Of a stretch of DNA of 64,000 bases, positions 1 to 64,000 are shown piece after piece (the first letter of the stretch is position 1; each line of letters starts with the position of its first letter). Below the pieces are notes generated by a model. The model was given only the letters and a program-made list of their open reading frames with translations, searched no databases and was not told the DNA's origin. The position numbers were made by a program, and so were the translations under genes. Origin of the DNA: Pseudoflavonifractor sp. Marseille-P3106 (GTDB taxonomy: Bacteria > Bacillota > Clostridia > Oscillospirales > Oscillospiraceae). The stretch lies in NCBI GenBank assembly GCA_900169975.1, contig LT827126.1, forward strand, positions 186,001 through 250,000, given 5' to 3'.

Positions 1-512
1 ATGGCCCCGTGGACAAAGGCCTCCAGCTCGAGCGTGGACGGGGTTTTGGCCCGGATCTCCGCCACCTCGTCCAATGTGAGCTCCCGGGCTAAAATGACCC
101 GGCCGGCCCCCAAATCGTGCCAGGCCCGGGCGGCCTGATAGTTGGTGACGCTGGCCTGGGTGCTGATGTGGAGCTTGAGCCTGGGCGCATGGCGTTTGGC
201 CAGGGCCAGCACGCCGATGTCCCCGATGATGACGGCGGTGACGCCGATGTCCTGGAGGTATTCCAGATATTCCGGCAGTCCCTCCAGTTCCCCGCTGCGG
301 GGCATGGTGTTGCAGGTGACGTGAACGGCCACGCCGTGGGCGCGGCAGAGCGCCACCGCCTCCCGCAGCTCCTCCCGGGAGAAGTTCCCGGCGAAGGAGC
401 GCATCCCATACTGCTGACCGGCCAGATATACGGCGTCGGCCCCGTAGGCTACCGACATCCGCAGCCGTTCCATGTCCCCGGCGGGAGAGAGAAGTTCCAG
501 TTTCTTATCCAT
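1..512 (-). CDS. U32 family peptidase, N-terminal part (gene runs off the left edge)
   Basis: About 170 codons of a gene whose 3' end is outside the window. The protein starts MDKKLELLSPAGDMERLRMS and continues with GADAVYLAGQQYGMRSF, the classic opening of collagenase-like U32 peptidases; further on come a TIM-barrel-like HISTQASVTN stretch and an ILARELTLDEV stretch typical of the family. U32 proteins include the RNA hydroxylation factors RlhA and TrhP, so the real substrate may be RNA modification rather than proteolysis. The start overlaps the mltG stop by 8 bp, so the two are probably co-transcribed. The catalytic-domain cysteines lie beyond the window and cannot be checked. Confidence 0.9.
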   Translation of the reverse strand, partial: MDKKLELLSPAGDMERLRMSVAYGADAVYLAGQQYGMRSFAGNFSREELREAVALCRAHGVAVHVTCNTMPRSGELEGLPEYLEYLQDIGVTAVIIGDIGVLALAKRHAPRLKLHISTQASVTNYQAARAWHDLGAGRVILARELTLDEVAEIRAKTPSTLELEAFVHGA

Positions 513-1650
513 TGCGGTTCCCCAATGCGGCCTTGTAGGCTTCAAATTCTGCGCTGGTGCGGAAGAAGTGGTGGAGGTGATCGTCGCCCACCACATAGTA
601 ATAGTACTTGGTACTCTCCGGTTTCAGCGCCGCGTTAAGAGAGGTCATGCCGGGGCTGGCGATGGGACCGGGGGGCAGGCCCTTGTTGCGGTAGGTGTTG
701 TAGGGGCTGTCCACGCTCTGGTAGTCGGACTGGGTGACGGGCCGGCCGGTGACATAGGCGATGGCGGCGTCGATTTGAAGCAGGCCAACCGTCTCATAGC
801 CGGGATTGTTCAGGCGATTGTAGACGACCGAGGCGATCCTGGCCTGATCGGTCCCGTCGGTCTCCTTTTCGATGAGGGAGGCGATCGTGACCATTTCATG
901 GACGGAGTAGCCCATGTCGGCGGCCTTCTGGCGCAGCTCGTCGGTAAACTGCTGGTCAAAGCGCAGGATCATCTTGTTGAGGATCTGGACCACTTCGTCC
1001 TCACCGCCTCCCATGTAGAACTCATAGGTGTCGGGAAAGAGGTAACCCTCCAGCCGGTGGTAGTCGCCCAGAGGGAGGACTCCCTTGAGGAAGCTATAGT
1101 TGAAATCATAGCTGGCGGCCACGCTCTGGAGCTGATCCACCGTAGCCACGCCCTTGTCGTCCAGCAGATGGAAGATCTGATCCAGAGTGTAGCCCTCGGG
1201 GATGGTCACCGAGGCGGTCATCCGGCTGCCGGAGCGGGAACTCATGGCGTTGACCAGCGCGTTGTAGTCCATATCAGTGTTCAGCTCATAGGTGCCCGGG
1301 GTGATCTTTTCCTTTTTCTCCACGCCGGTGACCGAGCAGAAGAGCTTGAACAGGGGCTTGTAGTCAATGAGCCCGTTTTCTTTCAGCGCAGAGGCCACGT
1401 CGTTCAGGGAATCCCCGTTCTCCACGGTGATGACCGCCGTGGCAGGCTGTTTGTTCAGGGCCAGCACATCACCGGCCCACATCCAGCCTAGTCCGGCCAG
1501 CAGGGCGGAGGAGGCCACCACAAGGAGAATGTAGAGGACGGGATTCATCCGTTTCCTGCGGCGGCGGGTATGCCCGCCGGACCGGGGACGGCTCTCCCCG
1601 GACTCGAGGCGGCTGGGATGTGATCTGGGCTGCTTGGATTCCTGAGACAT
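505..1650 (-). CDS. mltG: Endolytic transglycosylase MltG
   Basis: A 381-residue YceG-like protein that would cleave nascent glycan strands and so set peptidoglycan chain length at the membrane. It has a basic, disordered N-terminal tail (about 1-33), one membrane helix (about 36-58), a LysM-like segment with GDSLNDVASALKENGL, and the catalytic domain with the ASLIEKET motif; the first Glu of that motif (about residue 261) matches the catalytic Glu of E. coli MltG. An ATG 18 bases upstream is in frame, but a GGAG eight bases before the chosen ATG decides the start. It overlaps the downstream U32 gene. Confidence 0.93.
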   Translation of the reverse strand: MSQESKQPRSHPSRLESGESRPRSGGHTRRRRKRMNPVLYILLVVASSALLAGLGWMWAGDVLALNKQPATAVITVENGDSLNDVASALKENGLIDYKPLFKLFCSVTGVEKKEKITPGTYELNTDMDYNALVNAMSSRSGSRMTASVTIPEGYTLDQIFHLLDDKGVATVDQLQSVAASYDFNYSFLKGVLPLGDYHRLEGYLFPDTYEFYMGGGEDEVVQILNKMILRFDQQFTDELRQKAADMGYSVHEMVTIASLIEKETDGTDQARIASVVYNRLNNPGYETVGLLQIDAAIAYVTGRPVTQSDYQSVDSPYNTYRNKGLPPGPIASPGMTSLNAALKPESTKYYYYVVGDDHLHHFFRTSAEFEAYKAALGNRNG

Positions 1651-1776
1651 AAGGTCAACTCCTAACATTTGGGGTTGCCCCCGGAACCAGAATCACGGGG
1701 GACGCATAGTATGTTTCGGATGGCGGCGGAGGGGAAAACCCGCCGGCCGCCAAATAAACAACGAGGTGAAATCTTT

Positions 1777-1941
1777 ATGTGCTGTGGTAACAACGGTTGG
1801 GGCGGCGGCAGCTGCTGCTGGATCATCCTCATCATCATTCTCCTGTGCTGCTGCTGCGGAGGCGGGAACTGGGGCGGCTGCGGCGGTGGCTGTGGCTGCG
1901 GCGGTGGATGCGGCTGCGGCGGCAACGACGGCTGCTGCTAA
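1777..1941 (+). CDS. Tiny Gly/Cys-rich single-helix protein (54 aa), function unknown
   Basis: The 54-residue product begins MCCGNNGWGGGSCCW, has one hydrophobic helix (about 15-23, WIILIIILL), then a CCCC cluster and a tail made almost only of Gly and Cys (GCGCGGGCGCGG). It has a GAGGTG ribosome site seven bases before ATG and a terminator right after the stop, so it is probably a real monocistronic gene. The layout recalls the tiny-TM/YjcZ class of sporulation-associated peptides in Bacilli, but I see no motif that proves this. The tail codons are repetitive (ggc/tgc), so slippage variation is possible. Confidence 0.6.
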   Translation: MCCGNNGWGGGSCCWIILIIILLCCCCGGGNWGGCGGGCGCGGGCGCGGNDGCC

Positions 1942-1951
1942 GACCCTACAT

Positions 1952-1984
1952 GAAGAGGCGGGGCTCAGCCCCGCTTCTTTTTGA
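1952..1984 (+). terminator. Rho-independent terminator of the Gly/Cys-rich gene
   Basis: Stem GCGGGGC / GCCCCGC with a 3-nt loop (TCA), flanked by GAAGAG and followed by TTCTTTTT. It begins 10 bases after the stop codon and has its U tract only in the forward direction. Confidence 0.8.
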
Positions 1985-2005
1985 TGAAAAACGGGACAGG
2001 CCCGC

Positions 2006-2551
2006 TCAGCCGTGGTAGTGGATACTGCGGCGGACCTGCTCGGCCGCGGCGGGGCCCTTCAACAGCTCCACCAGCTTCAGCCCAAAGGCGAAGGCGGAGC
2101 CTGCCGCCTCCCCGGTGATGAGGAAGCCGTCCTCCACTACGGGGGTTCCGATCCGCGCCTCGGCGGCGCCCAGCCCGGACTCCATGCCGGGGTAGCACAC
2201 TGCTGCCCGGCCGTCCAGCAGGTCCATACCGCCCAAAATGGTGGGCGCGGCGCAGATGGAGGCCAAATAGATCTTTTTATCATACACCTTTTGGATCAGA
2301 GCGGTGGCAAACAGATCCATGCGGATGTTCTCCACGCCGTCCAGACCGCCCGGGAGGACCAGCATCTCCAGATCCTCCGTACGGATCTCGGACAGGGTGC
2401 GGTCAGCCTTGACGGTAATGCCGTGAGAACTGGTGACCTCGGTTCCGGCCAAACTGGTGAGAGCCACTTCAATTCCTGCCCGGCGGAGCAGGTCGGCGGG
2501 AACAATGGCCTCGGACTCTTCAAAGCCTTCCGCCAATAAAATACAAACCAT
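2006..2551 (-). CDS. DJ-1/PfpI family protein
   Basis: A 181-residue single-domain protein of the DJ-1/ThiJ/PfpI superfamily. Cys100 sits in the nucleophile elbow (ASICAAPTIL) and Glu14 in the N-terminal EESEAIVPAD stretch matches the conserved Glu that lowers the Cys pKa in DJ-1; VLPGG (about 65-69) is the usual loop. The family includes glyoxalases/deglycases, chaperones and redox sensors, so the substrate cannot be named. It follows tmk by 14 bp and is probably the last gene of the wecG-tmk-DJ-1 transcript. Confidence 0.88.
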   Translation of the reverse strand: MVCILLAEGFEESEAIVPADLLRRAGIEVALTSLAGTEVTSSHGITVKADRTLSEIRTEDLEMLVLPGGLDGVENIRMDLFATALIQKVYDKKIYLASICAAPTILGGMDLLDGRAAVCYPGMESGLGAAEARIGTPVVEDGFLITGEAAGSAFAFGLKLVELLKGPAAAEQVRRSIHYHG

Positions 2552-2565
2552 GGGGGAGCCTCCTT

Positions 2566-3255
2566 TTAATGTGTTTGAGTCGGGAGGGAGAGCTGCTTTG
2601 TCACAATGTCCCAGATCTCCCGATGGATGTCCTGGATGCTTCGCACGGCCCCGGCGGCGTCCGCGCAGGACACCTTTTGCCAGCCGTAGTGGTCGGCGGC
2701 CCGAAGCGCGGTCCGGCGGCAGAGGGCGAGGTAGGCGTCGTCCACCTCGTGGATGTCGCCTCTGGTGTGGGTGGCAGCCTCCCGGGTGCGGAGAAGGCGG
2801 GTGGCCTGTTCCGTGGGCATGTCCAGATAGATCACCAGATCGGGCTGGGGCAGGCCCAGCTTCCGGTATTCAAAGTCGAAGAGCCAATCGAAAAAGGCAG
2901 GCTGGTCGGCAGGGGGGAGCTTGCCCCCTTGGTGGACGGCGTTGGAGGTAGTGTACCGGTCGGAGAGGATGAGGGTCCCCGACTCATAGAGAGGCTGCCA
3001 GACCTTTTTCCAGGAGGCGTACCGGTCCACGGCGTAGAAGCTGGATGCGGCGTAGGGATTTACATCGGAGGGGCGGGAGCCGAACTCCCCGTTCAGATAC
3101 ATCTTCAAAAGGGCGGAGGAGGGCTCTTGATACTGGGGGAACACCAGACGGTGAAAGGAGTTTCCCGCGGTCTGGAGCAGGTCGCACAGCAGCCGAAACT
3201 GGGTGGACTTGCCCGAGCCGTCGGTACCCTCAAAGACGATCAGTTTTCCTTTCAT
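2566..3255 (-). CDS. tmk: Thymidylate kinase (dTMP kinase)
   Basis: A 229-residue nucleoside monophosphate kinase that phosphorylates dTMP to dTDP. The P-loop is FEGTDGSGKSTQF near the N-terminus, followed by DRY-type substrate contacts (SDRYTTSNA) and a lid region with LLRTREAATHTRGDIHE. The start is set by a GAGGAGG site about 7 bases upstream; an ORF extending further upstream overlaps wecG and is a shadow. It overlaps the stop of the upstream glycosyltransferase gene by 4 bases, indicating translational coupling. Confidence 0.92.
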   Translation of the reverse strand: MKGKLIVFEGTDGSGKSTQFRLLCDLLQTAGNSFHRLVFPQYQEPSSALLKMYLNGEFGSRPSDVNPYAASSFYAVDRYASWKKVWQPLYESGTLILSDRYTTSNAVHQGGKLPPADQPAFFDWLFDFEYRKLGLPQPDLVIYLDMPTEQATRLLRTREAATHTRGDIHEVDDAYLALCRRTALRAADHYGWQKVSCADAAGAVRSIQDIHREIWDIVTKQLSLPTQTH

Positions 3256-3980
3256 GCCCGTCCTCCTCTCAGGCGCGCCGCCAGGGCGTCCACCAGGATG
3301 AGAGGGAGCCGGACCATCCGGCCGAAGCGGCTGGGCTCCTTGATGAGCCGGTAGAGCCACTCCATTCCGGCCTTCTGCCAGCTCTCGGGAGCCCGCTCCA
3401 CCGTGCCGGCGAACACGTCCAGGCTGCCGCCCAGACCCACCGCCAGACGGGCCCCAGTGTCGGGGCCGTGCTGGACCATCCAGAGCTCCTGCTTGGGCGC
3501 GCCCAGGCAGACAAAGATCACGTCGGCTCCGGCGGCGCGGATCTCCTCCACTACCGGGGCGTCCTCCTGAAAGTAGCCGTCGTGGGTGCCGCAGATGAGC
3601 AGACCGGGGTGGGCGGCGCGGAGCTTCTCCGCCGCCAGCTCCGCCACGCCGGGCTTGGCCCCCAGCAGAAAGAGGGAGCGGCCCGTGTGGGCCATTCGGG
3701 TGAGCAGGCCCTGGGCAAAGTCGATGCCCGTGACCTTTCCCTTCAGGGGACGGCCCAAAATTTTGGCGGCGTAGACCACACCGATACCGTCGGCCAGGGC
3801 CAGATCGGCGCTGTTGAGGACGGCGCAAAACTGCTCGTCCTTCCTGGCGGCCAGAACAAATTCCGGATTGGGGGTGACCACATAGTGGAACCCCTCTTCC
3901 TCCATCAGGGCCGAACCGGCGGCCACCGCCTCATCGGGAGTCAGATCGTCGATGCCGACACCCAAAATATCCGTTTTCAA
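3252..3980 (-). CDS. WecG/TagA/CpsF family glycosyltransferase
   Basis: A 242-residue GT26 enzyme. Family marks are TPNPEFVLAARKDEQF, ADGIGVVYAAKILG and FVCLGAPKQELWM. TagA transfers N-acetylmannosamine to lipid-linked GlcNAc in teichoic acid linkage-unit synthesis, WecG transfers ManNAcA; the acceptor here is unknown because no other wall-polymer gene is adjacent. I place the start at a TTG at 3980 because a GGGAGGAGG ribosome site lies 7 bases upstream; the TTG at 3998 overlaps this site and is less likely. It is the first gene of the tmk/DJ-1 unit. Confidence 0.87.
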   Translation of the reverse strand: MKTDILGVGIDDLTPDEAVAAGSALMEEEGFHYVVTPNPEFVLAARKDEQFCAVLNSADLALADGIGVVYAAKILGRPLKGKVTGIDFAQGLLTRMAHTGRSLFLLGAKPGVAELAAEKLRAAHPGLLICGTHDGYFQEDAPVVEEIRAAGADVIFVCLGAPKQELWMVQHGPDTGARLAVGLGGSLDVFAGTVERAPESWQKAGMEWLYRLIKEPSRFGRMVRLPLILVDALAARLRGGRA

Positions 3981-4065
3981 AAAAATGCCTCCTCCCAAGC
4001 GAGGGCCAGAATGATTTTCTCAGTTTACCACATCTGAAGAAAAAAGTCCATGGGAGGTGCTCATT

Positions 4066-4755
4066 TCAACCCAGCGCCAGTTCGGCGGCCCGGGTGGCGT
4101 GGATGAGGGTGGTGTCAAAGACGGGGAGGGGGGTGTCCGCCTGGGAGACCAGCAGGCCGATCTCGGTGCAGCCCAGAATGACGCCTCGGGCGCCCTTTTG
4201 CGCCAGGGCATTGATGACGCGGAGGAATTCCTGCCTGGAGCCCTCTTTTAAAATTCCAAGGCAGAGCTCGTCGAAGATGACCCGGTTGACCAGCTCCACG
4301 TCGGGCTCGTCGGGAATGAGAACCCGGATCCCGGCGGCGATCAGCTTTTCCGTATAAAAGTCCTGACACATGGTGTACTTGGTCCCCAGCAGCGCCACGG
4401 TGTCCACCCCGGCGGCGCGGAGGGCTTCCGCGGTGGCGTCGGCGATGTGGAGAAGGGGAACGCGGAGAGCGGCCTGGACCTGGGGGGCCACCTTGTGCAT
4501 GGTGTTGGTGCAGATAAGAACGAGATCAGCCCCCGCCCCCTCCAGCCGGAGGGCGGCGTCGGTCAGCAGCCGGGCGCTCTTCTCCCAGTCCCCGCTGGAC
4601 TGGCAGGCCTCGATCTCCGCAAAATCCAAGCTGTCCAGCAGCAGCCGGGCGGAATGAAGCCCGCCCAGCCGCTGCTGGACCACATGGTTGACAATTTGAT
4701 AATAAGTGACTGTGCTCTCCCAACTCATCCCGCCGATCAGGCCGATGGTTTTCAT
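4066..4755 (-). CDS. Aspartate/glutamate racemase family protein (RacX/YgeA type)
   Basis: A 229-residue cofactor-independent racemase with the two catalytic cysteines of the family, one in LICTNTMHK and one in GVILGCTEIGLL. The N-terminus MKTIGLIGGMSWEST is typical of the YgeA/RacX branch, which racemises a broad set of amino acids rather than only Asp or Glu. The start is chosen because an AGGAGGG sits about 7 bases upstream; an upstream in-frame ATG eight codons earlier has none. It could supply D-amino acids for wall or spore metabolism, but nothing in the context proves a substrate. Confidence 0.87.
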   Translation of the reverse strand: MKTIGLIGGMSWESTVTYYQIVNHVVQQRLGGLHSARLLLDSLDFAEIEACQSSGDWEKSARLLTDAALRLEGAGADLVLICTNTMHKVAPQVQAALRVPLLHIADATAEALRAAGVDTVALLGTKYTMCQDFYTEKLIAAGIRVLIPDEPDVELVNRVIFDELCLGILKEGSRQEFLRVINALAQKGARGVILGCTEIGLLVSQADTPLPVFDTTLIHATRAAELALG

Positions 4756-4839
4756 AACGGTCCCTCCTGTTTTGCTCAATTTCTTTCAGTTTAATCCCAA
4801 TGAATGGGACGCGTCAATGAAATCTTCGGCATTTTGTGG

Positions 4840-4868
4840 TTGACAAGCGGAATGGAGATGAGTATAAT
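4840..4868 (+). promoter_or_regulatory. Perfect consensus sigma-A promoter of the ABC importer
   Basis: TTGACA at 4840-4845, 17-bp spacer, TATAAT at 4863-4868. Transcription would begin near 4875, immediately ahead of the palindrome at 4879-4900. Confidence 0.85.
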
Positions 4869-4878
4869 GTCACTATAA

Positions 4879-4900
4879 TTTAGCACCACAAAGTGCTAAA
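4879..4900. promoter_or_regulatory. Palindromic operator candidate
   Basis: Perfect inverted repeat TTTAGCAC-N6-GTGCTAAA placed at the predicted transcription start of a consensus promoter, a classic position for a repressor site. Half sites resemble the CIRCE element but the spacing is wrong for HrcA. The regulator is not in the window. Confidence 0.6.
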
Positions 4901-4920
4901 GCACAATGGAGGAACGAGAA

Positions 4921-5940
4921 ATGGAAAAGAAGAAGTTTTTGGCGCTGGGCCTGTCTGCGGCTCTGGCCTTGTCCCTGACTGCATGCGGAGGCGGCAGGCC
5001 CGCCGAGTCCGCTGCACCCACTGAGTCCGCCGCCCCTGCCGAATCCGCTGCCGCCGAAGGGACTTACACGGTCGGCATTTGCCAGCTGGTGCAGCATGCC
5101 GCTCTGGACGCCGCCACCCAGGGCTTTAAGGACGCTCTGGAGAAGGCTCTGCCCGGACAGGTGAAGTTTGTCGAGGGCAACGCCTCCGGCGACAGCGCCA
5201 ACTGCGGCCCTATCATTGACGGCTTTCTCTCCGAGGGTGTGGATCTGATCCTGGCCAATGCCACCGCGCCCCTCCAGGTGGCTGCCGCCGCCACCGCCGA
5301 CGTGCCCATCCTGGGCACCTCCATCACCGACTATGCCACCGCCCTGGAGATCAAGGACTGGACCGGCACCGTGGGAGGCAATGTCTCGGGCACCTCTGAT
5401 CTGGCTCCCCTGGATCAGCAGGCCGCCATGCTTCAGGAGCTCTTCCCGGACGCCAAGAACGTGGGTCTGCTCTACTGCTCCGCCGAGCCAAACTCCGCCT
5501 ACCAGGTGGAGGTGATCACCGGCTATCTCACCGATATGGGCTACACCTGCGCCAACTACGCCTTCACCGACTCCAACGACGTGGCCTCCGTGGCACAGAG
5601 CGCCTGTGACGGCTCCGACGTCATCTACATCCCCACCGACAACACCGCCGCCTCCAACACTGAGGCCATCGCCAACGTGGTCATCCCCGCCGGGGTGCCC
5701 GTGGTGGCCGGCGAAGAGGGAATCTGCACCGGCTGCGGTGTAGCCACCCTGTCTATCAGCTACTACGATCTGGGCGCCACCACCGGAGCCATGGCCGCCA
5801 GGATCCTCACCGGGGAAGCCGACGTGTCCTTCATGCCCGTGGAATTCGCGCCCAATGTCACCAAGAAGTACAACGCCGCCAACGCGGAGGCGCTGAATAT
5901 CACCATCCCCGCCGACTACGAGGCCGTCGAGGCCAAGTAA
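4921..5940 (+). CDS. ABC transporter substrate-binding lipoprotein (TrpX/PF04392 type)
   Basis: A 339-residue lipoprotein: signal peptide with lipobox LTAC (Cys at about 22), a low-complexity PAESAAPTESAAPAESAA linker, then two Rossmann-like lobes of the ABC_sub_bind family. This family pairs with BPD_transp_2 permeases and includes tryptophan/tyrosine binding proteins, but the ligand here is not determined. The start is at the ATG preceded by GGAGG at eight bases; the ATG at 4906 overlaps that site. It leads an operon with a permease and an ATPase and would be expressed most strongly because of the hairpin that follows it. Confidence 0.9.
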   Translation: MEKKKFLALGLSAALALSLTACGGGRPAESAAPTESAAPAESAAAEGTYTVGICQLVQHAALDAATQGFKDALEKALPGQVKFVEGNASGDSANCGPIIDGFLSEGVDLILANATAPLQVAAAATADVPILGTSITDYATALEIKDWTGTVGGNVSGTSDLAPLDQQAAMLQELFPDAKNVGLLYCSAEPNSAYQVEVITGYLTDMGYTCANYAFTDSNDVASVAQSACDGSDVIYIPTDNTAASNTEAIANVVIPAGVPVVAGEEGICTGCGVATLSISYYDLGATTGAMAARILTGEADVSFMPVEFAPNVTKKYNAANAEALNITIPADYEAVEAK

Positions 5941-5959
5941 AAAGCGGTCTGAAAACGAA

Positions 5960-5998
5960 AAAAGGGCGGAAGGGGACTTTCCTTTTCCGCTCTTTTCG
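5960..5998 (+). terminator. Partial terminator between binding protein and permease genes
   Basis: Arms AAAAGGGCGGAA (5960-5971) and TTCCGCTCTTTT (5985-5996) form a 12-bp stem with one G-U pair. In this position it probably attenuates read-through so that the binding protein is made in excess over the membrane components. Confidence 0.6.
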
Positions 5999-6036
5999 TG
6001 TGATACGAAACACCAATGATTTTTGGGGGAATGGAA

Positions 6037-6981
6037 ATGGACTTTCTGTCCGCACTGCTGAAATCCATGCCGGGTGCCGCGGCCCAGGGCTTTATCTGGG
6101 GCCTGATGGCCATCGGCGTATACATCACTTATCGGATCCTCGACGTGGCCGACCTGACGGTGGACGGCTCCATGGCCACCGGCGGCGCCGTGTGCGTCAT
6201 GCTCATCCGCGGCGGCGTGAATCCCTGGCTGGCCCTGCTGTGTGCTTTTCTGGCGGGGATGGCGGCAGGCTGCGTCACCGGTCTGTTTCATACTGCCTGC
6301 GGGATTCCCGCCATCCTGGCCGGCATCCTGACCCAGCTCGCCCTCTACTCGGTGAACCTGCGCATCCTGGGCTGGGGCACAGGGGGCGGAAAGGCCAATC
6401 AGGCGCTGAACGTGCAGAATTACGATATCCTGGTCTCCTCACGGTATGTGCGGGAGGTGGGGCTGCAAAATCCGCTGGTGCTGCTGGCGGTGTTCACCGC
6501 CGCGGGGATCGGCCTTCTCTACTGGTTCTTCGGCACGGAGCGGGGCTGCGCCCTCCGGGCCACCGGCTCCAACCCCAACATGGCCCGGGCCCAGGGCATT
6601 GACACCGACTCCTGCAAGGTGCTGGGCCTCATGCTCTCCAACGGCATCGTGGCCCTGTCCGGCGCTCTGCTGGCCCAGTATAACGGCACGGCCGACGTCA
6701 GCAGCGGACGGGGCGCCATCGTCATCGGCCTGGCCGCCGTCATCATCGGCGAGGTGGTCCTGGGCAAGGTGTTCCGCAACTTCGCCCTGAAGCTGGCTGC
6801 CGTATCCGTGGGTGCCATTATCTACTACATCGTCATCCAAGTGGTGCTGCGCCTGGGCCTGAACACCGACGATCTGAAGCTCCTCACCGCCCTGGTGGTG
6901 GCCGTGTTCCTGGCGGTGCCGTACTGGAAGGGCAAATACTTCTCCAAACCCGTGCGGAAGGAGGCGGCCGATCATGCTTGA
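6037..6981 (+). CDS. ABC transporter permease (BPD_transp_2 family)
   Basis: A 314-residue polytopic membrane protein with about eight hydrophobic segments, e.g. GFIWGLMAIGVYITYRILD near the N-terminus, and the EAA-like loop ALRATGSNPNMARAQGID (about 180-197). This pattern matches permeases that pair with PF04392 binding proteins. Of several clustered ATGs I use 6037, six bases after GGGGGA. Its 3' end overlaps the ATPase gene by 8 bases, showing translational coupling. Confidence 0.88.
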   Translation: MDFLSALLKSMPGAAAQGFIWGLMAIGVYITYRILDVADLTVDGSMATGGAVCVMLIRGGVNPWLALLCAFLAGMAAGCVTGLFHTACGIPAILAGILTQLALYSVNLRILGWGTGGGKANQALNVQNYDILVSSRYVREVGLQNPLVLLAVFTAAGIGLLYWFFGTERGCALRATGSNPNMARAQGIDTDSCKVLGLMLSNGIVALSGALLAQYNGTADVSSGRGAIVIGLAAVIIGEVVLGKVFRNFALKLAAVSVGAIIYYIVIQVVLRLGLNTDDLKLLTALVVAVFLAVPYWKGKYFSKPVRKEAADHA

Positions 6982-7768
6982 GATCAAAGATATCTGGAAA
7001 ACCTTCAACGCGGGCACCACCAATGAAAAAGTGGCTCTGCAGGGGGTGAGCCTCACACTGGCCGACGGGGATTTCGTCACCGTCATCGGCGGCAACGGAG
7101 CGGGCAAGTCAACTCTGATGAACGCAGTGGCCGGAGTTTACCCTGTGGATCAGGGCACCATCACCATCGGCGGCACCGATGTGACCAGGCTGCCTGAGCA
7201 CAGGCGGGCCCCCTACATCGGCCGTGTTTTTCAGGACCCTATGATGGGTACCGCCGCCTCCATGCAGATTGAGGAGAACCTGGCTCTGGCCGCCCGCCGG
7301 GGACAGAAACGGGGGCTTGGCTGGAGCATCACCAAGGCCGAGCGGGAGGAGTATCACACCCTGCTGGGCACACTGGGGCTGGGCCTGGAGGAGCGGATGA
7401 CCTCCAAGGTGGGACTGCTCTCGGGTGGGCAGCGGCAGGCGCTGACCCTGCTGATGGCCACCCTCCGGAAACCCAAGCTACTGCTGTTGGACGAGCACAC
7501 CGCCGCGCTGGACCCCAAAACGGCGGCCAAGGTGCTGGAGACCACCGAGACCATCGTCCGGCGGGACAAACTCACCACCCTCATGATCACCCACAACATG
7601 CGGGATGCCATCGCCCACGGAAACCGGCTCATTATGATGTTTGAAGGCCGCATTGCCGTCGACGTCTCCGGCGAGGAGAAGAAAAAGCTCACCGTGGAGG
7701 GTCTGCTGGAGCTGTTCAGCAAGGCCAGCGGCTCCGACGAGGCCGACGACAAGCTGCTGCTGTCGTAG
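6974..7768 (+). CDS. ABC transporter ATP-binding protein
   Basis: A 264-residue ATPase that powers the importer. Visible motifs: Walker A GGNGAGKST (about 38-46), Q loop region VFQDPMMGT, signature LSGGQRQAL (about 147-155), Walker B LLLLDEHTAALD (about 168-179) and switch His in MITHNM. An insertion with RRGQKRGLGWSITKAERE between Q loop and signature is common in the group. Overlaps the permease gene. Confidence 0.92.
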   Translation: MLEIKDIWKTFNAGTTNEKVALQGVSLTLADGDFVTVIGGNGAGKSTLMNAVAGVYPVDQGTITIGGTDVTRLPEHRRAPYIGRVFQDPMMGTAASMQIEENLALAARRGQKRGLGWSITKAEREEYHTLLGTLGLGLEERMTSKVGLLSGGQRQALTLLMATLRKPKLLLLDEHTAALDPKTAAKVLETTETIVRRDKLTTLMITHNMRDAIAHGNRLIMMFEGRIAVDVSGEEKKKLTVEGLLELFSKASGSDEADDKLLLS

Positions 7769-7991
7769 GGCGAGATACAAAACCGTTGAAAATGGCGTGC
7801 TGTTCGCAAAAAGAGCGAATGGCGCGCCTTTTCTGCACAAAAGGGTGAAAATGGAAGATCTTCACGAAATCTTGACACATTTCGCCTTTCGAAACACAAG
7901 GATGACGACAAAATATTCATAAATTAGAAACATTTTTATGATATTTTAAATTTGTTTACATGAGAAGAAACATGGGAAAAGGAGGCATAAG
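7769..7991. other. AT-rich intergenic region before citrate synthase
   Basis: No gene seen. The last 100 bases are strikingly AT-rich in a GC-rich neighbourhood and probably hold the promoter of the citrate synthase gene, but no hexamer pair with normal spacing is convincing. A TTGACA at 7872-7877 lacks a matching -10 box. Confidence 0.4.
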
Positions 7992-9362
7992 ATGGCAAGT
8001 AATCCCAATTACTGCGATTTGACCCCCGAGGTGCGGGCCATTGCCGCAGAAGCCAGACGAAACAGCCGCATCAATGCCGGCGACTATACCAAATACGATG
8101 TGAAGCGTGGGCTTCGGGATCTCAACGGCAAGGGCGTTTTGGCCGGGCTGACCGAGATCTCTGACATCCACGCCAAGGACAAGCTCCCTGACGGCACGGA
8201 GGTGCCCTGTGAGGGAAAGCTCTATTTCCGCGGGGTGGACGTGGAGGATCTGGTGGCGGGCACCCTGCGGGAGGGCCGGTTCGGCTTTGAGGAGACCGCC
8301 TATCTGCTTCTTCTGGGACACCTGCCGGACAGTGGACAACTGGAGGAGTTCCGCCGGCTGCTGGGATATTACCGCTCTTTGCCCAACAATTTTGTGCGGG
8401 ACGTTGTGCTGAAAGCGCCCAGCCACGATATTATGAATTCTCTGGCCCGCAGCGTGCTCAATCTGGCCGCCTACGACCGCCGGGCCGACGACATCAGCCT
8501 GCCCAACGTCATGCGCCAGTGCCTGCAGATGATCTCGGTCTTTCCGCTGCTGTCGGTATATGGCTATCAGGCCTACCATTATAAGGAAGGCAACAGCCTC
8601 TTCATCCACGCGCCCCGGCCGGAATTGTCCACGGCGGAGAATATTTTGCACCTACTTCGGCCAGACTCTCAGTACAGCTACTGGGAAGCCCATGTGCTGG
8701 ACATCTGTCTGATCCTCCACGCCGAACACGGCGGCGGCAACAACTCCACCTTTACCACCCATGTGGTGACCTCTTCCGGGACGGACACCTATTCCTGCAT
8801 GGCGGCTGCGCTGGCCTCCCTGAAGGGTCCCCGCCACGGCGGCGCCAACATCAAGGTCGTGCGGATGTTTGAGGATCTGAAGCGCCAGGTGGCGGACTGG
8901 GAGGACGAGGATGAGGTGCGAGCCTACCTCCAGGCTCTGCTGGACAAAAAGGCCTTTGACAGGTCCGGTCTCATTTACGGTATGGGACACGCCGTCTATT
9001 CCCTGTCTGATCCCCGGGCCAACGTACTGCGCTCTTTCGTGGAGAAGCTCTCCTCCGAAAAGGGGCGGGAGAAGGAGTACAAGCTCTACTCTCTGGTGGA
9101 GCGGCTGGGGCCGGAGGTCATCTCGGGGGAGCGGAAGATCTACAAAGGCGTATCCGCCAACGTGGACTTCTACTCCGGATTCGTCTATCACATGCTGGAT
9201 CTTCCTTTGGAGCTGTACACCCCCATCTTTGCCATTGCCCGCATTGCCGGCTGGAGCGCCCACCGCGTCGAGGAGCTCATCAACATGAGCAAGATCATCC
9301 GCCCCGCCTATCAGTATGTGGGCAGCCATCAGGAGTATCGGCCCTTGACGGACCGGTCTTAA
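7992..9362 (+). CDS. gltA: Citrate synthase
   Basis: A 456-residue Si-type citrate synthase condensing acetyl-CoA with oxaloacetate, the entry to 2-oxoglutarate for glutamate synthesis. Catalytic residues fit His246 (HAEHGGGNNS), His333 (GMGHAVYSLSDPR) and Asp392 (NVDFYSG); the oxaloacetate loop GPRHGGAN is at 279-286. The N-terminal 45 residues are an extension seen in clostridial members. AGGAGG lies just before the ATG. Only 25 bases separate it from the desulfoferrodoxin gene, so they may share a transcript. Confidence 0.93.
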   Translation: MASNPNYCDLTPEVRAIAAEARRNSRINAGDYTKYDVKRGLRDLNGKGVLAGLTEISDIHAKDKLPDGTEVPCEGKLYFRGVDVEDLVAGTLREGRFGFEETAYLLLLGHLPDSGQLEEFRRLLGYYRSLPNNFVRDVVLKAPSHDIMNSLARSVLNLAAYDRRADDISLPNVMRQCLQMISVFPLLSVYGYQAYHYKEGNSLFIHAPRPELSTAENILHLLRPDSQYSYWEAHVLDICLILHAEHGGGNNSTFTTHVVTSSGTDTYSCMAAALASLKGPRHGGANIKVVRMFEDLKRQVADWEDEDEVRAYLQALLDKKAFDRSGLIYGMGHAVYSLSDPRANVLRSFVEKLSSEKGREKEYKLYSLVERLGPEVISGERKIYKGVSANVDFYSGFVYHMLDLPLELYTPIFAIARIAGWSAHRVEELINMSKIIRPAYQYVGSHQEYRPLTDRS

Positions 9363-9387
9363 TCTAAATCAGAAGAGAGGAATCGGT

Positions 9388-9762
9388 ATGAAGTTCTACA
9401 TTTGCGCCCACTGCGGCAATATCATCACCTATTTCCGGGACGCGGGAGTACCTGTGGTCTGCTGCGGAGAACCCATGAAGGAGCTGATCCCCGGCACCGT
9501 GGATGCCTCTTTGGAGAAGCATGTGCCCGTGGCGGAGATATCCGGCAGCCAGGTCACCGTCAAGGTGGGTGCGGTGGAGCACCCCATGATCCCCGAGCAC
9601 TTTATCGAGTGGATCGTGCTGGAGACGAAGCACGGCTTCCAGAAGAAGGCGCTGAACCCCGGCGAGGCTCCCCACGCCGTTTTCACCCTGGCCCCCGGCG
9701 AGAATCCGGCGGCAGCCTATGCGTTCTGCAATCTCCACGGCCTCTGGAAGAAAGAGATCTGA
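9388..9762 (+). CDS. dfx: Desulfoferrodoxin (superoxide reductase)
   Basis: A 124-residue two-domain superoxide reductase that reduces superoxide to peroxide in anaerobes. The N-terminal desulforedoxin-like domain has Cys6, Cys9, Cys25 and Cys26 for the rubredoxin-type iron; the active-site iron is bound by His45 (EKHVPV), His65 (VEHPM), His71 (EHFIEWI), Cys114 and His117 (CNLHGLW). All ligands are present, so it should be functional. It ends at a strong shared terminator. Confidence 0.93.
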   Translation: MKFYICAHCGNIITYFRDAGVPVVCCGEPMKELIPGTVDASLEKHVPVAEISGSQVTVKVGAVEHPMIPEHFIEWIVLETKHGFQKKALNPGEAPHAVFTLAPGENPAAAYAFCNLHGLWKKEI

Positions 9763-9775
9763 ATCCATGATGAAA

Positions 9776-9808
9776 AAGGAAGCGCCCCGCAGCGGGGCGC
9801 TTCCTTTT
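9776..9808. terminator. Bidirectional terminator between dfx and the integrase gene
   Basis: Perfect stem AAGGAAGCGCCCC / GGGGCGCTTCCTT around a GCA-type loop, with A-rich and T-rich flanks on both sides, so it can end the forward dfx transcript and the reverse integrase transcript. Confidence 0.85.
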
Positions 9809-10942
9809 CTATTTGAGGGCGGCGGCAACCCGGTCCAGGGTGTCCCTGTGGAGCTGGTCGGAGAGGTGAGTGTAGATTCGACCGGTGGTGGCGGGGGTGG
9901 AGTGGCCCAGCGCCTTGCCGATGTCGAAGAGAGGCGCGCCTTGGGCGGAGGCCACGGTGGCGAAGGTGTGGCGCAGACCGTGGAGCGTGATCGGGGGCAG
10001 GCCGTTGGCGCGGATGAAGCGGGTGAAGGATACGGAGAGGACGTTGGGGGAGACTGGGACCCCGCTCTCGTCCACCAGCACCAGGCCGCTGTCCGGCCAG
10101 GCGGCCCCCAGAAACTGTTTTCGGTCCTGCTGGCGGCGGGCCTCGCGCCGGAGCAGCCCTTCGATGGCCTCCTCCATGTGGAGCGTCCGGGTGGAAGAGC
10201 GGTTTTTGGTCTCCTTTTCGATGATACGGCCCCCGGCGGTGGTTCGGGCGGTACAGATGTGGAGCTTGTGGAGCTGAAAGTCCACGTTTTCCCAGCGGAG
10301 CCCGCAGATTTCCTCCCGGCGGAGGCCCAGGCTTCCGGCCAGATGGATCGCCACTTCCAGATGGCTCCCCTCAGCCAACTCGTACAGGCGTTTGAGCGTG
10401 TCCGAGGTGTAATAACGGGTCTCCTTGTGTACGACCCGGGGCGGCTCCACCCGCTCCGTGGGAGAGCGGAGGATAAGATCCAGCCTCTGTGCGGCGTGGA
10501 GGGCGGCGGACAGCAGGTCGTGATGGCGGCGGACCGTGTTGGCGCTGAGCCCAGTGGTGCGGAGCAACTCGGCGTAATAGTGCTGCAGGTCCCTGGGAGA
10601 CAGCTTTTGCAGCGGGATGCTCCCCAGCGCCGGGGAGATGTGATTTTGGATGATCCTCTGATAGCCGTAGGCAGTGGTCTCCGCCCGGTTTGGGATGACG
10701 ATCTCGTCCATCCAGCGCCCCAGCCACTGGTCCAGCGTCAGGTCAGATGGGACCAGAAGCGTGGCCCGGGTCTTTTGGGCCAGAATGTCCTTCTGTACCT
10801 TGCGGGCCTCGGCCAGCGTGCGAAAGGTGCGGTAGCGGCGCTGGCGGTCCCCGTTCTCATCTCGTCCCAGGTCTATATAAAGATAATAGAGCTGCCGCTC
10901 ATCATCGTAAGAAATGCCTCGTTCATACTGTTTTCTGCCCAT
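9809..10942 (-). CDS. Tyrosine recombinase (phage/ICE-type integrase)
   Basis: A 377-residue site-specific recombinase with an N-terminal arm-binding segment (RGISYDDERQLYYLYID), a SAM-like core-binding domain and the catalytic domain: Arg in GSLGLRREEICGLRW, HGLRHTFATVASAQGA (His-x-x-Arg), LGHSTPATTGRIYTHL (final His and nucleophile Tyr). All catalytic residues are present. It sits alone between two terminators with housekeeping genes either side and no accompanying element genes. I start it at the ATG behind GGAGGAAGGAAG; upstream Met codons lack a site. Confidence 0.85.
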   Translation of the reverse strand: MGRKQYERGISYDDERQLYYLYIDLGRDENGDRQRRYRTFRTLAEARKVQKDILAQKTRATLLVPSDLTLDQWLGRWMDEIVIPNRAETTAYGYQRIIQNHISPALGSIPLQKLSPRDLQHYYAELLRTTGLSANTVRRHHDLLSAALHAAQRLDLILRSPTERVEPPRVVHKETRYYTSDTLKRLYELAEGSHLEVAIHLAGSLGLRREEICGLRWENVDFQLHKLHICTARTTAGGRIIEKETKNRSSTRTLHMEEAIEGLLRREARRQQDRKQFLGAAWPDSGLVLVDESGVPVSPNVLSVSFTRFIRANGLPPITLHGLRHTFATVASAQGAPLFDIGKALGHSTPATTGRIYTHLSDQLHRDTLDRVAAALK

Positions 10943-11036
10943 GCTGACTCTTCCTTCCTCCTGATCCGACATGCTTCGACAGCAAAGCATGTAAAGAACA
11001 AGATAACACAACCGGAGAAGAAAAGACAGGAAAATC

Positions 11037-11068
11037 TTCTCCCGCTCCTAGGGTTTGGAGCGGGAGAA
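11037..11068 (-). terminator. Terminator of the FAD-dependent oxidoreductase gene
   Basis: 12-bp perfect stem TTCTCCCGCTCC / GGAGCGGGAGAA with an 8-nt loop, followed on the reverse strand by GATTTTCCTGTCTTTTC. It lies five bases past the stop at 11073. Confidence 0.8.
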
Positions 11069-11072
11069 ATTT

Positions 11073-12680
11073 TTATACGGCAAGAGCGTCTGGGGAACCG
11101 GCGGCAACCGCCTCCGCGACCCGGATGCCGTCCACGGCGGCGGAGGTGATGCCGCCGGCGTAGCCGGCGCCCTCCCCACAGGGGAAAATGCCCCGGACAG
11201 GGGACTGGAAGGTGAGATCCCGCAGGATGCGGACAGGGGAGGAAGAGCGGGTCTCCACGCCGGTGAGCAGGGCGGATGGATCTGCAAAGCCGCGGAGTTT
11301 CCGGTCAAAGAGGGAAATCGCCGCCCGAAGGGTGTCCGTGACGGCGGGGGGAAGGCAGCGATCCAGACTGCCCGGGGTCACGCCGGGGCGGTAGGTGGGG
11401 GAGAGTCCGGACAGGCGGACGGAGGGCCGCCCGGAAAGGAAATCTCCCACATTCTGGGCCGGAGCCCGGTAGGTGCCGCCCCCGGCGGCGAAGGCAGCGC
11501 GCTCCCACTGCTCCTGGAAGGCCACACCGTCCAGAACGCCGGGACCGAAGTCGGCGGGGGAGACCCCCACCAGGAAGCCGCCGTTGATGTTCGCGCCGTC
11601 CCGGGCCCGCAGGCTCATGCCGTTGGTGACCACCCCGCCTGCCTCCGAGGCGGCGGCTACCACCTGCCCGCCGGGGCAGACGCAGAAGGTGAAGGCCGAG
11701 CGGCCGCCGGGCAGGTGGCAGGCCAGCTTGTAGTCGGCGGGGGGAAGCTTTTCCCAGGCGGGGCCGAACTGGGCCTCGGAGACGGCGGTCTGCCTGTGCT
11801 CGATGCGGCAGCCGATGGCGAAGGGCTTGGCCTCCATGGGGATCCCGGCGTCCCGCAGCATCCGGAAGGTGTCCCGGGCGGAGTGGCCCGGGGCCAGCAC
11901 CAGCGCGTCGCAGTCCAGTTCATAGCGCTCCGCACCGGCCTCCGCCCGGATGGACCGCAGCCCGCCGGGGCCTATGGTCAGACCGGTCAGCCGGTGGCCG
12001 AAGCGGATGTCGCAGCCCAGGGCCAGCAGCTCCTCCCGGATGCTTTTGACCACCTGTCGGAGGAGGTCGGTGCCCACGTGGGGCTTTTGCTGCCAGAGAA
12101 TGTCCTCCGGCGCACCGTGGCGGACAAATTCCTCCAGCACGGCGGAAATTCGTGGGTCGTGTGTACCGGTGTTCAGTTTTCCGTCTGAGAAGGTTCCCGC
12201 GCCCCCCTCCCCGAACTGGACGTTGGAGCCCTCGTCCAAAGCCCCTCCGGACCAGAAACGCTCCACGTCTGCCGTCCGCTCCTCCACGGCCCGGCCCCGT
12301 TCCAGAACGGTGGATGGAATTCCGTTCCGGGCCAGCAGGAGGGCGGCAAAAAGCCCAGCCGGGCCCATGCCCACCACCACGGGCCGCAGGGGAGAGGTCC
12401 GCCCCGCTGCGGGGAATCGATAGGGCTCCGGCATCCAGAGGGTCACGTTGGGACTGTGGGCCCGCTGAACCAGACGGGCCTCGTCCTCCGCCTCCGCCAC
12501 CACCGTGCAGATATAGCGGACGTCGCTTTTCTTTCTGGCGTCCACCGAGCGGCGGAGCAGCCGCACCGGCCCCAGGGCGTCGGGCGAGACACCCAGCGCC
12601 TTCGCGGCCTTCTTGCACAGATCCTCCCCGGCGCTGTCAAGCGAAAGGGAGATATTTTGGATTTTGATCAACAGGATCAC
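11073..12680 (-). CDS. NAD(P)/FAD-dependent oxidoreductase (COG2509 family)
   Basis: A 535-residue flavoprotein of the uncharacterised FAD-dependent dehydrogenase family COG2509. The first 95 residues form a small alpha/beta domain (KAAKALGVSPDALGPVRLLRR); FAD binding starts at VVVGMGPAGLFAALLLARNG (about 101-120) with ERGRAVEERT, and GEGGAGTFSDGKLNTG is a family signature. The C-terminal GIFPCGEGAGYAGGITSAAV is the second FAD motif. The electron partner is unknown. It has its own terminator. Confidence 0.85.
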   Translation of the reverse strand: MILLIKIQNISLSLDSAGEDLCKKAAKALGVSPDALGPVRLLRRSVDARKKSDVRYICTVVAEAEDEARLVQRAHSPNVTLWMPEPYRFPAAGRTSPLRPVVVGMGPAGLFAALLLARNGIPSTVLERGRAVEERTADVERFWSGGALDEGSNVQFGEGGAGTFSDGKLNTGTHDPRISAVLEEFVRHGAPEDILWQQKPHVGTDLLRQVVKSIREELLALGCDIRFGHRLTGLTIGPGGLRSIRAEAGAERYELDCDALVLAPGHSARDTFRMLRDAGIPMEAKPFAIGCRIEHRQTAVSEAQFGPAWEKLPPADYKLACHLPGGRSAFTFCVCPGGQVVAAASEAGGVVTNGMSLRARDGANINGGFLVGVSPADFGPGVLDGVAFQEQWERAAFAAGGGTYRAPAQNVGDFLSGRPSVRLSGLSPTYRPGVTPGSLDRCLPPAVTDTLRAAISLFDRKLRGFADPSALLTGVETRSSSPVRILRDLTFQSPVRGIFPCGEGAGYAGGITSAAVDGIRVAEAVAAGSPDALAV

Positions 12681-12793
12681 CGCACTTTCAGAAACTGGAA
12701 GAAAAAGTCGGACTGGTTATTTGGTCATTGTACCACAGTTTTGCCGCTCTCACAACGTGAGGGAAAAATTTCGACAAAATTAAACTACACGTG

Positions 12794-12822
12794 TTGATTT
12801 TCTGCAAATATAGTATTATAAT
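12794..12822 (+). promoter_or_regulatory. Promoter of the radical SAM gene
   Basis: TTGATT at 12794-12799, 17-bp spacer, TATAAT at 12817-12822. The rest of the 12,681-12,908 gap shows no gene. Confidence 0.65.
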
Positions 12823-12908
12823 AATTGTGTAGCAAGGTTATCAACATGGGATAAAATACATAAAATTCCAAAAGAGATGTACAAGCTAAAAGAATGGAGT
12901 TGATTTTC

Positions 12909-14267
12909 ATGGGAGCTATGGACAAGGCAAAGAGGGCTGCGATGGCGGCAGCCGTCAATACCGCTCTGAGCTATCTGTCGAAGGACCCGGAACAAAACAT
13001 TCCAAAACTGATGGATTTGGTCGATCGTTTTTCCCCTGACGGGTGGTATGAAGGGCAGCGGAGCGCCATTCGAAACGCCATTCGGGAAAAAGGAAACTGG
13101 TGGCAGCTCATTGAGCGGGTCTATGAGTTGGATCCCGGAGTCCGTGACGTCTTTTTCCGCAATTTTATTGTTAACGCCAGCCTGAACGGCAGCGCCATTC
13201 AGGAAGACATTGCAAAGAGGGAGAACTGCAACGTGCCCTGGGCCGTCCTGCTGGATCCCACCTCCGCCTGCAACCTCCACTGCACCGGCTGCTGGGCCGC
13301 CGAATACGGCAACAAGCTGAACCTGACGCTGGAGGACATCGACTCCATCATCCGTCAGGGCAAGGAGCTTGGCATTTACATGTACATATACACCGGCGGC
13401 GAGCCGCTGGTGCGCAAGGCCGATCTCATGAAGCTGTGCGAAATGCACCCCGACTGCGAGTTTCTCTCCTTCACCAATGCCACCCTCATCGACGAGGATT
13501 TCTGCCGTGAGATGCTGCGGGTGAAGAACTTCATCCCCGCCATTTCCCTGGAGGGCTTTGAGGAGGCCAACGACAGCCGCCGCGGCCCCGGAGTCTATGA
13601 AAAGGTCACCCACGCCATGGCGCTTTTGAAGGAGCATAACCTCCCCTTCGGGATCTCTGCCTGCTACACCAGCGTCAACTACAACGACATCAGCAGCGAG
13701 AAGTTCTTTGACCACATGATCGACCTGGGCGCTCTCTTCGTGTGGTTCTTCCACTACATGCCCGTTGGGAACGACGCCGTTCCCGCACTGATGCCCACCC
13801 CCGAGCAGCGGGAGACAGTCTACCGCCGGATCCGCGGGTTCCGAGAGACCAAGGCCATCTTCTCCCTGGACTTCCAGAACGATGCCGAATACATCGGCGG
13901 ATGCATCGCCGGAGGACGTCACTACCTGCACATCAACGCCAACGGCGACGTGGACCCCTGCGTGTTCATTCACTACTCCAACTGCAATATCCATGACTGT
14001 ACCCTTATGGAAGCGCTGAAGAGCCCCCTCTTCCAGGCCTATCATGACAACCAGCCCTTCAACGACAACATGCTCCGCCCCTGCCCGATGCTGGAAAACC
14101 CGGAGCGTCTGCAGGAGCTGGTCAAGGCCACAGGCGCCCATTCCACCGATCTCCAGTCCCCTGAGTCTGCTGAGCACCTGTGCGAAAAGTGCGTGCAGTA
14201 TGCCGCCAACTGGAAGCCCTCGGCTGACCGGCTGTGGGAGGAGACCCTGGAGAAAAAGCACAAGTGA
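12909..14267 (+). CDS. Radical SAM protein with C-terminal cysteine-rich domain
   Basis: A 452-residue radical SAM enzyme. The cluster motif is CNLHCTGCW (about residues 119-127), preceded by LLDPTSA and followed by TGGEPLVRK, the SAM-binding GGE motif. The C-terminal half has further Cys (DPCVFIHYSNCNIHDC, RPCPMLE, CEKC) that could bind extra Fe-S clusters, as in SPASM-type enzymes. About 100 N-terminal residues form a helical extension. It resembles HpnH-like proteins in the core but hopanoid genes are absent, so the substrate is unknown. GGAG eight bases before the ATG sets the start. Confidence 0.85.
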   Translation: MGAMDKAKRAAMAAAVNTALSYLSKDPEQNIPKLMDLVDRFSPDGWYEGQRSAIRNAIREKGNWWQLIERVYELDPGVRDVFFRNFIVNASLNGSAIQEDIAKRENCNVPWAVLLDPTSACNLHCTGCWAAEYGNKLNLTLEDIDSIIRQGKELGIYMYIYTGGEPLVRKADLMKLCEMHPDCEFLSFTNATLIDEDFCREMLRVKNFIPAISLEGFEEANDSRRGPGVYEKVTHAMALLKEHNLPFGISACYTSVNYNDISSEKFFDHMIDLGALFVWFFHYMPVGNDAVPALMPTPEQRETVYRRIRGFRETKAIFSLDFQNDAEYIGGCIAGGRHYLHINANGDVDPCVFIHYSNCNIHDCTLMEALKSPLFQAYHDNQPFNDNMLRPCPMLENPERLQELVKATGAHSTDLQSPESAEHLCEKCVQYAANWKPSADRLWEETLEKKHK

Positions 14268-14282
14268 CCTGCACGGTCCATC

Positions 14283-14317
14283 ACACCCCGACGGGAAACC
14301 GCCGGGGTGTTTTTTTT
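14283..14317 (+). terminator. Terminator of the radical SAM gene
   Basis: ACACCCCG / CGGGGTGT stem with inner pairing ACGG...CCGC, followed by seven T. Begins 15 bases after the stop. Confidence 0.85.
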
Positions 14318-14350
14318 GAAAGTTTTGGATTTGAAAATTTCATTTTTTTA

Positions 14351-15813
<1,463 letters not shown>

Positions 15814-15827
15814 GGGAAAGCCGGCTA

Positions 15828-15942
15828 GGCCTTGTTTGAAAAATAAAAGTTGCACAATGCTTCCTTTCTCGCCTTCGTTTATCTTGTCTCCATCGCTATT
15901 TTGTTGCTTTAGCACATTCTCTATCTCTTTTCAAACAAGGAC
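15828..15942. mobile_element. 115-bp MITE-like relic of the nearby IS5-like element
   Basis: The left 27 bases (starting GGCCTTGTTTGAAAAA) match the left end of the IS at 16,895, and the right 70 bases (CATCGCTATTTTGTTGC...TTTTCAAACAAGGAC) match its right end, with the transposase missing. Terminal repeats GGCCTTGTTTGAAAA / TTTTCAAACAAGGAC are inverted; TA flanks both sides. It is an internal-deletion derivative that could move only if a transposase acts in trans. Confidence 0.8.
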
Positions 15943-16253
15943 TAAATAAGATCTTTTGAAAAAGCCCGTTAAACTTTTCGCAGAAAATCGTTTTATCGAA
16001 TGAGAGCATAAATAGGGCGCTTCAAGTTCTGTCCCAGCTTGGGACACAAATACGCCAATGGCCTGCCGACGGGCGGTGAGGATCGGAGGGGAGTCCAATG
16101 GGGTAGAAATTTGACGGTTCGCGGCTTTCCCTATAGACTAAAAAGCGGTGAGGCCGTCAGAAAATTCAGCAAATCAAACTCCGTAGCACAAGTATCCCAG
16201 TACCGTTCATCCATGAGGATTCATTTCCCAAACGAGAATAAGGAGATATCACA
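15943..16253. other. Intergenic leader between the MITE and the secreted-protein gene
   Basis: No convincing gene; an open frame at 16,039-16,257 has no ribosome site or recognisable sequence. A 17-bp palindrome TGTCCCA-N3-TGGGACA lies at 16,030-16,046 and could be a regulator site. An AAGGAGATA ribosome site for the next gene is at its end. Confidence 0.4.
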
Positions 16254-16799
16254 ATGAAAAAGTTCAAAAAGCTCCTGAGTGTCCTGTGCGCCGTCTGCAT
16301 GATGCTTTCTCTGGCCGTTTCCGCTAGTGCCGCATCTCTTGAGGATGACCCCTATTATTTTGGTATTGATTGGAGCCAGGTCGATACGTCTATGTGTATT
16401 CCTGGAACCGAGTATCATCGGTATCCTCAGAGTCCTATCTCTATGCTGGCAACCGCTGACAGAAATGTTTTTAGCGGATGGGTGAGGGGTGTCCCTGCTA
16501 ATCCTTATCCGGGTACAAGCAATACCACCTTGGTTACTGGACTGGCATTTGAAAGTGATGAAACTGGTGTAGTCACAGTTACTTTCACCGATTCACAGGA
16601 TCCGAGCAAATCGGATGTGAACGTTTCGATTTATGACAAAGATGAGCAGTTGATTTCCGATTATTTCTCGCTGGCCTATAACAGCACTGCTCCTGTCTCA
16701 AAGTCTTTTAACGTTGACCCTACCCATGAATACAATCTATTCATAAGCCACCAAGGCTCCGGTCTGCAAAACGTACGACTTACGGTGGATGTAGGCTAA
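16254..16799 (+). CDS. Small secreted protein of unknown function
   Basis: A 181-residue protein with a clear signal peptide (MKKFKKLLSVLCAVCMMLSL, cleavage after SASA near residue 25). The mature part is acidic and beta-rich, ending in a segment resembling bacterial pre-peptidase or immunoglobulin-like folds (TVTFTDSQDPSKSDVNVSIY). No catalytic motif is visible. Its AT-rich codon use differs from neighbours and it lies between a MITE and its parent IS, so it was probably acquired. GGAG precedes the ATG by nine bases. Confidence 0.75.
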   Translation: MKKFKKLLSVLCAVCMMLSLAVSASAASLEDDPYYFGIDWSQVDTSMCIPGTEYHRYPQSPISMLATADRNVFSGWVRGVPANPYPGTSNTTLVTGLAFESDETGVVTVTFTDSQDPSKSDVNVSIYDKDEQLISDYFSLAYNSTAPVSKSFNVDPTHEYNLFISHQGSGLQNVRLTVDVG

Positions 16800-16835
16800 G
16801 AAACACCACAGACGTATACTTCTAAGAAGCTTCAT

Positions 16836-16879
16836 AGCAGTTTTCCGTGGCAAGATTTTTCTTGCCACGGAAAACTGCT
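16836..16879. repeat. Perfect 19-bp hairpin before the IS
   Basis: Arms AGCAGTTTTCCGTGGCAAG (16,836-16,854) and its exact complement (16,861-16,879) around ATTTTT. It follows the secreted-protein gene and probably terminates it, but there is no U tract after the stem. Confidence 0.6.
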
Positions 16880-16894
16880 TGTCAGGAGGGGTTA

Positions 16895-17729
16895 GGCCTT
16901 ATTTGAAAAATAAAAGTTGCAGAAGAAACCAAGTTATGCGAAGCTACGAGCATGAAACGATATGAGTTAACAAAAGAACAATGGGAACGAATCAAGCCGC
17001 TGCTGCCACCGGAAGAAACGGGAAAGCGGGGCCGGATAACCGGACCATGCTCAACGGGATGCTCTGGATCGTCCGGAGCGGTGCGCAGTGGCGTGAGCTG
17101 CCGGAGACCTATGGCCCTGGCAGTCTATATACGCCCGATTCGCCAAATGGCGGGATGACGGCACTCTGGAAGCGGTATTCCATACACTGTCTGCGGACGC
17201 GGATATGGAGAACCTGAGCATAGACTCCACTTGCGTAAAGGTGCATGAAAGCGCAAATGGCGGGGAAAAAACGGCGGATAAGGCGGTTGGCCGTACCAGA
17301 GGCGGGTTAAACACAAAGCTCCGCGCTGTCGTGGACGGTTTGGGAAACCCGGTGGAGTTCCTCCTCTCCGCTGGAAATGACCACGATTCGGCTCACGCTG
17401 TTGAACGGCTGAAAAAGGTCAGAATCGGCGGGAGTGCCGTGCTGGCAGACCGGGCCTATGGTGCCCGGACGATTCGGGAATATATCTCAGCGCACAGGGC
17501 CAGCTATGTGATCCCGCCGCAAAGTAACGTTTCCGATCCCTGGCCGGTTGACTGGCATCTGTATAAAGAGCGCCATCTGGTGGAGTGTTTTTTCCAGAAA
17601 ATCAAGTGGTTTCGCAGAATCGCCACCCGATATGACAAATCGGATGCTTCCTTCCTGGCCTTTGTGTATCTTGCCTCCATCGCTATTTTGTTGCTTTAGC
17701 ACAATCTCCGCCTTTTTTCAAACAAGCCC
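16895..17729 (+). mobile_element. IS5-family-like insertion sequence, 835 bp, probably dead
   Basis: Terminal inverted repeats GGCCTTATTTGAAAA and (right end) TTTTCAAACAAGCCC, flanked by TA. It holds one transposase broken into three frames. Ends and the last 70 bases match the 115-bp relic at 15,828, showing that the family was once active here. Confidence 0.8.
16952..17699 (+). pseudogene. IS5-like transposase, two frameshifts
   Basis: Reading continues only if the frame is changed twice: MKRYELTKEQWERIKPLLPP (from 16,952), then DNRTMLNGMLWIVRSGAQWR after a shift near 17,035, then WQSIYARFAKWRDDGTLEAV after a one-base loss near 17,117 (TATGGCCCTGG, expected TATGGCCCCTGG). The remaining C-terminus (MENLSIDSTCVKVHE, ADRAYGARTIREYI, ECFFQKIKWFRRIATRYDK) is a normal DDE domain. 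IS427-type elements can use one programmed frameshift, but two losses in series indicate a pseudogene. Confidence 0.8.
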
Positions 17730-17910
17730 TAGGCTGGGCCCATTGCGGATGGGGCGGCGCCCTGCGCTGGGAATCTCGCCGCAGGGGGAGGTTTTGTGCC
17801 GAGCGAGCATGAAAAAGGAAAGCGGTCCCCGGCCGGCGAAGCCGGTTGGGGACGGTCAACGCCATGCTGGCCCAGGGTGCAATGGAAACGCGCAGCACAC
17901 ACGTGACTGA

Positions 17911-17956
17911 ATCAAAGAGGGCGTCATCGCTTCAAAACGATGACGCCCTCTTTGAT
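17911..17956. repeat. Perfect 19-bp hairpin
   Basis: Arms ATCAAAGAGGGCGTCATCG and exact complement with an 8-nt loop CTTCAAAA. No U tract follows on either strand, so it is either a decayed terminator or part of another mobile relic. Confidence 0.55.
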
Positions 17957-17972
17957 CGGAGACTCTGCACAG

Positions 17973-18011
17973 AAAAAAAAGGGGGGCGCGCAGCTCAGCC
18001 GCGCGCCCCCC
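17973..18011 (-). terminator. Terminator of ackA
   Basis: GGGGGGCGCGC / GCGCGCCCCCC stem with a 9-nt loop; on the reverse strand it is followed by eight T. It begins 20 bases past the ackA stop. Confidence 0.88.
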
Positions 18012-18031
18012 TGATCAGCAGGATGTGAGAT

Positions 18032-19231
18032 TTACAAGCTGCCCACGATTTCGGCGGTGTCGGTTGCGATCATCAGCTCCTCGTCGGTGGGGATGAGGAG
18101 GACCTTCACCTTGGAGTCGGACGCGGAGATGACGGCCTCCTTGCCCCGGGTGCTGTTGGCCTGAGCGTCCATTTTCACGCCCATGAACTCCAGGCCGGAG
18201 GCCACGGCCATCCGGGTGCCCATGTCGTTCTCGCCCACACCGGCGGTAAAGACGATGGCATCCACGCCGCCCATGGCGGCGGCATAGGCGCCGATGAGCT
18301 TCTTGACGTTGTACTGGAAGGACTCCAGAGCCAGCTCGGCGCGGTGGTTGCCCTCCTTGGCGGCATCCTCCAGGTCGCGGAAGTCAGAGCTGACGCCGGA
18401 GATGCCCAGCACGCCGGACTTCTTGTTGAGGATGTTCAGCATCTCCTTGATGTCCATGTCGTACTTGGTCATCAGGTATTCCAGGATCCCGGCGTCCAGA
18501 TCGCCGGAGCGGGTGCCCATGGGCAGACCGGCCAGGGGAGTGAAGCCCATGGAGGTGTCCACGCTCTTGCCGCAGTCCACAGCGGAGACGGAGGAGCCGT
18601 TGCCCAGGTGGCAGGTGATGATCTTCAGCTCCTTGGCGTCCCTGCCCAGCATGGCGGCGGCCCGGGCGGAGACATAGCGGTGAGAGGTGCCGTGGAAGCC
18701 GTAGCGGCGGACCTTGTCATTCTCGTAGTACTCGTAGGGCAGCGCATAGAGATAGGCCTTTTCGGGCATGGTCTGATGGAAGGCGGTGTCGAACACGGCG
18801 ACCATGGGCACGTTGCCCATGACCTTCTGGCAGGCCCGGATGCCGGTGATATTAGCGGGATTGTGGAGAGGTGCCAGGGGGATGCAGTCCTCGATGGCCT
18901 TCATCACGTCGTCGGTGATGAGCACGGACTGGGCAAAGGCCTCGCCGCCGTGGACCACCCGGTGACCCACTGCATCGATCTCCTTGACGTCTGCGATCAC
19001 GCCGTGCTCGGGGGAAACCAGGGCGTCCAGCACGGACTGGATGGCCTCGGAGTGAGTGGGCATGGCAATGTTGAACTCATACTTAGCGTCCTTGGCGGGG
19101 ACTTTGTGGGTCAGACGGCCATCAATACCGATTCGCTCGCACAGACCCTTGGCCAGCACGTCATGGCTGACGGAGTCCATGAGCTGATACTTCAGGGAAG
19201 AGCTGCCGGCATTGATCACAAGGATTTTCAT
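18032..19231 (-). CDS. ackA: Acetate kinase
   Basis: A 399-residue enzyme interconverting acetate + ATP and acetyl phosphate, the ATP-yielding last step of acetate fermentation. Motifs: N-terminal [26 protein letters not shown] (substrate His region), [23 protein letters not shown] and [14 protein letters not shown]. Full length, no defects. A phosphotransacetylase gene is not adjacent. Confidence 0.96.
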
Positions 19232-19417
19232 TGGTTGGTCTCTCCTTCAAATAAAAATGTTGCGGATAGCTTGTCATTGAGCAGAAAACGTGTTAAATTT
19301 TTAACCAGATAGTGGGGAAAACCCATTAGTTTTATTGTATAACTTTTTTCGGAAAAGAACAACTCATTTTTCTTGGGAAAAGAAAACAAAAACCAGGGGA
19401 AGTTTTGGAGGAATCTT

Positions 19418-20638
19418 ATGAAAGCCGTTGGAATTACCGCCGAATACAACCCATTCCACCTGGGACACGCCCATCATATTGCACAGACCAGGGCACTGCT
19501 GGGAGAGGACAAACCGGTGGTGTGCGTCATGAGCGGAAGCTGGGTGCAGCGGGGAGAGTGCGCCCTGGCGGACAAGTGGACCCGGGCCGGGCTGGCGCTG
19601 GAGGGCGGGGCCGACCTGGTGCTGGAGCTTCCCCTGCCCTGGGCCATCTCCTCGGCGGAGGGCTTCGCCCGGGGAGCTGTGGCCGTGTTGGAGGCCACCG
19701 GGGTGGTGGATACCATCTCCTTCGGCAGTGAGAGCGGAGATCTGGCCTCCCTGCGGGTACTGGCGGCCGGACTGGAGAGCGAAGCATACCGAAACGCCCT
19801 TCGGGCAGAGTTAGACAAGGGAATTTCCTTTGCGGAGGCGAGGCAGCGTGCCCTGGTAAAATGCGTGGGGAAGCGGGCGGAGCTGCTGCGGGGGCCCAAC
19901 GACAGCCTGGGGGTGGAATATCTCCGGGCAACAGGAGGACGACTGGGCGCACTGGCGATTGTCCGGGAAGGTGTTTCCCATGACAGCGACTCTCCTGCAG
20001 GCGGTTTCGCCTCTGCCTCTGCGCTGCGGGAGCTGGCCAAGAAGGGGAAGTGGGATGAGATGGTTCCCTGGATGCCCGCCGGCGCGCCCGAGACACTGAA
20101 GGCGGTGGGGATCGCGGATCGCAGCCGGATCCAGCGGGCGGTCCTTGCCCGGTTGCGGACCATGGGAGAGGCAGACTTTGCCGCCTTGCCCGACAGCGGC
20201 GTTAAAGAGGGGCTGCCCGCCCGCCTGGTCCGGGCGGCGGGGGAGGCGGAGAGTCTGGAGGAGTTCTACCGCCTGGCCAAGACCCGCCGCTATGTTCATG
20301 CACGGCTCCGGCGACTGGCCATCTGGGCATTTCTGGGTCTGACGGCGGCCGACCGGCCCGCCCGCCCGGAGTACCTGCGGGTGCTGGGGACGAACGGCCG
20401 GGGGATGGCCCTCCTCCGGGAGATGAAGTCCCGCGCCGCGCTGCCCATCCTGACCAAACCCGCCCACATCAGCGAATTCCCGCCGGAGGCCCAGCGGCTT
20501 TTTGCCCTGGAGCGCCGGGGGACCGACCTCTACGGACTGTGCTTTGAAACAGTGCGGCCCGGAGGGTTGGACTACACCTCCGGGCCGGTCATTCTGGAGC
20601 AGGGGCCGCAGTCGGACGACCCTACTTCTCTTTTTTGA
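19418..20638 (+). CDS. tmcAL: tRNA(Met) cytidine acetate ligase TmcAL
   Basis: A 406-residue nucleotidyltransferase-superfamily protein (formerly YlbM/DUF795) that acetylates the wobble cytidine of elongator tRNA(Met) using acetate and ATP. The HxGH motif is in ITAEYNPFHLGHAHHI near the N-terminus, followed by VMSGSWVQRGECAL; the second motif region is KSRAALPILTKPAHI. GGAGG precedes the chosen ATG; the longer frame beginning at 19,373 is upstream. Its 3' end overlaps the converging membrane-protein gene by 17 bases. Its neighbour is ackA, fitting acetate as substrate, but that is coincidence or context only. Confidence 0.9.
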   Translation: MKAVGITAEYNPFHLGHAHHIAQTRALLGEDKPVVCVMSGSWVQRGECALADKWTRAGLALEGGADLVLELPLPWAISSAEGFARGAVAVLEATGVVDTISFGSESGDLASLRVLAAGLESEAYRNALRAELDKGISFAEARQRALVKCVGKRAELLRGPNDSLGVEYLRATGGRLGALAIVREGVSHDSDSPAGGFASASALRELAKKGKWDEMVPWMPAGAPETLKAVGIADRSRIQRAVLARLRTMGEADFAALPDSGVKEGLPARLVRAAGEAESLEEFYRLAKTRRYVHARLRRLAIWAFLGLTAADRPARPEYLRVLGTNGRGMALLREMKSRAALPILTKPAHISEFPPEAQRLFALERRGTDLYGLCFETVRPGGLDYTSGPVILEQGPQSDDPTSLF

Positions 20639-21311
20639 GCCGGTCCATGAGGGCGGCTTCGAACCGGTCCCCGTATTTGAGGGCCACGAGGAAGAGCGCC
20701 AGAGCGGCCGCCCCCAAAAGGACCATGCCCCAGACGGGAATGCTGAGGGCGGAGCCGCCCAAGGCCGAGGCCGCCAGGAGTCCCCAGGGCCGGGCCAAGG
20801 CTGCCAGCAGGAAGAACTGAGAGAAGGGGATGTCGGTCAGCCCCGCCGCGATGCACAGCAGGTCATCGGGAAAAAAGGGGAAGAGAAAGGCCAAAAAGAA
20901 AAAGGTGTTCCGCTTCCGGCGGATGACCTCCGCATATTTTTCCAGCCTGCCCCGGCTGATAAAGCGCTCGGCGAAGGGGCGGCCCAGAGCGCGGCCCAGG
21001 GCAAAGACGATGGCCGAGCCCAGCAGCACGGCCCCGGCGGTGAGAAAAAATGCCGGAAGGGTGCCAAAGAGGAGCCCGCCCACCGCCGCAATTACATTGC
21101 TGGGGATGGGAGCCAAAATGACGGAGGAGAGCTGGAGCGCGAAAAAAACCAGGTGGGAGTGAGGTGTGTAGCGCTCAATATAGCGGCGGAGCCCCTCCTG
21201 GGAGCGGGCGGCCTCAAAAAAGCCGGTGGAGCCCAGGAGCAGCGCCAGGCCGGCCAGCAGCGCCAGGGTACCCGCCAGCGTCACCGCCCAAATCATTTTT
21301 TTCTTCTGCAT
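20622..21311 (-). CDS. TVP38/TMEM64 (DedA-like) membrane protein
   Basis: A 229-residue membrane protein with about six hydrophobic segments and the VTT-domain re-entrant motif region GGLLFGTLPAFFLTAGAVLL and LFPFFPDDLLCIAAGLT. Members are proposed lipid scramblases or flippases of the DedA superfamily; function here is unproven. AAGGAGG eight bases upstream sets the start. Its last 17 bases overlap the end of tmcAL tail to tail. Confidence 0.87.
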   Translation of the reverse strand: MQKKKMIWAVTLAGTLALLAGLALLLGSTGFFEAARSQEGLRRYIERYTPHSHLVFFALQLSSVILAPIPSNVIAAVGGLLFGTLPAFFLTAGAVLLGSAIVFALGRALGRPFAERFISRGRLEKYAEVIRRKRNTFFFLAFLFPFFPDDLLCIAAGLTDIPFSQFFLLAALARPWGLLAASALGGSALSIPVWGMVLLGAAALALFLVALKYGDRFEAALMDRLKKEK

Positions 21312-21447
21312 CGCCCCGGCCTCCTTTTCGCCTCTGAGAAAAGGATACCACGTTCGGGCGGAAGAATCCATGCAAAAGCCGAACGATTTTCTGAAAAAAC
21401 GCGAAAAAACACGGCGGGACAAAATAACCCGTCGCTTAAAAAGGTAC

Positions 21448-21478
21448 AAAAAAGCCACACCCGGCACCAAGGTGTGGT
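21448..21478 (-). terminator. Terminator of the 27-codon gene
   Basis: On the reverse strand CCACACC-N8-GGTGTGG (with one extra G) followed by CTTTTTTG, about 30 bases after the small stop codon. Confidence 0.75.
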
Positions 21479-21507
21479 CGCTTCTTTGCCGTGGATTGTT
21501 TTCTTTT

Positions 21508-21591
21508 TTACCGCTCGCTGGGGATGACCGTCTTGCCGGAGAAGATCAGATCGTCTACATCACCCACGCGGTGGGTGTTCTCGTATTTCAT
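21508..21591 (-). CDS. Possible 27-residue protein
   Basis: An open frame starting MKYENTHRVGDVDDLIFSG and ending KTVIPSER. Support comes from context: a good promoter at 21,628-21,656 and a terminator at 21,448-21,478 frame it with nothing else between, so a transcript of about 170 bases is expected. A run of GGGGG lies 12 bases before ATG, which is a poor ribosome distance; an in-frame GTG three codons upstream is an alternative. The alternative reading is a small RNA. Confidence 0.45.
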   Translation of the reverse strand: MKYENTHRVGDVDDLIFSGKTVIPSER

Positions 21592-21627
21592 TCTATGCAC
21601 AGCCCCCTTTCCTTTTGAAGTGACTTC

Positions 21628-21656
21628 AGTATAGTCCCTTTTTTCAAGGAATGCAA
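21628..21656 (-). promoter_or_regulatory. Promoter of the small transcript
   Basis: On the reverse strand TTGCAT (21,656-21,651), 17-bp spacer, TATACT (21,633-21,628). Confidence 0.65.
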
Positions 21657-21710
21657 GAGGGTTTTGGTAATGTTATATAAATGTAACGTAAACTTTTTGT
21701 GAATAACGCA

Positions 21711-21746
21711 AAAGAGGCGGCAAACCCGTGCGTTCGCCGCCTCTGT
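21711..21746 (-). terminator. Terminator of fbp
   Basis: AGAGGCGGC / GCCGCCTCT stem with a 14-nt loop just past the fbp stop; reverse strand continues TTTTGCG. Confidence 0.75.
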
Positions 21747-21750
21747 GTTT

Positions 21751-23703
21751 TTATTCGCCCTGTTCCTTGATGGTGCCGTCCCGATAGGCGGAGAGCAGGT
21801 CCTGAAGACAGCGGATCTGCTCCCGGAGGCGGGCGCCGGTGTCGGTGTCGCCCACCAGGACCCGCTTTGGCATAGCCTCTACGATGCGCACCTTGGGCGC
21901 GCTGTTCCGGGGGTTGTTTTTGATAAGATTATAGGGCTTGTGCTGGGCCAGGGCCAGATGGTGGGAGTTGTAGATGAGGGTGTAGCCCCCGAATCCGGTC
22001 TGGCGCTGGTAGGCCTTGGAGATGCCGCCGTCGATGACGAAGAGCAGCCCGCCGCCCCGGATGGGGCTTTCCCCCTCCCGCTCCTTCACTGGCACATGGC
22101 CGTTGACGATGTGGGAGTGGGCCGCGCTCAGGCCGAACTCCCGGAGGATCATCTCGCAGACCTCCCGGTGATCCACCAGGGTGTAATAGGGGTTGTAGAT
22201 CTCCACATGAGTCTCCGGCTCGGCGATGAAGTAACGCTCGAAGGCCGAGATCTTGCTCTTGCCGAAGAGGGGGGAGCGGGGTCCCGCCCAGAGGTACCAG
22301 AACAGGTCCACCGCGTCCCGGTGCTCCGGGGTGTCCTTCTCCCCATAGAAGGCCAGGCGCACCTTGGCGCTGAGAACGTCCAGATATTCCTTGCCTTTGA
22401 CGGCCCGGCCGTCCACCGGCACTTCGTCGAAAGAGCCGTCCGGCTTCATGGGGATACAGCCGTGGTAGAGGAGATTGCCGTTGACCACCTTATACATGCT
22501 GCCCTTGCTCAGCAGGAACCGCATGTGCTTGCGCAGCAGGTTGCTGTGGCGGAAGGAGGCGGTGAGCTGATCGATGAGCTCCTGCTCCCCCGGAGTCAGG
22601 GCCAGGGGGTCGGCGGGGTCGATGGTGGGGAAGGACTGGTCCAGCATGGCGTAGCTCTTTCCGTCCACCTCTACCGTCCACTCGTCGAAGTTGATCCTGG
22701 GCAGGAGGATGCGGTCATCCATCTCGTACTCGGGGTGTCGGCGGAGGAGCTGCCCCTCCAGCTTCATCTCAATGACCGCCATGGCCTTGTGCATCTTGGA
22801 CGCCAGCTCGGTGTCCACGGGATCGTAGATGTTTTCGTCCAGCACATGGGGGGCGAAGCGAGTGCAGGGGTCGGCTCCGTACACGGCGGCGGCGAACATG
22901 GACAGGGGACGCAGATTGATGCCGTAGCCGTCCTCCAAAAGATCGAAGTTGTTGTAGCTGACCCCCCGGCGCAGGACACTGGCCACACAGACCTGGTTGC
23001 CCAAGTAGGCGCCCATCCAGGCGATGTCGTGGTTGCCCCACTGGATGTCCACGTCGTGGAACCGGCGCAGCTCATCGAGAATGCGGTCGGCGTGGGGGCC
23101 GCGGTCAAAGATGTCGCCCAGGATGTGGAGCATGTCCACGCTGCACTCCTGAATGAGGGCACAGAACTGGGTGATGAAGGCGTCCGAGGTTCCGGTGGAG
23201 ACGATGGAGCGGATGATCTCCTCGTAATAGCGCTCCTTGTTCTCCTCGGTGTCGGCGTGGAGCAGCTCGTCGATGACGTAGGAGAAGTTGCCCGGGATCT
23301 TTTTGCGCACCTTGGAGCGGGTATACTTGGAGGAGACCACCTTGCACACCTGCACCAGCCGGTAGATGGCAATGCGGCACCAGTTGTCGTAGGCATCCGG
23401 GCTCATCTCGCTTCGGAACCGGGCCAGGGTGTCCGCAGGGCTGTAAATGAGCATGGCCAGCTCCTCCCGCTCCTTTTCCGACACCGAGCGGGAGAACAGA
23501 TCCTCGATCTTGTCCCGCAGGATGCCGGAGGCACTGGAGAGCAGGTAGCTGAAGGCGTCGTACTCCCCGTGGAGGTCGCTGAAGAAATACTCTGTCCCCT
23601 TGGGCAGGCAGCAGATGGCATTGAGGTTGATGATCTCCGCAGAGGCGGCCAGCGCGGTGGGGTAGCTCCGGGAGAGCAGCTGTAAGTAGTGAAGATCTGT
23701 CAT
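21751..23703 (-). CDS. fbp: Class III fructose-1,6-bisphosphatase
   Basis: A 650-residue metallophosphatase-fold gluconeogenic enzyme hydrolysing fructose 1,6-bisphosphate. Metal-binding motifs: FFSDLHGEYDAF near residue 41-52, HILGDIFDRGPHAD, and QWGNHDIAWMGAYLGN; later HSHIVNGHVPVKEREGESP. Size and order match Bacillus and Clostridium Fbp. GGAGGG seven bases before the ATG sets the start; the frame continues upstream only as an open extension. It is monocistronic with its own terminator. Confidence 0.94.
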   Translation of the reverse strand: MTDLHYLQLLSRSYPTALAASAEIINLNAICCLPKGTEYFFSDLHGEYDAFSYLLSSASGILRDKIEDLFSRSVSEKEREELAMLIYSPADTLARFRSEMSPDAYDNWCRIAIYRLVQVCKVVSSKYTRSKVRKKIPGNFSYVIDELLHADTEENKERYYEEIIRSIVSTGTSDAFITQFCALIQECSVDMLHILGDIFDRGPHADRILDELRRFHDVDIQWGNHDIAWMGAYLGNQVCVASVLRRGVSYNNFDLLEDGYGINLRPLSMFAAAVYGADPCTRFAPHVLDENIYDPVDTELASKMHKAMAVIEMKLEGQLLRRHPEYEMDDRILLPRINFDEWTVEVDGKSYAMLDQSFPTIDPADPLALTPGEQELIDQLTASFRHSNLLRKHMRFLLSKGSMYKVVNGNLLYHGCIPMKPDGSFDEVPVDGRAVKGKEYLDVLSAKVRLAFYGEKDTPEHRDAVDLFWYLWAGPRSPLFGKSKISAFERYFIAEPETHVEIYNPYYTLVDHREVCEMILREFGLSAAHSHIVNGHVPVKEREGESPIRGGGLLFVIDGGISKAYQRQTGFGGYTLIYNSHHLALAQHKPYNLIKNNPRNSAPKVRIVEAMPKRVLVGDTDTGARLREQIRCLQDLLSAYRDGTIKEQGE

Positions 23704-23797
23704 GGAAAGACCCTCCGTTTCCGTTCTTCGATAGGAAACATTATAGCACACAAAAAAGGAAAAGCCAGCAAAAAACAGAATGGTAAGTTTGAAAAAA

Positions 23798-24682
23798 TCA
23801 TGCGTTCTTCCAGGCCCGACCCGGGAACATCCGGCGGAACCACTCGGGAGGTGGGGAGGAAAGGGTGAGCAGCTTCCCGTTCCTGGGATCGGTGAGGGAG
23901 AGGACATAGGCGTGGAGCGCCAGACGGCCCATGGGATCGGAGGCCGCGCCGTACTTCTTGTCGCCTGCCACGGGGTGGCCCAGCTCGGAAAGGTGGGCGC
24001 GGATCTGATTCTTCCGGCCGGTTTCCAGTTCCACGTCGGCCAGAGCATACTCGTTCCGGCGGGCCAGAACGTGGTAGCGGGTGACCGCCTCTTTCCCGTC
24101 GTCTCCCCTGGCGGAGTACACCCGGTGGACCCGGTTCTCCTGGAGCTGGGTGCGGCAGACGCCGCTGTCGGGCAGACCGGCCCCCTCGGCCACCGCCCAG
24201 TAGCCCCGCTTTTTCACCAGGGCGTTCCAGCGGTCCTGAAGCTGGTGCTTGAGCTCCTCGTTCTTGGCGAAGAGGAGGACGCCCGAGGTGTCCCGGTCCA
24301 GGCGGTGGACGATGAAGATCCGGGCGCGGGGGTCCCGGGCCCGGAGATAGTCGGTGACCATGCGGTAGGCGGTGCGGTATTTTTCTGTCTCTGTGGCCAC
24401 AGACAAAAGCCCTGCTGGCTTCTGTATTGCGATAAGCCCGTCGTCCTCATAGAGGACGGGGAAGGGAAGGGCTGCCCCCTTGGCTTGGGGCAGGACCGTG
24501 ACGGTCTGGCCGGGGGTCAGGGCGCGGTCGAAGCGGGTCTGGGGGCGGTTGTCCACCAGCACCTGGCCACGGGAGAGCAGGTGCTTGACGCTGTTGCGGG
24601 ACTGGCCGGAGACATGGGCCAGCAAAAACTCCAGCAGAGTGCCGGGAGCCTCCACAGGATAGGTGATTTCCTTTTTTGTCAT
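23798..24682 (-). CDS. RluA family pseudouridine synthase
   Basis: A 294-residue enzyme that converts uridine to pseudouridine in rRNA or tRNA. An S4-like N-terminal domain (NSVKHLLSRGQVLVDNR) precedes the catalytic domain; the catalytic Asp is in IVHRLDRDTSGVLLFAK, and ETGRKNQIRAHLSELGHPV is the second signature. The exact target (RluD-, RluC- or YhcT-like) cannot be told. GGAGG lies seven bases upstream. It is the third gene of a FUSC-YkvA-RluA set. Confidence 0.9.
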   Translation of the reverse strand: MTKKEITYPVEAPGTLLEFLLAHVSGQSRNSVKHLLSRGQVLVDNRPQTRFDRALTPGQTVTVLPQAKGAALPFPVLYEDDGLIAIQKPAGLLSVATETEKYRTAYRMVTDYLRARDPRARIFIVHRLDRDTSGVLLFAKNEELKHQLQDRWNALVKKRGYWAVAEGAGLPDSGVCRTQLQENRVHRVYSARGDDGKEAVTRYHVLARRNEYALADVELETGRKNQIRAHLSELGHPVAGDKKYGAASDPMGRLALHAYVLSLTDPRNGKLLTLSSPPPEWFRRMFPGRAWKNA

Positions 24683-24699
24683 GTGTTTCCTCCATGCCG

Positions 24700-25068
24700 T
24701 CAAAATAAGACGGCCTTTCCAATAAAAATGAGCAGTAAAAACCAAACGGCCAGGATCGGGAGGGCGAAATACCACTTTTTGGGTTTTCCGTCCGCCCACA
24801 TGCCGGCGGCCCTGGCCCGGCAGTCGGCCATCACCGGCTTTGGGATCAGGGCAATGGCACCCGCCGCCAGAACGGGGAGAAGAAGCAGGTCGTCCAGATA
24901 CCCCAGCACGGGGATGAAGTCCGGGATGAGGTCCACGGGAGAGAGTGCATAAGCCACGGTCAGTCCGGCCAGAAGCTTGGCACCCGGCGGCGTCTCCGGA
25001 TCCTTCATGGCCAGAAAAATGGCGGGAATGTCGATTTTGAGCTGCGACGCGCGTGATTTCCAGTTCAT
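24700..25068 (-). CDS. YkvA/DUF1232 family membrane protein
   Basis: A 122-residue protein with the DUF1232 signature AYALSPVDLIPDFIPVLGYLDDLLLLPV in two parts (ALSPVDLIPDFIP then LGYLDDLLL) and a C-terminal hydrophobic helix (WYFALPILAVWFLLLIFIG). Function of the family is not established. It lies 17 bp before the RluA gene and 31 bp after the FUSC gene. Confidence 0.85.
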   Translation of the reverse strand: MNWKSRASQLKIDIPAIFLAMKDPETPPGAKLLAGLTVAYALSPVDLIPDFIPVLGYLDDLLLLPVLAAGAIALIPKPVMADCRARAAGMWADGKPKKWYFALPILAVWFLLLIFIGKAVLF

Positions 25069-25099
25069 CGACTGCCTCCTTTCGCAGGGACAGGCGCAG

Positions 25100-25657
25100 T
25101 CAGCCCCTTTCTGAAGGGGCGGTCTCCTGCCGCCGGTCTAGTCCCAGCCACTTCTCCAGCCGCTGCCGGGGAAGCAGCAGATTCACCAGCAGGGCGATCA
25201 GTACGCCGATCCCGGTATCCAGCATGCGGTTGAGGGCGTATTCGATGTGGTTGACAGGGGTGTTGAAGAGAATGATGCACAGCACTACCCCGCCCGGCTG
25301 CACTGCGCCGGGCCAGCGGAAGGCCACGGACAGGGACACCAGAACGATGACCCCCAGAAAGAGCAGGAGCAGACGGAAATAGTAATTCCCGTCGGAGAAG
25401 ATCAGGTGCTCTGTCCAAAACAGGCCCATGCCCAGGAAGCCGCCGATGATGGTGCCGATGAGACGGTTGCCACCGTTGCGCCAGGAATCCCCCATGTCGC
25501 TGCCCAGGCCGAAAATAGCGCCGATGCAGGCAAAAGTGGGGTTGCGTCCCGGCAGGAAGGCATAAAGCAGTGCGGTGAGAGTGGCCGCAATGGCCGTCTT
25601 GAGGCTGCGAAGGCCCAGGCCGGGGATGGGGGCATGGATCGGGCTGTGCTCACTCAT
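25100..25657 (-). CDS. FUSC/aromatic acid exporter-like membrane protein
   Basis: A 185-residue protein with about five or six hydrophobic segments: LKTAIAATLTALLYAF, RLIGTIIGGFLGMGLFW, RLLLLFLGVIVLVSLSV, and GIGVLIALLVNLLLPRQRLE at the end. The order and the VNLLLPR end match the membrane half of FUSC/YqjA-like proteins; the cytoplasmic half is missing, so it is the short form. Substrate unknown. The ribosome site is weak. Confidence 0.78.
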   Translation of the reverse strand: MSEHSPIHAPIPGLGLRSLKTAIAATLTALLYAFLPGRNPTFACIGAIFGLGSDMGDSWRNGGNRLIGTIIGGFLGMGLFWTEHLIFSDGNYYFRLLLLFLGVIVLVSLSVAFRWPGAVQPGGVVLCIILFNTPVNHIEYALNRMLDTGIGVLIALLVNLLLPRQRLEKWLGLDRRQETAPSERG

Positions 25658-25868
25658 ACGAAATCGCGCTCTCTTTCGGTACAAAATTTTACTTTTTATC
25701 ATACCATGGAAATGAAAAAAAGGAAAGGTTCGGACCGGGAAAAATGCAAATCGGGTCTTTGGACGGTCATTTGCAGTTCTTTTGCTTCCAACTTGCATAA
25801 AACCGGGGCTTTTACAGGGCGTGACCCTTGATAGATGCCACAAAAATGCGTTTTTCGGAGGAAAATTC

Positions 25869-25897
25869 TTGACAAGGGGAAACAAAAACTTTATACT
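25869..25897 (+). promoter_or_regulatory. Promoter of glnA
   Basis: TTGACA at 25,869-25,874, 17-bp spacer, TATACT at 25,892-25,897. A small palindrome CTCAGC-N6-GTTGAG at 25,896-25,913 overlaps the start point and may be a regulator site. Confidence 0.8.
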
Positions 25898-25916
25898 CAG
25901 CTTATCAGTTGAGAAC

Positions 25917-25964
25917 GAAGGCGTTCCGACCCCAGCGGGCGGAGCGCCTTCTTCTTTTATTTAT
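25917..25964 (+). terminator. Leader terminator (attenuator) of glnA
   Basis: GAAGGCGTTCCG (25,917-25,928) pairs with CGGAGCGCCTTC (25,940-25,951), 12 bp with one G-U, followed by TTCTTTTATTTAT. It lies between the promoter and glnA, so it must be read through. A competing hairpin GAACG-AAGG-CGTTC uses its 5' arm. The ANTAR protein encoded after glnA is a natural candidate to control read-through. Confidence 0.75.
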
Positions 25965-26006
25965 CCCCGGCGGCTATGATTTTAACGTGGAAAGGGGAGC
26001 CTTATT

Positions 26007-27338
26007 ATGGCTTACACCAAGGAAGACATCATCCGGATCGTGAGAGAGCAGGAGATCGAATTTGTCCGCATGCAGTTCACCGACATCTTCGGACAGCTCA
26101 AGAACGTGTCCATCACCGCCTCCCAGATCGAGAAGGCTGTAAACAATCAGATCATGCTGGACGGCTCCTCCATCGAGGGATTCGTCCGCATCAACGAGTC
26201 CGATCAGTACCTCTATCCTGATTTGGACTCCTTCACCATCTTCCCCTGGCGGCCACAGCAGGGCAAGGTGGCCCGCCTCATCTGCGACGTGTACAATCCC
26301 GACGGCACCCCCTTTGTGGGCGACCCCCGGGGCGTTTTAAAGAAGGTTCTGGCCAAGGCCAAGAGCATGGGCTACGACACCTTCAACGTGGGCCCGGAGG
26401 CGGAATTCTTCCTTTTTCAGACCGACGAGGAGGGCAAGCCCACCACCAAGACCAATGACGAGGCCGGTTATTTTGACCTGGGTCCCCTGGACCACGGCGA
26501 GGGCACTCGGCGGGAGATCTGCCTGGCTCTGGAACAGATGGGGTTTGAAATCGAGGCCAGCCATCACGAGGTGGCCGCCGGCCAGCATGAGATCGACTTT
26601 AAGTATGCCGAGGCGCTGCGGGCGGCCGACAATATCATGACCTTCAAGCTCACCGTCAAGACCCTGGCCCAGAAGAACGGTCTCCACGCCACCTTCATGC
26701 CGAAGCCCATCTTCGGTGTCAGCGGCTCCGGCATGCACACCAACATGTCCCTCTTCAAGGACGGCAAAAACGTCTTTGCCGATCCCGACGGGGAGAAGGG
26801 GCTGTCCAAGGAGTGTTACAGCTTCATCGCCGGACTGCTCCATCACGTGAAGGGCTTTGCCGCCGTCACCAACCCCCTGGTCAACTCCTACAAGCGGCTG
26901 GTCCCCGGCTATGAGGCCCCCTGCTACCTGGCCTGGTCGGCCTCCAACCGCTCCGCCCTCATCCGGATCCCCGCCTCCCGGGGCATGGGCACCCGGGTGG
27001 AGCTGCGCTCTCCCGATCCCAGCTGCAACCCCTATCTGGAACTGGCGGTCTGTCTGGCCGCCGGACTGGACGGCATTGAAAAGGGCATGGTCCCCCCTGC
27101 CGAGATCACCGAAAATATTTTTGAAATGGACAGCGCCGCCCGGGAGGCCGCCGGGATCGACGCCCTGCCCGGCTCCCTGGAGGAGGCCATCCACGCCATG
27201 GAGGACGACCAGCTGATCCTGGATACCCTGGGCAAGCACGTGGCCGAGAACTACATCGAAGGCAAGATGAAGGAGTGGGATGAGTACCGTACCCGGGTCT
27301 CCTCCTGGGAGCGGGAGAAATACATCATCAACTATTGA
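26007..27338 (+). CDS. glnA: Glutamine synthetase, type I
   Basis: A 443-residue GSI-alpha enzyme forming glutamine from glutamate and ammonia. Motifs: [26 protein letters not shown] (metal Glu), [33 protein letters not shown] (ATP/metal), and [16 protein letters not shown]. The adenylylation-site Tyr segment of the GSI-beta group is absent, as expected for Gram-positives. With gdhA it forms the ammonia assimilation route. Confidence 0.96.
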
Positions 27339-27420
27339 TGCCGTCCGATCCCCGGCGGGGGACGAGTTTTCCCCAGCGTGCCCGCGCCCTGGACTCCTTG
27401 GCGGGAAGGAGTGAGAAAAG

Positions 27421-27963
27421 ATGGAAAAGGTGATTCTCGCCTTTGAACGCGAGAAGAGCGCCGACCGGATCCGGGAGATCCTGGAGACCGCCGGCCTGGG
27501 CGACTGTCTGATCTGCCGCTCCGCCGCGGAGGTGAAGCGGCTGGTCCACAAGCAGCGTGTGACCACGGTGGTCTGTGGCTACAAGCTCAGCGACGAGACG
27601 GCCGAGACCCTGTTCGACGATCTGCCCAGCTCTTGCTCCATGCTGGTAGTGGCGATTCAGAGCATGCTCAACCTCATGGGCAACGATGAGATCTTCCGGC
27701 TGGCCGCCCCGGTCTCACGCAGCGACCTGGTGGCCTCGGTGCGGATGCTTCTCCAGATGGGGCACCGAATGGAAAAGTATGTCCGGCCCCAGCGCTCCGC
27801 CGAGGAGCAGGCGGTCATCGAGCAGGCCAAAATGATCCTGATGGACCGCCACGGCATGGCCGAGGAACAGGCCCACCGGTTTCTCCAGAAGAAGAGCATG
27901 GATTCCGGCGCAAAGCTGATCCAGACCGCTCAGATGATCATCGACGGGATATGGACTCTGTGA
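27421..27963 (+). CDS. ANTAR-domain RNA-binding antiterminator with degenerate receiver
   Basis: A 180-residue regulator. The N-terminal 120 residues have a receiver-like fold but the phospho-acceptor position reads VVCGYKLSDETA with no Asp, so it is not phosphorylated in the usual way. The C-terminal ANTAR domain (AVIEQAKMILMDRHGMAEEQAHRFL split as AVIEQAKMILMDRHGM and EEQAHRFLQKKSM) binds hexaloop RNA hairpins in known members such as AmiR and NasR. Its place after glnA and the terminator in the glnA leader suggest control of glnA read-through, as reported for some clostridial glnA-linked ANTAR proteins. Confidence 0.85.
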   Translation: MEKVILAFEREKSADRIREILETAGLGDCLICRSAAEVKRLVHKQRVTTVVCGYKLSDETAETLFDDLPSSCSMLVVAIQSMLNLMGNDEIFRLAAPVSRSDLVASVRMLLQMGHRMEKYVRPQRSAEEQAVIEQAKMILMDRHGMAEEQAHRFLQKKSMDSGAKLIQTAQMIIDGIWTL

Positions 27964-28016
27964 TCGGACGGAAACATAATATGTAAAGACGAGGCGGTCT
28001 TTCCCATTATCGCCAT

Positions 28017-28049
28017 ACGGCGGCAGTCAGACGGCTTGACTGCCGCCGT
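28017..28049 (+). terminator. Terminator of the glnA-ANTAR unit
   Basis: ACGGCGGCAGTCA / TGACTGCCGCCGT, 13 bp perfect with a 7-nt loop. The following TTCATCTCC is only a weak U tract. Confidence 0.55.
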
Positions 28050-28103
28050 TCATCTCCATCCACACTTTAGCAAGTGAAAGACTTTCAAGGAGGAGGGCCT
28101 TTG

Positions 28104-28907
28104 ATGAAATTTACCAAGATGCAGGGGCTGGGCAACGACTATATCTATCTGGATGCCACCCGGGAGGTTCCCCAGCACCTCCCCGAGCTGGCCCGTCAGA
28201 TCTCCGACCGGCACTTCGGCGTGGGGAGCGACGGGCTCATCTGTATCTGCGCCTCCGAGCGGGCGGACTTCCGGATGCGGATGTTCAACGCGGACGGCTC
28301 GGAGGGGGAGATGTGCGGCAACGGTATCCGCTGTGTGGGTAAGTTTGTCTACGACAAAGCCCTGACGGACAAGACCACTCTCACCGTGGAGACCCTGGCA
28401 GGTATCAAGACCCTGGAGCTCCATGTCTCGGACGGCGCGGTGGACTCTGTGACGGTGGATATGGGCAAGCCCGTGCCCCAGGAGGGGCGCACCCTCCAGA
28501 TCATGGGCCGACCCTATGAGGTGAGGCCCGTGTCCATGGGCAACCCCCACGCCGTTACCTTTTTGAGCGGCGTAGAGCATCTGGATCTGGCCGCCCTCGG
28601 CCCCTGCTTTGAGCGGCACCCCAGCTTCCCCGACCGGACCAACACCGAGTTTGTGGAGGTACTGGACCGGGGGCGGCTGAACATGCGGGTGTGGGAGCGG
28701 GGGAGCGGGGAGACCCTGGCCTGCGGCACCGGAGCCTGTGCCTCCGCCGTGGCCGCTGTCCTCGCAGGAAAGACCGACCGCACCGTGACCGTCCGGCTGC
28801 TGGGGGGCGAGCTCTCCATCCGTTGGGACGAGAGCGACGGACATGTGTACATGACAGGCCCCGCCGTCACTGTATTCGAGGGCGAGTGGCCGACAGACGA
28901 GAAATAA
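28104..28907 (+). CDS. dapF: Diaminopimelate epimerase
   Basis: A 267-residue enzyme converting LL- to meso-diaminopimelate for lysine and peptidoglycan. The two catalytic Cys are in [14 protein letters not shown] and [12 protein letters not shown]. The N-terminus [16 protein letters not shown] is typical. AAGGAGGAGGG precedes the chosen ATG; an upstream ATG at 28,074 is before this site. It pairs with dapL 13 bp downstream. Confidence 0.95.
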
Positions 28908-28920
28908 GGAGGAGCGCACC

Positions 28921-30138
28921 ATGGCCCATATCAACGACAACTTTCTCAAGCTTCCGGGCAGCTATCTGTTCTCTGAGATCGCCCGCCGCACGGCGGCCTA
29001 TACGGCTGCCCATCCGGAGGTCTCCCTCATCCGCCTGGGGATCGGAGACGTGACCCGGCCCCTGCCCGCCGCCGTCACCGCCGCCATGGCCAAGGCTGTG
29101 GTGGAGATGGGGACGGCAGAGGGCTTCCACGGCTACGGCCCCGAGCAGGGCTATGAATTCCTCCGCGCGGCCATCGCCAGGAACGACTATCAGGCCCGGG
29201 GGGTGGACGTTGCCCCGGGGGAGATATTTGTCTCCGACGGTGCCAAGAGCGACTGCGGCAACATCGTGGACCTCTTCGCCCCCGACTGCGTGGCGGCGGT
29301 GTGCGACCCGGTGTACTCGGTCTACGTAGATTCCAACGTCATGGCGGGCCGGGCGGGGGAGTACGACCCGGCCACCGGCCGGTGGTCCCGTCTTCTCTAC
29401 ATGCCCTGCACCGAGGAGAACGGCTTTGCCCCGGCCCTGCCGGAGGGAGAGCCGGACCTCATCTACCTGTGCTTCCCAAGCAACCCCACCGGCACGGTCA
29501 TTTCCCGGACAAAGCTCCAGGAGTGGGTGGACTACGCCAACCGCACCGGGGCGGTCATCCTCTACGACGCCGCCTATGAGGCCTTCGTCACCTCGCCGGG
29601 CGCGCCCCGGTCCATCTTTGAACTCGAGGGGGCCCGGACCTGCGCCATCGAGTTCCGCTCCTTCTCCAAGACCGCTGGCTTCACCGGCACCCGCTGCGCC
29701 TACACCGTGGTGCCCCGGGAGTTGGAGCGGGACGGGGCCCAGCTCAACCAGCTTTGGAACCGCCGCCAGTGCACAAAGTTCAACGGCGTGCCCTATGTGG
29801 TTCAGCGGGGGGCCGAGGCGGTCTACACCCCGGAAGGGCAGGCCCAGGTGGCGGAAAACCTGCGTTTTTACCAGGAGAACGCCCGGGTTATCCGCACAGG
29901 GCTGGCCGAGGCCGGACTCACCGTCTCCGGCGGGGTGGACTCGCCTTACGTCTGGGTCAAGACTCCGGCTGGGATACCCTCCTGGGACTTCTTCGACCGG
30001 CTTTTGCAGGAGGCCCATGTGGTCACTACCCCCGGCGCTGGCTTCGGCCCAAGTGGAGAGGGACACATCCGGCTGACCGCCTTTGGAGAGGCCGAGGCGA
30101 CCCGGAAGGCTGTGGAGCGTATCTGCGCCGTCTTGTAA
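28921..30138 (+). CDS. dapL: LL-diaminopimelate aminotransferase
   Basis: A 405-residue PLP enzyme that makes LL-diaminopimelate directly from tetrahydrodipicolinate, the short DAP route of many Clostridia. N-terminus [16 protein letters not shown] and [12 protein letters not shown] are DapL marks; PLP Lys is in [20 protein letters not shown]. Full length. Co-transcribed with dapF, so the last two DAP steps are together. Confidence 0.95.
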
Positions 30139-30196
30139 AAACCCATCGCCCCGGCGGCCAAGTCCGACGGAGTTCACCCGGAAATGGGCAATACGA

Positions 30197-31876
30197 ATGG
30201 CAGAGACGAGAACAGAGGGATATAAGCGGCAGGGGCTGTACGACCCCGCCTTCGAGTATGACGCCTGCGGCATCGGCGCGGTGGTGGACATTCAGGGCCG
30301 TAAATCCCATCAGACGGTAGACCACGCGCTGAAGATCGTGGAGAAGCTGGAACACCGGGCCGGCAAGGACGCCGAGGGCAAGACCGGCGACGGCGTGGGC
30401 ATGTTTTTCGTCCCCCGGGATACCCTCAAGCGCAGCCAGGCCAAGAAGATGTTTGAGCTCATCACGGCCAAAGAGGGGATGAAGTTCCTGGGATGGCGGA
30501 GTGTGCCCGTGCAGCCGGAGACCTTGGGGCACAAGGCGCTGGCCAAGACGCCCGGCATCGAGCAGGGCTTTGTCCGCCGTCCCGAGGAGGTGGCCGGAGG
30601 CCTGGACTTCGATCGGAAGCTCTATGTGGCCCGCCGGGCCTTTGAGCAGTCGGGAGGGGAGACCTACGTGGCCTCTCGGTCCAGCCGGACCATCGTCTAC
30701 AAGGGCATGTTCCTGGTGGGACAGCTGCGGCAGTTTTACCGGGATCTCCAGAGCCCGGACTACAAAAGCGCCATTGCCCTGGTCCACTCCCGCTTTTCCA
30801 CCAACACAAACCCCTCCTGGGAGCGGGCCCACCCAAACCGGATGCTCCTCCACAACGGCGAGATCAACACCATCCGGGGCAACATCGACCGGATGCTGGC
30901 CCGGGAGGGGGACAAGATCCTGCCCGTGGTGAACGCCGCCGGTTCGGACTCGGCCATGGTGGAGAACACGGCGGTGGTGGGATCCGGCCCCTCCGGCCTG
31001 GCCGCGGCCGCCCAGTTGAACAGCCGGGGCCACGCCCAGCTTATGGAGGCCGAAGGCATCCGCTTCCAGACCGGCGTGGAGGTGGGCAGGGACTTTGCCC
31101 CCGGGAGCTGCTGGAGCGGCTTGACGCCGTCGTCCTCTGCTGCGGCGCGGGTCAGCCCCGGAACCTGAAGGTGGAGAACCGGGATGTCAAGGGAGTCCGC
31201 TTTGCAATTGATTTTCTCTCCGCAACCACCAAGAGCCTGCTGGACTCCGACCTGAAGGACGGTAAATACGTCTCGGCCCGGGGGAAGGACGTGGTCATCG
31301 TCGGCGGCGGCGACACCGGAAATGACTGTGTGGGCACCAGTATCCGCTACGGCTGCAGGAGCCTGGTCCCTGGTCCAGTTGGAGATGATGCCAAAGGCTC
31401 CTGACTGCCGGGGAGAGCGGAATCCATGGCCCGAGTGGCCCCGCGTCTGCAAGACCGACTACGGTCAGGAGGAGGCCATCGCCAAATTCGGGGCCGATCC
31501 CCGGATCTACCAAACCACGGTCACCCGGCTGATCTCAGACAAGGATCATAACCTGACAGCCATCGAGACCGTGAAGCTTGGCGATGATCTCAAGCCTGTT
31601 CCCGGCACGGAGGAGACCCGTCCCTGCCAGCTCCTGCTCATTGCCGCCGGGTTCCTGGGTCCCCGGAAAGAGGTGCCGGAGGCCTTCGGCCTAGAGCTCA
31701 CCGAGCGCTCAAACGTCAAGACACCGGCGGGGAGCTATTTCGCCGGTGTGCCAAAGGTGTTTTCCGCCGGAGACATGCGCCGGGGCCAGTCTCTGGTGGT
31801 CTGGGCCATCCAGGAGGGCCGCGCCGCAGCCCGGGAGGTGGACGAGTTCCTCATGGGCTATACCGGATTGAATTGA
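30197..31876 (+). pseudogene. Glutamate synthase gltB-gltD fusion relic
   Basis: The 5' part encodes the class II glutaminase domain of the large subunit (DPAFEYDACGIGAVVDIQ with the Cys nucleophile, then RFSTNTNPSWERAHPNRMLL and HNGEINTIRGN), but after about 260 residues (GSDSAMVEN) it jumps in frame to the FAD/NAD-binding GltD segment TAVVGSGPSGLAAAAQLNSR. About 1,200 residues of GltB and the N-terminus of GltD are missing, and GltD has a further internal loss after NSRGH. A frameshift near 31,100 and a CTGGTCC tandem duplication near 31,365-31,378 break the remaining GltD ([35 protein letters not shown]). No glutamate synthase can be made. Confidence 0.88.
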
Positions 31877-31940
31877 ACCAGGCAGATCGTAAAAGTGTTT
31901 TTACTTTACACATCTCTCCGGAGAGATGCCATAACCGTTG

Positions 31941-31990
31941 AAGAAAGCCTTCGCCGCAGCGCTGTGCTGCGGCGAAGGCTTTCTTGCGCA
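31941..31990 (+). terminator. Terminator after the gltBD relic
   Basis: 20-bp perfect stem (31,941-31,960 with 31,966-31,985) closing a GCTGT loop; the 3' arm ends in CTTTCTT. Confidence 0.75.
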
Positions 31991-32128
31991 GGGGAAACAG
32001 GAAATCATATTCCGTCGGAAAGAAATTCAGGAAAAATTCACACCTGCCGCCCTTGCGCCAGTCCTGTAAATCAAGTATAATATCAAAGATAGCGGGGTTA
32101 CTATGCACTCAGAACAGGAGGGATCAGG

Positions 32129-33019
32129 ATGGATCAGGCCGTCATACTGGCGCAGAAACTTTTTTCCAACTTCGGTCCCATTGCCCTGACGGACATCATC
32201 GATATCAGCATCATGGCGTTCCTCATCTACAAGCTCATCAACCTGATCCGCTCTTCCAGCTCCGGAAAGGTGGCAAAGGGCATCGTTCTGCTTGTGGTCG
32301 CCCTGTGGCTGTCCAGTGTGTTCCACCTCTACACGGTGAACTTCCTGCTCAGCCGGGTGCTGGAGTTCGGCGTTCTGGCGCTGGTCATCCTGTTTCAGCC
32401 GGAGCTGCGCAAGCTGCTGGAGCAGGTGGGCAGCAGCAGTCTGGGCACCGTGTTCAACAGTCGGCAGGACGTGCCCGATGAATTGGAAAACGCCATTACC
32501 CAGACCGTGGAGGCCTACACGTCTCTCTCCAAGAGCAAGACGGGCGCGCTCATGGTCTTTGAACGCAAGAACATGCTGGATGACGCCATCCGCACGGGCA
32601 CCGCGCTGGATGCCGTGGTCAACAGCGAGCTTTTGAAAAATGTATTCTGGAACAAGGCGCCCCTCCATGACGGAGCGGTCATCATCCGCCGGGGCCACAT
32701 CGTGGGCGCGGGATGCATGCTGCCCATGTCTGGGAACGTAAACCTCTCCCGGGATCTGGGTATGCGGCACAGGGCCGGGATCGGCGCCAGCGAACAGACC
32801 GACGCCGTGGTGGCCATCGTCTCCGAGGAGACCGGATCCATCTCGGTGGCGGTGGGGGGAATGCTCAAGCGGCACCTGACCCCGGAGACCCTGGAGCGGC
32901 TGCTTCGAAACGAGCTGATGCCGGAGCGAAAAGAGGAGGACCTGTCCCGGTTCAAGCTCTCCGCTCTGTTCCGTGGGAAAAAGGAGGCGAAGGCGGATGG
33001 AGACAACCAAAAAGGATAA
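32129..33019 (+). CDS. cdaA: Diadenylate cyclase CdaA
   Basis: A 296-residue membrane enzyme making c-di-AMP from ATP. Three N-terminal membrane helices (to about residue 85) precede the DAC domain with DGAVIIRRGHIVGAGCMLP and RHRAGIGASEQTDAVV. AGGAGGG precedes the ATG. The regulator gene cdaR overlaps its end by 23 bases; the usual glmM that follows in other Firmicutes is absent here. Confidence 0.95.
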   Translation: MDQAVILAQKLFSNFGPIALTDIIDISIMAFLIYKLINLIRSSSSGKVAKGIVLLVVALWLSSVFHLYTVNFLLSRVLEFGVLALVILFQPELRKLLEQVGSSSLGTVFNSRQDVPDELENAITQTVEAYTSLSKSKTGALMVFERKNMLDDAIRTGTALDAVVNSELLKNVFWNKAPLHDGAVIIRRGHIVGAGCMLPMSGNVNLSRDLGMRHRAGIGASEQTDAVVAIVSEETGSISVAVGGMLKRHLTPETLERLLRNELMPERKEEDLSRFKLSALFRGKKEAKADGDNQKG

Positions 33020-34232
33020 GTGGCTGTATGTGGGCCTCTCCATCCTCATTGCCGTCATCCTCTGGATGTATGTGGGCAAGGTGGTCAACCCCGAGGTGGA
33101 CGGAACGATCCGCAACCTGCCGGTCACCTTCGTGGGGCGGGAGCTCCTGGAGGAGCGCGGCCTCATGCTCACGGAGGGTGCAGACCAGACCGTCACCATC
33201 AGTGTCAAGGGGAAGCGGGATGTGGTCAACCAGCTCACCGCCGAGACGGTCTCCGTCACGGTGGACGTGTCCACCATTGCCCAGGCCGGAACTTACACCC
33301 AGGCCTATCAGGTTTCCCCGAGTCTGACCGGGGCGGTGGCCTCCAGCTCCCTCATCATCACTGACCGCCACCCATTGAACGTGGAGTTCACTGTGGCCAA
33401 ACTGGCGGTGCGCACAGTGCCCGTGCAGGGCAGTTTTACCGGAAGCGTGGCCGACGGCTACCAGGCCGGTGAGTTCACATTCTCGCCCGCCTCCGTGGAG
33501 ATCAAGGGCGAGGAAAGCATTGTCAACCAGATCGACTATGTTCAGGTGGTTCTGGACAAGACGGATCTTTCGGAAACTTACAGCGGCGATCTGCCGTATG
33601 CCTTTATCTCTTTCGGCGGAGAGGCACTGGACGGGGCCGACCTGGAGACCTCCGTGCCTTTGATCCGCACCACGCTGCCTGTGGTACAGCTCAAGGAGGT
33701 GCCCCTCACTGTGAACATCCTGCCCGGAGGCGGCGCCACGGCCGAGGACATCACCTATACCATCTCACCAGAGACCATCATGGTCTCTGGTGCGGCCGAC
33801 GATCTGGAGCCGCTGAAGGAGGTCTCCCTGGGCAACCTGGACCTGTCCAAGGTCCTGGCCAGCGACGTGCTTACCTTCCCGATCTCCCTGGCGGCGGAGC
33901 TGAACAATGTCAGCGGCGTTACGGAGGCCACGGTCAAGGTCACAGTGAACGGCCTGTCCACATCCACGCTGGAGGTGGACAATATCGAACTCATCAACAT
34001 TCCCGCCGGCTGCAAGGCCCAGTCGGTGACCCAGTCCCGGCAGGTGCAGATCCGGGGTGAAAAGGCCGCGGTGGCCGCGGTGACCCAGTCCCAACTGCGC
34101 ATCGTCGCAGACCTGTCCCAGGCCGTCGCCGCCACCGGGACCCAGACCGTTCCCGTCAAGGTGTACCTGGACGGCAGAAGCGATGTGGGCGTGGTGGGGG
34201 AATACAACATCGTCGTATCGATCAGCAGATAA
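32997..34232 (+). CDS. cdaR: CdaR, YbbR-domain regulator of CdaA
   Basis: A 411-residue extracellular regulator with one N-terminal membrane helix (KWLYVGLSILIAVILWMYVG) and four YbbR-like repeats, recognisable as beta-rich segments of about 80 residues. It binds CdaA through the membrane and adjusts c-di-AMP synthesis. The ATG at 32,997 follows AAGGAGG by nine bases; the longer frame overlaps cdaA further and is not used. Confidence 0.9.
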   Translation: METTKKDKWLYVGLSILIAVILWMYVGKVVNPEVDGTIRNLPVTFVGRELLEERGLMLTEGADQTVTISVKGKRDVVNQLTAETVSVTVDVSTIAQAGTYTQAYQVSPSLTGAVASSSLIITDRHPLNVEFTVAKLAVRTVPVQGSFTGSVADGYQAGEFTFSPASVEIKGEESIVNQIDYVQVVLDKTDLSETYSGDLPYAFISFGGEALDGADLETSVPLIRTTLPVVQLKEVPLTVNILPGGGATAEDITYTISPETIMVSGAADDLEPLKEVSLGNLDLSKVLASDVLTFPISLAAELNNVSGVTEATVKVTVNGLSTSTLEVDNIELINIPAGCKAQSVTQSRQVQIRGEKAAVAAVTQSQLRIVADLSQAVAATGTQTVPVKVYLDGRSDVGVVGEYNIVVSISR

Positions 34233-34246
34233 GGAGCTCAGACAAT

Positions 34247-34672
34247 ATGAAGCAAACAGCGAAAGTGATTCGACCGGCCCGTCCGGGATATGCCGAAGTG
34301 ATGGTGCGGAGGGCCTCGGCCTGCGCCAGCGCCCACAAATGCGGTTCCTGCGACCACTGCAGTATGATGGAGAACGCTCCTGAGATCGTGGTGGTGGCGG
34401 AAAACGGGCCCGGGGCCGAGCCCGGGGACACCGTTACCGTGGAGAGCGCCACCTCCAGCATCCTGGGGGCGGCGGTCATCCTCTATATCGTTCCCTTCGT
34501 TCTCTTTTTCCTGGGTTATTTCCTGGGCGGCGTCCTGGGGTGGGCGGAGGGTTCCTCCATTGCCCTGGGTGGCGCGGGTTTTGCCCTCGGCCTTCTGTGC
34601 GCCTTGGTGCTGGACCGCTACCGCAAGCACCACAACTCCGTGGCCTTTAAAATCGTCTCCATCGAGGATTGA
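34247..34672 (+). CDS. RseC/MucC-like SoxR-reducing system protein
   Basis: A 141-residue membrane protein: a Cys cluster CASAHKCGSCDHC (about 25-37) followed by two membrane helices (AVILYIVPFVLFFLGYFLGG, and GGAGFALGLLCALVL). This is the RseC layout; RseC-like proteins work with RNF-type electron transfer to reduce SoxR in Proteobacteria, in Clostridia the role is unclear. It lies between cdaR and a DUF5685 gene, which it overlaps. Confidence 0.85.
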   Translation: MKQTAKVIRPARPGYAEVMVRRASACASAHKCGSCDHCSMMENAPEIVVVAENGPGAEPGDTVTVESATSSILGAAVILYIVPFVLFFLGYFLGGVLGWAEGSSIALGGAGFALGLLCALVLDRYRKHHNSVAFKIVSIED

Positions 34673-34674
34673 GG

Positions 34675-35550
34675 GTGTTCGGCTACGTCAGAGCCCGGCG
34701 GGACACCCTGAACGCGGCGGGGCTGGCCGACTATGAGGCGGCCTACTGCGGGCTGTGCCGCACACTGGGACGGCGGAGAGGGTCTTTCTCCCGGCTGTTT
34801 CTCAACTACGATTTCGCGTTTCTCGCTATGCTGCTGGCCCCCGGAGACGCACCCTGCACCGCCCTGTGCCGCCGGTGCATGCTCCACCCGATCAAAGGAA
34901 AACCGGCCTGCGGGGAGAGCCGCTGGCTGGACACCGCCGCGGACGAGAGCGTGGTGCTGACGTATTGGAAGCTTCGGGACACACTGGCCGACGGCGGTTT
35001 TTTCGCCCGGATGGCCGCCCGGTTTCTGGCCCTCTGCCTGGGGCCCGCCTACCGGGGCGCACGGCTGGAATGTCCGGACTTTGACCGCGCCGTATCCCTC
35101 CGCCTGACAGAGCTTCGGGCTCTGGAGGAGGAGCGATGCCCCTCCATCGACCGGACGGCGGACTGCTTTGCAAGGCTCCTGAGCGCTGCCGCTCCCCGGA
35201 CGGGCTCCGCGCCCCGGGACCGGGCTGTGGGGCAGCTGCTCTACCATCTGGGGCGCTGGATCTACCTCATTGACGCAGTGGACGATCTGGCGGAGGACCG
35301 GAAGGCCGGTCGCTACAACCCGGTGGCCGCCCGGTTTCCTGACTGGACCGAGGAGGACCGGCTCTATCTGCGGGGAAGCATGGATCACTCACTGACACTG
35401 GCCGGAGCAGCCTTTCAGCTGCTGGAGGGAAACCGCTGGCAGCCGGTTATGGAAAATATTTTATACAGCGGTCTCCCCGGGGTGGAAGAACTGGTCTTTT
35501 CCGGCCGGTGGCGGGACCATCAAAAGAGACACAGGAGAAACGGCCCATGA
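34675..35550 (+). CDS. DUF5685 family protein
   Basis: A 291-residue protein beginning [12 protein letters not shown] with the conserved YCGLCRTLG Cys pair and later CTALCRRC, suggesting metal binding. A C-terminal acidic motif [17 protein letters not shown] recalls the Asp-rich metal sites of isoprenoid-synthase folds, but no function is established. I use the GTG at 34,675 because family members start MFGYV; the open frame extends two codons further to a TTG that overlaps the upstream stop. The 3' end overlaps the J-domain gene (ATGA). Confidence 0.82.
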
Positions 35551-36140
35551 ACGATCCATACAGCGTACTCGGCGTAGACCCCGGCGCCAGCGACGAGGAA
35601 ATCAAGCGCGCCTATCGGGAGCTGGCCCGGAAGTATCATCCGGATAACTACCAGAACAATCCTCTGGCCGATCTGGCCGAGGAAAAGATGAAAGAGATCA
35701 ACGAGGCCTATCACACCATCACCCGCTCCCGCTCCGGCGGGGGAGGGCAGCGGCAGGCGGGCGGGTATCAGCAGCAACAGCAGCAGTATACCTATCAGCA
35801 GCAGTACACCGGCGGAGACGCCCTCTACGCCCAGGTGCGCCAGCAGATCAACATCGGGAACATCCCCCAGGCCGAGCAGCTGCTGCGCACCGCCCCCAGG
35901 CAGGACGCCGAATGGCATTTCCTGACCGGCTACATCGCCTATCAGAAAGGCTGGCTGGACGAGGCCACGCAGCATTTCCGCACCGCCTGCTCCATGGAGC
36001 CAGCCAACGCCGAGTACCGGCAGGCTCTGTCCATGATGCAGCAGGGGGGGAGCGGATACCGCCCCGCCGGCTATGGCTACGCCGGGTGCGACCCATGCAC
36101 CACCTGCATGTGCATCAGCTGCGCCAGCCCCTGCTGCTGA
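35547..36140 (+). CDS. J-domain protein with C-terminal TPR-like and Cys-rich tail
   Basis: A 197-residue protein. Residues 1-65 form a J domain with the HPD motif ([12 protein letters not shown]), so it should stimulate an Hsp70 ATPase. A Gln/Gly/Tyr-rich linker ([15 protein letters not shown]) leads to a TPR-like helical region and a tail [17 protein letters not shown] with seven Cys that may bind zinc. AGGAG lies a few bases before the ATG. Confidence 0.85.
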
Positions 36141-36233
36141 GAAAAGCCGCTTTTCAAGGCGCCGCACCTGTGGTATAATATCAGGAAAACCTTCTGCGGC
36201 TCATTTTATGATATTGGAGAGGGGACGGAATCT

Positions 36234-37112
36234 GTGGTCAAGAGTATGACCGGATACGGCCGGGGAGAGAGTATCTGGAACGGACATACCATCGTTGCCG
36301 AGGTCCGGTCGGTGAACAACCGCTACCTGGACTGCACGGTGAAGCTGCCCCGGATGTACGCTTTCGCGGAGGACGCCGTCAAATCCGCCGTCCAGGCCAG
36401 AGTCAGCCGGGGAAAGGTGGAGGTCTACTTCACCGTAGGGCCGTCTGAGAACGGCGGGATCTCCGTCACCCTCAACCGGGGCGTGGCCGACGGCTATTAC
36501 CGGGCGCTGCGGGAGCTTTCCGACACATACAGTTTGGCCGACGATATTTCGGTCTCCCTGCTCTCCCGCTTTCCCGACGTGTTCCTGGTAGAGCGGTCGG
36601 AGGAGAACCGGGAGGAGGCGTCCGCCGGGCTTCTGGAGGCGCTGTCCAAGGCACTGGACGAGTTTGACGTCATGCGCCGCCGGGAAGGCGAGCGTCTGGC
36701 CGAGGATGTGGGGAGCCGGGCTGACACCGTCGAGGATCTCACCGCCCAGGTGGAGCTCCGCGCCCCGGGCATCGTGGCCGACTACCGCGCCCGGCTGACT
36801 GCCAAGCTCCAGGAGGTGCTGGGCAGTACCCAGATCGACGAAAGCCGTATCCTCACCGAGGCGGCCATCTATGCCGACAAGGTGGCTGTGGACGAGGAGA
36901 CTGTCCGTCTGCGCAGCCACCTGTCCCAGCTTCGGACCATGCTGGCCCAGGGCGGGAATGTGGGCCGGAAGTTGGACTTCCTCATTCAGGAATTCAACCG
37001 GGAGGCCAACACCATCGGCTCCAAGTGCAACGACGTGGAGACTGCCCGCATGGTGGTGGACATCAAGGCGGAGATCGAAAAAATCCGGGAACAGGTCCAG
37101 AATCTGGAATGA
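36234..37112 (+). CDS. YicC/YloC family endoribonuclease
   Basis: A 292-residue protein with YicC hallmarks: VKSMTGYGRGE at the N-terminus, EVRSVNNRYLDC, and the C-terminal half GRKLDFLIQEFNREANTIGS ending KAEIEKIREQVQNLE. YicC members cleave small RNAs in E. coli. Start is a GTG, four codons before an ATG; the GTG gives the usual length. First gene of the conserved yicC-remA-gmk-rpoZ-priA block. Confidence 0.9.
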   Translation: MVKSMTGYGRGESIWNGHTIVAEVRSVNNRYLDCTVKLPRMYAFAEDAVKSAVQARVSRGKVEVYFTVGPSENGGISVTLNRGVADGYYRALRELSDTYSLADDISVSLLSRFPDVFLVERSEENREEASAGLLEALSKALDEFDVMRRREGERLAEDVGSRADTVEDLTAQVELRAPGIVADYRARLTAKLQEVLGSTQIDESRILTEAAIYADKVAVDEETVRLRSHLSQLRTMLAQGGNVGRKLDFLIQEFNREANTIGSKCNDVETARMVVDIKAEIEKIREQVQNLE

Positions 37113-37133
37113 GAAGGAAAAGGGGCGGCGAGA

Positions 37134-37403
37134 ATGAAACTGATCAATGTGGGATTTGGAAATATGGTCTCGGCCGGTCATCTGATCGCCATCGTGGGAC
37201 CTGACTCGGCGCCCATCAAGAGAATGGTGCAGGAGGCGAGGGACGGGGGCAACCTGATCGACGCCACCTACGGCCGCCGCACCCGCGCCGTCCTCATCAT
37301 GGACAGCGACCATATCGTCCTCTCCGCTCTTCAGCCGGAGACGGTGGCGGGCCGCGCGGGCGGAAAAGAGACTGAGATCAACGAGGAGGAAGAGGCCACG
37401 TGA
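37134..37403 (+). CDS. remA: RemA/DUF370 family DNA-binding regulator
   Basis: An 89-residue protein matching RemA ([38 protein letters not shown]), a DNA-binding matrix-gene activator in Bacillus that forms ring-like oligomers. Its tail is acidic. It overlaps the gmk start by 4 bases, as in Bacillus. Confidence 0.9.
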
Positions 37404-38008
37404 TACGAAAGAAACAGAGGGGCCAGCTCATCGTGCTCTCCGGACCTTCTGGGGTGGGGAAGAGCACGGTGATTTCGGAGCTTCTGGGGGAGAGGCCGGA
37501 CATCTATTTTTCTGTCTCCTTCACCACGCGCAAACCCAGGGTGGGCGAAGCGGACGGGATCAATTACAACTTCGTCTCTCAGGAGACGTTTGAGGCCATG
37601 ATCGAACGGGGAGAATTTTTGGAGCACGCCCGGTACGTGGATCATTACTATGGGACCTCACTCAGGCTGATCGAGGAGAAGCTGGCCGCCGGGATCGACG
37701 TGCTGCTGGATATCGAGGTCCAAGGCGCGGCCAAGGTGCGTGAGAAGTGTCCCAACGCCGTTCTCATCTTCATTATTCCCCCCTCCTTTGAAGAGCTCTC
37801 CAGGCGCCTTCACGGCCGGAACACCGATGACGAGGAGGTCATCGAAGGACGGCTCAAAAAGGCTCGGGAGGAGTACAAGGAGATCCCGCATTACGATTTC
37901 CTGGTGGTCAACGACAAGGTGTCTGCCGCCGCCGCGGAGATCGCGGCCATTTTGACGGCCGAGGGATGCCGCACCAAATATCGCCTGAATTTAGTCGAAG
38001 GAGTTTGA
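37400..38008 (+). CDS. gmk: Guanylate kinase
   Basis: A 202-residue enzyme phosphorylating GMP to GDP. P-loop [31 protein letters not shown] is the GMP-binding part. Full length. Confidence 0.95.
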
Positions 38009-38013
38009 TTCTT

Positions 38014-38214
38014 ATGATGCTCGAACCTGCCATGCACGACCTTTTAAAACAGGTCCCAAGCCGCTACATGCTGGTGAACGTGGTGGCCCACCGGGCCCGG
38101 GAGATTGCCGGCCAGGCCGAGGAGGAGGGTTACCCCCTCAACGAAAAGCCCGTCACCCTGGCGCTCATCGAAGTGGCTCACGGAGAGGTGGAGCCCTCTG
38201 AGGAAGAGACCTAA
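38014..38214 (+). CDS. rpoZ: RNA polymerase omega subunit
   Basis: A 66-residue omega-like protein (PAMHDLLKQVPSRYMLVNVV, then HRAREIAGQAE and PVTLALIEVAHGEV) that helps assemble RNA polymerase. AAGGAG lies before the first of two adjacent ATGs. Position directly after gmk confirms identity. Confidence 0.88.
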   Translation: MMLEPAMHDLLKQVPSRYMLVNVVAHRAREIAGQAEEEGYPLNEKPVTLALIEVAHGEVEPSEEET

Positions 38215-38218
38215 CAAG

Positions 38219-38257
38219 AAGGCAAGCGGTGGCCCCAGGCCAGACCGCTTGCCTTTT
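38219..38257 (+). terminator. Hairpin between rpoZ and priA
   Basis: AAGGCAAGCGGT / ACCGCTTGCCTT stem and TTTT; it can end part of the upstream transcript before priA. Confidence 0.65.
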
Positions 38258-38280
38258 CCAGGATAAGAGGGGAGACGCCG

Positions 38281-40755
38281 ATGTCGGTTCAAATCGCAAA
38301 AATCGCGCTTTCGGCGGCTACCTACGCCATTGACAAGCCCTATGACTACCTGATCCCCGCCGGGCTGACCGGCGCCCTTCCCGGTGTGCGGGTGGTGGTG
38401 CCCTTCGGGGCGGGGAACCGGCGGATCGAGGGCATCGTGCTGGCGGTGGAGGAGCACGGGGAGCCGCCCGAAAAGCCGCTCAAGTCCGTGCTGGCCTGCC
38501 TGGATGAGGAGCCGGTGCTGGACGCCGAGGGACTCCAAACCGCCCTCTGGGTCCGGGAGCGGTGGTTCTGCACCGTGTACGCCGCCGCGCGGGCCATGCT
38601 CCCCGCCGGACTCTATTATTCCCTTCAGGACTGCTACCGCCTGGCCGATGGCTGGGAACCGGCGGCGGCGCTGGAGGCCGCGGGGGAGGCTGAGAACGAA
38701 CGGCGGGCGGTGGAGCTGATCGCCGCCCGCCGGAACGGACTGGAGGCAGGCGCTCTTCGGGCGGCCTTTGGGACGCGGGATCCGGGGCCCGCCCTGCGCG
38801 CCCTGCTGAAAAAGGGTGCCCTGGTCTTGGAGACCAGCGCCTCCCGGGGCGTGGGAGACAAAAAGGAGAGGCTGGTGTCTCTGGCGATCCCGCCGGAGGA
38901 GGCACTGGCTCATGTGACCCCCCGCCGACGGTCGGCCCCGCTGCGCTACGCGGTGGTGGAGCTGCTGGCGGGGATCGGGGAGGCGTCGGCCAAAGAGGTG
39001 TGCTATTTCACCGGTGCGTCCGGCGCCACCCTCCGCTCTCTGGAGAAGAGCGGGCTGGTGGCCGTCCGTGAGCGGGAGGTCTTTCGACGCGTCGCCCCCA
39101 AGCCGGAAAAGCCCGCCGGGCCCATCTGCCTCAACGAGGAGCAGCAGCGGGCCTTCGAGGGCCTGGACAGCCTGGCCCGGGCCGGCAGAGCCGCCGCTGC
39201 CCTTCTCTACGGCGTGACGGGCAGCGGTAAGACCCAGGTCTACCTCCGCCTCATCCAGGAAACACTTAAGAGGGGCAAAACCGCCCTGACCCTGGTCCCC
39301 GAGATCGCGCTCACCCCGCAGCTTATGGCCATCTTCACCGCCCACTTCGGCGCGGAGGTGGCGGTGCTCCACAGCTCCCTCCGGGCAGGGGAGCGCTACG
39401 ACGAGTGGAAGCGGGTCCGCGCGGGGAGGGCCCGGGTGGTGATCGGCACACGTTCGGCGGTGTTCGCCCCTTTGAAGGATCTGGGACTTATCATCCTGGA
39501 CGAGGAGCAGGAGGGGAGTTACAAGTCGGAAAACGTCCCCCGCTATCACGCCCGGGACGTGGCGAAATACCGGGCGGGCCGGAGTGGGGCGCTGCTGGTA
39601 CTGGGTTCGGCCACCCCCTCGGTGGAAAGCATGTACCGCGCCCGGCAGGGGGACTACCACCTGTTCACCCTGGCCCACCGCTACAATGAGCAGGCCCTGC
39701 CCCAGGTCTTTCTGGCCGATTTGAAGGAGGAGCTGCGGGATGGGAACCGCACCCCACTGAGCCTTCCACTGCGGCAGGCCCTGGAGGAAAACCTGGCCCG
39801 GGGAGAGCAGAGCATCCTGTTCCTCAACCGCCGGGGGGCCAGCCGCATGGCCACCTGCGTCAGCTGCGGCCAGGTGCCTACCTGTCCCCGGTGCTCGGCC
39901 TATCTCACCTACCACTCGGCCAACCACCGGCTCATGTGCCACTACTGCGGCCACTCCGAGCCCATGCCCGACGCCTGTCCCGGATGCGGCGGGGCGCTGG
40001 AGTTCGTGGGAGCTGGGACGCAGAAGGTGGAGGAGACCCTCCGGGAACTCTTTCCCGGGGCGGAGGTGCTGCGGATGGATGCGGACACCATCACCGCCGG
40101 GCGCTCCCACGAGGAGCTGCTCCGCCGGTTCCGGGAGGAGCGGGTGCCCATCCTGGTGGGTACCCAGATGGTGGCCAAGGGCCTGGATTTTGAGAACGTC
40201 ACCCTGGTGGGGGTGATCTCCGCCGATCAGGGCCTCTACCTGGACGACTACCGGGCAGGGGAGCGCACCTTTTCCCTCCTCACTCAGGTAGTGGGCCGGG
40301 CGGGCCGGGGCAGCAAGACGGGGCGGGCCATCATCCAGACCTTCACGCCGGAAAACGACGTCATCCAGGCGGCCGCCCACCAGGACTACGACCGCTTTTA
40401 CGCCCAGGAGATCGGACTGCGCCGGGTGCGGAGCTGTCCGCCCTTTGCCTCCCTCTTTGTGGTCACCGTGTCGGGAGCGGAGGAGGGACAGGCTCTCCGG
40501 GTATGCGCCTTCCTGCGGGACACCCTGCGCCGCTGGCTCACCGCGCCGCCCTACCGGGACATGGGCTGTCAGGTGCTGGGCCCCGCCCCGGCAGCCATTG
40601 CGAAAGTGAACAACCGCTATCGGTATCGTCTGACTCTGATGGCGGAGAATACCGGCCCCATGCGGGAGCTGGTCGCCCACCTGGTGCGCTGCGCTCAGGC
40701 GGACCGGAAAAATCGGGGCTTGTCCGTTACCGCGGACGTGGACCCCATGAATTGA
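38281..40755 (+). CDS. priA: Primosomal protein N' (replication restart helicase PriA)
   Basis: An 824-residue superfamily 2 helicase. The N-terminal DNA-binding domain (YAIDKPYDYLIPAGL), Walker A LYGVTGSGKTQVY, Walker B-like LIILDEEQEGSYK, and two zinc-finger pairs in CVSCGQVPTCPRCSAYL and CHYCGHSEPMPDACPGCG, then GTQMVAKGLDFENVTLV and VGRAGRG. All expected motifs are present. It lies in the conserved gmk-rpoZ-priA-def-fmt block, without coaBC. Confidence 0.95.
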   Translation: MSVQIAKIALSAATYAIDKPYDYLIPAGLTGALPGVRVVVPFGAGNRRIEGIVLAVEEHGEPPEKPLKSVLACLDEEPVLDAEGLQTALWVRERWFCTVYAAARAMLPAGLYYSLQDCYRLADGWEPAAALEAAGEAENERRAVELIAARRNGLEAGALRAAFGTRDPGPALRALLKKGALVLETSASRGVGDKKERLVSLAIPPEEALAHVTPRRRSAPLRYAVVELLAGIGEASAKEVCYFTGASGATLRSLEKSGLVAVREREVFRRVAPKPEKPAGPICLNEEQQRAFEGLDSLARAGRAAAALLYGVTGSGKTQVYLRLIQETLKRGKTALTLVPEIALTPQLMAIFTAHFGAEVAVLHSSLRAGERYDEWKRVRAGRARVVIGTRSAVFAPLKDLGLIILDEEQEGSYKSENVPRYHARDVAKYRAGRSGALLVLGSATPSVESMYRARQGDYHLFTLAHRYNEQALPQVFLADLKEELRDGNRTPLSLPLRQALEENLARGEQSILFLNRRGASRMATCVSCGQVPTCPRCSAYLTYHSANHRLMCHYCGHSEPMPDACPGCGGALEFVGAGTQKVEETLRELFPGAEVLRMDADTITAGRSHEELLRRFREERVPILVGTQMVAKGLDFENVTLVGVISADQGLYLDDYRAGERTFSLLTQVVGRAGRGSKTGRAIIQTFTPENDVIQAAAHQDYDRFYAQEIGLRRVRSCPPFASLFVVTVSGAEEGQALRVCAFLRDTLRRWLTAPPYRDMGCQVLGPAPAAIAKVNNRYRYRLTLMAENTGPMRELVAHLVRCAQADRKNRGLSVTADVDPMN

Positions 40756-40768
40756 CAGGAGGAACATC

Positions 40769-41278
40769 ATGGCCATTCGAGAGATACTCACCGACAAGGA
40801 CCCCGCGCTCCACAAAAAGTGCCACCCGGTCACCCGGTTCGACGCCAAGCTGGGGCTGCTGCTGGACGACATGAAGGAGACTCTGGCCCACGCCAACGGG
40901 GCGGGCCTGGCCGCTCCCCAGATCGGCATTCTCCGCCGGGTCGTGGTAGTGGTGGATGGCAGCGACCAGATGCTGGAGCTGGTCAACCCCGAGATCCTCG
41001 CCGAGGAGGGAGAGCAGGACGGCCTGGAGGGCTGCCTCTCCGTGCCCGGCTACTACGGTTTCGTCAAACGGCCCATGAAGGTGCGGGTAAAGGCCCAGGA
41101 CCGGACGGGAACGTGGTTTGAGGCCGAGGGCGAGGAGATTGTGGCCCGGTGCTTCTGCCATGAGACCGAGCATCTGGACGGTCACGTCTTTACCGAACAC
41201 GCCGACAAGCTCTACACCACCGAAGAGCTGGACCAGCTCATGGAAGAAGAGGGCAAGCAGAAGAGAAAGGGCCGGTGA
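40769..41278 (+). CDS. def: Peptide deformylase
   Basis: A 169-residue metalloprotease that removes N-formyl from new proteins. Motifs GAGLAAPQIG, EGCLSVPG (metal Cys) and CHETEHLDG (HExxH). AGGAGG precedes the ATG. It is coupled to fmt, its partner in formyl-Met metabolism. Confidence 0.95.
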   Translation: MAIREILTDKDPALHKKCHPVTRFDAKLGLLLDDMKETLAHANGAGLAAPQIGILRRVVVVVDGSDQMLELVNPEILAEEGEQDGLEGCLSVPGYYGFVKRPMKVRVKAQDRTGTWFEAEGEEIVARCFCHETEHLDGHVFTEHADKLYTTEELDQLMEEEGKQKRKGR

Positions 41279-41283
41279 GGTCG

Positions 41284-42207
41284 ATGCGGATCCTGTTCAT
41301 GGGCACTCCTGACTTTGCGGTGCCCTCCCTGGAGGCCCTTCTCGGCGCGGGCCACACCGTGTGCGGGGTATTCACCCAGCCTGACAAGCCCAAAAACCGG
41401 GGAATGAAGCTCCAGCCAACGCCTATAAAGGAATGTGCCCTGTCGCATGGAATCCCCGTGTTCCAGCCCGTGAAGCTCCGGGATGGGACGGCGCTGGAGC
41501 AGATCCGGGCGCTGGCGCCCGAGCTCATCGTGGTGGCGGCCTACGGCCGCATTCTGCCCCAGGACATTCTAGACTGCCCGCCCAAAGGCTGCATCAACGT
41601 CCACTCCTCGCTCCTGCCCCGGTATCGGGGGGCGGCCCCCATCAACTGGGCCATCCTCAACGGAGACGGGGAGACCGGCGTCACCATCATGCACATGGCC
41701 GCCGCGCTGGATGCGGGGGACATCATCGCCCAGGCCTCCGCTCCCATCGGCCCCGACGAGACCGCGCCTGAGCTCACCGCCCGTCTGGCCGAGCTGGGGG
41801 GAGCGCTCCTGGCGGAGACGGTGGCCCGGATCGAGGCCGGGACCGCGGAGCGGATCCCTCAGGAGGAAGAGCAGGCCACCCTGGCCCCCATGCTGGGCAA
41901 GGAGCTCTCGCCTCTGGACTTCTCCCGGAGTGCCCAGGCCCTCCACGATCAGGTGCGGGGCCTGATCCCCTGGCCCGCCGCCACCGCCCGGGTGGGCGGC
42001 GTCCGCTGTAAGATCTTTGCCACCGCCGCGGAGCGCGGCTCCGGCGGACCGGGGACCGTGCTGGAGGCGGGGAAAAACGGCATTTTGATTGCCTGCGGCG
42101 GCGATACCGCCCTGCGGATTTTGGAGCTCCAGCCCGACGGCGGCAAGCGGATGCGCGCGGCGGACTATCTGCGGGGCCATCCCGTGGAAGCGGGGAGCGT
42201 CCTCTGA
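41284..42207 (+). CDS. fmt: Methionyl-tRNA formyltransferase
   Basis: A 307-residue enzyme formylating Met-tRNA(fMet). N-terminus RILFMGTPDFAVPSLEALL, catalytic SLLPRYRGAAPINWAILNG region and a C-terminal tRNA-binding domain. I use the ATG at 41,284; a GTG three codons earlier is possible. Stop overlaps rsmB start. Confidence 0.95.
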   Translation: MRILFMGTPDFAVPSLEALLGAGHTVCGVFTQPDKPKNRGMKLQPTPIKECALSHGIPVFQPVKLRDGTALEQIRALAPELIVVAAYGRILPQDILDCPPKGCINVHSSLLPRYRGAAPINWAILNGDGETGVTIMHMAAALDAGDIIAQASAPIGPDETAPELTARLAELGGALLAETVARIEAGTAERIPQEEEQATLAPMLGKELSPLDFSRSAQALHDQVRGLIPWPAATARVGGVRCKIFATAAERGSGGPGTVLEAGKNGILIACGGDTALRILELQPDGGKRMRAADYLRGHPVEAGSVL

Positions 42208-43523
42208 TGGCCCCGTCGGCCCGGGAGGTGGCCCTGAGCTGCCTGACGGCGGGGGAGAAGCAGGGGGCCTGGCCGGACAGCTATCTCCGCAGCGCCATCC
42301 GCCGGGCGGGGCTGGACGGCCGGGACGCGGGGCTGTGCACTTGCCTTACCTTCGGCGTGCTGCAAAATGAGCGGCTGCTGGACTGGCACCTGGCCCGGCT
42401 CTCCACCATACCCCCGGAGAAGATGGAGCCCGCCGTGCGGGGGGCGCTGCGGCTGGGGCTCTACCAGCTCCTGTTTCTGGACCGGGTCCCCGTCCATGCC
42501 GCCGTCAACGAGTCCGTGGCGCTGGCGCGGAAGCACAGCCGCAATTCCCGGGTGGCCGGGCTGGTCAACGCCGTGCTCCGCGCCGCCGCCCGTGACCTGA
42601 AGGCGGGACTGCCCCAGCCTGACGACCCGGCGGTCCGTTACAGCCACCCTGACTGGCTTGTAAAGGAATTTACCCATGCACTTGGAAGGGAAGAGACCGA
42701 GGCCCTGCTGGCTGCGGACAACGCCCAGCCCTCCACCCAGGCCCAGGTGAACACCCTGCTCACCACCACAGAGGAGCTGGCGGAAGAGCTGACCGCCGCC
42801 GGGCTCATCGTCCGGCCCCACCCCTGGCTGTCCGGCTGCCTGGAGCTGGAGGACACGGGGGATCTGGAGGCGCTGGAGGCCTTCCGGGCGGGGAAGTTCT
42901 ATATCCAGGACGCCGCCGCCCGTCTGGCCGTACTGGCCGCCGCCCCCGCGCCGGGGAGCCGGGTGCTGGACGCCTGCGCCGCCCCGGGGGGCAAGACTTT
43001 CGCCGCCGCCATTGCCATGGGGGGGAAAGGGAATATCCTCGCCTGCGACATCCATCCCCGGAAGCGGGGGCTCATCGAGGCGGGGGCGGAACGGCTGCGC
43101 CTGGGATGCGTGGAGGCCGCCGTCATGGACGGCAAGCGCTTCGACCCGGCGCTGGAGGGGCGTTTCGATCTGGTCATGGCCGACGTGCCCTGCTCAGGCC
43201 TGGGCATCATCCGCAAGAAGCCGGACATCCGCTACAAGGACCCGGCCCCTCTGGCGGGGCTTCCGGCGGTCCAGGGGGAGATCCTGGCTAACGTGGCCCA
43301 GTACGTCCGGCCCGGCGGGGTGCTGCTCTACGCCACCTGCACCCTGCTCCCCCGGGAAAACGAGGACGTGGTCTCCGGCTTTTTGGACAAGGAAAAAAAC
43401 TTTATACTTGAGCCCTTTGACCTGCCCGCCCCCGTGGGCCGGTCGGAGGGCATGGCGACCCTGTGGCCCCACCGCCACGGCACCGACGGATTCTTTTTTG
43501 CCCGGCTGCGGCGCAGGGCGTAG
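42207..43523 (+). CDS. rsmB: 16S rRNA (cytosine-967-C5)-methyltransferase RsmB
   Basis: A 438-residue RNA methyltransferase with an N-terminal NusB-like helical domain (to about residue 150) and a SAM domain: DACAAPGGKTFAAA motif, ADVPCSGLGIIRKKPDIRY with the catalytic PC motif, and ATCTLLPRENE. Start overlaps the fmt stop (TGATG). Confidence 0.93.
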   Translation: MAPSAREVALSCLTAGEKQGAWPDSYLRSAIRRAGLDGRDAGLCTCLTFGVLQNERLLDWHLARLSTIPPEKMEPAVRGALRLGLYQLLFLDRVPVHAAVNESVALARKHSRNSRVAGLVNAVLRAAARDLKAGLPQPDDPAVRYSHPDWLVKEFTHALGREETEALLAADNAQPSTQAQVNTLLTTTEELAEELTAAGLIVRPHPWLSGCLELEDTGDLEALEAFRAGKFYIQDAAARLAVLAAAPAPGSRVLDACAAPGGKTFAAAIAMGGKGNILACDIHPRKRGLIEAGAERLRLGCVEAAVMDGKRFDPALEGRFDLVMADVPCSGLGIIRKKPDIRYKDPAPLAGLPAVQGEILANVAQYVRPGGVLLYATCTLLPRENEDVVSGFLDKEKNFILEPFDLPAPVGRSEGMATLWPHRHGTDGFFFARLRRRA

Positions 43524-43539
43524 GGAGGAAGCAGCGGAA

Positions 43540-44568
43540 TTGATCAATCTGAAATCCATGACGAGAGCCGAGATGGAAGGGCTCATGAAGGAGCTGGGGG
43601 AGCCCGCCTTCCGGGCGGGGCAGATCTTTCAGTGGCTCCACCGGGGCGCGGCCTCTTTTGAGGAGATGACCAACCTCCCAAAGGCCCTGCGGGAAAAGCT
43701 GGCCGGGGCCTGTGCGCTCACCGTTCCCACGGTGGAGCGCAAGCAGATCTCCCGGCTGGACGGCACCATCAAGTATCTCTGGCGGCTGAGCGACGGGAAT
43801 TGCGTGGAGACCGTTTTGATGCGCTATCACCATGGGAATACTGTGTGTATCTCCTCCCAGGTGGGGTGCCGGATGGGCTGTGTGTTCTGCGCCTCCACCA
43901 TCGGGGGCAAGGTGAGGAACCTGACGCCCGCCGAAATGCTGGATCAGGTGCTCTTCACCCAGCTGGACTCCGGGGCGGAGATCTCCAACATCGTCCTCAT
44001 GGGGATCGGGGAGCCGCTGGACAATCTGGAGACGGTGCTCCGATTCCTGGAGCTGGTGAACAGCCCGGAGGGGATGAATATCGGGATGCGGCACATCTCC
44101 CTGTCCACCTGCGGACTGGTGGAACAAATTGACAAACTGGCTGAATATCGGTTACAATTGACCCTGTCGGTCTCTCTCCACGCCCCCGACGACGAGACCC
44201 GCTCCCGGATCATGCCGGTGAACCGGAGCGTGGGGGTGGAGAAGTTGTTTGCCTGCTGCCGGAGGTATTTTGAGACTACCGGGCGGCGGATCTCCTACGA
44301 ATACGCCATGATCGACGGGGTCAACGACGCCGACTGGCAGGCCGACCTGCTGGTCCGGCACCTGAGGGGGACGCCGGGACATGTGAACCTGATCCCCCTC
44401 AACGACGTGGCGGAGAGCCCGCTCAAGCCCAGCCGGCGGGTGCGTCAGTTCCAGGAGCGCCTGGAAAGCCAGGGAGTGACGGCCACCGTCCGGCGGAAGC
44501 TGGGCGGTGATATTGACGCGTCTTGCGGCCAGCTGCGGCGCAAGCGCATGGAGGAAGAAGCGGAATGA
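43540..44568 (+). CDS. rlmN: 23S rRNA (adenine-2503-C2)-methyltransferase RlmN
   Basis: A 342-residue radical SAM methyltransferase acting on A2503 of 23S rRNA and some tRNAs. The cluster motif is CRMGCVFCAS with conserved Cys, LGGD near the end, and CGLVEQIDKL. Start is a TTG at 43,540 giving INLKSMTRAEMEGLMKELG, since RlmN proteins start M(I)NLKS; GGAGG is upstream. The ATG at 43,558 is the alternative. It overlaps the phosphatase gene. Confidence 0.92.
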   Translation: MINLKSMTRAEMEGLMKELGEPAFRAGQIFQWLHRGAASFEEMTNLPKALREKLAGACALTVPTVERKQISRLDGTIKYLWRLSDGNCVETVLMRYHHGNTVCISSQVGCRMGCVFCASTIGGKVRNLTPAEMLDQVLFTQLDSGAEISNIVLMGIGEPLDNLETVLRFLELVNSPEGMNIGMRHISLSTCGLVEQIDKLAEYRLQLTLSVSLHAPDDETRSRIMPVNRSVGVEKLFACCRRYFETTGRRISYEYAMIDGVNDADWQADLLVRHLRGTPGHVNLIPLNDVAESPLKPSRRVRQFQERLESQGVTATVRRKLGGDIDASCGQLRRKRMEEEAE

Positions 44569-45299
44569 TACGAGCTTGGGGGATCACGGACAAGGGCGCG
44601 GTACGCGCCCAGAACCAGGATTCATATTACTTAAAACCTCTGGGGGAGTCCCTGGTGGTGGCGGTGGTCTGCGACGGCATGGGGGGCGCCAAAGCGGGCA
44701 ATGTGGCCAGTTCCCTGGCTGTGGAGGTGGCCTCCGACTATCTGGAGAACCTGCCGCCCGAAGAGCTGCTGCGCACCCCGGGAGAACATCTCACCCAGGC
44801 CGCGGCCCTGGCCAACAACGCGGTGTTTCATAAGGCCTCCCGGGAACCTGAGTGCCGCGGAATGGGCACCACCATGGTGGCCGCCGTGGTCGGGAGAGAG
44901 AAGGCCCAGGTGCTCAACATCGGAGACAGCCGGGCCTATCACATCGGTGAAGAGGGCATCTCCAAGGTGACGCGGGACCATTCGTTGGTGGAGGATCTGG
45001 TCCACCGGGGGGACATCACCCCCGAGCAGGCCCGCCAGCACCCCCAGAAAAATCTCATCACCCGGGCGCTGGGCTCCGAGTCCCGCTCCCGCACCGACCT
45101 CTATGAGGTGGAGCTGGACCAGGAGGAGTTTCTCCTGCTGTGTACCGATGGGCTGTCCAACACCCTGACCGATCAGGAAATGCTCTATGAAGTGCTCCAC
45201 GGGGGCACACCGGAGAGCTGCTGCCAGCGGATGCTGGATGTGGCCATGTCAAGGGGGGCGCCGGACAATGTGACCGCCGTCCTCATCCAAATTGCGTAA
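44565..45299 (+). CDS. prpC: PP2C-family Ser/Thr phosphatase (Stp1/PrpC)
   Basis: A 244-residue metal-dependent phosphatase that reverses the action of the PASTA kinase next to it. Metal Asp motifs: VRAQNQDSYY, VVCDGMGGAKAGN, GDSRAYHI, and CTDGLSN; ends at GAPDNVTAVLI. Overlaps rlmN by 4 bases and lies 14 bp before the kinase. Confidence 0.94.
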   Translation: MIRAWGITDKGAVRAQNQDSYYLKPLGESLVVAVVCDGMGGAKAGNVASSLAVEVASDYLENLPPEELLRTPGEHLTQAAALANNAVFHKASREPECRGMGTTMVAAVVGREKAQVLNIGDSRAYHIGEEGISKVTRDHSLVEDLVHRGDITPEQARQHPQKNLITRALGSESRSRTDLYEVELDQEEFLLLCTDGLSNTLTDQEMLYEVLHGGTPESCCQRMLDVAMSRGAPDNVTAVLIQIA

Positions 45300-45313
45300 G
45301 GGGGTAATGAACT

Positions 45314-47341
45314 ATGGATCAGTACATAGGGAAATTACTCGACAATCGATATGAGATCCTGGAGCGCATCGGCTCCGGCGGCATGGCCGTGGTGTACAAG
45401 GCCAAGTGCCACTGGCTCAATCGCTTTGTGGCCGTAAAGATCCTAAAGGAGGATCTGGCCCAGGACGAGGAGTTCCGCCGCCGGTTCCACGAGGAGTCCC
45501 AGGCCGTCGCCATGCTCTCCCACCCCAATATCGTGGCCGTGTACGACGTCTCCCGCTCTCCGGAGCTGGATTATATTGTGATGGAGCTCATTGAGGGGAT
45601 CACCCTCAAGCAGTATATGCAAAAGAGAGGGGGCAAGCTGTCCTGGAAGGAATCCCTCCATTTCATCACTCAGATCATGAAGGCGCTTTCCCACGCCCAC
45701 AGCCGGGGCATCATCCACCGGGACATCAAGCCCCACAACATCATGGTACTGCGGGACGGCAGTGTGAAGGTGGCCGATTTCGGCATCGCCCGGCTGGCCT
45801 CCGCCTCCCAGAACACCATGACCCAGGAGGCCCTGGGCTCGGTTCACTATATCTCCCCTGAGCAGGCCCGGGGCAGCCGGATCGATGCCCGGAGCGACAT
45901 CTACTCCGCCGGCGTGGTCCTTTACGAGATGCTCACCGGCCGCCTGCCCTACGAGGGAGACTCCCCCGTGGCGGTGGCCATCCAGCACATCAACTCCATC
46001 CCCCTCTCCCCCCGGGAGGTGGAGCCCTCCATTCCCGAGGCCATGGAGGCCATCACCATGAAGGCCATGGCCTCCGATCTGGAAAAGCGGTACGTCTCCG
46101 CCGACGCCATGCTGGCCGATCTGGAGGAGTTTCGGAAAAACCCCAACATCAGCTTCGACTACACCGCCGCAGACCTGCTGGCCGGAGACGGGGACGAGCC
46201 CACCCAGGTCATCGGGGCCAACACCCCCCAGATCGTCTCCGGCCGCCCGGTTCACGCTGAACGCTACGAGGGCGAGCGCCCTGCGCCCAGGCGGGAGCCG
46301 GAGGATCCGGACGACGACGAGGACGCGGAGGGCGGAGGCCGCCGGGCCTTTGTCATCGTGGCTGCGCTGATCCTCTGCATGGCAGGGATCGGCGCCTTCC
46401 TATGGGTCACCGTGTTCAGCGGTATGATGGGAGGCAAGACCTACGTGGTCCCACGGCTGGCCGGATACACGCTGGAGGAGGCCCAGGCTCTGCCGGAAGT
46501 CCGGGACAATGGCTTCACCGTGGTGGAGGGCAAGCGGGTGCTCAGTGACACCGTGAAGGCGGGACAGATCATCTCCCAGACCCCCGCGGCCGAGGAGGTC
46601 GTCAAGGAGGGTGGACGGGAGATCACCGTGGACATCAGCGCCGGACGGGGCGGACTCACCATGCCGGACGTCTACAATCAGGATCAGCGGGTGGCCGCCG
46701 CCAAGCTGGAGGGGATGGGTCTGGTGGTGGAGGTGAAGGAAGAGACCTCCGATGAAGTCACCAAGGGCCATGTCATCTCGCAGACCCCCGCGAAGGGAGA
46801 TTCCGTGGAGAAGGGTGAGACCGTCACACTGGTGGTAAGCCTTGGCCCCGACACACAGGGAGCGACCGTCATCACCCTGACCGGTATGAGCCTGGAGGCG
46901 GCCACCAAGGCCATCGCCGACCTGGGCCTCGTGCTTGGAAAAGTGGACCCGGTGCCCAGCAACAGCTATGCCGAGGGTCTGGTCTGTTACCAGAGCACCC
47001 CCAACGGCACCTCCGTTCCCGCGGGGACTGTCATCAACCTCCAGGTGAGCACCGGCCCCGAGGCACAGGAGCCCCCGGAGGCCTCCGAGAGCGCCCCCGC
47101 CGCCGAGACCCCGTCCGCAGGGCCTTCCGTGACCCGGAAGGAAGTGGTGGTGGACCTGCCCACCGACCGTGAGACCGTCAATGTGCGGATCACCGTGGGC
47201 GGCGCGGATCAGGTCAATGACACCGTGGAGACCAAGATGCGCATCGCCCGGTACACCGTGGAGGGCAGCGGCGTCCAGGAGGTCGTCATCTATCTGGACG
47301 GCAGCCAGGCCCGCAGCTACTCCCTGGACTTTTCCGCGTGA
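45314..47341 (+). CDS. prkC: PASTA-domain Ser/Thr kinase (PrkC/StkP type)
   Basis: A 675-residue transmembrane kinase sensing muropeptides or lipid II. N-lobe IGSGGMAVVYKAK, catalytic loop IIHRDIKPHNIMVL, DFGIARL, then a juxtamembrane acidic linker, one membrane helix (AFVIVAALILCMAGIGAFLW), and three PASTA domains (about 375-600) followed by a Ser/Thr/Pro-rich and a C-terminal domain. In Bacillus it triggers spore germination and regulates division. Pairs with prpC. Confidence 0.94.
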   Translation: MDQYIGKLLDNRYEILERIGSGGMAVVYKAKCHWLNRFVAVKILKEDLAQDEEFRRRFHEESQAVAMLSHPNIVAVYDVSRSPELDYIVMELIEGITLKQYMQKRGGKLSWKESLHFITQIMKALSHAHSRGIIHRDIKPHNIMVLRDGSVKVADFGIARLASASQNTMTQEALGSVHYISPEQARGSRIDARSDIYSAGVVLYEMLTGRLPYEGDSPVAVAIQHINSIPLSPREVEPSIPEAMEAITMKAMASDLEKRYVSADAMLADLEEFRKNPNISFDYTAADLLAGDGDEPTQVIGANTPQIVSGRPVHAERYEGERPAPRREPEDPDDDEDAEGGGRRAFVIVAALILCMAGIGAFLWVTVFSGMMGGKTYVVPRLAGYTLEEAQALPEVRDNGFTVVEGKRVLSDTVKAGQIISQTPAAEEVVKEGGREITVDISAGRGGLTMPDVYNQDQRVAAAKLEGMGLVVEVKEETSDEVTKGHVISQTPAKGDSVEKGETVTLVVSLGPDTQGATVITLTGMSLEAATKAIADLGLVLGKVDPVPSNSYAEGLVCYQSTPNGTSVPAGTVINLQVSTGPEAQEPPEASESAPAAETPSAGPSVTRKEVVVDLPTDRETVNVRITVGGADQVNDTVETKMRIARYTVEGSGVQEVVIYLDGSQARSYSLDFSA

Positions 47342-48219
47342 TGGAGGGAATTATTTTTAAGTCCCTGTCGGGCTTTTACTACGTGGACTGCGGCGGCGGG
47401 ACGGTCACCTGCCGGGCCAGGGGAAAGTTCCGCCACGAGAAGGTGAAGCCTCTGGTGGGGGACCGGGTGGAGGTGACCGCCCGGGCGGACGGCTCGGGTA
47501 CCGTGGACGTAGTGCTCCCCCGGAAAAACGAGTTCCAGCGCCCCGCGGTGGCCAACATCGACTTATTGGTGGTTGTGGCCTCCGGGGCCATCCCAATCAC
47601 CGATCCCTTCCTCATCGACCGGGTGGTGGCCATGGCCGAGCGCCGGGGCTGTGAGAGCGTGATCTGCTTCAACAAGTGGGATCTGGAGCAGCCAGCCGAC
47701 CTCTATGAGACCTACTGCCGGGCCGGGTTCCCCACCCTCCGGGTGAGCGCCGAAACAGGGGAGGGAATGGAAGAACTCTCCCGTCTGATTGCCGGAAAGG
47801 TCTGCGCCTTTACAGGGAACTCCGGCGTGGGGAAGTCCAGCATTCTCAACGCTCTGGAACCTACCTTTCAGCTCCAGGTGGGGGATGTGAGCGAAAAGCT
47901 GGGCCGCGGGCGGCACACCACCCGCCACGTGGAGCTCTTCCGCCTGAAAAACGGGACCGTGGTGGCCGATACGCCGGGCTTCTCTTCCTTTGAAGAGGAG
48001 GACGGGGTGGGCTGCGCCCCAGAGGAGCTCCAGTACGCCTTCCGCGAGTTCGCCCCCTACCTGGACCGGTGCCGGTTCGTGGGCTGCGCCCATGTAAAGG
48101 AAAAGGACTGTGCAGTTCTTGAGGCGCTGGCGGCAGGGGAGATTTCCCCCACCCGGCACGCCAGCTATGTGCGCCTCTACGAGCAGGCGAAGGAGGTGCC
48201 GGAATGGGGGCGGAAATGA
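47341..48219 (+). CDS. rsgA: Ribosome small subunit GTPase RsgA
   Basis: A 292-residue circularly permuted GTPase for 30S maturation. An N-terminal OB fold (SLSGFYYVDCGGGTVTCRA) precedes G4 (CFNKWD), G1 (GNSGVGKSSILNAL), G3 (DTPGFSSF), and a zinc domain with CRFVGCAHVKEKDCAV. Start overlaps the kinase stop (TGATG). Confidence 0.94.
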   Translation: MEGIIFKSLSGFYYVDCGGGTVTCRARGKFRHEKVKPLVGDRVEVTARADGSGTVDVVLPRKNEFQRPAVANIDLLVVVASGAIPITDPFLIDRVVAMAERRGCESVICFNKWDLEQPADLYETYCRAGFPTLRVSAETGEGMEELSRLIAGKVCAFTGNSGVGKSSILNALEPTFQLQVGDVSEKLGRGRHTTRHVELFRLKNGTVVADTPGFSSFEEEDGVGCAPEELQYAFREFAPYLDRCRFVGCAHVKEKDCAVLEALAAGEISPTRHASYVRLYEQAKEVPEWGRK

Positions 48220-48851
48220 CCGCTTTGCTCTTCGGCAGCGTACCCTCCGGGCGCTGGGACTATCTCAGGACTTACTGCCCCGATCCGGGGCTGGTGATTT
48301 GCGCCGATGGCGGGGTGCACTGCGCAAGGGCCGCCGGATACGTCCCGGATCTCCTCATCGGGGACTGGGACTCCGGAGGACGGCCCGAGGCGGGCATCCC
48401 CTCGGTGACCCTGCCGCCGGAAAAGGACCTCACCGACCTCCAGGCGGCCGCCGGGCTGGCCCTGGAGCGGGGGTTTGTCCGGCTGGTGCTCTGCGGCTGC
48501 GTGGGCGGACGGCTGGATCAGACCGCCGCCAACCTGGCGCTGCTGGAGTGGGTCCACGACCGGGGCGGAGAGGGCCTGCTGCTGGACGAGGGGAACGAAG
48601 TACGGTTCTGGGATGGCGCGTCCCTGACGCTCCCTCGGGACGAGAACTACCGCTTTCTCTCCCTGATCCCCCTGGACCGGACGGTCTCCGGCCTCACCCT
48701 GCGGGGGGTGAAGTACCCTCTGGAGAGGGCCTCCCTCACCCGGGGCGACACGCTCACCGTGAGCAATGAGATCACGGCCGAGGAGGCCTGTCTCTCCGCC
48801 GAATCCGGTCGGATGCTGGTCATCCGCAGCCGGAAACGGAACACAAACTGA
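48204..48851 (+). CDS. thiN: Thiamine diphosphokinase
   Basis: A 215-residue enzyme making thiamine diphosphate. Motifs CADGGVHCARAAG, LIGDWDS (metal Asp), PPEKDLTDLQAA and GCVGGRLDQT. GGAGG seven bases before ATG sets the start, which overlaps rsgA by 16 bases. In Bacillus an rpe gene lies between; it is missing here. Confidence 0.92.
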   Translation: MGAEMTALLFGSVPSGRWDYLRTYCPDPGLVICADGGVHCARAAGYVPDLLIGDWDSGGRPEAGIPSVTLPPEKDLTDLQAAAGLALERGFVRLVLCGCVGGRLDQTAANLALLEWVHDRGGEGLLLDEGNEVRFWDGASLTLPRDENYRFLSLIPLDRTVSGLTLRGVKYPLERASLTRGDTLTVSNEITAEEACLSAESGRMLVIRSRKRNTN

Positions 48852-48870
48852 ATCAAAGGCCGCACCAACG

Positions 48871-48924
48871 GCCGCCCTCCTTCGTATACTGGGTTATCCG
48901 GAATAGAAGGGGGGCGGCTTTTTT
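48871..48924 (+). terminator. Terminator after thiN
   Basis: GCCGCCCTCCTTC (48,871-48,883) pairs with GAAGGGGGGCGGC (48,906-48,918); six T follow. Confidence 0.8.
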
Positions 48925-48937
48925 GCTGTCGGAAGAG

Positions 48938-49093
48938 ATGAAACACAATCTGGGCCTGGCCGCGGCCTGCACCGGCGGGATCGCGGTGCTGCTTTACCCC
49001 GCCAGCCTCATCACGCTGGGACTGGGGCTTGCGCTGGGCTACAAGGGTCAGGACTACATCCGGGACCTTCTGGAGGGGGGTGAGCGGCGTTGA
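48938..49093 (+). CDS. 51-residue membrane protein upstream of spoVM
   Basis: Starts MKHNLGLAAACTGGIAVLLY, with hydrophobic stretch PASLITLGLGLALGYKG and a charged end DYIRDLLEGGERR. It overlaps the TTG start of spoVM by 4 bases (TTGA), so the two are translationally coupled. A TTG five codons upstream is an alternative start. No family is recognised; by position it may take part in spore coat formation, but that is inference. Its reading frame follows the thiN terminator. Confidence 0.6.
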   Translation: MKHNLGLAAACTGGIAVLLYPASLITLGLGLALGYKGQDYIRDLLEGGERR

Positions 49094-49161
49094 AGATCGT
49101 GGTGGTGAAGTCGCCCAAAGCCCTGCGGGGGATCCTAAAGAGCATTTTCGGGGTCAAGTGA
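49090..49161 (+). CDS. spoVM: Stage V sporulation protein M (SpoVM), 23 residues
   Basis: A very small gene starting with TTG: residues 2-20 are KIVVVKSPKALRGILKSIF, matching SpoVM (Bacillus MKFYTIKLPKFLGGIVRAML) in the Lys-Leu/Ser-Pro-Lys core, the Gly-Ile pair and size. SpoVM is an amphipathic helix that marks the curved forespore membrane and recruits SpoIVA. GGAGGGGGG is about nine bases upstream. The position after prpC-prkC-rsgA-thiN is the same as in Bacillus, and sipL/spoIVA follow, so the call is strong despite size. Confidence 0.85.
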   Translation: MKIVVVKSPKALRGILKSIFGVK

Positions 49162-49167
49162 GCTGTG

Positions 49168-49200
49168 GAGGGGAGGACAAATTGTCCTCCCCTCTTTTTT
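49168..49200 (+). terminator. Terminator of spoVM
   Basis: GAGGGGAGGACA / TGTCCTCCCCTC stem, AAT loop, six T. Seven bases after the spoVM stop. Confidence 0.88.
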
Positions 49201-49292
49201 GCCCGGCTGTCAGGCATACCCCACCCGCCGGGGACATATAGATGCACAGAAGAAACGAGGCGGGATGCCTGTACAAGGAGTGGAACGCGCTT

Positions 49293-50816
49293 ATGGAATT
49301 AGAACTGGACAGGACGCAGCTGAACGGATACGAGGCCCTGCTGGACACGACACTTTTCCAGGAGGAGACTCTGGAGATGATCGTCCCGGACGCCTGCCCC
49401 GATATCCTTCGCGTGGTGGAGACCGACGGCAAGGTCCTGCTGCGGAGCAAAGAGGCCATGGAGGGCAGAGTGGAGCTGACAGGGACGATCCGGGCCTGCG
49501 TCCTTTATCTGCCTGACGGAGAGAGCGGGATGCGGCACCTGGAGGTTTCCATCCCCTTCCGCGCCTGCGCGGAGGGAAAGGACATCGGCCCAGGCTGCTC
49601 GGTGACGGCCTGTGCCCGGCTCCGCCGGGCCGACACCCGGGCGGTCAATCCCAGAAAAGTACTGGTGCGGGCGGAGGCGGCGGTGGATGTGACCGTCTTT
49701 TCCCCCATGGCGGAAAGTATTTGCAGTCAGGTGCCGGACGCCGCGGAACGGAGCGTGGAACAGCTCACCGAGACCCAGGAGGTCTACCTCACCGCCTGTG
49801 TCCAGGAAAAGCCCTTCTCCCTCTCCGAAGAGGTAGCCCTCTCCGCCAGCAAACCCGCCGCCGCAGAGCTGCTGAAAAGCCGGATCGTCCTCTGCCGGGG
49901 GGAGTCCAAGATCATCGGAAACAAGCTTATCTTTAAGGGGAGCGCCGATGTCAGTCTGCTCTACCGCGGGGAGGACGACGGTGTGTATGCCGCGGGAGGA
50001 GAACTGCCTTTCTCCCAGATCATGGAGGTCTCCGGCGTGGGGGAGGGAGCCGACTGCGACATCCTCCTCACCCTCTCCGGCGGGGACTGTGCCCTGACCG
50101 GCGGGGAGGGGCGGACAGTGACTGCCTCCCTGGACCTGGTGGCCCAGGCGGTGATCCGGGAACCCCGGACGCTGGAGGTCCTGGCCGACGCGTACAGCAC
50201 CGGCCGGCCCCTGAACGCCCGGTGGGAGACCTATCCTATGGCACGGCGGGTGGACGGCGGCATCCGCAGTCAGAACGCCCGGGAAATCTGGGAGACCGGA
50301 ACGGCGGTCCGGGAGGTCACCGACTGCCGCCTGGCGGTGGGCCAGGTGGTCCGCAGCCGGGAAGGGGAGAAGCTCATCCTCACCGCCCAGGCGGAGGTGA
50401 ACGTTCTCTACACCGGCGAGGACGGCGCACTCTACGCCGCCCAGCGGCAGGTCTCCGTGCCCTGTGCCCTGGAAGTGCCGGAGGAGTGCCAGTGCTTCTG
50501 CCAGTGCGAAGGGGTGGGGGAGGTCTACGCCGCCCCTTCGGCCGGAGGACTGGAGGCCCGGTTTACACTGGACTTCCGTTACCGCGCCCAGAGCCGTCAG
50601 CAGATCACCGCCCTCTCCTCCCTGGAGCCCGGAGAGCCACGGGAAAGCACAGGGGAGCAGCCTTCTTTGGTCCTGCGGATGCTGGAGCAGGGGGAGCGGC
50701 TGTGGGATGTGGCCAAAGCCTACGCCACCACCATCGCGGACATCATCAGCGCCAATGAGCTGGAGGACGAGGCCGCGGCGGCGGGCAGGCTCCTGCTGAT
50801 TCCCAGGAAACGGTAA
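49293..50816 (+). CDS. sipL: SipL-like spore coat protein (SPOCS and LysM domains)
   Basis: A 507-residue protein with repeated SPOCS (DUF3794) segments over most of its length (e.g. LLDTTLFQEETLEMIVPDAC, VYLTACVQEKPFSL, VLADAYSTGRPLNA) and a C-terminal LysM (MLEQGERLWDVAKAYATTIA, ISANEL). This is the SipL layout; in C. difficile SipL binds SpoIVA and is needed for coat localisation. It lies 13 bp upstream of spoIVA, in agreement. I use the ATG at 49,293; the ATG at 49,242 is possible but its ribosome site is no better. Confidence 0.88.
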   Translation: MELELDRTQLNGYEALLDTTLFQEETLEMIVPDACPDILRVVETDGKVLLRSKEAMEGRVELTGTIRACVLYLPDGESGMRHLEVSIPFRACAEGKDIGPGCSVTACARLRRADTRAVNPRKVLVRAEAAVDVTVFSPMAESICSQVPDAAERSVEQLTETQEVYLTACVQEKPFSLSEEVALSASKPAAAELLKSRIVLCRGESKIIGNKLIFKGSADVSLLYRGEDDGVYAAGGELPFSQIMEVSGVGEGADCDILLTLSGGDCALTGGEGRTVTASLDLVAQAVIREPRTLEVLADAYSTGRPLNARWETYPMARRVDGGIRSQNAREIWETGTAVREVTDCRLAVGQVVRSREGEKLILTAQAEVNVLYTGEDGALYAAQRQVSVPCALEVPEECQCFCQCEGVGEVYAAPSAGGLEARFTLDFRYRAQSRQQITALSSLEPGEPRESTGEQPSLVLRMLEQGERLWDVAKAYATTIADIISANELEDEAAAAGRLLLIPRKR

Positions 50817-50829
50817 GGGGGAGAGGAAT

Positions 50830-51291
50830 ATGGAAGAAAATAAACTCTATGACGATATCGCCCAGCGCACCGGCGGCGATATCTATATCGGTGTGGTAGG
50901 CCCGGTGCGGACGGGAAAATCCACCTTCATCAAGCGCTTTATGGAGACCTTAGTGATCCCCAACATCGAAAACGTCTACCGCCGGGAGCGGGCCCGGGAC
51001 GAACTGCCCCAGAGCGGCTCGGGCCGGACAGTGATGACCGCCGAGCCCAAGTTCGTCCCCGAGGAGGCGGTGCGGGTGGAGATGGCCGACGGCGCCTCCT
51101 TCGCCGTGCGGCTCATCGACTGCGTGGGCTACATGGTCCCCGGGTCCACGGGCCAGATGGAGAACGACGCGCCCCGGATGGTGACCACCCCCTGGTACGA
51201 CCACGACATCCCCATGACAGAGGCCGCCGAGCTGGGGACCCGAAAGGTCATTGCGGAGCACTCCACCATCGGTGTGCTTGATAGCGTTTAG
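50830..51291 (+). pseudogene. spoIVA: SpoIVA 5' part, interrupted at codon 149 by the element
   Basis: Residues 1-149 are a normal SpoIVA N-terminus: P-loop GVVGPVRTGKSTF (21-33), DELPQSGSGRTVMTAEPKFV, RLIDCVGYMVPG, PWYDHDIPMTEAAELGTRKV, EHSTIGV. The Bacillus protein continues VITTDGTI for about 490 residues in total; here the sequence after codon 149 is unrelated and stops after LDSV. Lost are the rest of the ATPase domain and the middle and C-terminal domains. SpoIVA polymerises with ATP on the forespore and is essential for coat and cortex, so sporulation should be blocked unless the gene is repaired by element excision. Confidence 0.9.
51262..51290. other. Candidate left attachment site inside spoIVA
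   Basis: SpoIVA-like sequence ends within CCACCATCGGTGTG (to 51,276) and foreign sequence begins CTTGATAGCGTTT. The precise core cannot be set without the right end. Confidence 0.6.
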
Positions 51292-51433
51292 CAAAAAAAA
51301 GCAGGTCCGGCCATCACCGGAACAAACCAAGTATTACAATCGGAGCGGGACTTCCAACAGCCAAGATTATGTGTACGCCTACACAGACTTTTTTATCAAA
51401 GTTCTCCTTGGCAAACCAGCTCCAATCATCTGA

Positions 51434-51474
51434 CAACAAAGCGGCAGCACATATTTTGTGCTGCCGCTTTGTTG
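51434..51474. terminator. 18-bp hairpin at the element's left end
   Basis: Arms CAACAAAGCGGCAGCACA and exact complement around TATTT; T-rich in the 3' arm. It could stop host transcription entering the element or the reverse. Confidence 0.65.
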
Positions 51475-51565
51475 CCAGATTTTATTGATGCAGATAAAAA
51501 ATTTATGCTAACTGTCCAATATTTTGCTGATGTTCCGTTTTACATTAAGTGGCTGCAATTTGGAT

Positions 51566-51594
51566 GGGGGACCCGTTAAGGGTCTCCCATTTTT
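51566..51594 (+). terminator. Hairpin just upstream of holin gene 1
   Basis: GGGGGACCC / GGGTCTCCC, loop GTTAA, then ATTTTTAT. It ends 22 bases before the first holin ATG, so it could act as a leader attenuator. Confidence 0.6.
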
Positions 51595-51615
51595 ATAAGG
51601 AGATGAGATAACTTC

Positions 51616-52002
51616 ATGAGCATGTTAGATGTTCTCAAGAAAATATACACCATATTTTGGGGAGTTCCAGATAGCTGGCTCTATGCCGTAATAGCGCTTG
51701 TCATACTAGACTATATCACCGGAGTATGTGCGGCAATCCACAGCAAAGAGTTATCGAGTGAAATAGGTGCTAAAGGCATTGCAAAAAAGATGGCGACATT
51801 TGCAGTCATCTCACTCGCGCATATTCTTGATGAATATGTTTTGAAAGAGGGCGGAGCGATACAGACCATGACCTCCATTTTCTACATTGTCAATGAAAGT
51901 ATCAGCATTTTGGAAAATGCGATTCGAACGGGTCTGCCCGTCTGCTGCAATCATGTAAAGTCAACCTTTTCAGATTCGGGCAAGTCATTTCCCCTTATTT
52001 AA
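51616..52002 (+). CDS. Phage holin family protein, copy 1 (altered C-terminus)
   Basis: A 128-residue membrane protein of the phage holin 4/toxin-secretion holin type: three hydrophobic helices (DSWLYAVIALVILDYITGV, ATFAVISLAHILDEYV, MTSIFYIVNESISI). Residues 50-109 are identical to copy 2 (53,860) but the tail after GLPV is unrelated (CCNHVKSTFSDSGKSF), replacing the charged end. AAGGAG lies upstream. Holins form membrane pores for lysin release; the changed tail may alter timing or inactivate it. Confidence 0.82.
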   Translation: MSMLDVLKKIYTIFWGVPDSWLYAVIALVILDYITGVCAAIHSKELSSEIGAKGIAKKMATFAVISLAHILDEYVLKEGGAIQTMTSIFYIVNESISILENAIRTGLPVCCNHVKSTFSDSGKSFPLI

Positions 52003-52053
52003 CTTTGTCATATAATCTTTAGAAAGTTCGATATTTTATATAGTCTGTATGTG

Positions 52054-52079
52054 AAGCGACGTTTTAACGTCGCTTTTGT
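52054..52079 (+). terminator. Terminator after holin gene 1
   Basis: AAGCGACGTT / AACGTCGCTT followed by TTGTGCTTTTT. Confidence 0.7.
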
Positions 52080-52139
52080 GCTTTTTAGGAGACAGAAGTG
52101 ATGCGATAGAGGCTTGTTTACAAAAAAGTAATAATTCGG

Positions 52140-52174
52140 ACTGTCCGATATTCTGGGCTTGCCACGTTTTACAT
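52140..52174 (+). promoter_or_regulatory. 35-bp block shared with 51,511-51,545, possible element promoter
   Basis: ACTGTCC at 52,140 and CGTTTTACAT at 52,165, with the same 25-base offset as in the copy at 51,511 and 51,536. Both lie ahead of genes (lipoprotein and holin 1). No sigma-A pair fits, so it may be a phage late-type promoter. Confidence 0.45.
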
Positions 52175-52266
52175 AATGAGAGCAGTCAAAGGAGGTGCTA
52201 TCTATCCAAGTAACAAGCAGTATCTAATAGTTGCCGAAAAATGTAATGAAGAGGAGTAATTGAAAG

Positions 52267-52986
52267 ATGAAGTTTATTTGTGAAAGCGCAACTGTTATCA
52301 TCCAGAGGTTGGGAACTTCTCTAAAAAAGAATAGAATCGATGTTTTCATTCTTCTGCTGGTTCTCACCGCCTCACTTGCTGCATGTAGCCAATCTCAAGA
52401 GTTACCTGAGGCATCAGGTGAAACAATGGACTGGGAGCGTCAGGAAATAATCTTGGAAGATGGAATCCCTTGGTCTGTGGATGAGCAGGGGAATCGCATC
52501 CAGTTAGGCGAAGCTCTTCAACCTCCGGCTGAGTGGGAAAATCAGGACCTGGGAGGAAGGAATGAGGCAACGACCTTGAGCGGGGACCCTGATGTACAAG
52601 GAGCACTCATTTCTCAGACAGATGGATGGCTTGTTGTGACATATACCAGAGGCGATACATATGTCTATAAAACGTCAGATGGTGGAAGCACTTGGGTAGA
52701 AACGAATGCTCCGGACATTTTATATGTTCCAGGAGCTGTTGGCTTCATAAATGAAGACCGACTGATAATTGCAGAAAAGCTCTTTGTTGGCGCCCCTGTC
52801 TTCATCACTAAAGATGGTGGTGAGAGCTGGGAACAGGTAGAAATGCCAAATGAAAGAGCAGTGGTACAAAGAATTGAAGTAACTAAAGATAAGATTGTCA
52901 TGTTCGTCCAGAAAGGTGAAGAAAGATGGGAAATGGAATCTTTTGACCTTGGCGATTCATGGTCCATAATCCAGTCATTACAATAG
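52267..52986 (+). CDS. Lipoprotein with BNR/Asp-box repeats
   Basis: A 239-residue protein with an unusually long N-terminal region before the lipobox LAAC (Cys about 39), so it is probably membrane-anchored outside. Three Asp-box-like motifs (TSDGGSTWVE, TKDGGESWEQ, and DLGDSWSI) suggest a beta-propeller-like fold as in sialidases or Ycf48; catalytic residues are not evident. Superinfection exclusion or surface change are possible roles of a prophage lipoprotein, but unproven. Confidence 0.75.
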   Translation: MKFICESATVIIQRLGTSLKKNRIDVFILLLVLTASLAACSQSQELPEASGETMDWERQEIILEDGIPWSVDEQGNRIQLGEALQPPAEWENQDLGGRNEATTLSGDPDVQGALISQTDGWLVVTYTRGDTYVYKTSDGGSTWVETNAPDILYVPGAVGFINEDRLIIAEKLFVGAPVFITKDGGESWEQVEMPNERAVVQRIEVTKDKIVMFVQKGEERWEMESFDLGDSWSIIQSLQ

Positions 52987-53109
52987 GTAGATATAGTGGC
53001 CCGTTTTAGCTGCCTTGGACAAGTGGTTAATGCGTTAAGTCCTCTTGGCCGTTGCACCTACTCATTGTTTTGATATATTGAAACAAATAGAAGAAAGGAA
53101 GTTTATACA

Positions 53110-53754
53110 ATGGCTAAAGGCTGTGATTCTGCAACTACGTTCATGTACGAATCTCGTGCTCAAGAACTGAAGGATGAAGGCTATGTCTTCATCGGCCGCT
53201 ATCTTAACCGTCGTGAGAAAGTTCGTGACGAGTTGACGGCGGCTGAGATTGAGAAGTTGAACGGCAAGGGAATCTATATTGTCGCTCTCTATGAGGCTGC
53301 TGCAGGCAACGACATTAACCACTTCACTAAAGCCAATGGAAAGGCTGATGCGAGAGAGGCAGTCGAGTTGGCGGAGAATTTGGGTGTGCCGGGCGGCTAT
53401 CCGATTTATTTCTGTGTTGATACAGATGTACTGAAGGGCCAGATTGAGACGAACGTCGTTCCTTATGTCCAGGGAGTTCTTGAAATTCTGGAAGACACTG
53501 ACTATAAGCTGGGCGTTTATGGTTCGAAAGCCGTCTGCAAGTACATCCGTGGTAGCTATAGTGCTACAGAGCGGTATATGTTTGTTTGCGACAATGACTG
53601 GAGTGAAACAGACCAGGGTTTCGAGCCTGAAGAATATGATTTCGACGACTGGAATCTGCGGCAGTACAAGTGGAACCAGCCGCTGCCTGAAACCGGCGTT
53701 CTGATTGATTATGTTGAATCCTCCTCCCACGGCGGAGGCGGCTGGATTCTGTAA
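53110..53754 (+). CDS. DUF1906/Rv2525c-like glycoside hydrolase-like protein (probable lysin)
   Basis: A 214-residue TIM-barrel-like protein: MAKGCDSATTFMYESRAQEL, FIGRYLNRREK, YPIYFCVDTDV, GVYGSKAVCKYI and DNDWSETDQG, all typical of DUF1906. It has no signal peptide, as expected for a holin-dependent endolysin, and lies between two holin genes. Enzyme activity has not been shown for most of the family. It has its own terminator. Confidence 0.82.
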   Translation: MAKGCDSATTFMYESRAQELKDEGYVFIGRYLNRREKVRDELTAAEIEKLNGKGIYIVALYEAAAGNDINHFTKANGKADAREAVELAENLGVPGGYPIYFCVDTDVLKGQIETNVVPYVQGVLEILEDTDYKLGVYGSKAVCKYIRGSYSATERYMFVCDNDWSETDQGFEPEEYDFDDWNLRQYKWNQPLPETGVLIDYVESSSHGGGGWIL

Positions 53755-53795
53755 ATCGTTCAAAAAATATAGTAGGTTCTACAGAATTTGCCAAT

Positions 53796-53834
53796 AAAAG
53801 GCGAGCGGCTTTCTCCGAGAGCCGCTCGCCTTTT
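53796..53834 (+). terminator. Terminator after the DUF1906 gene
   Basis: AAAAGGCGAGCGGCT / AGCCGCTCGCCTTTT, 15 bp perfect with a 9-nt loop. Confidence 0.88.
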
Positions 53835-53859
53835 ACAATCCCCGATTTTGAGGTGTAAA

Positions 53860-54252
53860 ATGAGAAACATTGTTCAAATATTTTATGGAATCCCGGATAG
53901 TTGGCTCTATGCTGTCATTGCCTTAGTTGTTCTGGATTATATTACTGGCGTGTGCGCAGCTATCCACAATGGAAGCCTATCGAGCGAGATAGGTGCTAAA
54001 GGCATTGCAAAAAAGATGGCGACATTTGCAGTCATCTCACTTGCACATATTCTTGATGAATATGTTTTGAAAGAGGGCGGAGCAATACAGACCATGACCT
54101 CCATTTTCTATATTGTCAATGAAAGCATCAGCATTTTGGAAAATGCAATTCGAACGGGTCTGCCCGTCCCTGAAAAGCTGAAAAGTATTATCAGAAGTCT
54201 GGGTGAAAGTGAAGAAAGTTCTGAAATTAGTGACGAAAAGGAAGAAAAATGA
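53860..54252 (+). CDS. Phage holin family protein, copy 2
   Basis: A 130-residue protein with the same helices as copy 1 and an intact charged C-terminus (PEKLKSIIRSLGESEESSEI). DNA from 53,989 to 54,168 differs from copy 1 at only six positions, all silent, while the region before is clearly more divergent, which suggests recent gene conversion. GAGGTG precedes the ATG. Confidence 0.82.
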   Translation: MRNIVQIFYGIPDSWLYAVIALVVLDYITGVCAAIHNGSLSSEIGAKGIAKKMATFAVISLAHILDEYVLKEGGAIQTMTSIFYIVNESISILENAIRTGLPVPEKLKSIIRSLGESEESSEISDEKEEK

Positions 54253-54307
54253 CAACATCTTTTCAACAAATCAGGCTGATAAGTTTAGCAAAATATTCAT
54301 TACAACA

Positions 54308-54336
54308 TTGACTAAAATAATGAAATATGGTATAAT
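54308..54336 (+). promoter_or_regulatory. Element promoter 1 (RNase H-RecJ-RecG operon)
   Basis: TTGACT, 17-bp spacer ending ATATGG, TATAAT; the TGG before TATAAT is an extended -10. The downstream sequence has the palindrome CTAAGC-N8-GCTTAG at 54,357-54,376. The same form is found at 61,775 and 63,223. Confidence 0.8.
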
Positions 54337-54356
54337 ATACGAGTAAACAGAAAGCA

Positions 54357-54376
54357 CCTAAGCACCAAAGAGCTTA
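54357..54376. promoter_or_regulatory. AAGCACC operator-like palindrome 1
   Basis: CTAAGC-N8-GCTTAG directly after promoter 1, with an AAGCACC on the left arm, sharing the AAGCAC core with 60,066-60,093 and 61,731-61,762. Confidence 0.5.
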
Positions 54377-54394
54377 GTAGGGAGGAGTCGAAAT

Positions 54395-55090
54395 ATGTCC
54401 GTCAAGCCAGAGGCTGTTATCTATACAGATGGTTCATGTCTTGGAAACCCCGGCCCTGGCGGCTGGGCGTCTATCGTGATAGTTGGTGGCACCACACAGG
54501 AGATGAGCGGCGGAGACCCATCCACAACAAATAACCGGATGGAGCTGCTGGGCGTTATCAATGGTCTGAAATCTCTACGTGGCCCCCACATCGTGAAGAT
54601 TTTCTCAGACTCCAAATACATCACGGACGCTTTCAATAAGTACTGGCTGAAAAGCTGGAAAAAGAACGGTTGGAAGCGGAAGGATGGCCCCCTTAAGAAC
54701 GAGGAGCTGTGGAAGGAGCTGGATGCCCTTACGCAGAAGCATATCTGCACATTCGTATGGGTAAAGGGCCACGCCGGAAACCAGTACAATGAACGGTGCG
54801 ATGAACTGGCAGTCATTGAGAGCCGGAGGGCAAGTGGTGAGTGGACCAATGAGTGGGAGGCCCAGACTGGCGAAGATGACAAAGCTCCACAGAATGATAG
54901 TCCAGAAAGCACTGAGGCCATTGAGGCGTTGGAGGATTACATCAGAACAACGAATAGAGAGATTATCGGAGTAGAGACTCCCTGCGGTAGCCTGCCGTTC
55001 TGCGAGTATTGTGCAGGCGGCTCCGTGCAGTGCATCTGTGCGAAGGCATATATGGCATACCGGAGGGATGTCTGCGCACAGAGGGAATGA
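54395..55090 (+). CDS. rnhA: RNase HI with C-terminal Cys-rich extension
   Basis: A 231-residue protein whose first 145 residues are a complete RNase HI (YTDGSCLGNPGPGGWASIV, TTNNRMELLGVI, SDSKYI, VKGHAGNQYNERCDELA: all active-site Asp/Glu/His present). The final 60 residues contain PFCEYCAGGSVQCICAK, a possible zinc site seldom seen in host RNase HI. It degrades RNA in RNA-DNA hybrids, useful for primer removal by an element that replicates. First gene of an operon with RecJ- and RecG-like genes. Confidence 0.9.
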   Translation: MSVKPEAVIYTDGSCLGNPGPGGWASIVIVGGTTQEMSGGDPSTTNNRMELLGVINGLKSLRGPHIVKIFSDSKYITDAFNKYWLKSWKKNGWKRKDGPLKNEELWKELDALTQKHICTFVWVKGHAGNQYNERCDELAVIESRRASGEWTNEWEAQTGEDDKAPQNDSPESTEAIEALEDYIRTTNREIIGVETPCGSLPFCEYCAGGSVQCICAKAYMAYRRDVCAQRE

Positions 55091-55099
55091 GGAGAGAGT

Positions 55100-56731
55100 A
55101 TGGAGTGGATTCAAAATCCCAATCAGTATAAAAGCATTGAAGATGCGATTCTGGGCATGTCCGGGCAGACGGAGCTAGAGCTGCTGTCCCCGGATACTGT
55201 CCCGCCAGACTGCGTAGACGGCATCCCGGAAGCAGCCCGGGCGATTCAGTTCGCCATTGAAAATAAAATCCCCGTCAAAATTGTTGGGGACTACGACGTG
55301 GATGGGATTACCTCCACGGCCATCCTGACCAAACTGCTCAATTACTATGGAGTGGAGCCAAGCACCTACATTCCCAAGCGGTTCACGGACGGCTATGGGG
55401 TTTCTGAGAAAATCCTGGCTGGCGTAAAGAACACCCTCATCATCACAGTCGATAACGGCATTGCCGCCGGAGACGTTCTGGACAAGGCGGTGGAAGAAGG
55501 CCGAAACGGCGTCGTCGTCTTGGACCACCATCTGCCGGATGGCCGGGAGCCGAAGAACGCGATTGCGGTCGTGGACCCGTATCTACACCCTGACCTGAAC
55601 GAGTTTACAGAGTACTGCGGTGCGGGCCTGGCCTTCAAACTGGCTGAATACATGCTGCTGGACGAGCCACTGGCCATGGCGGAAAAGCTCCTGAATGATA
55701 TCCAGGTGCTTGCCTGCTTTGGCACGATTGCGGACTCTATGCCCCTGATTGGAGACAACCGGCGTATCGTTATGGACGGCATTGCCCTGGTGAACAGCGG
55801 CCGGGCCATGCTGTCGCAGGGCATTAGCCAGCTTCTCACCATCGGCTGCAATGGCAATGAGTTCTCTGTGGAGACGGTATCCTACAACATTGCTCCCCTT
55901 ATCAATGCCCCTGGACGGCTCTACAACGCCGGAGGCACATCTTCTTTGAAGATGCTCATGTGTGACGACCCGATTGAGGCCCAGACCTATGGGGCCAAGA
56001 TGGTTCAAATCAACAAGCAACGCCAGACTCAGGTGAGCACCTGGATGAAGAAAATCCAGGAGGCGCTGAGCAAGGCCCCAGACGAAATTGCTCCAGTCGT
56101 GGTCTTTGAACCTGAGATGCCGGAAGGACTGGTTGGCCTTGTCGCAGGGAAACTGGCCTCTACATATCACTGCCCGGCTATCGTCATGGTGCGGGGTGAG
56201 AATGGCATTGTGAAGGGGTCTGCCCGGACCTATGGGGAGTTCCACATCAAGGACATGCTGGACACCATGAGCAGTCTCTTTACGACCTATGGCGGCCACG
56301 CCGGGGCGGCGGGTATCTCGCTCATGCAGAGTGACATCGAAGAATTCCGGCAGAAGGTGCGGGCATATTTCAAGGACTACCAGACCTCCGGCGGCGGTGA
56401 GTACGTCCTGTACGATGTAGTATTGGCTCCTGAGGATGTGCCTGCGGCTCTGGAGGTTATCAAGAAGTACCAGCCCCTGGGCCAGGGGGTTCCCAATCCG
56501 GTGTGCCGCATCAATCAGTTTGCGGTCGATGCTCCGTTCTATATGGGAGCAGACAAGTCTCATATCAAATTCCCGGGCCAGAACTTCGCTGCTGTGGCAT
56601 TCGGCCTGGCTGGCCAGTATGTTCAGCAAGGGGAGCCAAAGTCCATTGATATGGTGGGTACGATTGGCGAGAACACATTTCAGGGCCGGACTACCACACA
56701 AATTATGCTGCAAGATTTTAAGCCCCATTAA
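55100..56731 (+). CDS. RecJ-like single-strand DNA exonuclease (DHH phosphoesterase)
   Basis: A 543-residue protein with DHH-family motifs GDYDVDGITSTAILTK, VLDHHLPD, ECGAGL-like EYCGAGLAFKLAE, and the DHHA1 motif TYGGHAGAAGISLM. It is shorter than host RecJ, as in phage-borne forms. Role: 5' to 3' resection in recombination or replication of the element. GGAGAGAGT precedes the ATG. Confidence 0.88.
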   Translation: MEWIQNPNQYKSIEDAILGMSGQTELELLSPDTVPPDCVDGIPEAARAIQFAIENKIPVKIVGDYDVDGITSTAILTKLLNYYGVEPSTYIPKRFTDGYGVSEKILAGVKNTLIITVDNGIAAGDVLDKAVEEGRNGVVVLDHHLPDGREPKNAIAVVDPYLHPDLNEFTEYCGAGLAFKLAEYMLLDEPLAMAEKLLNDIQVLACFGTIADSMPLIGDNRRIVMDGIALVNSGRAMLSQGISQLLTIGCNGNEFSVETVSYNIAPLINAPGRLYNAGGTSSLKMLMCDDPIEAQTYGAKMVQINKQRQTQVSTWMKKIQEALSKAPDEIAPVVVFEPEMPEGLVGLVAGKLASTYHCPAIVMVRGENGIVKGSARTYGEFHIKDMLDTMSSLFTTYGGHAGAAGISLMQSDIEEFRQKVRAYFKDYQTSGGGEYVLYDVVLAPEDVPAALEVIKKYQPLGQGVPNPVCRINQFAVDAPFYMGADKSHIKFPGQNFAAVAFGLAGQYVQQGEPKSIDMVGTIGENTFQGRTTTQIMLQDFKPH

Positions 56732-56765
56732 CGGGCCATTCCGATAGAAAGGAGGGGGGACCACC

Positions 56766-58781
56766 ATGAAGCTGTCCTACCTCGGGATTATGAAGGCAAA
56801 AGAACATCAGTTCAACCGTAAAGGCATCTACACCGTAGAGGACCTCGTGCGGTTCCTGCCTCGGAAATACAACGATTTCAGCCGGGAGACCGGCATCCTG
56901 CCGGAGGACCAGACCTCCTGCCTGATTGCCACGGTAACGCGGGTCAATTCCTACCACAACGGCACACCCATGATGATTGCGTTTTGCACCATCCAGCCGA
57001 CTGGCGAAAAACTGCTGGTCAAATGGTTCCGGCAGAACTATATGCTGAATAAAACCAGCGCCTGTGTTGGCCGCGATGTCTATATTTGTGCCAAGCTCGT
57101 CTACGACGAGAAGTACAAGAACTACTCCGCCACGATGCCGGAGCTGTTCGAGCCTAAAATCAGCGAAGGTAAGCGCATTCTGCCCGTCTATCCCAAGATT
57201 CCGGGTATGAGCGCGGAATATCTGACCGAGAAAATGCAGGTGGCTGTGGGTATCCCGGAGGCCACCTCTGAGACCTGCCCCTATGATTTGGTTGCGGAGG
57301 AGAAACTGCTCCCCATTCAGAAAGCCCTCTACTACCTGCATTTTCCCAAGACAATGGAGCAGATTCAGCAGGGGCAGGACCGTATGCTATTTGACGACCT
57401 CCTGTACTTTGCTCTGAACAACGAGTACGCTTCCCGGAACTCTGCCCTCGGCAGTGCCTTTTCTGTGAAAACGCTGGGTGCAGTCAACCGTATCATGGAG
57501 AGTCTGCCTTACAAACTGACCGCAGACCAGAAAACAGCGATTGATTCCATGATTGAGGACGCCCGGAGCGGAAAGCGCATCAATGCCCTCGTGCAGGGCG
57601 ACGTCGGCTGCGGCAAGACGATTGTGGCGTTTCTCCTGATGGCCGCCTTTGTCGATAGCGGATACCAGGCTGTCCTGATGGCTCCGACACAGGTGCTGGC
57701 CCGCCAGCACTATGAAGACCTGAAAGCTCTGGTAGAGCCTCTTGGATTCAAAGCAGTCTATCTAGGCGGGGCAGAGATGAAAGCCAAAGAGAAGAAGGCT
57801 GTGCTGGCGGCTATCGAGAGCGGGGAGGCTAACTTCGTGGTAGGCACCCACGCCATCATCAGCAAGAACGTGACTTATCACAATCTGGCCATTACTGTGG
57901 CGGATGAGGAACATAAGTTCGGCGTGGCCCAGCGGACTGCGCTCATTGAGAAAGCGGCCGCAGGGGTACACAGCATCACGATGAGTGCGACCCCGATTCC
58001 TCGCACCCTGGCCCAGGTCATCTATGGGACTGCTGTGCAGCTCTACACGATTGTGACGATGCCAGAGGGACGCAAGCCGGTCATCACAGGGATTGCCACT
58101 GATGAGAATAAGGTGTTCCGCTTTATCCTGAAAGAGACAAAGCGCGGCCACCAGACCTACGTTGTTTGCCCCATGATTGACCCCAGCGACGATGTAGAAG
58201 GTGTGCTGTCCGTAGAAGAAGTCAGCAGCATCTACCTGAAGGCACTCGGGCCGTACGGCGTTCGGATTGCTACTCTGACCGGCCGGAACAGTAAGGCGGA
58301 GACAGAGGAAATCATCTCAGACTTCAAGGACGGGAAGATTGATGTGCTCATCGCTACCACAGTTATCGAGGTAGGCGTCAATGTACCGAACGCGACGACT
58401 ATGGTCGTTACCAACGCCGAGCGGTTCGGTTTGTCCTCGCTGCATCAGCTCCGGGGCCGTGTTGGCCGCAGCAACCTTCAGTCTTACTGTGTCCTCCAGA
58501 GCACAGACCAGAGTGAGAAAGGCCGTATGCGCCTGGATGCGATGGTCCGAACGACAAATGGTTTTGAGATTGCGGAAGAAGACCTGAAAATCCGTGGTGC
58601 CGGTGACTTCCTTGGAACCCGGCAGAGCGGAGAGAACAAATACATGGCGCTCATGCTGGCCTATCCTGAAAAGTATAAGTATGCCCAGGAAATTGCAAAG
58701 CGGATTCTGGACGATGGAAAGCCTTGCAGAATGCTGGCTCGGGTCAAGAGCGAACAGGAAGCGGGTGTTTCTAGCATATGA
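56766..58781 (+). CDS. RecG-like ATP-dependent DNA helicase
   Basis: A 671-residue helicase that would process forks and junctions. An N-terminal wedge-like OB segment (FLPRKYNDFSRETGILPEDQ) comes before Walker A QGDVGCGKTIVAF, Walker B VADEEHKFGVAQRT, and the motif QLRGRVGRSNLQSY; length and order match RecG. Host RecG is expected elsewhere, so this is an element-borne second copy. AAGGAGG precedes the ATG; its end overlaps the next gene (ATGA). Confidence 0.92.
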   Translation: MKLSYLGIMKAKEHQFNRKGIYTVEDLVRFLPRKYNDFSRETGILPEDQTSCLIATVTRVNSYHNGTPMMIAFCTIQPTGEKLLVKWFRQNYMLNKTSACVGRDVYICAKLVYDEKYKNYSATMPELFEPKISEGKRILPVYPKIPGMSAEYLTEKMQVAVGIPEATSETCPYDLVAEEKLLPIQKALYYLHFPKTMEQIQQGQDRMLFDDLLYFALNNEYASRNSALGSAFSVKTLGAVNRIMESLPYKLTADQKTAIDSMIEDARSGKRINALVQGDVGCGKTIVAFLLMAAFVDSGYQAVLMAPTQVLARQHYEDLKALVEPLGFKAVYLGGAEMKAKEKKAVLAAIESGEANFVVGTHAIISKNVTYHNLAITVADEEHKFGVAQRTALIEKAAAGVHSITMSATPIPRTLAQVIYGTAVQLYTIVTMPEGRKPVITGIATDENKVFRFILKETKRGHQTYVVCPMIDPSDDVEGVLSVEEVSSIYLKALGPYGVRIATLTGRNSKAETEEIISDFKDGKIDVLIATTVIEVGVNVPNATTMVVTNAERFGLSSLHQLRGRVGRSNLQSYCVLQSTDQSEKGRMRLDAMVRTTNGFEIAEEDLKIRGAGDFLGTRQSGENKYMALMLAYPEKYKYAQEIAKRILDDGKPCRMLARVKSEQEAGVSSI

Positions 58782-59218
58782 GCAAGGCCCTGGATAGCGT
58801 ACTAAATGTGAGAGAAGAGTTTTGGGATATACCATACCTCATGGGTAGATACGGCGTGAGTAGAAGCACTCTGACAGGGACGTTTTTTGCCTATGGGATA
58901 CCGAAGGAAAAGGTGGGAACGAAATATCTTTTTCTAAGCACCGAGGTGGTCTTATGGGAAATCACACGCGGGTATGTTCCATTCGGTAGAAAAGACCGTA
59001 TCGTATTGCCAGCATTCGCAGAGTACTCTGAAAAACTATACGAGGAAATATTGCGGGCGAAGGCAGAGAAAGATTTGACAAAAGTCGAACAGCTAAGGGC
59101 GGAAGGCCAACATTATGGAATTAAAAGTACAGGTAATTGGATAAATAGCAGTTGGGTGAATGTGGCAATAGGTGTTCTGTGCGCTCTTGTTTTAATAGCT
59201 GTTTTGCTCGAAATTTAA
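58778..59218 (+). CDS. HTH-domain protein with C-terminal membrane anchor
   Basis: A 146-residue protein of unknown family. Residues 18-60 resemble an excisionase/MerR-like helix-turn-helix (IPYLMGRYGVSRSTLTGTFF, KEKVGTKYLFLSTEVVLW), followed by an acidic helical linker (YSEKLYEEILRAKAEKDLTK) and a single C-terminal helix (WVNVAIGVLCALVLIAVLL). A DNA-binding domain anchored to the membrane is unusual and could tether element DNA, but that is inference. It overlaps the RecG gene by 4 bases. Confidence 0.6.
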   Translation: MSKALDSVLNVREEFWDIPYLMGRYGVSRSTLTGTFFAYGIPKEKVGTKYLFLSTEVVLWEITRGYVPFGRKDRIVLPAFAEYSEKLYEEILRAKAEKDLTKVEQLRAEGQHYGIKSTGNWINSSWVNVAIGVLCALVLIAVLLEI

Positions 59219-59257
59219 GGAGGCAGTTCCCACCTTTGTCCTAGAGGTGATTAGACT

Positions 59258-60061
59258 ATGCAGTATCGATTTATCATTCAGAAAAACCGGGATGGAACCA
59301 TGAGTGCGGACTGTGCCACGGTCTGTGAAGTGCTCAAAGAGCAGAACTGGCTGCATCAGGATGAGGCTCCTTATCTGATGCAGTTGAAGACCTTTGAGAG
59401 TATGAAGCGGGACATGTTCCCGTATCTGACAGACCCCGGTGTATTCGAGGTCCCGGTGGGGAGCATTGAGTTCGTTGAGGCATATCTCCGAAAGATGTAC
59501 GGCATAGAAAAGATGGTGCCCCTGCTCGTCCCAATCCAACTGGACATCCCGGAATACCTTGGCCGTAAAGATGCGCTCGTGAGCAGCAAATCGGAACTGC
59601 GGGACAAGGCCAGCGAGTGGGAAGCAGAGGAAATCTTTCTGAAAAGCGCATCGCAACTCAAATGCGACTACACCGGGGTCTATGATATTAGAAAGGATAC
59701 GTTGCCATCCGATAAGGAAATGTATATCTCGGAGGTGCTGAACATCTTTTCGGAGTGGCGGGTGTTCGTATTCAATGAACGGATTGCCGGAGTCAAGCAC
59801 TACCTGGGAGACCCTTGGGTTATGCCGGATAAGTCCGTGGTCTATCAAATGGTGAGGGAGTACACCTCCTGCCCGGCCGCCTATACGCTGGATGTAGCGG
59901 TTGCCGCAGACCTTTATTCTGGAAAACCGTCTACTGTCGTGATTGAAGTGCATCCGTTCGTTTCGTGCGGGCTTTACGGCTTTGAGGGCAAGGAACTTCC
60001 CAAGATGCTTATTCAGGGCTTTCGCTGGGTCACGGAATTTTTGAGCACTGAGACAATTTAA
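59258..60061 (+). CDS. ATP-grasp-like protein (DUF4343 type)
   Basis: A 267-residue protein with ATP-grasp fold features: FLKSASQLKCDYTGVYDIR (ATP-binding Lys), ISEVLNIFSEWRVFVFNERI, and VVIEVHPFVSCGLYGF near the end (metal-binding Glu). ATP-grasp ligases of this group include peptide and polyphosphate-like ligases found in phages and mobile elements; substrate unknown. GAGGTGA precedes the ATG. Confidence 0.65.
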   Translation: MQYRFIIQKNRDGTMSADCATVCEVLKEQNWLHQDEAPYLMQLKTFESMKRDMFPYLTDPGVFEVPVGSIEFVEAYLRKMYGIEKMVPLLVPIQLDIPEYLGRKDALVSSKSELRDKASEWEAEEIFLKSASQLKCDYTGVYDIRKDTLPSDKEMYISEVLNIFSEWRVFVFNERIAGVKHYLGDPWVMPDKSVVYQMVREYTSCPAAYTLDVAVAADLYSGKPSTVVIEVHPFVSCGLYGFEGKELPKMLIQGFRWVTEFLSTETI

Positions 60062-60065
60062 ATAG

Positions 60066-60093
60066 GTGCCAAGGTGCTTAAGCACCTTGGCAC
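60066..60093. repeat. 28-bp perfect palindrome with AAGCACC half-sites
   Basis: Arm GTGCCAAGGTGCTT followed by its exact reverse complement with no spacer. It lies in the short gap between the ATP-grasp and SprT-like genes and shares the GTGCTT/AAGCAC core with other element sites. Confidence 0.7.
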
Positions 60094-60165
60094 TGTCAAT
60101 TCAAAATTTGCTTCCGCGTCGAAAGAATGGCACAATAGTAACAAAAAGTGCGGTAGGTGGTCAAA

Positions 60166-60732
60166 ATGTTCTTTCAGACGCAGGAAATTCAAAAAGAGTA
60201 CCGCAGATTGGATGGGATTTGCGGCCTTGACACAACCTATATGCCAATTAAGCGATACAGGCAAAAGGGGAAAACAGTGGCTATGTGTGAGTTCACCAGC
60301 CACAGCGCCATCCCAGTTCAGTTCATGTTCAACCTCTATTATCTGGACTGGCTGCCAGAGACAGACTGCATAGATGTTATCCGACACGAGTACGCCCATG
60401 CGGCGGCCGCGTTGCTTTTTGGCCCGGCATCGTTGAGAGGTTCCGGCCACGGGCCGCTGTGGCAGAGGGTATGCGCTATGGTCGACTGCAGGCCGTCTCC
60501 TTATACCTATAACCTGAACGTGTTGGAGCCGCTGGCGACAAAGAAACAAGTGAAAGGCCCGACCTGCCTGGTCCAATGCTGCAGATGTGGTGCCATCACA
60601 GAACATGCGGAAGACAGCCGTATTGTGAAGGTGCTGAAATCCGGGCTGAACTCCTGGAACTATTCCTGCCCGAACTGCGGCGGGCTCAGATTCCGCCTGG
60701 CGGCCGATATACTGGAGGCGAAAAATGCGTAA
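60166..60732 (+). CDS. SprT-like zinc metalloprotease
   Basis: A 188-residue protein with the SprT zinc motif HEYAHAAAALLFG (HExxH) and the third ligand region SGHGPLWQRVCA, plus a C-terminal zinc ribbon (CCRCGAITEHAE, CPNCGG). SprT/SPRTN proteins cleave DNA-protein crosslinks in eukaryotes; element-borne forms are little studied. AGGTGG before the ATG decides the start; a GTG three codons earlier is an alternative. Confidence 0.82.
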   Translation: MFFQTQEIQKEYRRLDGICGLDTTYMPIKRYRQKGKTVAMCEFTSHSAIPVQFMFNLYYLDWLPETDCIDVIRHEYAHAAAALLFGPASLRGSGHGPLWQRVCAMVDCRPSPYTYNLNVLEPLATKKQVKGPTCLVQCCRCGAITEHAEDSRIVKVLKSGLNSWNYSCPNCGGLRFRLAADILEAKNA

Positions 60733-61309
60733 TACATTGCCGTTCATCATCTCATACATCCTGTCAGGCGGACTGCTGTTGGCTTTCTTCCTGAACCGGG
60801 AGAAATATGAATCAGCCAGAAAGTTTCGCTCCTTGGCTGGTCAACTCGCGGCTCTGCTTCTATTGGTCGTGGCGGCGGCCTTCATAGTGGTAAGCTGTTA
60901 TCATGTGACAGAACTCACCGCCGTGTATGAGGGGTGGGTCACGGTATTCCTTATCGGTTCGACCTTGTGCCTTTTTATCGGCGCGGTTATTGTTGAACTC
61001 AATAACCCGCCAGAGCGATACAGCATCCGGCGGCGGCACATCAAATATGCCCTCCAGAGTATGTCCGGTGGAATGGCCTTGCTCTTCCTGGCTGATGTGC
61101 TTCTGCAGTCATACAGCGGAATTTCTGCCGGTGAGGCCATCACATTCACCAATACATATCAGCCACTGTTTATCACCATGCTGCTGATAGCCAGCAGCGA
61201 GTTCTGGTGGAAGGGGGGACGGTATCTGGCATGGGCCTACCGTAACAGCGGCGCTTTGAAAGAGGGCGGCAAGGATATGAGAGAATTGCGGAAGTCCCTC
61301 AGGCGGTAA
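60725..61309 (+). CDS. Integral membrane protein of unknown function
   Basis: A 194-residue protein with about five hydrophobic segments (LPFIISYILSGGLLLAFFL, QLAALLLLVVAAAFIVVSCY, VFLIGSTLCLFIGAVIVEL, MALLFLADVLLQSY, PLFITMLLIASSEFWW). No motif is recognised. It overlaps the SprT-like gene by 8 bases and is the last gene of the operon before a terminator. Confidence 0.65.
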   Translation: MRNTLPFIISYILSGGLLLAFFLNREKYESARKFRSLAGQLAALLLLVVAAAFIVVSCYHVTELTAVYEGWVTVFLIGSTLCLFIGAVIVELNNPPERYSIRRRHIKYALQSMSGGMALLFLADVLLQSYSGISAGEAITFTNTYQPLFITMLLIASSEFWWKGGRYLAWAYRNSGALKEGGKDMRELRKSLRR

Positions 61310-61314
61310 TACGG

Positions 61315-61354
61315 AAAACAGGCGTTCTGAATTTAATCAGAACGCCTGTTTTTT
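61315..61354 (+). terminator. Terminator of the long element operon
   Basis: AAAACAGGCGTTCTGA / TCAGAACGCCTGTTTT, 16 bp perfect with loop ATTTAA, six T. Confidence 0.9.
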
Positions 61355-61369
61355 GCAAAGACCTGTATG

Positions 61370-61609
61370 TCAGCCAATCAGGGTGTGCCAGAGCTGTCCC
61401 AGGAACTCAAAGAGTTCATAGTAAAGGCCCGGAGCGAAGAAATAGAGTACAGCAAGCAGTCCGATAATGGAGAGAATAACGGACAGGCCGGTTTTGATTA
61501 GTTTCACCGCACATGAAATTGCCAAGACAGCGATGAAGATAGCAACGAGTTGGTCTGTTGTAAGGGTAGAAATGAAGGTCTTTGCACTTTCAAAAAATTG
61601 GGTGAGCAT
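61370..61609 (-). CDS. 79-residue two-helix membrane protein
   Basis: Encoded on the opposite strand to its neighbours. Hydrophobic segments QLVAIFIAVLAISCAVKLI and LSVILSIIGLLAVLYFFAPG. AAGGAGGG precedes the ATG. No family is recognised; size and topology resemble small phage or toxin-like membrane proteins, but that is only shape. Confidence 0.6.
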   Translation of the reverse strand: MLTQFFESAKTFISTLTTDQLVAIFIAVLAISCAVKLIKTGLSVILSIIGLLAVLYFFAPGLYYELFEFLGQLWHTLIG

Positions 61610-61730
61610 GGAAAACCCTCCTTTTCTACAAGATACCACATAGAAATAAAAAGGTCAAATAAATTGCATAATCCAATTTGATATGGTAGGCATCAGAGCA
61701 TGAGCACCTCTTGATAATAGTTAAGTATAA

Positions 61731-61762
61731 AAGTGCTTTGGCACAAAAGAACTAAAGCACTT
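61731..61762. promoter_or_regulatory. AAAGCAC palindrome before parA (candidate centromere or operator)
   Basis: AAGTGCTTT (61,731-61,739) and AAAGCACTT (61,754-61,762), 14 bases apart, immediately upstream of promoter 2. Position by a ParA/RHH pair fits an autoregulatory site or parS-like site. Confidence 0.6.
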
Positions 61763-61774
61763 AAGATTTTAATA

Positions 61775-61803
61775 TTGATTATTTTAATGTTATATGGTAT
61801 AAT
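61775..61803 (+). promoter_or_regulatory. Element promoter 2 (parA)
   Basis: TTGATT, 17-bp spacer ending ATATGG, TATAAT: same form as promoters 1 and 3. Confidence 0.78.
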
Positions 61804-61853
61804 ATTGTTACGGTGAGAAAATGGAAACCGAACTTTGAAAGGAGTGCTGCACC

Positions 61854-62615
61854 ATGAAAGTGATTTGTATTGCGAATCAGAAGGGCGGAGTCGCTAAGAC
61901 CGCAACTACCGCGATTCTGGCATCGGTTCTGAAGCAGAAGGGCAATCGGGTCCTGGCTATCGATATGGACCCGCAGGGAAGTTTGAGCAAGCAGGTCGGC
62001 GCTACGACCGAGGGCCATGAGGTCTATGAGGTTCTGAAAGGCAATGTGTCTGCAAGGGACGCTATCCAGCACCTGGAGCGGTTTGACATCCTGCCCACCA
62101 GTATCATTCTGGCCGGGCTGGAGGCGGAACTGATGACGGATGTAGGCAAGTATTTCAAACTGAGGGACGCGATTGAGGAAGCGAACCTCAAGGATGACTA
62201 CGACTACATCATCATTGACACGCCGCCCTCCCTCGGTGTCCCGACGGTCAACGCCATCGTGGCGGCAGATGGGATTCTCGTTCCCACGGACGCGGACTGC
62301 GACTCCATCAACGGCATCGTCCAGCTCAGTGATACCGTGCGGAATGTGAAGAAGTACTGCGGCGTCAACCCCGAAATCCTGGGGATTGTCTTCACCAAGT
62401 TTGACCCGCGTCAGAACAACAGCAAGACCATGCTGGAACTCGCTATGAGGGTTGCGGATATGCTCCACACCAAGGTGTTCCAGACGTTTATCCGTGGCGC
62501 TGTCGCGGTACGCGAGGCCAAGAGCAGTTCCAAGGACCTGGTTGTGAGCCGTCCCGACAGCAAGGTCGTCCTGGACTACACGTCCTTGGCCAACGAGATG
62601 CTCAAGGAGGTTTGA
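61854..62615 (+). CDS. parA: ParA-family partition ATPase
   Basis: A 253-residue Walker-type ATPase with deviant P-loop QKGGVAKTATTA, DMDPQGSLSKQVGA and IIDTPPSLGVPT motifs. It has no N-terminal HTH, so it is the short form that usually pairs with a small centromere-binding protein. Together with 62,618 it forms a type Ib-like partition pair, implying that the element exists as a free replicon at times. GGAG lies before the ATG; it ends just ahead of the partner's ribosome site. Confidence 0.9.
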   Translation: MKVICIANQKGGVAKTATTAILASVLKQKGNRVLAIDMDPQGSLSKQVGATTEGHEVYEVLKGNVSARDAIQHLERFDILPTSIILAGLEAELMTDVGKYFKLRDAIEEANLKDDYDYIIIDTPPSLGVPTVNAIVAADGILVPTDADCDSINGIVQLSDTVRNVKKYCGVNPEILGIVFTKFDPRQNNSKTMLELAMRVADMLHTKVFQTFIRGAVAVREAKSSSKDLVVSRPDSKVVLDYTSLANEMLKEV

Positions 62616-62617
62616 TT

Positions 62618-63094
62618 ATGGCACAGAATGAGAAGCCGAATGTCGACGACCTGTTTGCCAGGATGTTCGGCGGTACGAAGCCGGTGGAGGACACCCCTGG
62701 TGGAGAGGATAGGGAAGAGAATCCCCCGGCCAAAAAGACGGCGGCAAAGCCGCCTGCAAAGGCAAAGAAAGAGGTACAGCCTAAGCCGGAGAAGCCTACT
62801 GAGCCTCAGGAGGTGGCCGAGCCGCCTGCTCAGGAGCCAGCACCGAAGGCTAAGAGAGGGAGAAAGCCCGCTGCCAAGCAGGAAATCAGGTATTTTGGTG
62901 GCTCAAAGGTCAACAGCAATGGACGGGTGCATGTCTCCTACTGGCTTGACACACGGCTTGTCGCCGCGATTGACCGGCGGTGTGCCAGGGAACGGCTCCT
63001 GGGGCGGACCGGAGAGAAGTCCAGCGTGGTTGAATCTGCATTGGCTGAGTACCTGACGAAAGAGTTGGACGAAATTGACGACGAGCTGCTGTGA
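62618..63094 (+). CDS. Partition partner with C-terminal ribbon-helix-helix
   Basis: A 158-residue protein: acidic start (NVDDLFARMFGGTKPVED), a long Lys/Pro/Ala-rich linker (KKTAAKPPAKAKKEVQPKPE) with an AT-hook-like KRGRKPAAKQ, then a ribbon-helix-helix region (GRVHVSYWLDTRLVAAIDRR, RLLGRTGEKSSVVESALAEY). This matches small centromere-binding proteins that work with short ParA. AAGGAGG is seven bases before the ATG. Confidence 0.75.
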   Translation: MAQNEKPNVDDLFARMFGGTKPVEDTPGGEDREENPPAKKTAAKPPAKAKKEVQPKPEKPTEPQEVAEPPAQEPAPKAKRGRKPAAKQEIRYFGGSKVNSNGRVHVSYWLDTRLVAAIDRRCARERLLGRTGEKSSVVESALAEYLTKELDEIDDELL

Positions 63095-63119
63095 GTAGCC
63101 GGATATATTTGCCTCTGAG

Positions 63120-63154
63120 AGGGCCCTGTCACATCTAATGTGGCGGGGCCCTTT
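63120..63154 (+). terminator. Terminator of the parA operon
   Basis: AGGGCCCTGTCACAT / ATGTGGCGGGGCCCT stem with two G-U pairs, CTA loop, TTTGC. The cas5 gene therefore has its own start. Confidence 0.75.
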
Positions 63155-63222
63155 GCTATATTGAATTTGGATTTAGTTTTGTAGATTCCTGTGTGGCAGA
63201 AAAACTACCCACAAAATAAACA

Positions 63223-63251
63223 TTGACTAATATATTGATAAATGGTATAAT
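63223..63251 (+). promoter_or_regulatory. Element promoter 3 (cas5c)
   Basis: TTGACT, 17-bp spacer ending AAATGG, TATAAT. Forms a set with 54,308 and 61,775 and makes the cas gene an independent transcript. Confidence 0.8.
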
Positions 63252-63313
63252 ATTGCCGAAGTCAAGAGAGGACGAAATACACGCAAAAATTCTGCGAAAA
63301 GGAGTGATTCTAT

Positions 63314-64000
63314 TTGGAAGATAAAATCGGCCATGTCAGTATGGATGTTTGGGGCAAGTTTGCTCTTTTTACGAGGCCGGAATGCAAAGTTGAACGATAT
63401 AGTTATGAAGTGCCAACACCTTCCAGCCTCCGTAATTTGCTCCAGAGTATTTACTGGCACCCAACATTTGACTACGAGGTCACTGGTATCCAGGTCTACA
63501 ACCGTGTCAAGCACCGCACAATTACGCGGAACGAACTCAGCTCTGTGATGCGGAGCGGGAATGCGCTGAAAACGATGGAGAGCGTACTGGAAACCGGCGA
63601 AGGACCCTCCCTCAGCGTCCCGGCATCAATGCCCAGACAGCAGAGATGCTCTACTTTCCTTTGCGATGTCTACTATACGGTGTATGCTGCGGTCGTTCCC
63701 AAGCCCAATCTCGATGAGATGGAAGAGGAGTACAACCTGACCAAAATCATTGACATCTTTAAGCGCCGGGTGGAACATGGCCAGTCCTGGCGGACGCCCT
63801 ATCTGGGGATGAAGGAATGCACAGCCTTCTTTGGCCCTCACGAGAGAGAGTCTCAGCGCCGGTCGGTATACGACGGGACGAAGATTCAGTTGGGTCGGAT
63901 GTTCTTTGATGCCGATTACAGCAACCCGGATAATGTCCGCCAGTACTTCTACTACCCGACCATGGAGAATGGATATATCCGGGTGCCATCCAGAAAAGAG
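63314..64000 (+). CDS. cas5c: Cas5c (type I-C CRISPR-associated protein), gene cut by the window edge
   Basis: 229 codons, no stop reached. Family marks: VWGKFALFTRPECKVERYSY, VPTPSSLRNLLQSIYWHPTF, CDVYYTVYAAVV, FKRRVEHGQSWRTPYLGMKE, RMFFDADYSNPDNVRQYFYY, MENGYIRVP. In Bacillus halodurans Cas5d the catalytic Tyr46 is in SIYW; here it is Tyr47. The neighbouring Lys is kept (LTKIIDIF) but the following catalytic His appears as Ile. Cas5c processes crRNA and caps the type I-C Cascade complex. Start is TTG with AAGGAG; ATG at 63,341 would shorten it. No cas3 or cas1/cas2 lies upstream. Confidence 0.85.
   Translation, partial: MEDKIGHVSMDVWGKFALFTRPECKVERYSYEVPTPSSLRNLLQSIYWHPTFDYEVTGIQVYNRVKHRTITRNELSSVMRSGNALKTMESVLETGEGPSLSVPASMPRQQRCSTFLCDVYYTVYAAVVPKPNLDEMEEEYNLTKIIDIFKRRVEHGQSWRTPYLGMKECTAFFGPHERESQRRSVYDGTKIQLGRMFFDADYSNPDNVRQYFYYPTMENGYIRVPSRKE

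What the first reader, a model, noticed from the sequence alone, without database searches (positions are those of the whole stretch)
50830..64000. Mobile element splits spoIVA: possible skin-like developmental switch
spoIVA is intact up to codon 149 and then runs directly into foreign DNA of over 12.7 kb, while spoVM and sipL just upstream are complete. Known parallels are the skin element in sigK (Bacillus, C. difficile) and prophages in spoVFB, gerE, spsM, where excision in the mother cell rebuilds the gene. No case with spoIVA is known to me. SpoIVA is made in the mother cell, so loss of the element in that doomed cell would be harmless, which fits the known logic. Alternatively the strain is simply asporogenous.
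Basis: partly seen in the sequence, partly recalled or inferred. Interest (0 to 1): 0.92.

Follow-up and report, generated by a model that had tools for sequence, protein, structure and literature searches.

The report
Giant mobile element splits spoIVA
In a bacterium with spore genes, a 252,000-base conjugative-type DNA element sits inside the spore gene spoIVA and carries its own site-specific recombinase, plus a small neighbouring gene with a mother-cell-type promoter, so it probably cuts itself out and repairs the gene only while a spore is being made.

Summary
Confirmed and extended. The rest of spoIVA lies on the same contig and strand, 252,229 bp away; no other copy was found. The halves join in frame (492 codons) at a GG dinucleotide, and the element ends form an inverted repeat around that GG, a serine-integrase attP. 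A large serine recombinase (LSR) lies against the right half. Before it is a 66-codon ORF whose upstream site is, at 14-nt spacing, the element's best match to a matrix from the hosts' sipL promoters (inferred sigma-E); by eye the LSR promoter is vegetative: the logic of C. difficile skin. The element has type IV secretion ATPases, ParA, topoisomerase and 24 tRNA-like genes; no virion gene was found in the 40 proteins scanned. Related LSRs lie in split spoIVA, at two further sites, in 11 more genomes of the order (elements from 4.9 kb), and beside sigK-type genes in others. The same genome has spoIIID split by a 9.1-kb LSR element; seven relatives show the same pattern. The restorable architecture is near certain; sporulation-specific excision is strongly suggested but untested. 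My open-access searches showed no report of spoIVA as target. New variant of skin-type gene-intervening elements.

The parts
49090..49161 (+). spoVM (23 codons, TTG start), intact
   Evidence: read from sequence; name by recall
49213..49242 (+). sigma-E-type promoter of sipL-spoIVA: GGCATACC-N14-CATATAGA
   Evidence: a site of this form with 14-nt spacing before sipL in 14 of 14 relatives in which sipL was found, and here; sigma-E assignment inferred
49293..50816 (+). sipL, intact
   Evidence: name by recall
50830..51272 (+). spoIVA 5' part: 147 codons plus GG of codon 148. The rest (last base of codon 148 to the stop) lies outside the window at C20:489502-490537, + strand
51271..51272 (+). 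GG crossover dinucleotide in attL; the one in attR lies outside the window at C20:489500-489501
   Evidence: axis of attP symmetry; shared by attL and attR
51278..51292 (+). left arm of the attP inverted repeat, TTGATAGCGTTTAGC
   Evidence: 14 of 15 bases complementary to GCTAAATGCTATCAA at the right end (sequence)
51273..64000 (+). left 12.7 kb of the 252,229-bp element, which continues to C20:489501 (window base n = C20 base n+186000). At its right end, outside the window, + strand: sigma-E-type site C20:487288-487317, 66-codon candidate RDF gene C20:487336-487536, large serine recombinase C20:487686-489620 (its open frame runs through attR into spoIVA out of frame)
   Evidence: promoter site; small gene; recombinase Pfam Resolvase 2.1e-27 and Recombinase 6.6e-19
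51616..52002 (+). holin-family protein
   Evidence: Pfam PF05105 4e-32
53110..53754 (+). Rv2525c-like glycoside hydrolase
   Evidence: Pfam PF08924 1.8e-35
61854..62615 (+). ParA-type ATPase
   Evidence: Pfam AAA_31 5.4e-47, CbiA/ParA 6.3e-23
63314..64000 (+). start of a Cas5-like gene, followed by Cas8c/Csd1 at L005:11-1855
   Evidence: Csd1 by Pfam 1.9e-125; Cas5 by reading only

Best explanation
A 252-kb conjugative-type mobile element has integrated, by its own large serine recombinase, at a GG dinucleotide in codon 148 of spoIVA. In vegetative cells and in the forespore the element stays and is inherited with the spore. In the mother cell, sigma-E switches on both spoIVA (through the sipL promoter) and the small gene next to the recombinase; the small protein acts as a recombination directionality factor (RDF), turns the constitutively made recombinase to attL x attR recombination, the element leaves as a circle, and the gene is rejoined to 492 codons so that SpoIVA can build the base of the spore coat. 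Shown: insertion, att sites, in-frame rejoining in silico, recombinase, promoter-type match. Inferred: sigma-E identity of the promoter, RDF function, excision, timing and cell specificity.
For: Halves on one contig, same strand, no other copy. Joined gene 492 codons; the joined protein aligns over its full length to 19 of 20 intact relatives and from residue 6 to the other. attP symmetric round GG, 54 of 82 positions self-complementary. LSR against the right half. Small ORF directly before the LSR; an HMM from 8 such ORFs finds further members on the same strand within about 2 kb upstream of related LSRs, incl. 4 of the 5 loci at sigK-type genes. Its upstream site is the best of 252,199 + strand positions, and no - strand site reaches it, at 14-nt spacing, for a matrix from 15 sipL promoters; over 17 such ORFs the scores exceed 5,612 background windows (Mann-Whitney 1.6e-8; one per divergent lineage, 11 ORFs, 4.7e-5). 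Published parallel: C. difficile skin has a sigma-A-expressed recombinase and a 72-aa sigma-E/SpoIIID-dependent RDF (PMC5025042, passages); SPbeta has the order attL-rdf-int-attR (PMC6957869, passages). Recurrence: same-family LSRs at split spoIVA in 11 further genomes. Both halves keep pN/pS like intact relatives. spo0A and two SigK/SigE-type sigma genes are open.
Against: No excision product, transcript or spore was observed; the assembly has no empty site. The sigma-E identity is by likeness to sipL promoters only. With 13-15-nt spacing two - strand sites in the element reach the same score. Six of the 17 companion ORFs score below 9 (G400, G702, G032, L069, G179, G531), and one (G089) was found through the promoter scan, so its score is not independent. 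Companion ORFs are very divergent (8-26% identity to ours), vary in charge (pI 4.3-9.7 in the 8 computed), one more HMM hit lies elsewhere in the G246 element, and none was compared with the published RDF sequence. pN/pS cannot tell a recent insertion from a kept function. The same genome also has spoIIID split, so a non-sporulating strain is conceivable.
Confidence: 0.8

Rival explanations
1. An ordinary integrative element that merely uses spoIVA as its attachment site; it leaves only for horizontal transfer, and carriers cannot sporulate.
For: Conjugation-type genes; no excision data; spoIIID is also split in this genome, which could mean that sporulation is no longer needed.
Against: The element's best sipL-like promoter site stands before the small gene beside the recombinase; target genes identified so far for this LSR family are mother-cell genes (spoIVA, sigK-type), though most of the 32 fetched relatives have unidentified targets; frames intact and pN/pS normal; a 4.9-kb element whose two other long ORFs read like a permease and an Fe-S protein still splits spoIVA.
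Confidence: 0.15
2. A decaying, immobile insertion in an asporogenous lineage.
For: Two mother-cell genes are interrupted.
Against: LSR, both att arms and both spoIVA parts intact; spo0A, SigK/SigE-type, sipL and spoVM genes open.
Confidence: 0.03
3. Assembly chimera joining unrelated DNA to spoIVA.
For: G+C step at the junctions.
Against: Both junctions lie in one 1.03-Mb contig, meet at the same dinucleotide, restore the frame and build a symmetric attP.
Confidence: 0.01
4. A jumbo prophage inserted in spoIVA, as SPbeta is in spsM.
For: Holin, phage-tail-lysozyme domain, YqaJ exonuclease, 24 tRNA-like genes, 252 kb.
Against: No terminase, portal or capsid match among 40 element proteins in Pfam or 10 of them in PHROGs (two weak structural hits there lie in an Ig-like repeat); T4SS coupling protein and VirB4-type ATPase present; no relative of the ATPase or of the recombinase in one IMG/VR scan each. 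Most ORFs were not scanned.
Confidence: 0.08

Closest known systems
skin element of C. difficile in sigK (CD1231 recombinase, CD1234 RDF)
   Same: Large serine recombinase with a vegetative-type promoter, separate small gene with a sigma-E-type promoter, mother-cell target gene, in-frame rejoining (published facts from passages of PMC5025042)
   Different: Target is spoIVA; 252 kb with conjugation genes; small gene beside the recombinase; excision not shown here; protein sequences not compared
SPbeta prophage in spsM of B. subtilis (SprA/SprB)
   Same: Large complete mobile element (134 kb) in a mother-cell gene; order attL-rdf-int-attR (PMC6957869, passages)
   Different: SPbeta is an active phage and spsM is dispensable for spore formation itself (recalled); here a conjugative-type element in spoIVA, nearly twice the size
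gin element in gerE of B. cereus ATCC10987
   Same: Non-phage gene-intervening element with serine recombinase and a helper factor GirX (PMC5595907, passages)
   Different: 28.6 kb, three serine recombinases, other target gene
Giant plasmids with related transfer genes, e.g. OY725878.1 (Subdoligranulum variabile, 247,546 bp, circular)
   Same: Size, G+C 0.50, VirB4-type ATPase 43% identical; 19 of 256 element ORFs of 100 aa or more match it
   Different: Only a 149-residue partial match to our LSR and no tRNA found; att sites not compared; typed non-mobilizable by PLSDB

Membership tests
skin-type gene-intervening element of sporulation genes | splits a sporulation gene with both parts kept in the same orientation | tested here: met
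skin-type gene-intervening element of sporulation genes | element-borne site-specific recombinase beside an att site | tested here: met
skin-type gene-intervening element of sporulation genes | excision would restore the reading frame exactly | tested here: met
   492 codons; the joined site reads like that of the 17 of 20 intact relatives displayed
skin-type gene-intervening element of sporulation genes | recombinase or RDF under mother-cell control | tested here: inconclusive
   promoter-type match only; not measured
skin-type gene-intervening element of sporulation genes | excision in the mother cell during sporulation | not testable with these tools
   no cultures or reads
integrative and conjugative element | type IV secretion ATPase and coupling protein | tested here: met
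   (PF02534 1.3e-45; PF19044 1.7e-19)
integrative and conjugative element | relaxase | tested here: inconclusive
   none among 40 Pfam-scanned element proteins; other ORFs not scanned
integrative and conjugative element | integrase and att sites | tested here: met
temperate jumbo phage | terminase, portal, major capsid genes | tested here: inconclusive
   none found among 40 Pfam-scanned and 10 PHROG-scanned proteins; most ORFs not scanned

The most novel reading that the evidence does not exclude
A family of recombination cassettes (serine recombinase plus a small two-helix directionality factor, often with a mother-cell promoter) has spread over several mother-cell genes of this bacterial order (sigK-type genes, three sites in spoIVA, and by a more distant recombinase spoIIID), carrying any cargo from under 5 kb up to a 252-kb conjugative-type element. 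Some hosts must then remove two elements in one mother cell (spoIIID and spoIVA in this genome, and probably in G143, where the pieces lie on separate contigs), a stepwise DNA-rearrangement programme in spore formation.
Probability: 0.55. Interest if true: 0.92.

Novelty: new variant of a known kind. Interest (0 to 1): 0.85.

Why it matters
spoIVA is needed for spore-coat and cortex assembly (recalled), so carriers should have to remove the element to make spores. A quarter-megabase conjugative-type element cut out of one doomed cell would be nearly twice the size of SPbeta (134 kb, the largest such element in the passages I saw) and would show that conjugative-type elements, not only prophages and their remnants, exploit the mother cell as a place where gene loss is free. 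The recurrence at spoIVA and spoIIID, and beside sigK-type genes, suggests that developmental DNA rearrangement is common in these bacteria; it also warns that gene-presence pipelines may call such strains non-sporulating because spoIVA or spoIIID looks broken.

Tried and rejected
Jumbo prophage: first suspected from size, tRNAs and holin; conjugation genes and absence of virion matches in the scanned proteins made it a rival.

Other two-piece or partial spoIVA matches (28 genomes re-run, 7 counted; 16 re-run, 4 counted): I counted only those with a related LSR on the 3' side. The short flanks fetched for the other genomes were part of the LSR search (ORFs of 150 aa or more) and gave none; of the uncounted ones only G562 and G702 were fetched. 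Not counted: G023, G037, G081, G096, G103, G120, G166, G203, G208, G233, G304, G321, G371, G394, G414, G491, G533, G536, G562, G581, G676, G739 (many of these matches end at contig ends; the rest unexplained); G046 (pieces overlap, looks like a frameshift); G296 and G535 (two full copies); G228, G272, G378, G681 (a full copy plus a fragment); G205, G299, G441 (not resolved). G702 was left out: its recombinase points at the 5' part and no 3' part was found. G540 is counted on its 3' side only: its 5' piece is cut by a contig end at model position 340.

Excised forms: no IMG/VR contig with the attP joint or with a relative of the recombinase; no empty site in the assembly.

Sigma-E matrix on G531, G400, G032, G179, G702, L069: no good match; G531 has a site that fits the consensus I recall for B. 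subtilis (ATCATATT-N14-TATACGTG, by eye), which was not tested.

Targets of the LSR relatives (32 loci): 3 lie at spoIVA, 5 against a sigK-type 3' part (L073, L075 best as SigK in NCBIfam; L081 slightly better as SigE; L072 and L099 by likeness only; in L072, L081 and L099 the frame leaves the sigma factor after about 50 codons; 5' parts were not sought). For the other 24 I saw no sporulation gene by eye and did not follow them.

Literature (PMC open-access library only): searches showed no report of spoIVA or spoIIID as an interrupted gene. spoIVA was a term (15 of 15 papers listed; 15 of 977 listed), spoIIID (9 of 9 listed). I saw listings and abstract starts, plus passages of PMC5025042, PMC4191935, PMC10747680, PMC5595907, PMC6957869, PMC13141910, PMC7438776 and PMC517825; a look into PMC3738446 gave no passage. 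Searches (jumbo phages; promoter consensus) gave background only.
Full report
OBSERVATION. spoIVA begins at window 50830 and is intact for 147 codons plus GG (51271-51272); it then enters foreign DNA and stops after five codons. The window is bases 186001-250000 of contig C20 (1,025,722 bp) of a 3.12-Mb genome in 20 contigs. A whole-genome search with TIGR02836 found exactly two pieces, model positions 1-150 at C20:236830 and 144-492 at C20:489488, same strand. The insert is 252,229 bp. Joining the flanks in a script gives an uninterrupted 492-codon SpoIVA with STIG|IVVTTDG at the joint. Intact relatives read STIG[IVL]V[VI]TTDG there (17 of the 20 fetched relatives matched my search pattern and were displayed, L118, L121 and L127 were not).

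ATT SITES. The element ends, put together as attP, read GCTAAATGCTATCAA-CCAGA-GG-TGTGC-TTGATAGCGTTTAGC: 15-base arms, 14 of 15 complementary, at equal distance from a central GG at which both junctions agree. This is the layout of a large serine integrase site (recalled knowledge of that enzyme class).

RECOMBINASE AND COMPANION GENE. Directly before the right half, on the same strand, is a large serine recombinase (C20:487686-489620; Pfam Resolvase and Recombinase). Its open frame runs through attR; in the circular form it would end with a different tail (658 codons). By eye its promoter is TTGAAC-N16-TATAAT, vegetative type (not scored). Just upstream lies a 66-codon acidic ORF (C20:487336-487536; pI 4.3). 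I looked at the sequences before sipL in 20 fetched relatives: in 14 a sipL match was found in the stretch, in 6 not. In these 14 and in the window host a site with CATA in both boxes and the same 14-nt spacer occurs (picked by eye, verified). A matrix from the 10 distinct sites, scanned over the element with 14-nt spacing, has its top score on the + strand (252,199 positions) at GTCATATC-N14-CATATCAT (C20:487288-487317), 18 bases before the small ORF; no - strand site scores as high. With spacers of 13-15 two - strand sites also reach that score. I call this sigma-E type because sipL and spoIVA are mother-cell genes (recalled) and spoIVA is used as a sigma-E target in C. difficile (PMC5025042, passage); that is inference.

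COMPANION FAMILY. For eight LSR elements at spoIVA I picked a small ORF by eye (G089's through the promoter scan). An HMM from these searched 5,815 short open segments around the LSRs and found further members outside the seed set, same strand, upstream of the LSR, in L064, L056, L109, L069 and L107 (G641), and weaker ones in L099, L075, L072, L081, which lie at sigK-type genes (E 1.7e-16 to 0.004). In G089, G307 and G367 the ORF lies about 2 kb before the LSR, otherwise next to it. One further hit lies about 4 kb before the LSR of G246, and weaker hits (E above 0.3) were not used. For 17 of them the best promoter score before the ORF exceeds background (5,612 windows; p 1.6e-8; 11 divergent lineages p 4.7e-5), but six of the 17 score below 9. 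AlphaFold2 on the 16-row alignment gives helices 8-25 and 31-41 (blocks 11-40 at pLDDT 91-97; mean of the whole 74.6, pTM 0.52); SHOCT_2 is the best but sub-threshold Pfam match of two of them. The likeness to the published C. difficile scheme, constitutive recombinase plus sigma-E-driven 72-aa RDF (passages), is close; sequences were not compared.

WHAT THE ELEMENT IS. G+C 0.44-0.55 in 10-kb blocks inside it against 0.59-0.66 in the host DNA sampled. 24 tRNA-like genes in L005-L016 (one without a clear anticodon; the window part was not scanned for tRNAs). Of 40 element proteins scanned in Pfam, 16 had no family at E <= 0.001; the others include a VirD4/TraG coupling protein, a second coupling-like protein, a VirB4/TraG P-loop ATPase, topoisomerase IA, NrdD, UvrD helicase, a sigma-70-like factor, YqaJ exonuclease, cytosine methylase, Cas8c/Csd1, a CHAP-lysozyme protein, an SLH-CAP protein, holin, ParA, PhoH and a second serine recombinase. 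No terminase, portal or capsid, and no relaxase, among these 40. The VirB4-type ATPase occurs at E <= 1e-60 in 34 of 300 family genomes (our own included, with three matches), the best other one 47% identical, and in circular records such as OY725878.1 of 247.5 kb (43%); 19 of 256 element ORFs of at least 100 aa (mechanically called) match that record. I therefore read the element as an integrated giant conjugative-type element.

RECURRENCE. Family scan: 400 genomes, 332 with spoIVA matches, 321 over the cut-off. Of 28 partial or double cases re-run, 7 (G089, G246, G307, G367, G032, G143, G179) break at model position 398-406, all with a related LSR against the 3' part (phmmer E 4.4e-107 or better); three have both parts on one contig, 30.7, 42.1 and 46.3 kb apart. 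For six elements of this site tested (G089, G246, G307, G641, G032, G143) the CA with the most symmetric attP (17 to 20 of 24) is the one that rejoins spoIVA in frame (only CA positions were tried). Order scan: 396 genomes, partly the same ones, 371 with a match, 362 over the cut-off. Of 16 re-run, G641 breaks at the same place (41 kb; LSR 10.8 kb from attR), and G531, G400 and G540 break near position 405-417, where the LSR frame reads in frame into the SpoIVA C-terminus (641 and 628 codons, and a 652-codon open segment); the 5' piece of G540 is cut by a contig end. The G531 element is 4.9 kb with two other long ORFs. That is 11 further genomes. In genome contigs (32 loci) the LSR of our element finds three more at spoIVA and five against sigK-type 3' parts (two clearly SigK, the others less sure); some may be the same species as G genomes. 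In the tree of 44 LSRs the codon-404 rows form one group (86/53), our LSR joins them (95/92), the sigK-type rows fall into one 100/100 branch together with two others, the codon-411 rows need two changes; root and long branches, ours among them, are uncertain.

A SECOND SPLIT GENE. spoIIID of the same genome is also in two pieces on C13, 9,140 bp apart, joining in frame to STVHKDLSERLP; that element has a more distant LSR (about 30% identical), a Mob_Pre protein and what reads like a restriction-modification pair. No companion ORF of the family above was recognised by eye before that LSR.

SELECTION AND SPORULATION GENES. pN/pS of both spoIVA parts against eight congeners is 0.06-0.18 (5' part) and 0.11-0.28 (3' part), within or near the range among the intact genes (0.01-0.17 and 0.06-0.28); a recent insertion would give the same. 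spo0A is over its cut-off and two SigK/SigE-type sigma genes are open, though under the SigK cut-off.

CONCLUSION. Insertion, att sites and exact restorability are shown (about 0.97). Mother-cell-timed excision driven by the companion gene is the best explanation (0.8). It works like a skin element and meets the sequence-level criteria for one, with mother-cell control resting on a promoter likeness; cell-specific excision itself could not be tested. New here, as far as my open-access searches reach: spoIVA as target at three sites, a 252-kb conjugative-type element as the insert, and joint splitting of spoIIID.

Noticed in passing
L131 (G000:C13:112001-128000), pieces at C13:124471-124587 and 115217-115354, - strand: spoIIID of the same genome is split by a 9,140-bp element with its own serine recombinase and a Mob_Pre protein; the joined gene is in frame.
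   Followed up: yes
G015, G029, G044, G054, G100, G150, G174: spoIIID shows two ordered pieces on one contig at the same codons, 7.7-29 kb apart: spoIIID looks like an insertion hot spot.
   Followed up: partly
L101:5357-7282; L102:6443-8329; L104:1391-3349: At the codon-411 site the recombinase frame reads in frame into the last 85 or so codons of spoIVA, giving a recombinase-SpoIVA fusion frame while integrated.
   Followed up: partly
L109 (G702:C18:1-6500): A related recombinase points towards the 5' part of spoIVA and no 3' part was found in the genome: possible inversion or loss.
   Followed up: partly
window 63314-64000 and L005:11-1855: The element carries Cas8c/Csd1 behind a Cas5-like frame (type I-C CRISPR proteins); other cas genes were not searched for.
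   Followed up: no
L006:14510-17472 and L016:9931-15384: Two clusters of 11 and 12 tRNA-like genes in the element.
   Followed up: no
L005:12079-13215: A second, shorter serine recombinase (378 aa) inside the element, perhaps of a nested element.
   Followed up: no
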